Assembly (NCBI GenBank): GCA_016207565.1
Contig: JACQPK010000487.1
Location: forward strand, 1 to 33,571
Reading direction: 5' to 3'
Source: Elusimicrobiota bacterium
GTDB lineage: Bacteria > Elusimicrobiota > Elusimicrobia > UBA1565 > JACRDR01
DNA: 33,571 bases
Shown here in pieces: positions 1-33,571 of this stretch. Position 1 is the stretch's first letter; every line of letters begins with the position of its first letter. Position numbers and translations under genes: made by a program. Under the pieces are notes generated by a model that was not told where the DNA came from, ran no database searches, and saw nothing but the letters and a program-made list of their open reading frames with translations.

Positions 1-33
1 AGTAAACCCTGGGGACTGTCCCCAGGGTTTACT
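1..33. repeat. Palindromic repeat with core GGGGACTGTCCCC
   Basis: A perfect odd-length palindrome runs over 1-33, centred on base 17, with the 13-base core GGGGACTGTCCCC. It is followed on the plus strand by six T (33-38), so it could also end transcription coming from outside the window. It lies just past the 3' end of the minus-strand VOC gene. A second palindrome with the same core but different arms is at 21829-21877. The left edge coincides with the window edge, so the element may extend further. Confidence 0.8.
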
Positions 34-49
34 TTTTTGAGGCGGGGGC

Positions 50-511
50 TTACTTCGCGGCGGCGGCCATCCACTCCTCGCCGCGCTGCTTGATCTGCTC
101 CGGCGTGAGGTCTTCCTTGTGCGTCGCGATGCTCCAGACGTTGCCCCAGGCGTCCCGGACGGAGCCCATCCGGTCCCCCCAGAACTGGTCCGTCGCCGGC
201 TGCTCGGGCTTCGCCCCGGCCTTTGCCGCGCGGGCGAGCAGCGCGTCGCAGTCGTCGGTGTAGATGTAGAACCGCGACCGCGTCGCCTCGCAGCCCCACT
301 GCGGGAACGCCTCGGACACCATGATGATCGAGTCCCCGATCTTGAGCTCGGCGTGCATGATCTTGCCGTCCGGCCCTTTCATGCACTCGTGGACGTCGGT
401 CGCGCCGAACGCCTTCTTGTAAAACTCGATCGCTTGGGCCGCGCCGTCGATCGCGAGCCCCGGGGTGACCGCCCGGTATCCATCGGGAATCGGCTTTACG
501 TTCTTCGCCAT
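50..511 (-). CDS. VOC-family (PhnB/glyoxalase-like) protein
   Basis: A 153-residue protein of the vicinal-oxygen-chelate fold, closest in pattern to the PhnB-like COG2764 group. Visible landmarks are the N-terminal segment with DGAAQAIEFYKKAFGA, the HAELKIGDSIIM strand, and the C-terminal DQFWGDR followed by DAWGNVWSIATH and a short helical tail. Length is normal for the group. Members include small-molecule-modifying enzymes, but most are uncharacterised, so the substrate is unknown. The ATG at 511 is supported by AGGAGG (519-524) seven bases upstream. It is transcribed divergently from the GHKL-like operon and has its own promoter and a palindrome in the leader. Confidence 0.9.
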   Translation of the reverse strand: MAKNVKPIPDGYRAVTPGLAIDGAAQAIEFYKKAFGATDVHECMKGPDGKIMHAELKIGDSIIMVSEAFPQWGCEATRSRFYIYTDDCDALLARAAKAGAKPEQPATDQFWGDRMGSVRDAWGNVWSIATHKEDLTPEQIKQRGEEWMAAAAK

Positions 512-531
512 GAGTACGCCTCCTGTGTGCG

Positions 532-546
532 TAGGGGATTCCCCTA
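532..546. promoter_or_regulatory. Operator-like palindrome in VOC gene leader
   Basis: TAGGGGATTCCCCTA is a perfect 15-base odd palindrome centred on base 539. It sits between the -10 box of the VOC promoter and its ribosome-binding site, so it falls in the first bases of the leader. It could bind a dimeric repressor or form a small hairpin. No regulator is recognisable nearby. Confidence 0.45.
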
Positions 547-555
547 AGCGCGGCT

Positions 556-585
556 ATGCTAGCCCAATGCTCGAAGTCCGGTCAA
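556..585 (-). promoter_or_regulatory. Sigma70-type promoter for VOC gene
   Basis: On the minus strand TTGACC (580-585) and TAGCAT (556-561) are separated by 18 bases. The expected start is near 549, giving a leader of about 40 bases that contains the 532-546 palindrome and AGGAGG. Confidence 0.5.
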
Positions 586-596
586 GCGACAAAATC

Positions 597-625
597 TTGA
601 CGCATAGGGGCGTCGGACGCATACT
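597..625 (+). promoter_or_regulatory. Promoter for GHKL-like operon; leaderless start
   Basis: TTGACG (597-602) and CATACT (620-625) are separated by exactly 17 bases. The expected transcription start, 6-8 bases after the -10 box, coincides with the GTG codon at 633, so the first gene would be translated from a leaderless mRNA. A second -10-like TATGCT (555-560) lies seven bases before an ATG at 567 but has no good -35 box. Confidence 0.55.
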
Positions 626-632
626 CGAGGGC

Positions 633-1961
633 GTGACCGACGGCGAGTGGGTGGCGTCCGGCTCGTTCAAGATCGACCGGGCGGCCGCGCTCGAGAAGCT
701 CGCGCGCTACCAGTCCCTCGACCCGACGCGCTTTTTGCTGTCGTGGATCCGCGCGGCGGTCGCCGCCGGCGCGCGCTCGGTCACCGTCGAACGCGCGGAC
801 CGGACCCTCGTGTTCGAGGCGGCCGGGGGCCGCTTCTCGCGGGACGAGTTCGCCGAGGTGTACGACCCCCTCCTAGCGCCGGTCGAGGGTCCGGCTCGGG
901 CGAAGAGGTTCCACCTGGCCCTCGGGTTCCTCGCGCTCGAGCGCATGGAGCCAGAGGAGGTCGAGATCGAGCCGGCGAACGGGCGGGGAGCCGTCGGCGG
1001 AGCGCGCATCGTCGTCCGGGCGCGTCCCTCGTCGCGCGGCGGGCGGCTGTTTCGCGCCCTCGAATGGCCCGAGACCGAGTGCGCGGGCTGCCCCATTCCG
1101 ATCACGCTGCCCGGAATGGAGGTCCCCCGGCTCGCCGCCTCTCGCGGCGACTGGCTGGAGTACCGCCACCGGTCGGTCCGCGCGTGGGTCCGCCCGGCCC
1201 TGACGCGCCTGCAGGGACACCGCGCGGCGTTCTCGTGCCTTGGCGTCCGCGGGGCGACGCTCGAGCTTGAGAGCGACCTCGCGGGCGTCGACGGCCTGAT
1301 CGAGCACCCGGAGCTGGCGCTCGACCTTTCGCAGACCGGCGTGGTCCGCGACGAGGCCTACGGCGCGGCCGTCGAAGCGCTGCGGCAGGCCGCGGGAAGG
1401 CTGATCGAGAGCGTCGCGGCCCAAGTCGCCTCCGACCTGCCGCGGCTGCTCTCTACCTGGGTCGACGGGAAGGACGGCTATCCCGTGTGGCGCAACGCGC
1501 TCTCCAACGTCGCGCCGCGCGAGGTCTACGGGACCCCGCCTTGGATCGAGGGGTCGAGGCTCGGCTGGGCGGCCACGGCCGCCCAACTGTTAGTACCGCT
1601 CTCGTCCTCCCTCGACGCGGGCCTTCGAGAGCCCGAGTATGCGCTCGCCCGGAAGGTCGCCTGGCTGCGGTCGGCCTGCCTCCGGCTCCTGGATCCCAGG
1701 GCGGACCGGGGCCGGCCCGGCGCCGAGGCGCTCTGGGGCTGCCCCTGCTACGCGACGAGCGGTCGGAGCGCGGTCGCGCTGCGCCGGATCGAGCGGCGCC
1801 GGGCGAAGTCCGGGACCGTCTTCCTCGCGCCGAGGCTGTGGACCTCGGGCCTGCTGAACCTCTTCGGCGCGCGCGCGCGCGAGTGCGCAAGCGTGCCCGA
1901 GCTGACGAAACTCCTCGCCACCGAGGCCGGAGACAACCTGAGCGACGAGGTCTACGGATGA
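633..1961 (+). CDS. Degenerate GHKL/HSP90-like protein, paralog 1
   Basis: About 442 residues from GTG 633. That start is chosen because the encoded DGEWVASGSFKID aligns with the starts of the two following paralogs and sits at the predicted transcription start; in-frame ATGs at 567 and 465 are alternatives, the latter running into the VOC gene. The order of elements resembles a GHKL ATPase: an N-box-like helix (FLLSWIRAAVAAGA), a strand pair ending in AAGGRF, then LALGFLALERM and a CPIPITL segment reminiscent of the HSP90/MutL middle region, then LDLSQTGVVRDEAY. The ATP-binding Asn and the Asp-x-Gly box are not recognisable, so it is probably not an ATPase. The C-terminus has the shared LSD-x-x-Y ending. 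It overlaps the next gene by ATGA. The function is unknown. Confidence 0.75.
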   Translation: MTDGEWVASGSFKIDRAAALEKLARYQSLDPTRFLLSWIRAAVAAGARSVTVERADRTLVFEAAGGRFSRDEFAEVYDPLLAPVEGPARAKRFHLALGFLALERMEPEEVEIEPANGRGAVGGARIVVRARPSSRGGRLFRALEWPETECAGCPIPITLPGMEVPRLAASRGDWLEYRHRSVRAWVRPALTRLQGHRAAFSCLGVRGATLELESDLAGVDGLIEHPELALDLSQTGVVRDEAYGAAVEALRQAAGRLIESVAAQVASDLPRLLSTWVDGKDGYPVWRNALSNVAPREVYGTPPWIEGSRLGWAATAAQLLVPLSSSLDAGLREPEYALARKVAWLRSACLRLLDPRADRGRPGAEALWGCPCYATSGRSAVALRRIERRRAKSGTVFLAPRLWTSGLLNLFGARARECASVPELTKLLATEAGDNLSDEVYG

Positions 1962-3070
1962 AAGGCGAGTGGGCCGGCTCGGGCTCCTTCAAGATCGACC
2001 GCGAGGCGGCGCTCCGCAAGCTCGAGCGCTTCCAGCTCGCGGACGCCGGCGCGTTCCCGGAATGGTGGGTGCGGTGCGCGATCGCCTCCGGCGCCTCCGA
2101 GGTCCGAGTCGAGCTCGAGGGGGGCCGGGTCGCCGTCCGTTTCAAGGGCCGCCGGTTCACTCCCGAGGAGCTCGACCGCGTCTGGGAGCCGCTCCTCGGG
2201 GAGCCGGGGGACCCTCGGCTGGCGCCCCGGCGGTTCCTCGCGATCGGGCTGCTCGCCGCGCTTCGTTTGAAGCCTAAGCGGCTCATCGTCGAGAGCGGCG
2301 ACGGCGAGTCGTGCCATCGCCTCGAGCCTCCCGGCGGACGGGTCGAGGCGCTCGGCGCCCCGCTCGACGGGACGCTGGTCGAGGTCGCGCTCCGGCGATC
2401 GTGGTTCAGACGGCCCGCCCGGGAGACGAGAGAGCGGCTCCTGTACCGCTGCCTCGGGAGCCCGGTGCCGGTCCGCTTGGGCGAGGAGGAGCTCCCTCGG
2501 GTCCGATCCCTCGAGGGCTGGTGGGCCTTCCGCCGGGACGGGATGTCCGGCTGGCTCTCACCGGTGCGGGCCCACGGGAGCCGCTTCGACCTCTGCGTGG
2601 CCGGCGTCCGGGTGTGCTCGGAGCACGTCGTCCATCCGATCGCGCAGGTCGACGGCGTGCTCGAGGACGACGACTTCCGGCTCGACCTCTCCGGCGGGTC
2701 GGTGCTGAAGGACGGCCGGCACTCGAGGGCGCTCCGGGAGGCGGAGCTCGCGGTGGACGAGCTCATCATCCGCGAGTGCCGCCGGGCGGCCCGGGCCGAG
2801 ACCCGACGCTTGGGATGGCTGCGCGACGCCTGCACCCGGCTGACGGAGCCGACCCGCGAGCACGCCCGGCCCGCGATCAAGGCGCTGTGGGACGCCAAGC
2901 TGTTCAGCACCGCCCAGGGCCGCCGGATCTCGCTGCGCCACGTCGCGGAGGTCCGGCGGCGCTCGGGGATGCTGCACCGGGCAGCCGGGCCCATCCCGGT
3001 CGGGGATTTCGAGCAACTCGTCCTCGCCCTCCAAGAGCACGGCGACGCGCTGAGCGACATGGTGTACTAG
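1958..3070 (+). CDS. Degenerate GHKL/HSP90-like protein, paralog 2
   Basis: A 370-residue paralog of its upstream neighbour. ATG 1958 overlaps the previous stop as ATGA, implying translational coupling. It starts with KGEWAGSGSFKIDREAALRK. It keeps the N-box-position helix (FPEWWVRCAIASGA, without the usual Asn), the strand ending FKGRRF, the helix FLAIGLLAALRLKP, the GSPVPVRL segment, a VDGVLEDDDFRLDLSGGSVL stretch and the terminal ALSDMVY. It lacks the catalytic GHKL residues. The three genes 633-4241 look like successive tandem duplications that have since diverged. The function is unknown. Confidence 0.78.
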   Translation: MKGEWAGSGSFKIDREAALRKLERFQLADAGAFPEWWVRCAIASGASEVRVELEGGRVAVRFKGRRFTPEELDRVWEPLLGEPGDPRLAPRRFLAIGLLAALRLKPKRLIVESGDGESCHRLEPPGGRVEALGAPLDGTLVEVALRRSWFRRPARETRERLLYRCLGSPVPVRLGEEELPRVRSLEGWWAFRRDGMSGWLSPVRAHGSRFDLCVAGVRVCSEHVVHPIAQVDGVLEDDDFRLDLSGGSVLKDGRHSRALREAELAVDELIIRECRRAARAETRRLGWLRDACTRLTEPTREHARPAIKALWDAKLFSTAQGRRISLRHVAEVRRRSGMLHRAAGPIPVGDFEQLVLALQEHGDALSDMVY

Positions 3071-3071
3071 C

Positions 3072-4241
3072 ATGTCTATCGAAGGCGAGTGGGTCGGAGG
3101 AGACTCGTTCCGCGTCGACCACGCCACGGCCCTGCGCCGGATGGCGCGCTACCAGCTCGCCGACCCGCACGCCTTCCCGGAATGGTGGGTCCGCGCGGGC
3201 GTCGCCTTGGGCGCGCGCGAGATCGTCCTACAGGCCGAAGGCCCCCGGTTCGCGGTGCTGTGCAAGGGCGTCCGACTGCGCCAAGACGAGCTCGCGACCG
3301 TCTGGGACCCGCTGATCGACGAGGCCGGCGACGCCCGCACCTCGGCGCGGCGCTGGCTGGCGATCGGGCTGCTCGCCGCGCGGCGGCTCAAGCCGCGGCT
3401 GCTCCACGTCGAGAGCGGCGCGGGCCACGGCAGCATGCGGATGGACGTCCTCGAGGAGCGCGGCTCGCCTCTCTCGGCCTCGCTCGACGGCCTGCTCATC
3501 GAGATCGTGTCGAGCACGCGCTGGCTGCGCGCGGACGCGAGCCACGCCCTGGCGCGGCTCTGGAACGCGTGCCGCTCTTCCCCCGTCCCGATCCGCTCGA
3601 TCGAGGGCGACGTTCCGCGCGCCGAGGACGAGGAAGGGTGGTGGCGTTTCGCCCTCCCGAGGCTCACCGGCTGGCTCCGCGCGTCCAACGAGCCGAGGAC
3701 GCGGCTCGAGCTCGGCGTCGCGGGCGTGCGCGTGAGCGACGCGTCGTTCGTCCATCCGATCGTGCAGGTGGACGGCGTCCTCGACTGCGGCGACGTGGGG
3801 CTGACCCTGTCCGGCAGCGCGGTGATCCGCGACGAGCGTCTCGACAAGGCGCTGCGCGACGTCGTGGCGGCAATGGACCAGCTCGTCGTCCGGGAGGCGA
3901 AGCGGCTGCCGCGCGAGCTGGGCAAGCTGCGCGGCGACCCCCGGCGCGACTCGCCGGCGGAGTCCCGGCTCAGGGCCCGGCTCGAGTGGCTACGCTCGGC
4001 CTGCCGCGTGCTCCGCGATCCCGAGCGCGACGCCTCCCGGCCGGCGCTGAGGGCCCTCTGGGACGCGCGGGTCCACCGCACGGGCCTCCTACGGCGGGTC
4101 TCGTTGCGCGAGGTGGAGGAGGTCCGGCGCCGGACGGGCCTGCTCTACTGGGGCGAGGAGGCCCGCCGCGTCCGGAGCGTCGCGGAGCTGGCGGAGTCGC
4201 TGCGGGAGCTCGGCGACGGTCTCAGCGACGCCCGCTACTAG
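3072..4241 (+). CDS. Degenerate GHKL/HSP90-like protein, paralog 3
   Basis: A 389-residue third tandem paralog, starting one base after the previous stop. It begins SIEGEWVGGDSFRVDHATAL and shares FPEWWVRAGVALGA, LAIGLLAARRLKP, SSPVPIR, HPIVQVDGVLDCGD followed by LTLSGSAVIRDERL, and the C-terminal GLSDARY. Its stop shares CTAG with the stop of the opposing small gene, so the two transcription units run into each other tail to tail with no terminator between them. Family resemblance to GHKL folds is inferred from motif order, not from catalytic residues, which are absent. Confidence 0.78.
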   Translation: MSIEGEWVGGDSFRVDHATALRRMARYQLADPHAFPEWWVRAGVALGAREIVLQAEGPRFAVLCKGVRLRQDELATVWDPLIDEAGDARTSARRWLAIGLLAARRLKPRLLHVESGAGHGSMRMDVLEERGSPLSASLDGLLIEIVSSTRWLRADASHALARLWNACRSSPVPIRSIEGDVPRAEDEEGWWRFALPRLTGWLRASNEPRTRLELGVAGVRVSDASFVHPIVQVDGVLDCGDVGLTLSGSAVIRDERLDKALRDVVAAMDQLVVREAKRLPRELGKLRGDPRRDSPAESRLRARLEWLRSACRVLRDPERDASRPALRALWDARVHRTGLLRRVSLREVEEVRRRTGLLYWGEEARRVRSVAELAESLRELGDGLSDARY

Positions 4242-4420
4242 ACGGCCCAAGGGAACTTCAGCTGCTCCCAGCCGCCGCTCGACGACGGTTTGGGAGGCAG
4301 GAGCCTCGCTCGCTGGGCGTAAGGGACCGGAAGCCTCCTCAACCCGCCATGCGCCTCGGCCTGCTCGAGGATCCGGCGGATGCGGTCCTCGTCCACGCCG
4401 TCGTTTCCATTGCGCGCCAT
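4238..4420 (-). CDS. Small hypothetical protein (60 aa)
   Basis: A short protein with a charged helical start (NDGVDEDRIRRILEQAEAHGG) split by a proline-rich middle and ending in WEQLKFPWAV. I recognise no domain. It is believed real because its ATG follows the stop of the HTH gene by one base (TGAGATG) with GGGAGGG placed over that stop as a ribosome-binding site, the sign of a translationally coupled pair. It may be a partner of the HTH protein. Confidence 0.6.
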   Translation of the reverse strand: MARNGNDGVDEDRIRRILEQAEAHGGLRRLPVPYAQRARLLPPKPSSSGGWEQLKFPWAV

Positions 4421-4421
4421 C

Positions 4422-4868
4422 TCACCCTCCCGGCTTACGGTAGATGACCTTCCAGGCCTCCCCCTCCCGACCGCGAACGGAAATCTGAAGCCCCTTCAGG
4501 CGCTTGCCGTGCCGGGAGTCCATCCGGGCGCGGATCAGGGGCACGCTCTCCCAGCGAAACTGGCTCCACGGGCCCGCGTCCAGCCCGCCGCCTAGGTCGA
4601 TGCCCACCTGCGCGCTCAGCGGCGGCTCGGACGAGTCCTGCTTCGGCAAGGGTTTCCCCCGCTTCGCCTGCCGCAGGCTCTCCTGATAGCGCAGCAGGTC
4701 CTCGCGCGAGAACAGCAGCGTCTTCGGCCCGAGCCGCCGGTGGCGCAGCTTCCCGAGCCAGACGAGCCGGTAGATCGAGAACGGGTGGTAGCCGAGCACC
4801 CGCGCGGCCTCGCGCACCGTGTAAAGACGGACGCCGGACTCGGCGTCGTAGAGCTCCTCGCGAATCAT
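4422..4868 (-). CDS. Excisionase-type helix-turn-helix DNA-binding protein
   Basis: A 148-residue protein. Residues about 14-65 form a winged-helix/MerR-like domain of the excisionase (HTH_17) type: LYTVREAARVLGYHPFSIYR, then LVWLGKLRHRRLGPKTLLFS and EDLLRYQESL. The rest is a basic C-terminal part with no recognised domain (about 66-148, including SQFRWESVPLIRARMDSRHG). Proteins of this type act as recombination directionality factors or as small regulators; no integrase or phage gene is visible here, so a regulator is more likely. The promoter places the transcription start almost at the ATG, and a 12-base palindrome overlaps the -10 box, so autoregulation is plausible. Confidence 0.8.
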   Translation of the reverse strand: MIREELYDAESGVRLYTVREAARVLGYHPFSIYRLVWLGKLRHRRLGPKTLLFSREDLLRYQESLRQAKRGKPLPKQDSSEPPLSAQVGIDLGGGLDAGPWSQFRWESVPLIRARMDSRHGKRLKGLQISVRGREGEAWKVIYRKPGG

Positions 4869-4870
4869 GA

Positions 4871-4905
4871 TAAGGTACCTTAACAGGAGTTCCGAACCTT
4901 GTCAA
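4871..4905 (-). promoter_or_regulatory. Promoter with overlapping palindromic operator
   Basis: The minus strand carries a consensus TTGACA (4900-4905), a 17-base spacer and TAAGGT (4877-4882), ending eight bases before the ATG at 4868. TAAGGTACCTTA (4871-4882) is a perfect 12-base palindrome covering the -10 box. CCTTGTCAAGG is an 11-base odd palindrome over the -35 box. Both share AAGG/CCTT half-sites, as expected for a dimeric repressor, perhaps the HTH protein itself. Confidence 0.55.
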
Positions 4906-4907
4906 GG

Positions 4908-4930
4908 GCGCGAGGCGCGCTGATTTTTTT
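4908..4930 (+). terminator. Rho-independent terminator on plus strand
   Basis: The stem GCGCG (4908-4912) / CGCGC (4916-4920) with loop AGG is followed by TGA and seven T (4924-4930). It is oriented to stop plus-strand transcription, yet the nearest plus-strand gene ends at 4241. It would therefore define a long 3' extension of the GHKL-like operon running antisense to the two minus-strand genes, and would shield the downstream CHASE2 gene. Confidence 0.55.
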
Positions 4931-5765
4931 AGCGGAGGAGCGTGGCGACGGCGTCGGCGAAGAGCTCGACCTTCGGGTGCGCCTTCTCGATCGGGGTCTT
5001 GAGGCCGTTATCCTCGCGGCGAGGCAGATCGGGACCCACGACGACGATGCGGCCGGCGAACGCGGACGCAGGCACCGCCCCCGCTCGCACGGCGGCGAAC
5101 GAGTGGCGCTTGCGCCCCTTCCCCGGCTGGGTGAACCGGATCGGGAGCGCGCCTTCGTGGTCGAGGGAGTAGGACACGCCCGGGCCGAGCAGGCGCCAGG
5201 CGCCTTGGGCGCCCGGCTTGAGCGCCAAGGCCGACGTCGAGACGCCTTTCGCCCGCGCGGCGACCAGCAGCGCCAAGGACGCGTACCGCTTCCCCCCCGC
5301 CATCGACACGACCTGCCAGCGCTCCGCCGCCCCGCTCTTGGGGTTCAGCTTGACATGCACGAACCCCACGCCGGCGGAGGCGGCCGCGAGCCCCTGCGGC
5401 GGGAAGACGACGCTCGGCCTGTCGTCGAAATCGGCGCCCTCCCCGCCGGCGATCGCCGCGGGGCCGAGCAGGGCCGGATCCGGAGGCGCGCCCTCGTCGA
5501 CGCCGGCGCACTGCAGGTAGACGTTCTTGTGCCGGGAGAGCAAGCCCGCGACCGCGGCGTCGTCGACGTCGGCGAAGAACTTGAGCGCGACGGCCGCGGG
5601 CCGTCCGGCCTCGATCTTCTTGAGTCCGTCCACGAGCGCCTCGGGCGGCAGCGGCCAGCCGACGGCCTTCTCGGTGGCCTCGTCGATCACCACGAGGACG
5701 ATCTCGGGCGCCGCCTTCGAGGCCGCGAAGGCGGAGAGCGCCAGGGCGAGGAGTAGAGCGGTCAC
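4929..5765 (-). CDS. Exported stand-alone CHASE2-domain protein
   Basis: About 278 residues from GTG 5765, thirteen bases after the stop of the preceding paralog. The N-terminus TALLLALALSAFAASKA is a signal peptide. The mature protein matches the CHASE2 sensory domain: EIVLVVIDEATEKAVGWPLP at the start, FFADVDDAAVAGLLSRHKNV in the middle, AGVGFVHVKL, LDHEGALPIRF, and near the end FAGRIVVVGP with a final helix VELFADAVATLLR. CHASE2 is normally the extracytoplasmic sensor of histidine kinases, cyclases or Ser/Thr kinases, followed by membrane helices. Here there is neither a downstream helix nor an effector, so it would act as a soluble periplasmic protein. It is co-transcribed with the fourth GHKL-like paralog. 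Confidence 0.78.
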   Translation of the reverse strand: MTALLLALALSAFAASKAAPEIVLVVIDEATEKAVGWPLPPEALVDGLKKIEAGRPAAVALKFFADVDDAAVAGLLSRHKNVYLQCAGVDEGAPPDPALLGPAAIAGGEGADFDDRPSVVFPPQGLAAASAGVGFVHVKLNPKSGAAERWQVVSMAGGKRYASLALLVAARAKGVSTSALALKPGAQGAWRLLGPGVSYSLDHEGALPIRFTQPGKGRKRHSFAAVRAGAVPASAFAGRIVVVGPDLPRREDNGLKTPIEKAHPKVELFADAVATLLR

Positions 5766-5778
5766 GGGCGCAGTATAC

Positions 5779-7125
5779 CTAACGGAAGGGGCCCACGGAG
5801 CGGAAGCTCGACACGTCCTCGAACCAACGCGATCGCCCATGGAAGCGGATCCGGACGGCGGGATCCTCGGGGCGCGGGCACCACAGCACGGGCGGATCAA
5901 GCTGCATGTTGGTGAACAGGCGCCGGCAGACCGGGAGGACCGTGGTGAACTTCGCGATCTCGTCGAGCCGTTCGATGCTCAGCGGGACGCCGTTGACCGA
6001 CAGGTAGAGCGCCGCGCGGTAGAGCTTCTTCAGGACGGGGTCCTGGGGCTCCTCGAGCGGCAGGGCGGCCGCGGTCGAGCGCAGCCACGCGCCCGTCGTG
6101 GTATCCCAGGCGATCAGCCGCTCGTACTCGTGCTGCTTGCCGGCGAGCCACGCGAGCACGCGGTCGGCGTCGCGGCGCCGGTCCAGCTTCAGCATCCCGA
6201 GAAGCCCGCTGAAGAGCCCCGCGCGCTCGAAGAGGAACCGCGTCCATTGCCCGTAGCCGTGCTCGTGCCCGTTGACCGCCAGCTCGAGGAGGCGCGGCAC
6301 CTTCGCGTCCGCGGCCTTCAGCGCGCGGGTGAACCGGTCGTCCATGATGACGCCGGATTGGGAGGCGTCGAGGGCGAAGGCGGGGTCGTCGAGGTGGGCC
6401 TCGGCCTGCGCCGGATGGAAGGTCCAGTCGACCGTGCTCACGCGCACGCCGCCGGTGTAGAGGTGCGCCTTTCCGGCCATCGCGTCGGGGTTGAGCGGCG
6501 GCTGCAGGAGCCCGCGCAACCCGCCCTCCTCGAACCGCACGAGCGAGCCGTCGTCGGCCGCGGCCAGGGGAGGGATCGTCCGATCCGGGCCGCTCATGAT
6601 CGAGATCGAGAGTTGAGCTCGCAGCATCCCGCAGCTCGTGCTCAGCAGGTTGAACATCCGGATCCGCGCTCCGTCATCGATCGCGCCGTCCCAAACCGCC
6701 TCGAGCGCGGTCTCGGTCCGGCCGGCGGGGACCTCGAGAGGCTCTACGGTCTCGGGCCCGAGCGCCATGCCGCGCCCCCAAGACGAGACGGCCGCCCGCC
6801 TCGCGCCGAGCCGGAAGGCCGCGAGCGCCCCGAGCACCAGGTGCCGGGCCGGCGAGGCGGCGGCCTCGTCGAAGAAGGCGCTGTAGGGGTCCTCGAGGTC
6901 CGCGCTCGCCCAAGCCTTTCCGTCGAAGCGCACCGCGATGCGCTTGAGGTCCAGCGCGACGTGGATCCAGGTCGCGTCCGACTCCGCGCCGGCGCGCACC
7001 CAGGAGAGGACGAACGCGGCGGGGTCCGCGAGCCGGTAGGCGGCCAGCTTCCGCAGCGCCTCCTTGCGGTCGACGCGGAAGGTGCCGGAGCGGACCTTCT
7101 CGGGCTTCGGCTCGAGAGACTCCAC
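5779..7125 (-). CDS. Degenerate GHKL/HSP90-like protein, paralog 4
   Basis: About 448 residues from GTG 7125; that codon is chosen because the promoter puts the transcription start on it. The first 70 residues (EKVRSGTFRVDRKEALRKL, then FVLSWVRAGAESDA) align with the tandem trio at 633-4241. So do IAVRFDGKAW, LVLGALAAFRLGA and FALDASQSGVIMDDRF. It has a longer middle and a different C-terminus (SSFRSVGPFR rather than LSD-x-x-Y). ATP-binding residues are absent. It is followed at thirteen bases by the CHASE2 gene, its likely operon partner. The function is unknown. Confidence 0.72.
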   Translation of the reverse strand: MESLEPKPEKVRSGTFRVDRKEALRKLAAYRLADPAAFVLSWVRAGAESDATWIHVALDLKRIAVRFDGKAWASADLEDPYSAFFDEAAASPARHLVLGALAAFRLGARRAAVSSWGRGMALGPETVEPLEVPAGRTETALEAVWDGAIDDGARIRMFNLLSTSCGMLRAQLSISIMSGPDRTIPPLAAADDGSLVRFEEGGLRGLLQPPLNPDAMAGKAHLYTGGVRVSTVDWTFHPAQAEAHLDDPAFALDASQSGVIMDDRFTRALKAADAKVPRLLELAVNGHEHGYGQWTRFLFERAGLFSGLLGMLKLDRRRDADRVLAWLAGKQHEYERLIAWDTTTGAWLRSTAAALPLEEPQDPVLKKLYRAALYLSVNGVPLSIERLDEIAKFTTVLPVCRRLFTNMQLDPPVLWCPRPEDPAVRIRFHGRSRWFEDVSSFRSVGPFR

Positions 7126-7131
7126 AGGCGT

Positions 7132-7160
7132 AGCATAGCGTTGACGGCCCAAGACGGCAA
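7132..7160 (-). promoter_or_regulatory. Promoter of paralog 4; leaderless start
   Basis: On the minus strand TTGCCG (7155-7160), a 17-base spacer and TATGCT (7132-7137) are followed by six bases and GTG 7125. The layout is the same as upstream of paralog 1. Confidence 0.55.
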
Positions 7161-7170
7161 GCGGTATCAT
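7141..7170 (+). promoter_or_regulatory. Promoter of M20 peptidase gene
   Basis: TTGACG (7141-7146), an 18-base spacer and TATCAT (7165-7170). It physically overlaps the opposing promoter at 7132-7160: the minus-strand -35 box lies within this spacer. RNA polymerase could probably occupy only one at a time. The expected start is near 7177. Confidence 0.6.
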
Positions 7171-7178
7171 GAGCGGCA

Positions 7179-7225
7179 GCGTGCCAGGTCTCGATCTGCC
7201 GGCGTAACCACGAGACCCGGCACGC
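7179..7225 (+). promoter_or_regulatory. Strong hairpin in 5' leader of M20 gene
   Basis: GCGTGCC (7179-7185) pairs with GGCACGC (7219-7225), and GGTCTCG (7187-7193) with CGAGACC (7211-7217), with one A/C mismatch between the two stems and a 17-base loop. It begins at the predicted transcription start. It matches no riboswitch class that I recognise. A GGAGAG ribosome-binding site follows about ten bases upstream of the ATG. Confidence 0.6.
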
Positions 7226-7242
7226 ACCGGAGAGCAAACACA

Positions 7243-8664
7243 ATGAACTCCCCTCTCGACTACGCCGAGAAGCACCGCAAAGACTTCATCGAAGACCTGT
7301 CCAAGCTCGTCGCGATCCCGAGCGTCAGCTTTCCGGGATTTCCCCCCGAGACCGTCGAAAAGTCGGCGGCCGCCGTCGCCGAGCTGCTCAAGGCCCGCGG
7401 CCTCGAGAACGTCGAGATCCTCCGCGTGCCGGACGCCCACCCTTACGTATACGCCGACTGGCTGCACGCCCCCGGCCGGCCGACCGTGCTGCTCTACGCG
7501 CATCACGACGTGCAGCCCGCCGGCCGCGAGGAGAAGTGGAAGACGCCCCCCTTCGTCGCGACCGAGAAGGACGGCCGCCTCTGGGGCCGCGGCACGGCCG
7601 ACGACAAGGCGGGCGTGATCGTCCACACGAGCGCGATCGCCTCCTGGCTCCGCGCCGAAGGCAAGCTCCCGCTCAACGTGAAGGTGATGATCGAAGGCGA
7701 GGAGGAGATCGGCTCGGGGCACCTCGAGAGCTTCCTCCAGAAGTACGCGAAGAAGCTGGCGGCCGACTTCATCGTCCTTACCGACACCTCGAACTACGAC
7801 GTCGGCGTCCCGAGCATCACGACCGCGCTCCGCGGCCTGGTCTCGATGGACGTCGAGGTCCGCACCGCCGACCATCCCCTCCACTCAGGCATGTGGGGAG
7901 GCCCCCTGCCCGACCCGGCGCTCGCGCTCTCGAAGATGCTCGCCTCGCTCGTCGACGACGAAGGGCGCATCGCGATCCCCGGCATCTACAAAAACGTCCG
8001 ACCCCTCACGAAGCTCGAGCGCAAGAGCCTCGAGTCGCTGCGCTACTCGGACAAGGACTTCCGCGCGCAGGCGCAGGTGCTCCCCGGCGTGGACCTCGTC
8101 GGCGGGAAGGCCAGCCCGCTCGAGAAGATGTGGCGCCTCCCGTCGGTCTCGGTCAACGCGATCCAGGTCTCCTCCCGCAAGGACTGCGCGAACATCATTA
8201 ACGAGTCGGCGTGGGCGCACGTCGGCCTGCGACTGGTCCCCGACATGGACGCCAAGGCCGCGGTCAAGGCCCTCCAGGACCATCTCCGCAAGCACGCGCC
8301 GTGGGGCGTGAAGGTCTCGTTCTCCAACGCGCACGGCAGCCCGGCCTGGCTCGTCGACCCCGAGGGCCCGGCGTTCGAGGCGGCCGCGCGCGCGATGACC
8401 GAGGGCTTCGGCCGCGAGGCGGTCTTCATCGGCTCCGGCGGCTCGATCCCGTTCGTCGGCCCGTTCGGCAAGGTGCTCGGGGCGCCGGCGCTCCTCATCG
8501 GCGTCGAGGACCCCTACACGAACCCGCACTCCGAGAACGAGAGCCTGCACCTGGGCGACTTCCACAAGTCGATCCGGTCGGCGATCCTCCTCTACCGGGA
8601 GTTGGGGAAGCTGCCGGCGAAGGCCGCCCGCCGGGCGGCCCCTCGCGCCGCCGTGGCCGCGTAG
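7243..8664 (+). CDS. M20-family metallopeptidase (dipeptidase)
   Basis: A 473-residue cytoplasmic di-zinc peptidase of the M20 family (carnosinase/PepV/DapE relatives). Visible signature residues are H87 and D89 in AHHDVQP, D120 in GTADDKAG, catalytic E154 and ligand E155 in EGEEEIGSG, D181 in LTDTSNYD and H429 in NPHSENES. The lid/dimerisation domain sits between the two halves (about 200-380), including RGLVSMDVEV and HSGMWGGPLPDP. The C-terminal tail is Ala/Arg-rich and probably disordered. Likely role: hydrolysis of dipeptides or N-acylated amino acids; substrate not determinable. The ATG is preceded by GGAGAG. The following anchored protein starts three bases downstream. Confidence 0.93.
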   Translation: MNSPLDYAEKHRKDFIEDLSKLVAIPSVSFPGFPPETVEKSAAAVAELLKARGLENVEILRVPDAHPYVYADWLHAPGRPTVLLYAHHDVQPAGREEKWKTPPFVATEKDGRLWGRGTADDKAGVIVHTSAIASWLRAEGKLPLNVKVMIEGEEEIGSGHLESFLQKYAKKLAADFIVLTDTSNYDVGVPSITTALRGLVSMDVEVRTADHPLHSGMWGGPLPDPALALSKMLASLVDDEGRIAIPGIYKNVRPLTKLERKSLESLRYSDKDFRAQAQVLPGVDLVGGKASPLEKMWRLPSVSVNAIQVSSRKDCANIINESAWAHVGLRLVPDMDAKAAVKALQDHLRKHAPWGVKVSFSNAHGSPAWLVDPEGPAFEAAARAMTEGFGREAVFIGSGGSIPFVGPFGKVLGAPALLIGVEDPYTNPHSENESLHLGDFHKSIRSAILLYRELGKLPAKAARRAAPRAAVAA

Positions 8665-8667
8665 CCG

Positions 8668-9321
8668 TTGCCCTCCCGGCTCGGCAGGCGGCTGGTCGAT
8701 CTGCTGCCGGGCGCGTGCCTGCTCCTGCTTTGGGGCCTCGGCGTCTCGTTGATCTACACGGGCAACCGAAGGCCCCCTAAGGCGGGAACGCAAAAGCCGG
8801 CCACTCTCGGCGAGAACCTCGCGCCGGAGCCGTCGCGCGATCCGAGGAGCGGCTGGGAGCATCGGCCGTACCGCCACGCGGAGGACCACGGCGAGAGCCT
8901 CGACCGGGACATCGACCTCGCCCCGCTCGCGCCGCTCATCCGGAAGGAATGCTGCGCGCTGACCGTGACCGGCGACCTGCGTCCGGACCCGCCGCGACAA
9001 CCCGCGTCGCGGAACGTGACCGCCGTCTACCTCTCCGTGTGGGGGTACGCGAGCGCCCCGAGCACGGCCGCGTTCCGGCTCGCGCAGCACGTCCTGTCGG
9101 GGCCAGGCTGGAAATGGCACCCACCCAGCGGCTCGCACGGCCGCGATCCCGGCTCGGACCGAGACCCCGTCGCGTGGCGTCACGTCTCCACGACGGTCGA
9201 CCTCCCTCCGGAGACGGCTCGCCTCTGGATCCACCTCGGACGCGAGGCGACTCCCTTCCCGGGCACGCCCCCGGCCGCCTGCTTCCGGGATATCAAGGTC
9301 GTCGTGCACCGGCGGCGCTGA
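8668..9321 (+). CDS. Membrane-anchored protein of unknown function
   Basis: About 217 residues, starting at TTG 8668 three bases after the peptidase stop. No ATG or GTG precedes the hydrophobic stretch. Residues about 12-32 (LLPGACLLLLWGLGVSLIYTG) form a single membrane anchor or uncleaved signal. The rest is extracytoplasmic, with a Pro-rich linker and then a beta-rich region (CALTVTGDLR, VTAVYLSVWGYA, VSTTVDLPPETARLWIHLGR, CFRDIKVVVH) that looks like a jelly-roll or carbohydrate-binding sandwich. That fold is my inference; I recognise no named family. Probably co-transcribed with the peptidase. Confidence 0.65.
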   Translation: MPSRLGRRLVDLLPGACLLLLWGLGVSLIYTGNRRPPKAGTQKPATLGENLAPEPSRDPRSGWEHRPYRHAEDHGESLDRDIDLAPLAPLIRKECCALTVTGDLRPDPPRQPASRNVTAVYLSVWGYASAPSTAAFRLAQHVLSGPGWKWHPPSGSHGRDPGSDRDPVAWRHVSTTVDLPPETARLWIHLGREATPFPGTPPAACFRDIKVVVHRRR

Positions 9322-9326
9322 CGACG

Positions 9327-9345
9327 CGCGCGCGACACGCGCGCG
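9327..9345 (+). terminator. GC hairpin after anchored-protein gene
   Basis: CGCGCGCG (9327-9334) and CGCGCGCG (9338-9345) are separated by ACA, six bases after the stop codon. There is no T-run, so it is at best a weak or factor-assisted terminator isolating the next operon. Confidence 0.3.
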
Positions 9346-9353
9346 ACGCGCTG

Positions 9354-9382
9354 TTGACAGGATTCGTCGACGGACCTACAAT
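9354..9382 (+). promoter_or_regulatory. Strong promoter of SBP-OmpA/TelA operon
   Basis: Consensus TTGACA (9354-9359), a 17-base spacer and TACAAT (9377-9382). The expected start is near 9389, giving a 28-base leader with GGGGAGG (9403-9409) seven bases before ATG 9417. It is the best promoter match in the window and the only clear one for the operon up to 18420. Confidence 0.75.
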
Positions 9383-9416
9383 CCCCCGGTAGTGCCCGGG
9401 AAGGGGAGGCTCCTGC

Positions 9417-11144
9417 ATGACACCGCCTGAGACGCGCCGCACCCGGCTCGCAGCCGTCACGTTGGCGTCGCTCGCGGCGCTCTCGCCGCTCGCGCGCGCC
9501 CAAGGCGCGCCGCCGCCGCTGGCCTCGGCCGTCGGCGGGGCGGTCCAGGACTGCGGGGCCGGAGGCTCCGTCCAGGTCCCGATCATCACCTGGGGCGGAG
9601 ACATCCCGACGATCCATGCCAACGGCGCGCAGGGCGCCACGGCCTCGGGCAGCCTGTTCGCCAAGGAGGGCCTCAGCCTCAAGCTGGTCCGCGAGGACGT
9701 GTTCGCCAAGCAGCTCGAGGCCTACCTGAAGTGCGAGTCCCCCTACCTCCGTGGGACGGCGGGGATGATCATGATGGCCTCCGAGGCCGCCAACCGCGAC
9801 CCGCGCACCAAGCCGGTCGCGATCTACCAGCTCACGTGGTCGGCGGGCGGCGACGCCTTGGTGGTCAAAGACAGCATCCGCAACCCGAAGGACCTGCGGG
9901 GCAAGACGATCGCGCTGCAGTCCTACGGCCCCCATGTGGACTACCTCGGCAAGATCCTCGCCGGCGCGGGCCTCAGCTTCGCCGACGTGAAGCTGCGCTG
10001 GGTAAAGGACCTCACCGGCACGAAGAGCACCCCGGGCGCGGCGCTCCACGAGGCGGGCGTCGACGCGGCGACGGTGATCACCCCCGACGCCCTCGCGCTC
10101 ACCTCGGGAGGCAAGACGGGCACCGGCGCCGAGGACTCCGTGCGCGGGGCGCGGATCATGCTGACGACGAAGTCCGCGAACCGGATCATCGCCGACCTGT
10201 ACGCGGTGCGCTCCGACTACCTCGCGAAGGAACGCGGCAAGGTCGAGGCGTTCGTCCGAGGGCTCCTGAAGGCGCAAGAGGAGGTTAAGGCGCTGTTCAA
10301 GGACAAGCAGTCGCGCGCCGGCGACTACGGGAAGCTCCTCGCGGCGGGCGGACAGCTCCTCCTCGACAGCCCGCAGGCGACCAAGGACGTCGAGGGGCTT
10401 TACGCCGACGCCGAGTTCGCGGGCTACCCCGGCAACGTGCAGTTCTTCAACGCGCCGCAGAACCCCCGGGGCATGGCCAACCTCGTCGCCGAGATCCAGA
10501 GCGGGCTCGTGCCGCTCGGCCTCCTGGGCTCCAAGCAGGCGCTCGCCAAGCCGCCCTGGAGCTTCGACCAGCTCAAGTCCGGGCTCAAGGAGACCTCGGC
10601 GGCCGCCGCTCCCCGGTTCGACCAGGCGCAGGTCGCCCAGGTGGTGTCGAAGCGGCAGAAGCAGGGCACGCTCGCGCAAGGGGGCCTCTTCGCCTTCGAG
10701 GTGTTCTTCAAGCCGAACCAGTCGGATTTCCCGGCCTCGCGTTACGAGGAATCCTTCAAGAAGGCGATCGACCTGGCCTCGACGTACGGAGGCGCGGTCC
10801 TGACCGTCGAGGGGCACTCCGATCCGCTAGGCTATCTTCGCAAGGCCAAGGAGAAGGAGTCGGACCTCGTCCTCAAGCGCATGCGCCAGGCCGCCCTCAA
10901 CCTGAGCCTCTCGCGGGCCAACGCCGTGCGCGACAGCCTCGTGAAGTACGCTAAGTCCAGCGGCATCAGCCTCGACGCGTCCCAGTTCGCGGTGGTCGGC
11001 CACGGGATCGACCAGCCCCGGAGCGGGATCTGCGGCGACGCCCCCTGCGCGCCGAAGTCCGAGCAGGAATGGCTCGACAACATGCGCGTCGAGTTCCGCA
11101 TCATCGAGGTCGAGGCCGAGGACGCGGTCTTCAAGCCCCTGTGA
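9417..11144 (+). CDS. Periplasmic SBP-OmpA fusion protein 1
   Basis: 575 residues. The signal peptide ends at ...ARA-Q (about residue 29). Residues about 50-400 form an NMT1/SsuA-like type 2 periplasmic binding fold (VPIITWGGDIPTIHANG; ALVVKDSIRNPKDLRGKTIA; ADLYAVRSDYL). Residues about 420-570 form an OmpA-type peptidoglycan-binding domain. It retains the two diaminopimelate-contact positions: D469 in VEGHSDP and R557 in NMRVEFR. A soluble binding protein tied to the cell wall is unlike a normal importer SBP and suggests a sensing or structural role. It is the first gene of the operon; the next gene overlaps its stop as GTGA. Confidence 0.87.
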   Translation: MTPPETRRTRLAAVTLASLAALSPLARAQGAPPPLASAVGGAVQDCGAGGSVQVPIITWGGDIPTIHANGAQGATASGSLFAKEGLSLKLVREDVFAKQLEAYLKCESPYLRGTAGMIMMASEAANRDPRTKPVAIYQLTWSAGGDALVVKDSIRNPKDLRGKTIALQSYGPHVDYLGKILAGAGLSFADVKLRWVKDLTGTKSTPGAALHEAGVDAATVITPDALALTSGGKTGTGAEDSVRGARIMLTTKSANRIIADLYAVRSDYLAKERGKVEAFVRGLLKAQEEVKALFKDKQSRAGDYGKLLAAGGQLLLDSPQATKDVEGLYADAEFAGYPGNVQFFNAPQNPRGMANLVAEIQSGLVPLGLLGSKQALAKPPWSFDQLKSGLKETSAAAAPRFDQAQVAQVVSKRQKQGTLAQGGLFAFEVFFKPNQSDFPASRYEESFKKAIDLASTYGGAVLTVEGHSDPLGYLRKAKEKESDLVLKRMRQAALNLSLSRANAVRDSLVKYAKSSGISLDASQFAVVGHGIDQPRSGICGDAPCAPKSEQEWLDNMRVEFRIIEVEAEDAVFKPL

Positions 11145-11944
11145 GCCAGAAACGCTCCGGACGCTCCCTCCTGCTCTGGCTCGCCGCCGCCGGCGTGGCC
11201 TGGGTGTGGTGGCCGAAAGACACGCCGCGGCCCTCCCCGCCGCCGCCGCCCGTCCACCTCGACGCGCCGGTTCCCCCGGCCCCGGCGCGGCGGGCCGGCT
11301 GGGTGAAGTACGAGTGGCCGCGACAGACCGGCGCCGCGCCGGCGCTCGCCGCCAACCTCGCGGCTCGCAACGTCTACGTCGTGCTGGTCGGCTCCGGCAG
11401 CATGGGCGAGAAGGGCTGCTCCGGCAACCTGACTAAGATGGAAGCCGCCAAGCAGGCGCTGGCCGAGTTCGCGAAGGCCCTGCCGGCGGACGCGCAACTC
11501 GGGCTCGCCGCGTTCGACGGAGCGGGGATCTCGGAGCGGGTGCCGCTCGCCGCGGGCAACCGCGACGCCTTTCTGGCCGCGGTCATGGCGGTCAAAGACA
11601 ACGGCGGAACCCCGCTCAAAGCCGCGATCACCATCGGCGTCGACAAGCTCGAGGAGGCGGCGCGCCGCCAGCTCGGCTACGGCGAGTACACGCTGGTCGT
11701 GGTCACCGACGGGGTCGCCGACTCGGGCCAGGATCCCGCGGGCGTCGTGGGGGACCTCCTCGAGCGCTCCCCCGTCGCGGTCCACACGATCGGCTTTTGC
11801 ATCGGCACCAACCACTCGCTCAACCAGCCGGGGCGCACGCTCTACAAGTCCGCGCAAAGCGTGTCCGAGCTGCGGGCGGGACTGGGCGCGGTCTTGGCGG
11901 AGGCGGAGTCGTTCGACGCGGCCAAGTTCGCCGCGCCGAAGTAG
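11141..11944 (+). CDS. Membrane-anchored VWA-domain protein, defective MIDAS
   Basis: About 267 residues from GTG 11141, overlapping the previous stop. Residues 8-24 form an N-terminal membrane anchor, followed by a Pro-rich spacer (28-50) and a von Willebrand A domain (about 75-255). In the metal-ion-dependent adhesion site the usual Asp of Asp-x-Ser-x-Ser is V83 (VLVGSGSM, codon GTC at 11387). The serines S85 and S87, T157 (GGTPL) and D190 (VVTDGVAD) are kept. Metal binding may be weakened. An insert with two Cys (CSGN near residue 93; GFCIGTN near 222) might form a disulfide. It probably faces the periplasm alongside the SBP-OmpA proteins. Confidence 0.85.
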   Translation: MSQKRSGRSLLLWLAAAGVAWVWWPKDTPRPSPPPPPVHLDAPVPPAPARRAGWVKYEWPRQTGAAPALAANLAARNVYVVLVGSGSMGEKGCSGNLTKMEAAKQALAEFAKALPADAQLGLAAFDGAGISERVPLAAGNRDAFLAAVMAVKDNGGTPLKAAITIGVDKLEEAARRQLGYGEYTLVVVTDGVADSGQDPAGVVGDLLERSPVAVHTIGFCIGTNHSLNQPGRTLYKSAQSVSELRAGLGAVLAEAESFDAAKFAAPK

Positions 11945-11947
11945 GCC

Positions 11948-13498
11948 GTGGGAAAGCTCGGCGCCTTCCTCGCCTTCCTGATCGTGGGGACGCTGGGCCT
12001 CATCGGAGCCTATTTTCTCCTGCCCCGCCTCGCGGCGAAGCGCCAGCTCGAGACCTCCGACGCGAAGGACACGAAAGGGACGATCCGGGTCGGCGTGGAC
12101 AACTGGGTGGGCTACTTCCCCCTCTGCAGCCCGGAGCTCCGCCGGCGGATGCGCGGCGCGAAGTACCTCCTCCAGTGCGTCGAGGACACCGCCGATTATC
12201 CGGCCCGCATGAAGAAGCTGGGGCGCGGCGAGCTCGACTTCGCGGTCGCGACCGTGGACTCCTTCCTGCTCAATGGGCCCGCAGAGCGGTTCCCGGGGGC
12301 GATCATCGCGGTGCTCGACGAGTCCAAGGGCGGCGACGCCATCGTCGCGGACCGCCGGCGGGTCAAGAGCATCGAGGAGCTCAAGAACCGGCCGAGGCTG
12401 AAGATCGCCTTTACGCCCGCCTCGCCGAGCGAGCACCTCTTGAAATCCGTGGCCGTCCACTTCGACATCCCGGCGATGCGCGAGCGGCGCGGCGCGTGGC
12501 GCGTCGAGACGGACGGCTCTCCGGCCGCCTTGAAGCTGCTCGAGACCGGAGAGGTCGACGCCGCCGTCCTCTGGGAGCCCGACGTCTCGCGGGCGACGGC
12601 CCGGCCGAACGTGGTCAAGCTGCTCGGGACCGAGAGCACCCGGCGCCTCATCGTGGACATCCTCCTCGTCAATCGCGACTTCCTCGCCCGCGAGCCCCAG
12701 GCGATCAAGGTCCTCCTCGCGAACTATTTCCGAGCCCTGAAAGCCTACCAGCAGAGCCCCGAGACGCTCAAAGACGACCTGGTGAGCGCGACCAAGCTCA
12801 GCACGAAGCAGGTGGAGTCCATGCTCCAAGGAGTGCGCTGGGCCACGCTCGCCGACAACGCGTCGCTGTGGTTCGGGATCGGGCTGGGCTCGGAGACCGG
12901 GGACGAAGGGTTGGTCGACACGATCGAGTCCTCGGCCCAGATCCTCGTCGCCAGCGGCGATTTCTCCTCCTCGCCCGTTCCCGAAGGCGACCCCTACCGC
13001 CTGCTCAACAGCTCGTTCGTCTCGGAGCTGGTGAAGGCCGGAGGGTTCGAGGGCTTCGGGACGGCCGCCTCCGTCAAGAGCGCGAGGAGCGACTTCCCCC
13101 CGCTCGACGAGCGCGGCTGGTCCCTGCTCCGGGAGATCGGCACGATGAAGGTCCTCCCCATCACGTTCCAGAGCGGGACCGCCGAGCTGAGCCTCGAAGG
13201 CAAGCGAGAGCTCGACAAGGCCGCCTCGAACCTGGAGCACTACCCGGGCTTCCGCGTGCTCCTGCGGGGGCACACCGGCCTCAACGGCGACCCGGCGCAG
13301 AACCGCCGCCTCTCGCAGGAGCGCGCGGAGGCCGTCCAGCGGTACCTGACGGTCACCCACGGCATCGACGGAGACCGCCTTCGCGCCGAGGGGATCGGCT
13401 CGGCGAAGCCGCTGGCCCGCCTTCCGAACGAGGGCGACCGGCCGTACAACTACCGCCTCCCCCGGGTCGAGCTGTGCCTGGTCATGGAGAGTTTGTGA
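11948..13498 (+). CDS. Membrane-anchored SBP-OmpA fusion protein 2
   Basis: About 516 residues from GTG 11948. Residues 3-26 form a membrane anchor instead of a cleaved signal. Residues about 45-330 are an NMT1/SsuA-like binding fold (TIRVGVDNWVGYFP; GELDFAVATVDSFLL; DAAVLWEPDVSRA). Residues about 400-515 are an OmpA-like domain (ITFQSGTAELSLEGKREL; LSQERAEAVQRYL). The diaminopimelate-binding Asp of GHTD is G444 here (RGHTG), and the usual NRRVE reads YRLPRVE, so wall binding may be lost or altered. It is a diverged paralog in domain plan of the gene at 9417. Confidence 0.85.
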   Translation: MGKLGAFLAFLIVGTLGLIGAYFLLPRLAAKRQLETSDAKDTKGTIRVGVDNWVGYFPLCSPELRRRMRGAKYLLQCVEDTADYPARMKKLGRGELDFAVATVDSFLLNGPAERFPGAIIAVLDESKGGDAIVADRRRVKSIEELKNRPRLKIAFTPASPSEHLLKSVAVHFDIPAMRERRGAWRVETDGSPAALKLLETGEVDAAVLWEPDVSRATARPNVVKLLGTESTRRLIVDILLVNRDFLAREPQAIKVLLANYFRALKAYQQSPETLKDDLVSATKLSTKQVESMLQGVRWATLADNASLWFGIGLGSETGDEGLVDTIESSAQILVASGDFSSSPVPEGDPYRLLNSSFVSELVKAGGFEGFGTAASVKSARSDFPPLDERGWSLLREIGTMKVLPITFQSGTAELSLEGKRELDKAASNLEHYPGFRVLLRGHTGLNGDPAQNRRLSQERAEAVQRYLTVTHGIDGDRLRAEGIGSAKPLARLPNEGDRPYNYRLPRVELCLVMESL

Positions 13499-13525
13499 GG
13501 ATGCCGTGAGGAACGTTCCCGCATA

Positions 13526-14371
13526 ATGGGAAAGGTGGCCGACTTCTCGCGCGACGCGACCCGCAAGGCCGTGCTGCGCGCGGCGCTGGAGAACCCCCTG
13601 ACGATGTACTCGACCGGGGTCGGGCTCCTGGGCACGCTGGCCGTCGGGCTCTTCGGCGCCGCCGCCGCCCCGGTCGCGGTCGGGGGCCTGGGCCTCGGCT
13701 TGGCGAGCGGCCTCTTCACGTACTTCGTGCGCGGCAACGCCGTGGCCGACCGCCACGTCAAGGCGCTCTACGAGGAGCTCCAGAAGCAGCGCCAGGCGCT
13801 CATGGCTCGGCTCGAGAAGTCGCTCAAGGATCTGGCCCGCGACGCTCAGGGAGAGGTCTGCGAGCAGGCCGACCAGGGGGCCAAGCAGTTCCGGATGGCC
13901 CGCGAGCGCTTCGAGAGCCTCCAGCGCACGCTCGACGACAAGCTCCAGCCCGGCGAGCTCACCTACTCCCGCTACCTGGGCGCCTCCGAGCAGGTCTATC
14001 TTTCCGTGCTGGACAATCTCTCGGTCGTGGCCGCGCTCCTTTCGAGCGTGAGCGCGATCGACCCCCGCTACATCGCCGCGCGGAAGAAGGCGCTCCTGGC
14101 CTTGACCTCTCCGCCGGAGGCGGACCGCAAGGAGCTCAAGACGATTTCGGAGCGCGAGCGCCTGCTCTCCGACAACCTCGAGAAGGTCAATTCGCTCCTG
14201 ACGAGCAACGAAGAGGCGATCACGAACATGGACAAGCTGGGCGTCGCCTTGGCGGAGATCCGGACGAGCCCCGACGGCGGCGGGGCCGATCTCGACACGG
14301 CGATCCAAGAGATGGAAGAGCTCGCGAAGCAGGCTCATCGGTACGGCAGGGACCCCGGAGGCGAATCATGA
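13526..14371 (+). CDS. Membrane hairpin/coiled-coil protein, TelA partner
   Basis: 281 residues. Two closely spaced hydrophobic helices (about 28-48 and 50-70, rich in Gly/Ala/Leu) are followed by a long charged helical region (about 75-280), mostly coiled coil (KALYEELQKQRQALMARLEK; ERERLLSDNLEKVNSLLTSN). No named family is recognised with certainty. Its position directly before TelA, overlapping it by ATGA, and its architecture resemble the XpaC proteins that accompany TelA in other bacteria. A GGAACGTTCC palindrome (13510-13519) lies just upstream. Confidence 0.7.
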   Translation: MGKVADFSRDATRKAVLRAALENPLTMYSTGVGLLGTLAVGLFGAAAAPVAVGGLGLGLASGLFTYFVRGNAVADRHVKALYEELQKQRQALMARLEKSLKDLARDAQGEVCEQADQGAKQFRMARERFESLQRTLDDKLQPGELTYSRYLGASEQVYLSVLDNLSVVAALLSSVSAIDPRYIAARKKALLALTSPPEADRKELKTISERERLLSDNLEKVNSLLTSNEEAITNMDKLGVALAEIRTSPDGGGADLDTAIQEMEELAKQAHRYGRDPGGES

Positions 14372-15546
14372 GCAGTCTGGTCACGGCGAACGAAACGGAA
14401 GCGAAGAAGGAGCTCGGTCTCGTCGACCCGAACGAGACGGCCCTCGAGCCCGGAGAGGACCCCAAGCTGGAGAAGAAGGCCGACGCGGTCCTCAAGGAGC
14501 TCTTGGATCTCAAGGGAGACAAGGAGGCCGCGAAGGCGCGCGGCAAGAACACCGTCGACACGCTCGGCGGAGAACTCCAGCGCCAGGCGGCGCTCCAGAG
14601 CGCCAAGCTCAAGGAGCCCGTCAAGAAGCTCGCCGGCCGCGCGGGCGACGGCGGCGAGGTGGCGAAGTCGCTGCTCGACCTGCGCGACACGGTCGAGGAC
14701 CTCGACCCGATGCGCTTCGACTTCGGACCGGGCTTCGCCACGCGGATCCTGGGCTACATCCCGGGCGTGGGCACGCCGCTCAAGCGGTACTTCTCGCGCT
14801 ACGAGAGCTCGCAGACCGTGATCAACGCGATTATCCGGTCCCTCGAGATCGGCTCCGACCAGCTCAAGCGCGACAACGTGACGCTGGCCGAGGACCAAAG
14901 GCGCATGCGCGACCTGACCGAGAAGCTGCTGAAGGCGATCCGCTTCGCGCAGGTCCTGGACCGCAAGCTTGAAGGCAAGCTGTCGGAGCTTCCTTCGACC
15001 GACCCCATGCACGCCTTCATCTCGGAGGAGCTCCTCTTCCCGCTGCGTCAGCGCATCATGGACCTCCAGCAGCAGCTGGCCGTCAACCAGCAAGGGATCC
15101 TCGCCATGGAGATCCTCATCCGCAACAACAAGGAGCTGATCCGGGGCGTCAACCGGGCGCTCAACGTCACCGTCGGCGCCCTGCAGGTCGCCGTGACGGT
15201 CGCGTTGGCGCTCAACGACCAGCAGATCGTGCTCGAGAAGGTGCAGGGCCTGACGAAGACGACCACGGACCTCATCGGCCATACCGCCGCCCGGCTGAAG
15301 ACCCAGGGCGCGGAGATCCACAAGCAGGCGGCGGGGACCATGCTCGACATGGAGGCGCTGAAGCGGGCCTTCGCCGACATCCGCGACGCCATGGAAGACG
15401 TCGCGCAGTTCCGCAGCCGGGCGCTGCCGCAGATGGCGCAGAACATCAAGGAGCTCGACGACCTGACCGACCAAGCCGGGGCGTCGATCGCGAAGATGGA
15501 AAAAGGGACGAAATCGGTTCCGGTGATTCCGCTCGACCTGGATTAG
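14368..15546 (+). CDS. TelA-family toxic anion resistance protein
   Basis: 392 residues of the TelA/KlaA family (PF05816), a cytoplasmic, almost wholly helical protein. Family pattern is visible across about 90-370: DLRDTVEDLDPMRFDF, ATRILGYIPGVGTPLKRYF, YESSQTVINAIIRSLE, FPLRQRIMDLQQQLAVNQQG, LIRNNKELIRGVNRALNVTV and VALALNDQQIVLEKVQGL. TelA proteins were named from tellurite-resistance loci, but their biochemical role is unsettled; they are tied to envelope stress and membrane-associated functions. A context of three binding proteins and an ABC transporter suggests coupling to the envelope rather than tellurite resistance as such. Confidence 0.92.
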   Translation: MSSLVTANETEAKKELGLVDPNETALEPGEDPKLEKKADAVLKELLDLKGDKEAAKARGKNTVDTLGGELQRQAALQSAKLKEPVKKLAGRAGDGGEVAKSLLDLRDTVEDLDPMRFDFGPGFATRILGYIPGVGTPLKRYFSRYESSQTVINAIIRSLEIGSDQLKRDNVTLAEDQRRMRDLTEKLLKAIRFAQVLDRKLEGKLSELPSTDPMHAFISEELLFPLRQRIMDLQQQLAVNQQGILAMEILIRNNKELIRGVNRALNVTVGALQVAVTVALALNDQQIVLEKVQGLTKTTTDLIGHTAARLKTQGAEIHKQAAGTMLDMEALKRAFADIRDAMEDVAQFRSRALPQMAQNIKELDDLTDQAGASIAKMEKGTKSVPVIPLDLD

Positions 15547-15556
15547 GAGACCCCAC

Positions 15557-16615
15557 ATGAAAACGACTAGACGTTTGCTGCTCGCGCTGGCGCCGCTCGT
15601 CATCGGCGCGGCGTCCGCCTTGCCCGCCGCGGCGGAAAAGAAGACGTATGCGGTGGCCTGGTCCCACTACACGGGCTGGGAGCCGTGGGCTTACGCCGAG
15701 GAATCCGGGATCCTCAAACGCTGGGCCGACAAGTACGGGATCAGCATCAAGCTCTCGCTGATCAACGACTATGTCGAGTCCATCAACCTCTATACCGCCG
15801 GAAAGTTCGACGCCTGCGTCATGACCAACATGGACGCCCTGACCATCCCCGCGGTCGGCGGGGTGGACTCGACGGTGGCGGTCATCGGCGACTTCTCCAA
15901 CGGCAACGACGGCATCGTCCTCAAGAAGGGCAAGACCGTCGCGGACCTCAGGGGCCGGCCCGTCAAGCTCGTGCAGCTGTCGGTGTCCCACTACCTCCTC
16001 AGCCGCGCGCTGGGAATGAACTCCATGTCCGAGAAGGACATCACCATCGTCAACACCAGCGACGCCGACATCGGCGCGGTGTACGCGACGGATCCGAACG
16101 GCAGCGCGGTGACCTGGAACCCGATCCTCATGAAGGCGCGGAACGCCCCGGGCTCGACGCTCGTCTTCGACTCCTCGCAGATCCCGGGCGAGATCATGGA
16201 CCTCCTGGTCGTCAAGACGGGCGCGCCCGAGGAGCTGAAGAAGGCCCTGACCGGCGCCTGGTACGAGACGCTGCGGACCATGTCCGGCAAAGACAAGAAG
16301 GCCGCGTCGGCGATCGCGTCGATGGCCAAGTTCGCGGGCGGCACGACGGCGGAGTTCAAGGCCCAGCTCAAGACGACGCGGATGTTCTACGACGCCGCGG
16401 AGGCCGCGTCCTTCGCGAAGGGGTCGGAGGTCAAGAAGACGATGGAGTACGTCCGCACGTTCTCCTTCGATCACGGGCTGTTCGGCGAGCGCGCCAAGGA
16501 CAAGGACTTCGTCGGCATCGAGTTCGCGGACGGCTCCGTCTTAGGCGACAAGAACGTCGTCAAGCTGCGCTTCACGGACCGATACATGAAGCTGGCCGCC
16601 GACGGGAAGCTGTAG
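15557..16615 (+). CDS. ABC transporter SBP, urea-carboxylase-region type
   Basis: 352 residues with a signal peptide ending near AAA-EKK (residue 25). The mature protein closely follows the ABC_peri_uca pattern (TIGR03427): AVAWSHYTGWEPWAYAEE, NDYVESINLYTAGKFDAC, MTNMDALTIPAVGGVDST, GDFSNGNDGIVLKKG, VQLSVSHYLLSRAL, NTSDADIGAVYAT and FDSSQIPGEIMDLLV. Family members sit next to urea (guanidine) carboxylase genes, so guanidine or a small amide/amine is the obvious candidate ligand; no carboxylase is present in this window. AGGAG overlaps the TelA stop. It is the dedicated SBP for the following permease and ATPase. Confidence 0.9.
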   Translation: MKTTRRLLLALAPLVIGAASALPAAAEKKTYAVAWSHYTGWEPWAYAEESGILKRWADKYGISIKLSLINDYVESINLYTAGKFDACVMTNMDALTIPAVGGVDSTVAVIGDFSNGNDGIVLKKGKTVADLRGRPVKLVQLSVSHYLLSRALGMNSMSEKDITIVNTSDADIGAVYATDPNGSAVTWNPILMKARNAPGSTLVFDSSQIPGEIMDLLVVKTGAPEELKKALTGAWYETLRTMSGKDKKAASAIASMAKFAGGTTAEFKAQLKTTRMFYDAAEAASFAKGSEVKKTMEYVRTFSFDHGLFGERAKDKDFVGIEFADGSVLGDKNVVKLRFTDRYMKLAADGKL

Positions 16616-17521
16616 GTGGAGCGGACGGAGGCGGCTCCCGGCGGCCCGGGCCCCGGGCCCGTCGCCATGGGCAGCGCGCGCGCGCCGAGCTTCTGGGGCC
16701 TTCACGCCCGGCCCGGCAGCCGCGCGCGCTGGGCCCTGGGAGCCGTCCCGTTCGTCCTCACGCTGGCAGTGTATCTGGGGTTCTCGCGCGCGAGGCTGCG
16801 CGAGAACCCCATGGACAAGCTCCTGCCGTCCCCCCAGGCCATGGCCGAATCGGCGGGCCGGATGGCCGCGGAGCCCGACCGGAGGACGGGAGAGAGGCTG
16901 CTCTGGGCCGACACTCGCGCGAGCCTCCGCCGGCTCGGGCTGGGCGTCGGGACCGGCGCCCTCGCCGGGCTCTTCGTCGGCTTGAACCTCGGCCTGCTGC
17001 CGGGCCCGGCGGCGCTGCTCCAGCCCTTCCTCACCGCGGTCTCGATCATCCCGCCCTTGGCGATCCTCCCGATCCTGTTCATCGCCTTCGGCGTCGACGA
17101 GCTCTCGAAGGTCGCGCTGATCTTCATCGGGACGTTCCCGGTGATCGCGCGCGACGTCATGCGAGCCGCCCGCAAGACCCCGGCCGAGCAGGTCGTGAAG
17201 GTGCTGACGCTCGGCGCCTCTCCGCTCGAGGTGATCTACCGCATCGTCTTGCCCCAGGTCCTTCCCGCCCTCGTCGAGACCGTGCGGCTCACCTTGGGCG
17301 GGGCGTGGCTGTACCTGATCGCCGCGGAGGCGATCGCGGCCGAGAGCGGGCTCGGCTACCGGATCTTCCTCATGCGCCGCTACCTGGCGATGGACGTCAT
17401 CATCCCCTACGCCCTGTGGATCACCGCGATCGGGTTCGCGCTGGACTGGGGGCTCAAGACGCTGACGCGCCGGCTCTACCCGTGGTACTTCGCGGACGAG
17501 GAGGAGGGTTCGGAGTCATGA
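16616..17521 (+). CDS. ABC transporter permease, SsuC/TauC type
   Basis: About 301 residues from GTG 16616, directly after the SBP stop; ATG 16667 is an alternative. It has an N-terminal helix (ALGAVPFVLTLAVYLGFS) and about five further membrane helices. The EAA cytoplasmic loop that docks on the ATPase is clear (EQVVKVLTLGASPLEVIYRI followed by VLPQVLPALVETV). It matches BPD_transp_1 permeases of the nitrate/sulfonate/taurine group. It overlaps the ATPase start by ATGA. Confidence 0.92.
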   Translation: MERTEAAPGGPGPGPVAMGSARAPSFWGLHARPGSRARWALGAVPFVLTLAVYLGFSRARLRENPMDKLLPSPQAMAESAGRMAAEPDRRTGERLLWADTRASLRRLGLGVGTGALAGLFVGLNLGLLPGPAALLQPFLTAVSIIPPLAILPILFIAFGVDELSKVALIFIGTFPVIARDVMRAARKTPAEQVVKVLTLGASPLEVIYRIVLPQVLPALVETVRLTLGGAWLYLIAAEAIAAESGLGYRIFLMRRYLAMDVIIPYALWITAIGFALDWGLKTLTRRLYPWYFADEEEGSES

Positions 17522-18420
17522 AGAAGGCCGTCCCGCGCTCCTCCGACCCGGCGGGGAAGCTGCTCTACCTCGAGAACGTCTACAAGGCCTACGGCGCCAA
17601 GCTGGTGCTCCGGGACATCGACCTGTCGGTGCGTCCCGGCGAGTTCTGCAGCGTGGTCGGACCCAGCGGCTGCGGCAAGACGACGCTCCTGCGCATGATC
17701 CTGGGCTGGGAACGCCCTTCTTCAGGCCGGATCCTGCTCGAAGGACTCGCGGTGTCCGAGCCCGATCCCCGACGCGGCATCGTGTTCCAGAGGTATTCTC
17801 TGTTCCCGCACCTCTCGGTCCTCGACAACGTCCTGCTCGGCCCGCGGCTGAGCACCGGTTTCTTCGCCTGGCGGCGGGAGCGGTCCGCCCGCCGGGACGA
17901 GGCGATGGAGCTGCTGAAGACCGTGCGCCTCGAGCGCGAGTGGTCGAAGTACCCCCACGAGCTCTCAGGCGGCATGCAGCAGCGCGTCGCGATCGCCCAG
18001 GCCATGATCATGCGGCCCGCCGTGCTGCTCATGGACGAGCCCTTCGGGGCGCTCGACCCCGGGGTCCGCGAGGAGCTGCAGGTCCATCTCCTGCAGACCT
18101 GGGAGCGCCTGCGCATGACCATCTTCTTCGTGACGCACGACATCCCCGAGGCGCTGTTCCTCGGCACGCGCGTCTTCGTGCTGTCGCAGTTCTACCGGGA
18201 GGACACGGCCAAGGGCCCCGAACGGCACGGGGCGAGGGTCGTGGCGGACTACCAGATCAAGAAGGGCGCCAGCTCGACGGACGTCAAGCGCACGGCCGAG
18301 TTCGCCGACCTCGCGCAGACCATCCGGCACGACGGCTTCGAGCCGGAGAGCCGCAAGCACGTCGACGAGTTCGACCTCCACCATCCGGACTCCTGGAGAT
18401 CGCCCGAGCCGGAGGCCTAG
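17518..18420 (+). CDS. ABC transporter ATP-binding protein, SsuB/TauB type
   Basis: 300 residues with all nucleotide-binding motifs intact: Walker A GPSGCGKTT (48-56), Q-loop in VFQRYSLFPHL, signature LSGGMQQR, Walker B LLMDEPFGALD and the switch His in FVTHD. A C-terminal extension of about 75 residues (from SQFYREDTAKGPE) goes beyond the usual SsuB/TauB core and may mediate regulation. With the two preceding genes it forms a complete importer. Its last four bases overlap the stop of the opposing AAA+ gene, with no terminator visible. Confidence 0.95.
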   Translation: MKKAVPRSSDPAGKLLYLENVYKAYGAKLVLRDIDLSVRPGEFCSVVGPSGCGKTTLLRMILGWERPSSGRILLEGLAVSEPDPRRGIVFQRYSLFPHLSVLDNVLLGPRLSTGFFAWRRERSARRDEAMELLKTVRLEREWSKYPHELSGGMQQRVAIAQAMIMRPAVLLMDEPFGALDPGVREELQVHLLQTWERLRMTIFFVTHDIPEALFLGTRVFVLSQFYREDTAKGPERHGARVVADYQIKKGASSTDVKRTAEFADLAQTIRHDGFEPESRKHVDEFDLHHPDSWRSPEPEA

Positions 18421-19931
18421 GCCTTCGGCTCGACGAAGGCGTCCTTCGCCTGCGCGGCCTCCGCGAACGAGGCGGATTGGGCCCGCCCCTCCAGCAGCCA
18501 GGAGCGGAGGTACGCGACCCGCTCCCGTTGGGAGACGGCCAGGGGGACGAGCCGTTTCAAGGACGCCGCGACGTCCTTCGTCTCGAACTCCCGCTTCTCG
18601 TTGAAGGCGGCGACCATCGCGTCGGCGACGGCGTGCTCGAGCTCGGCGCCCACGTAGCTCGCGGAGGCGGCCGCCAGCGCCTGCAGGTCGAACGACTCGG
18701 GCTTGCGCCCGCGCTTGGCGAGGTGGACCGCGAGGATCGCCTTGCGCTCCGCCAGCGTGGGCAGGTCGAGGAAGAAGATCTCGTCGAACCGGCCGCGCCT
18801 CAGGAGCTCCGGGGGCAAGGCCGAGATGTCGTTGGCCGTCGCGACCACGAAGCACGGCGCGCGCTTCTCGGCCATCCAGGTGAGGATGGAGCCGAACACC
18901 CGGGTGCTCGTCCCCGAGTCGTTACCCCCGTGCGCCAGGGCCTTCTCCATCTCGTCGATCCACAAGACGCACGGCGAGACCGACTCGGCCAAGCGCAGCG
19001 CCTTGCGGGTGCGCACTTCCGATTCGCCGACGAAGCTCCCGAAGAGCGCCCCGACGTCGAAGCGCACGAGCGGCAGGCCCCAAAGGGCGCCGACCATCTT
19101 GGCGGAGAGGCTCTTTCCCGTGCCGGGGATGCCGATGAGCGCGATGCCCTTCGGCACGTCGAGGCCGTAGCGCCGGGCCTCCTCCCCGAACGCCCCGGCC
19201 CGGGATCCGAGCCAGCGCTTGAGCACCTCGAGCCCGCCGACGTCGGAAGGGGCCGCGGACACAGGATAGAACTCGAGCGCCTTGCTCTCGCGGATCAGCT
19301 CCTTTTTCTCCTGCACCACGAGCGCGACGTCCGACTCGTCCAGCATGCCGTCGGAGACGAGGCCGCGCGCGAAGACCCGCTGCGCCTGCGCGCTGGTCAA
19401 CCCGCGGGCGGCCTGCAGCAGCCGGCCGCGACGGTCCTCGTCGAGCCCCTCCTTGGGCTCGAGGCTCGCGAGGAGCTGGTCGAGCGCCGCCCCGAGCTCG
19501 GCCTCGCCGGGGAGCGGCAGGCTGAGCAGGACCGCGCAGTCCCGGAGCTCCTCGGGGACCGCGTCGGTCGGAGCGGTGACCACGATGGAGCGCCGGGTGA
19601 AGCGCAGCTCCTGCGCGACCGAGCGGAGCTTGCGTTTGATCTTCTTGTCGGTCCACGCGTCGTGGAAATCTCGGAAGACGTAGACCGCCTTGTCGGGCCC
19701 CTTGCGCACCTGCTCCAGGGCCGAAAGCGGGTCCGCGCCGGACTGAAGCGGCGTGTTCTCCTGCGTCAGCGCGACGAAGCCGTCGGCCAGGTCCCACGAG
19801 TAGCACGGCCGGGACTTCCGCTCGCACACGCCCTTGACCAGCTCCACCGCGCGGATCTCCTCGGGGGTCGAGAGCACGATCAAGGTCGACCGCGCGCGAA
19901 GCAGGACGTCGAGGTCTTTGGCGAGTTCCAT
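18417..19931 (-). CDS. Ycf46-like AAA+ ATPase
   Basis: 504 residues, the normal length for Ycf46-type proteins. The N-terminal half (about 1-215) is an inactive P-loop-like domain (DLDVLLRARSTLIVLSTPEE; AVYVFRDFHDAW). The C-terminal half is an active AAA domain: Walker A GIPGTGKS with K273, pore-type stretch around LFGSFVGESE, Walker B WIDEME with D326/E327, sensor ATANDISALPPELLRRGRFD. Ycf46 homologues are linked to carbon uptake regulation in cyanobacteria, but the general role is not known. Its start overlaps the radical SAM stop (TGATG), so the two are coupled. It converges on the TelA/ABC operon with a four-base overlap, which suggests a functional tie. Confidence 0.9.
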   Translation of the reverse strand: MELAKDLDVLLRARSTLIVLSTPEEIRAVELVKGVCERKSRPCYSWDLADGFVALTQENTPLQSGADPLSALEQVRKGPDKAVYVFRDFHDAWTDKKIKRKLRSVAQELRFTRRSIVVTAPTDAVPEELRDCAVLLSLPLPGEAELGAALDQLLASLEPKEGLDEDRRGRLLQAARGLTSAQAQRVFARGLVSDGMLDESDVALVVQEKKELIRESKALEFYPVSAAPSDVGGLEVLKRWLGSRAGAFGEEARRYGLDVPKGIALIGIPGTGKSLSAKMVGALWGLPLVRFDVGALFGSFVGESEVRTRKALRLAESVSPCVLWIDEMEKALAHGGNDSGTSTRVFGSILTWMAEKRAPCFVVATANDISALPPELLRRGRFDEIFFLDLPTLAERKAILAVHLAKRGRKPESFDLQALAAASASYVGAELEHAVADAMVAAFNEKREFETKDVAASLKRLVPLAVSQRERVAYLRSWLLEGRAQSASFAEAAQAKDAFVEPKA

Positions 19932-20950
19932 CAGGCGGGCGCCCCCTCGGCCAGCAGGCCGAAGTCCTGAGTCCGGTTGAACGCCTGCAGGCGCGCGAGC
20001 AGGGCCTCGTCGCCCGCGCGGATGAAGGAGCCCCCGGGCACGGCGAGATTCTCATCGTAGAGGCCGAGGAAGAGCGAGATCCTCTTGCCGCGCGCCGCCA
20101 ACCCGGCGCGCTGAAGCGACTCGAGCCGTGGAGGCTCGTAGCGCCCCGCCCTAAACGCCTCCGCGAGCGGGGTCCCCTTGGCGACGTAGGTGGCGTTGAG
20201 GTGCATGCTGATCGCGACGCCGTATTTCGTCGCGAGCGCGTCGAGGTAGTCCACCCCGCGCGCGACGTCGGCGACGGCCTCGTCTTCCGACATCCCCTCG
20301 ACCGGCTTGAGCATGAAATAGGCCTTGAGCCGGAAGGCGTGGCGGGCCGCGAGCGCCGCCGCGGCCTCGAACGCCCGGAGCGTCAAGCCTTTCCGGAAGA
20401 CCGCGTTGCGGACGCGGTCGTCGAAGGCCTCGAACCCGACCGCCAGCTCGATGGCCGCGCCGGGCCGACCCTCCCGCAGGATGGAAGCGAGCAGGTCGAA
20501 CTCGAAAGCGTCGAGGTACTCGGCGCGGCTTTCCAGGGTGAGGACCTGGAGCTTCGGGCAGCGCGCGGCCAATTCCCGGACGCAGCCGGCCAAGGCCTCC
20601 GTGGGGAACGTGCGCTCGTCGAGCACCGACCCGTTGTTGGAGAGCGTGACCCGGCCCAGCCCCGCGGCCTGCTCGGGAGAGAGGACCGACGCGAAGACGA
20701 AGTCGAGCTGGCGCCGGATATCGCCGGCCGATACCGCCACTCGGCTTCCCAAGGACGGGAGGTTGCAGCCCGTGCAGACGGACCAAAGGCAGGCCTGGGT
20801 ATAGAGGACGAGGAAGAAGGCGTTCCCCTCCGGCGTCTCCTGGAACCACCAGTCGGCGGGCCTCGCGGGGTCGTGCGCTTCGTTGAAGCCGTACGTCTTG
20901 CCCACGCGGCGCGTCGCGTCGACAAGCCGGTCGGAGTCCGATGGCTTCAT
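19931..20950 (-). CDS. RaSEA-like radical SAM protein
   Basis: 339 residues. C54, C59 and C62 (ACLWSVCTGCNLPS) form a C-x4-C-x2-C cluster instead of the common C-x3-C-x2-C. The remainder follows the COG1244/TIGR01210 pattern of archaeosine synthase subunit RaSEA: TLSNNGSVLDERTFP, LTLESRAEYLDAFEFD, AIELAVGFEAFDDRVRNAVF followed by RKGLTLRAFEAAA, and RLKAYFMLKPVEGMSEDEAV. Bacterial members have no settled function. ATG 20950 lies six bases after a -10 box, so the message is predicted leaderless. Confidence 0.82.
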   Translation of the reverse strand: MKPSDSDRLVDATRRVGKTYGFNEAHDPARPADWWFQETPEGNAFFLVLYTQACLWSVCTGCNLPSLGSRVAVSAGDIRRQLDFVFASVLSPEQAAGLGRVTLSNNGSVLDERTFPTEALAGCVRELAARCPKLQVLTLESRAEYLDAFEFDLLASILREGRPGAAIELAVGFEAFDDRVRNAVFRKGLTLRAFEAAAALAARHAFRLKAYFMLKPVEGMSEDEAVADVARGVDYLDALATKYGVAISMHLNATYVAKGTPLAEAFRAGRYEPPRLESLQRAGLAARGKRISLFLGLYDENLAVPGGSFIRAGDEALLARLQAFNRTQDFGLLAEGAPA

Positions 20951-20956
20951 GGCAGG

Positions 20957-20985
20957 ATGATGTGATATTCGCCGCCCAATTGCAA
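20957..20985 (-). promoter_or_regulatory. Promoter of radical SAM/AAA+ operon
   Basis: On the minus strand TTGCAA (20980-20985), a 17-base spacer and CATCAT (20957-20962) are followed by six bases and ATG 20950. No ribosome-binding site is seen, consistent with a leaderless message. Confidence 0.5.
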
Positions 20986-21083
20986 AGCGCGACGACGGCC
21001 TCCGCCAGGACGGCCTTTCGGCCCAGACGCGGCTGGGTCGCAAGTCCCAGCCTTCCGCGGGCTTGCGGAGGCGCGCTGGGAGC

Positions 21084-21839
21084 ATGCTCCCGGCGCTCGC
21101 GGCGTTCTTGGCGTGGCAGGCGTGGGCGCAGGAGTTCCCCGACCCGTCCCTCTTCGAGCGGCTGGGCGGCGTGCGCGAGAGCGCCTTGGCCTACGTGCGC
21201 AAGGTGGCGGCGCGGCCCTCCAGGCGCGCGACGGGCATCCGGGTCCAGGGGAGGCTGCCGCGCTTCGAGGCGGACCCCGCGCGCCACCATCGCCGGGCGC
21301 CGGGCGAGCCCGCGTGGGTCGAGGGCCCGCTCGACCGCCCCAGCGTCTATCTCGGCGCGAGCGGGCCGGGGCTCGAGATCGACGCCGGGCTCTGCTGGGA
21401 CCACGTCTACCTCCCGGGGCGGAGCGGCTTCGCTTTCCGTCCGTTCTGGCGCGTCGACGACGAGCGCGGCAACCGCTGGGAGAACCCGAGGAAGGGCTCT
21501 CGGGAGAACGTCTACTTCGAACCCGGCGAGGCGGTGACCATGACCTTCCAGCGGGCGGGCCCGGGCCGGTTCCGCCTCGACATCCGCGCGGAGGCGGAGC
21601 CCTCCCGGCACTTCACGGTCTTCATCGCCGCGCGAGCCCCGACGGGCGCGCTGTCGTTTAAGCGCGTCAACGCGATCGACCAGCGCGGCAACGAAGGCCG
21701 CGACGCGGCGGCCACGCGCGCCTCGGCCTCCGGCGCGCGCTGGGACTCGACGACCCTCCTCGGCCCGCAGGGAGTCTACGGCCCCCAGACCGCGATCGCA
21801 CCCGCCGAGTCGTTCGACATCGCCGCGCAAGTGAAGTAA
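21084..21839 (+). CDS. Secreted protein of unknown function
   Basis: About 251 residues from ATG 21084; a TTG at 21063 in frame is an alternative, but the hydrophobic signal starts right at the ATG (MLPALAAFLAWQAWA, cleavage before QEFPDP). The mature part is beta-rich with repeated aromatic residues (SVYLGASGPGLEIDAGLCWD; FAFRPFWRVDDERGNRWENP; AVTMTFQRAGPGRFRLDIRA; FTVFIAARAPTGALSFKRVN). This suggests a lectin-like or jelly-roll sandwich; I recognise no family. Its last codons and stop lie inside the 21829-21877 palindrome. Confidence 0.65.
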   Translation: MLPALAAFLAWQAWAQEFPDPSLFERLGGVRESALAYVRKVAARPSRRATGIRVQGRLPRFEADPARHHRRAPGEPAWVEGPLDRPSVYLGASGPGLEIDAGLCWDHVYLPGRSGFAFRPFWRVDDERGNRWENPRKGSRENVYFEPGEAVTMTFQRAGPGRFRLDIRAEAEPSRHFTVFIAARAPTGALSFKRVNAIDQRGNEGRDAAATRASASGARWDSTTLLGPQGVYGPQTAIAPAESFDIAAQVK

Positions 21840-21877
21840 GTTAAGTGGGGACTGTCCCCACTTAACTTACTTCACTT
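21829..21877. repeat. 49-base perfect palindrome with core GGGGACTGTCCCC
   Basis: An odd-length perfect palindrome centred on base 21853. It shares the 13-base core with the element at 1-33, but the arms are unrelated in sequence and much longer. The left arm contains the last codons and the TAA of the upstream gene; the right arm ends six bases before the -10-like TAGAAT of the next operon. It can form a 24-bp stem and could act as a terminator or an insulator, or be a non-autonomous repeat. Confidence 0.88.
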
Positions 21878-21882
21878 TGTTG

Positions 21883-21888
21883 TAGAAT
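21883..21888 (+). promoter_or_regulatory. -10 box of MCC operon
   Basis: TAGAAT ends seven bases before ATG 21896, the same leaderless geometry as other units here. The -35 position falls within the palindrome's right arm and is not a good match, so the call rests on the -10 box and spacing. Confidence 0.4.
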
Positions 21889-21895
21889 CGGCGCG

Positions 21896-23533
21896 ATGGC
21901 GCAGCGTCAGGCGCGTAGAGCCGGGCTGGACCCGCTGGCCCCCGACACCCCCGCGATCGCGAGCGATTTCGACGGCTCGTCGCGCGAGGCGGGAGAGAAC
22001 CGGGCCTACCACGAAGGCCTGCTGAAGGACCTCCGCGAGAAGCTCGACCGGGTCCGCCGCGGCGGCCCGCCCGCGTCGGTCGAGCTCCACCGCAAGCGCG
22101 GCAAGCTGACCGCGCGCGAACGGATCGCCAAGCTCATCGACCCCGACGGGGCGTGGATCGAGCTTTCCGCGCTGGCCGCGCTCGGGATGTACGAAGACGA
22201 GGTCCCCTCGGCGGGGATCGTCGCCGGCGTCGGCAAGGTCGCCGGCCGCTGGTGCCTGATCGCGGCCAACGACGCGACCGTCAAGGGCGGCACCTACTAC
22301 CCCGAGACGATCAAGAAGCACCTGCGCGCGCAGGAGATCGCGCTCGAGAACCGGCTGCCGGCCCTCTACCTCGTGGACTCGGGCGGCGTGTTCCTTCCGA
22401 AGCAGGCCGAGGTCTTCCCGGACAAGGAGCATTTCGGGCGGATCTTCTACAACCAGGCCGTCATGTCGTCGATGGGCATCCCGCAGATCTCGGCCGTCAT
22501 GGGCATGTGCACGGCCGGCGGCGCGTACGTGCCGGCGATGTCGGACGAGGCGATCATCGTCCGCGGCACGGGCACGATCTACCTGGGCGGGCCGCCGCTC
22601 GTCAAAGCCGCCACCGGCGAGGAGTCGACCGAGGACGAGCTCGGCGGCGGCGAGATGCACTCGACGGTCTCGGGCGTCACCGACTATCTCGCCGACTCCG
22701 ACGAGCACGCGCTCGCGCAGCTGCGGGCGATCGTCGACAACCTCGGCCTCCCCCGCGAGCCGGCCCCGCCGTCCTGCGAGGAGCCCCGCTACCCGGCCTC
22801 CGACCTGTTCGGCCTCGTGCACCGCGACCTGCGGCGGCCGACGGACGTCAAAGAGGTCCTCGCGCGGCTGGTGGACGGCTCGCGCTTCCACGAGTTCAAG
22901 GCGAACTACGGGCGCTCGCTCGTGTGCGGGTTCGCGCGCTGGATGGGCCGGCCGGTCGGCATCCTCGGCAACCAAGGCATCCTCTTCTCCGAGTCGGCGC
23001 TCAAGGGCGCGCACTTCATCGAGCTCTGCGGCCAGCGCGGGTTGCCGATCGTCTTCCTGCAGAACATCACCGGATTCATGGTCGGCAAGCAGTTCGAGCA
23101 GGGCGGCATCGTGAAAAACGGCGCCAAGCTCGTGCAGGCGGTGTCGACGGTGCCGGTGCCGAAGATCACGGTCATGACCGGCTCGTCCAACGGCGCCGGC
23201 AACTACGCGATGTGCGGCCGCGCCTACGGGGCCCGCGTCCTCTTCACCTGGCCGAACGCCCGCGTCTCCGTCATGGGCGGCGAGCAGGCGGCCGGCGTCA
23301 TGGCGATGATCAAACAGGCGAAGGTGAAGCTCTCTCCGGAAGAGGTCGAGGCGATCAAGAAGCCGGTCCGCGCCCAGTACGAGAGGGAAGGCCACCCGTA
23401 CTACGGCACGGCGCGGCTCTGGGACGACGGGATCCTCGAGCCCGGCGACACGCGCCGCGTCGTCGGCTGGTGCCTCGAGATCGCCGCCCATCATCCGGCC
23501 GGAGACGTCCGCCACCCCGTCTTCCGGATGTAG
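21896..23533 (+). CDS. mccB: Methylcrotonyl-CoA carboxylase, beta (carboxyltransferase) subunit
   Basis: 545 residues, full length for the carboxyltransferase subunit that transfers carboxyl from biotin to 3-methylcrotonyl-CoA in leucine degradation. The crotonase-type N and C halves are both complete. Family hallmarks include [106 protein letters not shown] and [12 protein letters not shown]. The GGTYYP and KQ...FPD features favour methylcrotonyl- or geranyl-CoA over propionyl-CoA carboxylase, and the following hydratase and lyase favour the former. The biotin-carrying alpha subunit is not in the window. Confidence 0.93.
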
Positions 23534-23537
23534 CCCG

Positions 23538-24308
23538 GTGATCCTCGCCAAGCGCGACGGCGACGTCCTCCGCGTCACCCTCAACCGTCCCGAGGTCCGC
23601 AACGCCTTCGACGAGGACGTCATCGCCGCCGCCACGCAGGTGTTTCGCGCGGCGGCGAAGACGGCGGGGCTGCGGGCGATCGTGCTCAAGGGCGCCGGGA
23701 AGGACTTCTGCGCCGGGGCCGACGTCCGCTGGATGCGCCGCGCCGCGGGCTACACGCCGGCCCGCAACAAGCAGGACGCGCTGCGTCTCGTCGAGATGTG
23801 CCGCGCGATCGACTCCGCGCCGATGCCGGTCCTGGCGGGCGTCCAGGGCTCCTGCTTCGGCGGCGGGCTCGGCGTGATCGCGGCCTGCGACATCGTCGTC
23901 GCCGCCGAGGACTCGGTGATGTCCTTCTCCGAGTGCCGCCTCGGGATCGTGCCGGCGGTGGTCTCCTCCTTCGTCCTGCCCAAGATCGGCGCCTCGCAGG
24001 CCCGTCGCTACTTCCTGACGGCCGAGACCTTCGGCGCGCACGACGCGCGGCGCATCGGCCTGGCGCACGAGGTGGCCCCGGCCGCCGAGCTCGACGCCAA
24101 GCTGGACGGGCTGGTCGCCTGGATCCTGCGCGCCGGCCCCAACGCGGTGCGCGAGGCCAAGGCGCTCATCCGCCGCGTCGCGCCGCTGCCGCTCGAGAAG
24201 CGGATCGCGGTCACCATCGAGACCCTGGCCCGGGTCCGCGCCTCCGACGAAGGGAAGGCGGGGCTCTCGGCCTTCCTCGAGAAGAGGCCCGCGCCGTGGC
24301 TCAAGTAA
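23538..24308 (+). CDS. Methylglutaconyl-CoA hydratase (enoyl-CoA hydratase family)
   Basis: About 256 residues from GTG 23538, four bases after the carboxylase stop. It is a crotonase-fold hydratase converting 3-methylglutaconyl-CoA to HMG-CoA, inferred from its place between the carboxylase and HMG-CoA lyase. Motifs are KDFCAGADVRWMRR (CoA and oxyanion site), GSCFGGGLGVIAACDIVVA and the catalytic Glu segment SFSECRLGIVPAVVSSFVLP. The last resembles LiuC/AUH-type enzymes. Length is normal. Confidence 0.88.
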   Translation: MILAKRDGDVLRVTLNRPEVRNAFDEDVIAAATQVFRAAAKTAGLRAIVLKGAGKDFCAGADVRWMRRAAGYTPARNKQDALRLVEMCRAIDSAPMPVLAGVQGSCFGGGLGVIAACDIVVAAEDSVMSFSECRLGIVPAVVSSFVLPKIGASQARRYFLTAETFGAHDARRIGLAHEVAPAAELDAKLDGLVAWILRAGPNAVREAKALIRRVAPLPLEKRIAVTIETLARVRASDEGKAGLSAFLEKRPAPWLK

Positions 24309-25189
24309 GGCTCGTCGAGGTCGGGCCGCGCGACGGCCTGCAGAACGAGAAGGCGGTCGTCATCCCCCTCGCCGCCAAGGTCGAGTTCATCGAGGCGCTC
24401 GCGGCGGCGGGCCTCCGCGAGATCGAGGCCGGCGCGTTCGTGCACCCCGCCAAGGTCCCGCAGATGGCCGACTCCGACGCGGTGTTCGAGACGATGAAGC
24501 GCCGGGCGGGCGTGGTCTACTCGGCCCTCGTGCCGAACGAGGCCGGGCTCGAGCGGGCTCTGCGGGCGAGGGCCGACAAGGTCGCGGTGTTCACCGCCGC
24601 TTCCGAAACGTTCAACCGGAAGAACATCAACGCCGGGATCCAAGAGTCCCTCGACCGGTTCAAGCCGGTGGTCGCGAGGGCCGCGGAGGCGAAGCTCCCC
24701 GTGAGGGGCTACGTCTCCACCGCGTTCTGGTGCCCCTACGAAGGCAAGGTCGCGCCCAATCAAGCCGTGGACGTCTGCCTGCGGCTGCGCGACCTCGGCG
24801 TGCGGGAGCTGTCCGTGGGGGATACCATCGGCAAGGCCTCTCCCAACGACGTCCGCGCGCTGCTCGAGCCGCTGCTCAAGCGCGTCGAGGCCGCGGACGT
24901 CTTCCTCCACTTCCACGACACCTACGGCATGGCCGTCGCGAACGCCCTCACCGCCTACTCCGAGTTCGACATCACCGGCTTCGACGCGTCGGCCGGCGGG
25001 CTCGGCGGCTGCCCGTACGCGCCCGGCGCGTCCGGGAACGTCGCCACCGAGGACCTGCTCTACGCCCTCAAGGCCGAGGGCGCGGAGGTCCCCGCGGAGC
25101 CGCTGGAGGTCGCGCGGGCGGCAGCCGCGCTCGAGCGGCACCTCGGCCGGCCGCTCGCCTCCCGGCTCTCCTGCATGGCGCGCGCATGA
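24296..25189 (+). CDS. Hydroxymethylglutaryl-CoA lyase
   Basis: About 297 residues from GTG 24296, overlapping the hydratase end by 13 bases, with GAAGAGG (24281-24287) eight bases upstream. It cleaves HMG-CoA to acetoacetate and acetyl-CoA, the last step of leucine breakdown. It is a TIM-barrel with the HMGL signature [20 protein letters not shown], including active-site C239. Catalytic R12 and D13 are in [10 protein letters not shown], and the metal-binding HFHDTYG is also present. It overlaps the next gene by ATGA. Confidence 0.94.
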
Positions 25190-25602
25190 AAGCCCTGCTG
25201 CTCCTCGCCGCCACGCTCGCCGCCGCGGGGACGAAGCAGTTCGGCCCTTTCGGCCCGGGCGAGGCCGGCCGCTGCGGCCGCCGTCCCAACTGCGTGTCGA
25301 CCCTCGACGACCGCAAGCGCCGGCGCATGGAGCCCTGGGCGTACGAAGGCTCCCGCGAGGACGCTCAGAGGCGGCTCGAGCAGGCGGTCCAGGGCGAGCT
25401 CGCCGACGCCCGTCCTGGGTACCTCCACGCCGAGTTCCGCTCCAAGCTCTGGAAGTTCGTCGACGACGTCGAGTTCTGGCTGCCCGAGCACGAGCGCGTG
25501 ATCCACTTCCGCTCCGCCTCCCGCACGGGCTGGTCGGACTTCGGGGCGAACCGCCGGCGCATGCAACGGCTCGCCGAGCGCTTCGCCGGGAAGGCCCCAT
25601 GA
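25186..25602 (+). CDS. DUF1499 family protein
   Basis: 138 residues. It has a short hydrophobic N-terminus ([15 protein letters not shown]), likely a signal peptide or anchor. The body follows the DUF1499 pattern: [32 protein letters not shown], then [20 protein letters not shown] near the C-terminus. The function of this family is unknown. It is joined to both neighbours by ATGA overlaps, so it is certainly part of the operon. Confidence 0.85.
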
Positions 25603-26873
25603 ACGTCCTCGTCCTCAACTGCGGCTCGTCCTCGGTGAGGTTCCAGGTCATCGAGACCGACCTCGAGCGGATCGCCCAGGACCGCGACCGCTGCCTGGCG
25701 CGCGGCTACATCGAGAGGATCGGCAGCCTCGCCCTCGTGACGCTCGAGGCGACCGGCCGGCCGAAACGCATCGAGACCTACCCCCTGCGCGACCACCGGG
25801 CGGCGCTGGACCAGGTGCTGCGCTGGATCGTCGCGTCCGACTCCGGCATCGACGGCATCGGCGCGCTCTCCGACATCCAGGCGGTCGGCCACCGCGTCGT
25901 GCACGGCGGAGAGCGCTTCACGCGCTCCGTCAAGATCGACGCGGCCGTGCTGGACGGGATCGAGGACACGATCGAGCTCGCCCCGCTCCACAACCCGGCG
26001 AACCTGAAAGGCATCCTCGCCGCCCGCGAGCTGCTCGGCCCCGCCGTCCCCCAGGTGGCGGTCTTCGACACCGCGTTCCACGCGACGATGCCGGAGACGG
26101 CCTACCTGTACGCCCTCCCGTACTCGCTCTACCGGCGCCACCGTCTGCGCCGCTACGGCTTCCACGGGACCTCGCACCGCTACGTCTCGTACCGCTACCG
26201 GAAGCTGCGGAAGCTCACGCGGGAGAAGGTCAACCTCATCACGCTCCACCTCGGCAACGGCTGCTCGGCCTGCGCGATCAAGGGCGGAGACTCGATGAAC
26301 ACGTCGATGGGCCTCACGCCGCTCGAGGGCCTCGTGATGGGCACCCGGGCCGGAGACATCGACGCCGCGATCATCCCTTACCTGCACCAGAAGGAGGGCC
26401 TCTCCGTCGACGAGATCGACACGCTCCTAAACAAGGAGTCCGGGCTCCTCGGCCTCTCGGGCCTCACCAACGACATGCGCGAGCTGCTGGACGAGGAGCG
26501 CGAGAAGGGCGACCGCCGCGCGCGGCTCGCCGTGGACATATTCTGCGCCCGGGCGCGCAAGTACGTCGGCGCCTATCTCGCCGAGCTGGGCGGGGCCGAC
26601 GCCCTCGCGTTCGCGGGCGGCATCGGCGAGAACTCGCCCGCCGTGCGCGAGCGCATCACCCGGGGCCTCGAGTGGATGGGGTTGACGCTCGACCCCCGCC
26701 GCAACGCCGCGATGGTGGGCGGCAAAGAGGGCGAGATCTCGAAGGCGGGATCGAGGCTGAAGGCCTACGTCATCCCGACCAACGAGGAACTGCTGATCGC
26801 CCGGGACACGGTCCGCACCGTCCTCGGCGCTCCGGCCCCCGCCCGCAAAGCCCGCGCGCGCGCGGCGAAGTGA
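25599..26873 (+). CDS. ackA: Acetate kinase
   Basis: 424 residues of the ASKHA-fold acetate kinase, which interconverts acetyl phosphate plus ADP with acetate plus ATP. All family blocks are present: [104 protein letters not shown] and [17 protein letters not shown] slightly long N-terminal insert ([17 protein letters not shown]) and a basic tail ([10 protein letters not shown]) are additions. No phosphotransacetylase gene is adjacent. In this operon it may draw ATP from acetyl units released by HMG-CoA lyase. Confidence 0.95.
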
Positions 26874-28177
26874 CCGCGCTCCTCCTACTGCTCGCCGCCG
26901 CCGCGGCCGCCGAGACCGGCCCCGAGGTCCTGCGCCGGGCGCCCGGCGCCCGTCCCCACGCCCTCGGCGGCGCCTTCGTCGCCGTCGCCGACGACGCGCA
27001 CGCGGTCGCCTGGAACCCGGCCGGGCTCGGGCTGATCCGCCGCGAGTCCGCCTTCGTGTCGCGCTACGGCTTCACCGGGACCGACGTCGAGTCCGCCGGC
27101 TGGGCGCGCCCCTACGGCACCGGCGGCGTCGGCGCGAGGCTCGACGTGGCCCACGGGTCGCGGTCCGCGGCGAAGGCCGGGGCCGTCGGCTCGACGCGCC
27201 TGACGCCGCGGGTGCACGGCGGACTGGGCTTGTCCTGGGCCCGCGCCTCGGAGGCGGGGCGGAGCGCCGACGCGCTGCTCCTCGATCCGGGACTGCTCGT
27301 CGCGGGAATCCCCGGCGTCCTGGTCGGGCTCTCCGCCCAGAACGTCGGCCTCGGAGGCCTGGCGGGCCCTTTGCCCGAGAATATCCGGCTCGGGACGGCC
27401 GTCCGTTTCGCCTACACGCCGCTGCGCCGCCTGCGTGGGCTGACCGCCGGGCTCGAGATCGACTACGCCCGCCACCGGAGGCTCGGCGCGTTCTCGCTCG
27501 GCGGGGAGTATCGCTGGCGCGACTGGGCGGCGCGGCTCGGGCTCTCGGCGGGGCCTCCCGAGCTGACCGGCGGCAAGACGATCGCGCTCGGCTTCGGCTG
27601 GCGAAAGTGGGGCGTCGGCGTCGACTACACGTTCGCTCCCGCGCGGAGCCACGGCGACCACCACCGCCTCGGACTCACCTACGAATGGGGCTGGCGCGAC
27701 GAGCGGCCCGTGGCCGACTACCTCCTCGAGCTGACCTCCGAGGAGGCCGCCGAGGCCGAGCCCGTACCGAAAGGCGTGCATCTCGTCGAGCGCCGGTTCG
27801 AGCGGGCCGAGCGGCACCTGCGCGAAGGCCATCCGAAGCTGGCCAGCCGGGAGCTCGACAGGGTCCGCGAGCTCTTAGACGACTCCGACCCCCGGGCGCT
27901 CCGCTACTTCGAGGCGCAGGGCCGCGCCCTCCTCGCGCTGTCCGAGTGGGCCCCGGCCCGCGCGGTCTACGTCGAAGGCATCCGCGTGGCGCGCAAGCTC
28001 GGCATCCAGGGCGAGATCGTCGCGCATCTCTACGGCGGGCTCGGCGAGGCGCTCGCCGGAGAAGGCCGGAGGGCGGAGGCGATCCGGTTCCTCGAGGCGG
28101 CCCTCAAGGAAGGCCCGGCGCCCGAGCGCCGCGGCCCGATCGAGGACCGGCTGCTGCGCCTCAAGTACGTGCCCTAA
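26870..28177 (+). CDS. PorV/UPF0164-like outer-membrane protein with TPR tail
   Basis: About 435 residues from GTG 26870, overlapping the acetate kinase stop as GTGA. A signal peptide ([13 protein letters not shown]) is followed by [20 protein letters not shown] and [18 protein letters not shown], the start typical of PorV/PorQ/UPF0164 barrels of the FadL-like superfamily. Alternating beta strands run to about residue 285. The C-terminal part (about 300-435) is helical and TPR-like ([60 protein letters not shown]). Ligand unknown. Confidence 0.8.
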
Positions 28178-28215
28178 GGCCTCGCTCGATAGAGGCGAGC
28201 GGTCGCGCACTCGGC

Positions 28216-28271
28216 GTGGTCGGAGGACAGACCCGACACGCGCCGACAACCTGGGCCCTCGGCCACATACG
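28216..28271. repeat. Intergenic repeat, copy 1
   Basis: This stretch runs from GTGGTCGGAGGACAGACC through CGCCGACAACCTGGGCCCT and matches 29655-29721 at most positions in the same orientation. Both copies keep an outer GTCGG/CCGAC pairing, then GGGCCC. It lies just after the 3' end of the minus-strand membrane-protein gene (28275) and between convergent genes, so it may act as a terminator or mRNA-end stabiliser. Confidence 0.7.
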
Positions 28272-28274
28272 CCC

Positions 28275-29627
28275 CTAAGCCCCTCGCCCAATCGGGCGGT
28301 CCGCGCGGCGCGCAGTGCGCCAGAGCAGCGCGGCGGGGATCCCCCCTGCCGCCGACAAGAGCGGCCACCAGTGGGAGACGTCCCCGAAGCTCGCGGCGAT
28401 CGGCAACAGCGCCCACTGCAGCAGGGCCGCTCCGATGGAGGCCAGCATCAGGCTCTTGCCGACCTCGGCCACCCAGTCGGGACTCTCGAAGACCTCGAGC
28501 AGCGCGAACAGGCCCAAGAGCGCGCTCATCGAGAAGACCACGAGGGCACCGACCACGCCGTTCGCGATCAGGGTCATCGCCGCGAGCACCGAGAACGCCG
28601 CGACGAACAAGGCTTTCCCGGGAGAGAGACCGGGGCTCCGCCCGTGCGTGAGCGCGAGCGCCGCGACCGCGGGGAGCGCGGTCAAGCGCCACGAGGCGTC
28701 CACGGAGAAGCCCAGAAGCGGCGCTCCGGCGCCTAATAGGCCGGCGACCGAGGCGACCAGGGCTCCGTAGGCCGCGACCTTCGCGACGCGCCGGGCGAAG
28801 GAGACGGACCTCGGCTGCCCGTCGAGCATCAGGATGAGGGAGAACGTGAAGACGGCGGCGCCCAGCGAGAGCAGGACGACCGGGCCTCCGGCCGCGAACC
28901 CGAGGCCGGCCAGCGCGCCGAACCCGAGCTCGGCGGCTTCGCGCCTCGCGGAAGGGAGAGGGGCGGGCACTGCCGCCGCCTTCTCGTCGGCCGCGTGCTC
29001 GCGAACGACGTGGCGCCGCAGGCGGAAATCGTGTTTCGTTCCGACGGAGGAGTAGAACTCGAGGCCGTGGTCCTCGGCCATGCGCCCGAGCGCACGCGTC
29101 GTCTTGTCCAAAGCGGCCCGGACCCGCTCCTGCCTCAGCTCGCGCAAGCGCTCGCGGGCCTTGCGGACGAAATCGAGGTGCCCTTGCGGGAGCGCGGTGT
29201 GAAGCGACTCGGCCAAGAACGCCAGGTCCATGTCCAAATAGTCGGACAGGTGGCTGGAGGGGTCCGTGGCCAGGCCTCGCGCTTCCATCGCGGTCTCGTA
29301 AGCGAGCGCCTGGAGCGCCACGGCCGGCTTGGTCATCGGATCGGCGCCCTGGAGCCAGGCGGCGAGCGCCGGTTTCGAGAAGAGCTTCGGCTGAAGCAAC
29401 GCCAGCGACTGGACCGTCTTGGCGGCGAGCTGCGGTCCGCTGAGCGCCGGCGCGCCTCCCAGCGCAAGGGAGTCGCGCAGCGGGGCCGTCCAGCCGGCGA
29501 TCGAAGCCCCGGCGACGCCGCCGACGGCGGCCGCGCCGCCGACCGGCGCCGCGACCTGGAATTGCGCCCGGGCCCCCGTAGGAAACGAGAGCCAAACGAT
29601 TAGGGCGACGGCGGCGGACCTGGTCAT
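28275..29627 (-). CDS. Multi-pass membrane protein with exported N-terminal domain
   Basis: About 450 residues from ATG 29627, with GGGAG five bases upstream. The signal peptide ends ...TGARA-Q. The exported N-terminal part (about 25-210) starts with an Ala/Gly/Val-rich stretch (VAAPVGGAAAVGGVAGA) and is then helical and charged (VRKARERLRELRQERVRAAL; EHAADEKAAAVPAPL). The second half (about 230-440) contains six or more hydrophobic segments such as LGFGALAGLGFAAGGPVVLL, LLSLGAAVFTFSLILML, VAAYGALVASVAGLLGAG and LLGLFALLEVF. No family is recognised. It is bracketed by the two copies of the 28216/29655 repeat. Confidence 0.7.
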   Translation of the reverse strand: MTRSAAVALIVWLSFPTGARAQFQVAAPVGGAAAVGGVAGASIAGWTAPLRDSLALGGAPALSGPQLAAKTVQSLALLQPKLFSKPALAAWLQGADPMTKPAVALQALAYETAMEARGLATDPSSHLSDYLDMDLAFLAESLHTALPQGHLDFVRKARERLRELRQERVRAALDKTTRALGRMAEDHGLEFYSSVGTKHDFRLRRHVVREHAADEKAAAVPAPLPSARREAAELGFGALAGLGFAAGGPVVLLSLGAAVFTFSLILMLDGQPRSVSFARRVAKVAAYGALVASVAGLLGAGAPLLGFSVDASWRLTALPAVAALALTHGRSPGLSPGKALFVAAFSVLAAMTLIANGVVGALVVFSMSALLGLFALLEVFESPDWVAEVGKSLMLASIGAALLQWALLPIAASFGDVSHWWPLLSAAGGIPAALLWRTARRADRPIGRGA

Positions 29628-29654
29628 GTCTTCTCCCAGGGGCGCCGGGCACCC

Positions 29655-29721
29655 GTGGTCGGAGGATAGGTCCGGGACACGCCGACAACATGGGCCCTTG
29701 GGCCCAGACACCTCTGGGCCC
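29655..29721. repeat. Intergenic repeat, copy 2, with strong hairpin
   Basis: Second copy of the 28216 repeat. It ends in a perfect nine-base stem, GGGCCCAGA (29700-29708) / TCTGGGCCC (29713-29721), with loop CACC, six bases after the MOSC stop on the minus strand. The overlapping GGGCCCTTGGGCCC offers an alternative pairing. There is no T-run, so termination by this hairpin alone is uncertain. Confidence 0.75.
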
Positions 29722-29726
29722 CCCAC

Positions 29727-30194
29727 CTAGACCGGGCGGATCGCGTCGCCGACGCGGAGGGTGCCCGACTCGACGATCCGGGCGCGCAGGCCTCCGCGGT
29801 TGGCGAGCGCGTCTTTCGCGCCGGCGACGCCGGAGAGCTGCTCCATGTGTCCGCAGGGATCGCAGAGCTCGACGCCCTCCAGCAGGACCTCGCCCACGCG
29901 GAAGCGGCGGCCGACGAGGTGGTTGAGGGGCACCCCAACGGTGAGCAGGTTGCGCCGCGTGTCGCGGGGCTCGATCGCGAGCTTCTTGTCGCGGGCGCAG
30001 GCCTCGATCGCCTCGGCTTCGATCAGCGTGACCTCGCGCCCCGGGTGGTGCTTCTTGCTGTAGGTGCCCGCGCGAGCGCGGTAGCGGTCGCCCTCGAGAC
30101 CCTCGCCGGCGACGGCGCGGACCTCGGGGACGGCCGCGGGCCGCTCGGCCTTCTTGGCGGCGATGTGGATGGCCGCGAGGCGTCCGTCGAACAT
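29727..30194 (-). CDS. MOSC-domain protein
   Basis: 155 residues, a stand-alone MOSC (molybdenum cofactor sulfurase C-terminal) domain. Family features are GEGLEGDRYRARAGTYSKKH, REVTLIEAEAIEAC, RDTRRNLLTVGVPLNHLVGR and FRVGEVLLEGVELCDPCGHM, the last with the conserved Cys, then GLRARIVESGTLRVGDAI. Such proteins handle sulfur or N-hydroxylated substrates with molybdenum cofactor; substrate unknown here. ATG 30194 lies six bases after a -10-like TAGAAT, so the message may be leaderless. Confidence 0.9.
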   Translation of the reverse strand: MFDGRLAAIHIAAKKAERPAAVPEVRAVAGEGLEGDRYRARAGTYSKKHHPGREVTLIEAEAIEACARDKKLAIEPRDTRRNLLTVGVPLNHLVGRRFRVGEVLLEGVELCDPCGHMEQLSGVAGAKDALANRGGLRARIVESGTLRVGDAIRPV

Positions 30195-30208
30195 GGTAGG
30201 ATTCTACC
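30195..30208. promoter_or_regulatory. Overlapping divergent -10 boxes within a palindrome
   Basis: GGTAGGATTCTACC has pairing arms GGTAG/CTACC. It contains TAGAAT on the minus strand (30201-30206, six bases before the MOSC ATG) and TAGGAT on the plus strand (30197-30202, eight bases before GTG 30211). Neither has a convincing -35 box. The two start codons are only 16 bases apart, so the divergent genes have essentially no leader. Confidence 0.4.
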
Positions 30209-30210
30209 AA

Positions 30211-30825
30211 GTGGCGAAAGCGGCTGCCCTCCTATTGATCGTGGCGCTGGGCGACTCGACGACGGCCGGCACGCCGTATTTCCGTTCGCCGGTCGAGGCG
30301 CCCCCCTCGGGCTCGGGCGACCCGGCCGGGAGTTGGACGTACTGGCTGGGGCGAGCCAAGCCGTCGTGGCGGGTCCTCAATGCCGGCGTCAACGGCGAGC
30401 GCACGGACCAGATCGCGGCCCGCCTCGAGCGCGACGCGCTCGCGCACGGCCCGCGCTACGTGGTCGTGCTGGGCGGCGTCAACGACGCCTTCCAGGGCGC
30501 CGGGCCCGCCGCGCCGCGCGAGGCGCTCACCGAGATCTACCGGAGGGTCCGAGGGGCGGGCGCGATCCCCGTCGCGGCCACGGTGCTGCCGTTCGACCGC
30601 GCCGCGCCCGAGCAGGCGGCGGCGATCCGCGAGCTGAACGCCTGGATCCGGGCGGAGGCCAAGCGGCTGAAGCTCCCGCTCGCCGACACGGCGGCGGCGG
30701 CCCGGCACCCGCGCGAGCCGGGCCGCCTGCGGGGCTCGCCGGACGGGCTGCACCCGGACATCCGCACGGCCCGCCGCGTCGCCGACGCCGTGCGCCGGGC
30801 GATCGAGAAAGCCGAGGAGGACTGA
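30211..30825 (+). CDS. SGNH/GDSL hydrolase
   Basis: About 204 residues from GTG 30211; ATG 30193 in frame is an alternative. It has an SGNH hydrolase fold: block I VALGDSTTAG with nucleophile S16, block II Gly near LNAGVNGERTDQIAARLERD, block III VVVLGGVNDAF and block V SPDGLHPD with the catalytic Asp/His. It is an esterase or lipase-like enzyme (TesA/lysophospholipase-type patterns); substrate unknown. The hydrophobic start forms the first beta strand, so it is probably cytoplasmic unless the longer start provides a signal. It overlaps the next gene as TGATG. Confidence 0.88.
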   Translation: MAKAAALLLIVALGDSTTAGTPYFRSPVEAPPSGSGDPAGSWTYWLGRAKPSWRVLNAGVNGERTDQIAARLERDALAHGPRYVVVLGGVNDAFQGAGPAAPREALTEIYRRVRGAGAIPVAATVLPFDRAAPEQAAAIRELNAWIRAEAKRLKLPLADTAAAARHPREPGRLRGSPDGLHPDIRTARRVADAVRRAIEKAEED

Positions 30826-31175
30826 TGCTGAGAGTCTACGAATACGAGAAGTGCTCCACGTGCCGAAAGGCCCTGAAGTTCCTCGACGCGCGCGGCGTGC
30901 GCTATGAGCGCGTGCCGATCGTCGAAAGGCCCCCGAAGCCGGCCGAGCTCAAGGAGATGCTGCGGCGCGTGGGCGAGCTCCGGCGGCTGTTCAACACATC
31001 GGGCGAACTCTACCGCGAGCTCAAGCTGAGCGAGAGGCTGCCTCGGCTCAGCGAGGCGGAGGCGCTCGACCTGCTCGCGCGCCACGGAAAGCTCGTCAAG
31101 CGGCCGTTCGCGTTGGGTCCCAGGGTGGCACTCGTCGGCTTCGACGAGGCGGAGTGGAAAGCGGCCTTTACGTAG
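30825..31175 (+). CDS. Spx/ArsC-family thioredoxin-fold protein
   Basis: 116 residues from ATG 30825, with GAGGAGG shortly upstream inside the previous gene. Thioredoxin-like ArsC/Spx/YffB fold: the redox motif C10-S-T-C13 (YEKCSTCRKALKFLDARG), then RPPKPAELKEMLRRVG, LFNTSGELYRELKLSERLPR and LVKRPFALG. A two-cysteine C-x2-C favours the Spx/MgsR/YffB group over true arsenate reductases. No ars genes are near. It ends tail to tail with the sensor kinase, overlapping by eight bases. Confidence 0.87.
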   Translation: MLRVYEYEKCSTCRKALKFLDARGVRYERVPIVERPPKPAELKEMLRRVGELRRLFNTSGELYRELKLSERLPRLSEAEALDLLARHGKLVKRPFALGPRVALVGFDEAEWKAAFT

Positions 31176-33393
31176 AGCGCGGGGCGGCGCACGTGACGAC
31201 GGTCCCGGCGGGCTTCCCCCGCCGGATCTCGAGGGAAGCGCCCATCATGCGGGCGCGATACTGCATGATCCCCAGCCCGAGCCCCGCCTTGCGCCGCTTC
31301 GGCGCGGCGATGCCGATGCCGTCGTCCGAAACCGACAAGACGAGCCGGTCGTCGGCTACGCGCAGCGCGACCTCGACCCGGCGCGCCTTGCCGTGCCGGG
31401 CCGCGTTGTGGACGGCCTCCTGGGCGATGCGGTACAGGTGCACCCCCGCCAGCTCGTCCGCCGGCTCCGCGCCTCGCTCGCAGCGCGCCTCGCGGACCGC
31501 CTCGGTGGAGTAGGCGGCGATCTTGCGGGCGTCCTCCGTCTCTGCCGCCCCGCGCGCCGAAAGCCGGCCCTCGAGGACCTGCGCGAGGAGCGCGATCCCC
31601 GTGAGCTTCTGGCCCAGGCTGTCGTGGAGATCCTGCGCGATCCGCCGCTGCTCGCGCGCTCCGGCCTCCAGGACCTCGCGCTCCATCCGCTTGCGCTCGG
31701 TGACGTCGCGGGTCACGCACGCGAAGCCCCGGAGCCCCGCGCCATCGTCGCGGAGGGCGGTGATCACGATGTTCCCCCAAAAGGACGACTCGTCGCGGCG
31801 GACGAGCCAGCACTCGGACTCGGCCCGACCGTCCTCGACGGCCGCCCGCAGCAGCGACTCCGCCTCGCCTGGGTCCTTTCTCGGACAAAGGAGCGTCAGC
31901 GGCTTGCCGATCGCCCCCTCCGCCTGATGGCCGAAGATCCGCGCCGCGCCTTCGTTCCAGCTCACCACGCGTCCCTCGGGATCGAGCATGCAGATCGCGT
32001 AGTCTTCGACGCCGGCGACCAGCACCCTCAGGACCTCCTCGCGGCTCTTCAACGCCTCTTGCGCCCGCTCGCGCTCGATCGCGCGGGCCAGCTGAGCGGC
32101 GACGAACGGGAGCACCTCGAGCAGCTCGGCATCCTCGGGGCACGGGTGGTCGGCGAAGAACTCCAGGATCACCGCGGCCCGCTCTCCGATGAGGACCGGA
32201 AAGGCGAACCCGGCGCCGATGCCGCACTTCCGCGCGGCCTCGCGCCGAGGCAGGTCGGGCGCCCCGGCGAGGTCCTTGGCCCACACCACGCGGCCGGTCT
32301 TCCAGGCCATGCCCGGCAAGCCCTTGCCGCGCCGGACCAACAGGCGGCTGCTCGCCTCCCGGAACGCGTTGAGGCGCTGCGGCTTCACCAGCAGCCAATT
32401 CCCCGACTCGGCCAGGCGGGACCCCTCGGAGATGCGCCACGCATGCCCGGCCGGCCAGCCCAGGAAGGCGCAGATCGCCTCGAGCACGCCTTGGATCGCG
32501 TCTCCGGAGTCGCGCGCCAGGTTCGCCGCCGTCGAGACGGAACGCATGAGCTGCACGAGGCCCTCTCTCCGGCGGCGGACGTCCTCCGCCCGGATGCGCT
32601 CCGTGACGTCCCGGAAGCTCCAGACGCGGCCGACCGGGGTCTTGTCGTCGAGGAACTGCGGCCGCGAGTAACGCTCGAAGGTCCGCCCGTCTTTAAACTC
32701 GATGGTGTCGATGCTGTCGATTCCCGGCTGCACGTACAGCTCGCGCACCCGCTTGAGGAACCCTTGCGGGTCCTTGAGCTGGTCCAGGACGTGCGCCAGG
32801 GCGGCGTTGTCGTCGTGGCGCTCGAGGACCTCGTGCGGGATCTTCCACATCTCCGCGAAACGGCGGTTGTGGGTCACGATCCGGCCCTCCAGGTCGACGA
32901 CCAGGAGGCCGTCGGCCGTCGACTCGACCGTCGAACGCAAGGTCGAGACGGCGCGCCGGAGCTGGCGGGTGAAGAGGTCCTCGGTCTCCTGGAGCTTCTC
33001 GTAGACCCGCTTGCGCGCCGTGATGTCGCGGGCGACGGCGGTCACCAACGGGACGCCGGCCTCGTCGCGGATCAAGGCGAGATGCGTCTCGTAGAACGCG
33101 AAGCCCTCGGCCGAGGCCCCCTGGGTCTGGAAGAGCCGCGGCTCGCCCGTTCGCAGCACCCGCTCGAAGTTCCGCCGGTAGGCGTCCCGGGAGTCCGGCG
33201 CGAGGAAATCATAGACCGGCTTGCCGATGACATCGGACTCCTTGAGTTTGGGGAGAAGGCGGTTGACGAACAGAAAACGGCCTTGGGTGTCGAGGATGCA
33301 GGCAAAGTCGGGGACGCCGCGCAGGAGGGTCTTCCAGAGCGCGGCGGAGCCGGTGAACGAAGGCAGAGGCCCGATCTTCGGTTTGGTCGGCAT
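31168..33393 (-). CDS. PAS/GAF sensor histidine kinase (HisKA_3), internally deleted
   Basis: About 741 residues, soluble. Domain order: PAS (about 20-130), PAS (150-275), GAF (285-450), PAS (455-580), HisKA_3 dimerisation domain with H590 (AQDLHDSLGQKLTG), and HATPase_c with N663 (IAQEAVHNAARHG), DDGIGI and GLGLGIMQYRA. It is a NarX/DesK-type kinase that would phosphorylate a LuxR/NarL-type regulator; none is in the window. H590 to N663 is only 73 residues, whereas about 105-110 is usual, and EAVREAR runs straight into CERGAEPADEL. The expected rest of the second helix and first ATPase strand is missing, so kinase activity is doubtful. ATG 33393 abuts a terminator, with no ribosome-binding site. 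Confidence 0.88.
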   Translation of the reverse strand: MPTKPKIGPLPSFTGSAALWKTLLRGVPDFACILDTQGRFLFVNRLLPKLKESDVIGKPVYDFLAPDSRDAYRRNFERVLRTGEPRLFQTQGASAEGFAFYETHLALIRDEAGVPLVTAVARDITARKRVYEKLQETEDLFTRQLRRAVSTLRSTVESTADGLLVVDLEGRIVTHNRRFAEMWKIPHEVLERHDDNAALAHVLDQLKDPQGFLKRVRELYVQPGIDSIDTIEFKDGRTFERYSRPQFLDDKTPVGRVWSFRDVTERIRAEDVRRRREGLVQLMRSVSTAANLARDSGDAIQGVLEAICAFLGWPAGHAWRISEGSRLAESGNWLLVKPQRLNAFREASSRLLVRRGKGLPGMAWKTGRVVWAKDLAGAPDLPRREAARKCGIGAGFAFPVLIGERAAVILEFFADHPCPEDAELLEVLPFVAAQLARAIERERAQEALKSREEVLRVLVAGVEDYAICMLDPEGRVVSWNEGAARIFGHQAEGAIGKPLTLLCPRKDPGEAESLLRAAVEDGRAESECWLVRRDESSFWGNIVITALRDDGAGLRGFACVTRDVTERKRMEREVLEAGAREQRRIAQDLHDSLGQKLTGIALLAQVLEGRLSARGAAETEDARKIAAYSTEAVREARCERGAEPADELAGVHLYRIAQEAVHNAARHGKARRVEVALRVADDRLVLSVSDDGIGIAAPKRRKAGLGLGIMQYRARMMGASLEIRRGKPAGTVVTCAAPRST

Positions 33394-33394
33394 C

Positions 33395-33428
33395 AAAACA
33401 AATCCCGCGGCCAGGTAAGCCCGCGGGA
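33395..33428 (-). terminator. Rho-independent terminator after tRNA
   Basis: On the minus strand TCCCGCGG and CCGCGGGA (33421-33428 and 33403-33410) form an eight-base perfect stem with a ten-base loop, followed by TTTGTTTT (33395-33402). It ends the tRNA transcript nine bases after its 3' end and lies directly before the kinase start codon. Confidence 0.75.
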
Positions 33429-33437
33429 AGCGCAAAG

Positions 33438-33511
33438 TGGTGGACCCGAGGGGAGTCGAACCCCTAATCCCTCCATGCCATGGAGACGTGATCACATTTC
33501 ACCTCGGGCCC
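33438..33511 (-). tRNA. tRNA-Ala (anticodon GGC), atypical D arm
   Basis: A 74-base cloverleaf with encoded CCA. The acceptor GGGCCCG pairs with CGGGTCC, including the G3-U70 wobble that identifies alanine tRNA. The anticodon arm TCTCC-ATGGCAT-GGAGG reads GGC with the A32/U38 pair typical of this isoacceptor. The T arm AGGGG-TTCGACT-CCCCT is canonical. The D arm GTGA-AATGTGA-TCAC has a minimal seven-base loop lacking the usual G18G19, and position 8 is A instead of U. It may be a functional odd tRNA or a decaying copy. Confidence 0.75.
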
Positions 33512-33517
33512 GTGCTG

Positions 33518-33559
33518 GGTCGGCCGAGCTTAGCTCGGTCGACCATAGGATCATCCTAT
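33518..33559. promoter_or_regulatory. Two adjacent palindromes upstream of tRNA
   Basis: 33518-33544 pairs as GGTCG/CGACC, one mismatch, then CCGAGCT/AGCTCGG around a single central base. 33545-33559 is ATAGGATCATCCTAT, a perfect 15-base odd palindrome that contains a TAGGAT -10-like box for the minus strand. The -35 region would lie beyond the window edge. The two elements abut without a gap. Confidence 0.6.
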
Positions 33560-33571
33560 AAAACCAAAACA

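Follow-up and report, generated by a model that had tools for sequence, protein, structure and literature searches.

The window, i.e. the whole analysed stretch of 33,571 nucleotides from an Elusimicrobiota contig, contains a cassette of about nine genes that comparison with other genomes supports well as a real, conserved multi-gene unit. It comprises, in this order, a substrate-binding protein (SBP) with an OmpA-type domain, a VWA protein, a transmembrane (TM) SBP-OmpA protein, a membrane coiled coil, TelA and an SBP/permease/ATPase importer. These eight close-packed forward genes occupy positions 9417-18420, and a convergent AAA+ gene extends to 19931. The component families are known, and NCBI automatic names already exist for parts of the cassette; the assembly of genes is apparently undescribed, and no description of the combination was found in the open-licence literature. 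The features are:

9354..9382, + strand: sigma-70-like candidate promoter TTGACA-17-TACAAT, 11/12 consensus positions, 5' of the operon
9417..11144, + strand: g1, secreted NMT1/NitT-TauT-type SBP with putative C-terminal OmpA-like domain (Pfam NMT1, E 6e-8)
11141..11944, + strand: g2, membrane- or lipid-anchored VWA protein, GTG start (VWA, E 9e-9; VWA_2, E 2e-10)
11948..13498, + strand: g3, N-terminal TM segment, SsuA-like SBP and OmpA domain (OmpA, E 9e-17; SsuA_fam, E 3e-17)
13526..14371, + strand: g4, N-terminal TM segments and coiled coil (without Pfam family; conserved position between g3 and g5)
14368..15546, + strand: g5, TelA (PF05816), all-helical (233.8 bits, gathering score 30)
15557..16615, + strand: g6, SBP of the guanidine/urea-carboxylase-linked importer family (TIGR03427, 492 bits, NCBI cut-off 333.9)
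16616..17521, + strand: g7, importer permease (BPD_transp_1)
17518..18420, + strand: g8, importer ATPase, ATG start (ABC_tran, E 2e-33)
18417..19931, - strand: g9, Ycf46-like AAA+ ATPase with AAA and lid regions (PF00004, E 8e-27)
19931..21085, - strand: g10, accessory radical SAM protein with weak RaSEA similarity (TIGR01210, 98 bits, below the cut-off of 212)

An earlier note on this DNA had described eight tightly coupled genes behind one promoter and a Ycf46-like AAA+ gene converging on them with a four-base overlap, and all domains are found where it had placed them. The spacings from g1 to g8 are -4, 3, 27, -4, 10, 0 and -4 bp, and g9 (from 18417) overlaps the end of g8 (18420) by 4 bp. 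Third-position GC is 0.88-0.96 in the cassette genes scored individually (all but g8), a composition of coding type. The promoter-like site at 9354 is the only one in 12.7 kb, where 0.3 are expected by chance; it is a candidate by consensus match, not a proof of transcription. A Shine-Dalgarno-like AAGGGGAGG precedes the ATG of g1 at 9417. The open reading frame listed for g2 begins too far upstream, at 11069; translation probably starts at the GTG at 11141, with a 4 bp overlap with g1. With PF00691, the OmpA domain of g1 scores 24.3 bits, just under the gathering score of 27.2, and that of g3 scores 61.7 bits, above it.

A profile of g1, searched against 84,980 species with one genome each, returned 88 relatives, and 80 loci were kept. 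This sample was collected via g1 alone, the counts are lower bounds, and solo occurrence of the other genes lies outside its scope. The phyla comprise 12 named ones besides unlabelled KSB1, Aminicenantes and Parcubacteria rows in the g1 tree; Pseudomonadota (35 rows) lead, followed by Thermodesulfobacteriota (11). Across these 12+ phyla, g1 is about 42-64% identical to its orthologues. With genes labelled by profile, g2 directly follows g1 in 79 of the 80 loci, g3 follows g2 in 70, g4 follows g3 in 62 and g5 follows g4 in 44, while 11 further loci have a TelA substitute after g4; in the importer part, g7 follows g6 in 37 and g8 follows g7 in 39. Contig ends account for many of the missing cases. 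Median intergenic gaps across cassettes are 8-142 bp. The importer genes lie 5' of g1 in some cassettes and are divergent in Spirochaetota. The arrangement is thus neither unique to this genome nor separate from the importer, as the order recurs in nearly all 80 loci and an importer SBP (TIGR03427 above cut-off) is present in 39 of the 43 cassette genomes searched; g1-g5 are found without g6 in the genomes of L025, L033, L035 and L051.

Protein searches of plasmids also recovered the cassette from Vibrio penaeicida pIFO15642 and V. alfacsensis pSEA2, in the order ATPase, SBP-OmpA, VWA, SBP-OmpA, coiled coil, TelA, uca-type SBP, permease. Identities to the window proteins are 44-45% (g1), 36-39% (g2), 36-37% (g3) and 25-27% (g4). 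A peculiarity of one genome or an assembly artefact is ruled out by these plasmids together with the 80 loci. No g1 was found in viruses. The cassette is also present in Sungbacteria-type genomes of about 1 Mb, and that Parcubacteria of this size keep some 11 kb for it implies strong selection.

The assembly from which the window comes is 77.5% complete and consists of 519 contigs, and TelA of the g5 type leaves at most trace similarity in 340 other genomes of the host phylum. Lateral gain of the cassette is the simpler reading, because the tetranucleotide usage of the contig fits that of the other contigs of the assembly (r = 0.90), although it is not fully separated from misbinning out of a genome of similar composition.

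The earlier note had placed the third SBP in a urea/guanidine-carboxylase-linked group, which its TIGR03427 score and its relatives bear out. Four plasmid relatives from uca operons, all accompanied by UAAP1/2 and carboxylase, are 51-59% identical to g6 (58.6% for Azospirillum B510), and importer SBPs of other cassettes reach 62% identity to uca SBPs. The permease g7 is 52% identical to the uca-operon permease, and g8 matches the ATPase of the uca operon at 50% identity across 233 aa. In an unrooted tree with four uca rows, the uca SBPs form one fully supported group between groups of cassette SBPs. Residues invariant in cassette and uca SBPs include D112, D118, E212 and D215. A single-sequence search gave no solved structure for g6. 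Judged by this kinship, g6-g8 are an importer of the guanidine-carboxylase-linked class. The cassette differs from the uca operon in lacking UAAP1/2, carboxylase and allophanate hydrolase, and in adding g1-g5 and often an AAA+ gene.

Importers of the uca type have been reported to carry guanidine, whose natural source is still an open question (PMC12186494). A guanidine-like ligand is plausible for the cassette importer as well. In the cassette L049, permease and ATPase occur without g6, and the genome's single TIGR03427 protein adjoins its carboxylase, which hints at a shared ligand. Use of guanidine as a nitrogen source through the carboxylase pathway is unlikely in most cassette hosts, since a full-length guanidine carboxylase above cut-off is present in 4 of 50 cassette genomes and no guanidine riboswitch is found in the window or in the 12 cassette loci tested. 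The window's own genome, at its 77.5% completeness, contains no carboxylase. Among the uca controls, L095 carries guanidine-I and guanidine-II riboswitches, located 5' of the SBP and carboxylase genes, and L094 has no guanidine riboswitch in the stretch scanned.

Profiles of g1, g3 and g6 align mutually (hhalign E 7e-10 to 2e-12), and the motif S-x-G-x-D occurs in each of these proteins at one homologous place, as WSxGGDA, ESKGGDA and [FY]SNGNDG, respectively. The motif is also found in the uca SBPs; in the solved TauA, the stretch aligned to it reads NSEALVV. We infer that this site would contact the ligand and that its aspartate would favour a cation. By their profiles, g1 and g3 are related SBPs; g3 has an OmpA domain of the peptidoglycan-binding type, and g1 probably has one as well. 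An N-terminal TM segment is predicted in 66 of 75 g3 orthologues, and g1 orthologues mostly lack one and look secreted. TM segments and OmpA domains support the tethering to membrane or peptidoglycan that had been proposed for the first two SBPs. For these two, capture of solute or its hand-over to the importer is as plausible as the proposed role of sensors or struts, because the motif is common to all three SBPs at a homologous place.

The VWA protein g2 is anchored in different ways, with a TM segment before the VWA domain in 52 of 83 orthologues and a lipobox-like motif in 29. A MIDAS of the DxSxS type with its aspartate is retained in 78 of 83; the window protein has VGSGS instead, the first MIDAS aspartate being replaced by valine (codon GTC at 11387-11389). 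One to three TM-like segments occur in 64 of 66 orthologues of g4. No recurrent Pfam family is found among 60 of these orthologues, and an assignment to XpaC or another Pfam family is rejected accordingly. A membrane coiled coil and a peptidoglycan-binding OmpA domain are shared with ZorAB of the Zorya system. However, g4 matches only the tail of ZorA, weakly (E 5e-4 to 1e-3) and without a MotA/ExbB part, and Zorya lacks the SBP domains of the cassette. PADLOC returns nothing beyond generic similarity of AAA+, OmpA and coiled-coil regions, and identity with a defence system is rejected for want of a specific match.

In 11 loci, from KSB1, Aminicenantes, Poribacteria and Acidobacteriota, the slot of TelA is taken by a helical protein of roughly 275 residues that is unrelated to it; comparison of the two proteins rejects homology. 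An AAA+ ATPase of varying subfamily adjoins 31 of the 80 cassettes. Ycf46-like genes lie upstream of g1 and divergent from it in eleven proteobacterial and Desulfobacterota-type loci (a contig end truncates one of them), upstream of it and codirectional in L038, and 3' of the operon in convergent orientation in the window. CbbX-like AAA+ genes accompany cassettes of Bdellovibrionota, Spirochaetota and one Myxococcota locus; another AAA+ type is located within the operon or next to it in Sungbacteria and their relatives, and a Verrucomicrobium has one AAA+ gene within the operon. A further type directly follows g8 in all eight substitute-type loci that extend past g8 (two from one genome). Genomes contain about 1-8 AAA+ proteins of such kinds, and chance proximity is about 1-2% per 20 kb, estimated with about 3 per 4-Mb genome. 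No AAA+ gene is nearby in 21 well-covered cassette loci. As many cassettes are without one, the AAA+ gene is a frequent partner rather than a fixed part. In the Acidobacteriota-type clade, TelA and the AAA+ type switch together, and this joint exchange is the best hint that the two may work together.

With about even chances, in our judgement, the cassette would encode a trans-envelope complex for solute capture and sensing, built around a guanidine-type ABC importer. In such a complex, g1 and g3 would retain a small cationic solute, the same one or a similar one, at the wall and either pass it to g6 and the importer or report their occupancy. The VWA protein would clamp the periplasmic proteins in a metal-dependent manner, g4 would relay their state to a polymer of the TelA type at the inner membrane face, and the AAA+ enzyme would remodel that polymer. 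Candidate outputs are control of uptake, protection of the membrane, or both. The full version is more tentative: g1 and g3, clamped by VWA, would report a cationic solute such as guanidine via g4 to an exchangeable polymer of TelA or its substitute, remodelled by AAA+, while g6 feeds the importer, and the whole would constitute an undescribed class of machine distributed over many Gram-negative phyla and part of the Parcubacteria. Neither a transcription regulator nor a kinase nor a riboswitch is regularly associated with the cassette, as judged from neighbour clusters and from a riboswitch scan of the window and 12 loci.

The last result fits a system of pure uptake, a rather unlikely reading in which the wall-tethered g1 and g3 concentrate solute for g6, and VWA, g4 and TelA assemble or place the complex without any signalling. 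It agrees with the near-constant presence of the importer in cassette genomes, the homologous motif in all three SBPs, the tight packing of the genes and the absence of a conserved regulator beside them. Retention of g1-g5 without g6 in some genomes speaks against it, as do TelA, g4 and AAA+ themselves, since we know of no importer that needs any of the three.

Ter systems, among whose parts TelA is listed as one lying beneath the membrane (PMC7824862), have TelA, a VWA protein and membrane components in common with the cassette. The cassette might accordingly be a TelA/Ter-type system for envelope stress or xenobiotic resistance that has recruited the importer-like module as its sensor. Such a reading would also accord with carriage of the cassette on plasmids, and with a Variovorax plasmid (L011) on which TelA lies beside an SBP-VWA fusion and Wadjet genes. 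We nevertheless consider this improbable. The cassette differs from Ter systems by its wall-bound SBP-OmpA proteins and guanidine-type importer, and no TerB, TerC, TerD or biosynthetic partner is seen among the window proteins scanned or the recurrent neighbour clusters. PADLOC adds only the generic similarities given above, and TelA itself is replaceable. The Variovorax locus likewise unites SBP, VWA and TelA, the first two even fused, but its SBP belongs to another family (SBP_bac_11), OmpA and importer are lacking, and TelA is only 19-25% identical.

Remodelling of the membrane by TelA or its substitute as ESCRT-III/PspA-like polymers, with AAA+ in the role of Vps4 and solute-loaded wall proteins as trigger, is quite improbable: the model of the substitute (pLDDT 76) is a long helical hairpin with short helices, a topology like that of PspA/Vipp1, which also has an AAA+ partner, Vipp1/ESCRT-III entries rank 2-3 in its fold search, and AAA+ genes of the FtsH/CDC48-like class are recurrent and switch type in step with TelA, but no fold match is significant (best Foldseek E 0.011) and hhalign against PspA assigns the substitute a probability of 13% and TelA none. 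An assignment of either protein to ESCRT-III/PspA is rejected, as neither profile nor fold comparison gave significant support. The structure modelled for TelA is of poor quality (pLDDT 63) and without a fold match, and a single-sequence search gave no solved structure for TelA.

TelA proteins are widespread, and their role is unsettled. The cassette links one TelA lineage with a defined importer, with binding proteins at the wall and with an AAA+ partner, which makes the role of TelA testable. For guanidine-type importers, the cassette provides a second context, in organisms without the carboxylase.

Next to the AAA+ gene of the window lies g10, the radical SAM gene; its orthologues are located near five other cassettes (L017, L019, L025, L038 and L070).

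The conserved gene cassette (g1-g8 in the window) is retained in Parcubacteria/Sungbacteria genomes of about 1.0-1.2 Mb, i.e. those of L017, L019, L052, L054 and L071 (genome size is known for L017, L019, L054 and L071), and its retention by genomes so reduced is striking. A helical family without any Pfam match takes the place of TelA between the membrane coiled-coil gene (g4) and the importer SBP gene (g6) in L072, L079, L080, L082 and L084-L090. Every such locus with sequence beyond the importer ATPase gene (g8) possesses, 3' of g8, an AAA+ type particular to these loci. The cassette of L049 contains the permease and ATPase and lacks g6; the sole TIGR03427 SBP of this genome adjoins a guanidine carboxylase, as if it were common to the cassette and the carboxylase locus. 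The Variovorax plasmid L011 (7662-10908) possesses a pared-down relative of the cassette theme, with an SBP-VWA fusion close to TelA, followed by Wadjet-type genes.

The VWA protein of the window (g2) has valine (codon GTC) at position 1 of its MIDAS, the DxSxS-type metal-site motif (11387-11401), versus aspartate in 78 of 83 orthologues. The codons differ by a single base, and the valine codon may reflect a metagenome assembly error or a genuine loss of metal binding.

Further genes of the window are:
19931-21085, radical SAM protein, weakly RaSEA-like
21896-26873, carboxyltransferase, enoyl-CoA hydratase and acetate kinase genes, downstream of the cassette
33441-33511, tRNA gene (Rfam RF00005), close to the contig end

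The genes at 21896-26873 look like common acyl-CoA metabolism, without connection to the cassette. Radical SAM proteins with the same weak RaSEA likeness are also present near the cassettes of L017, L019, L025, L038 and L070.
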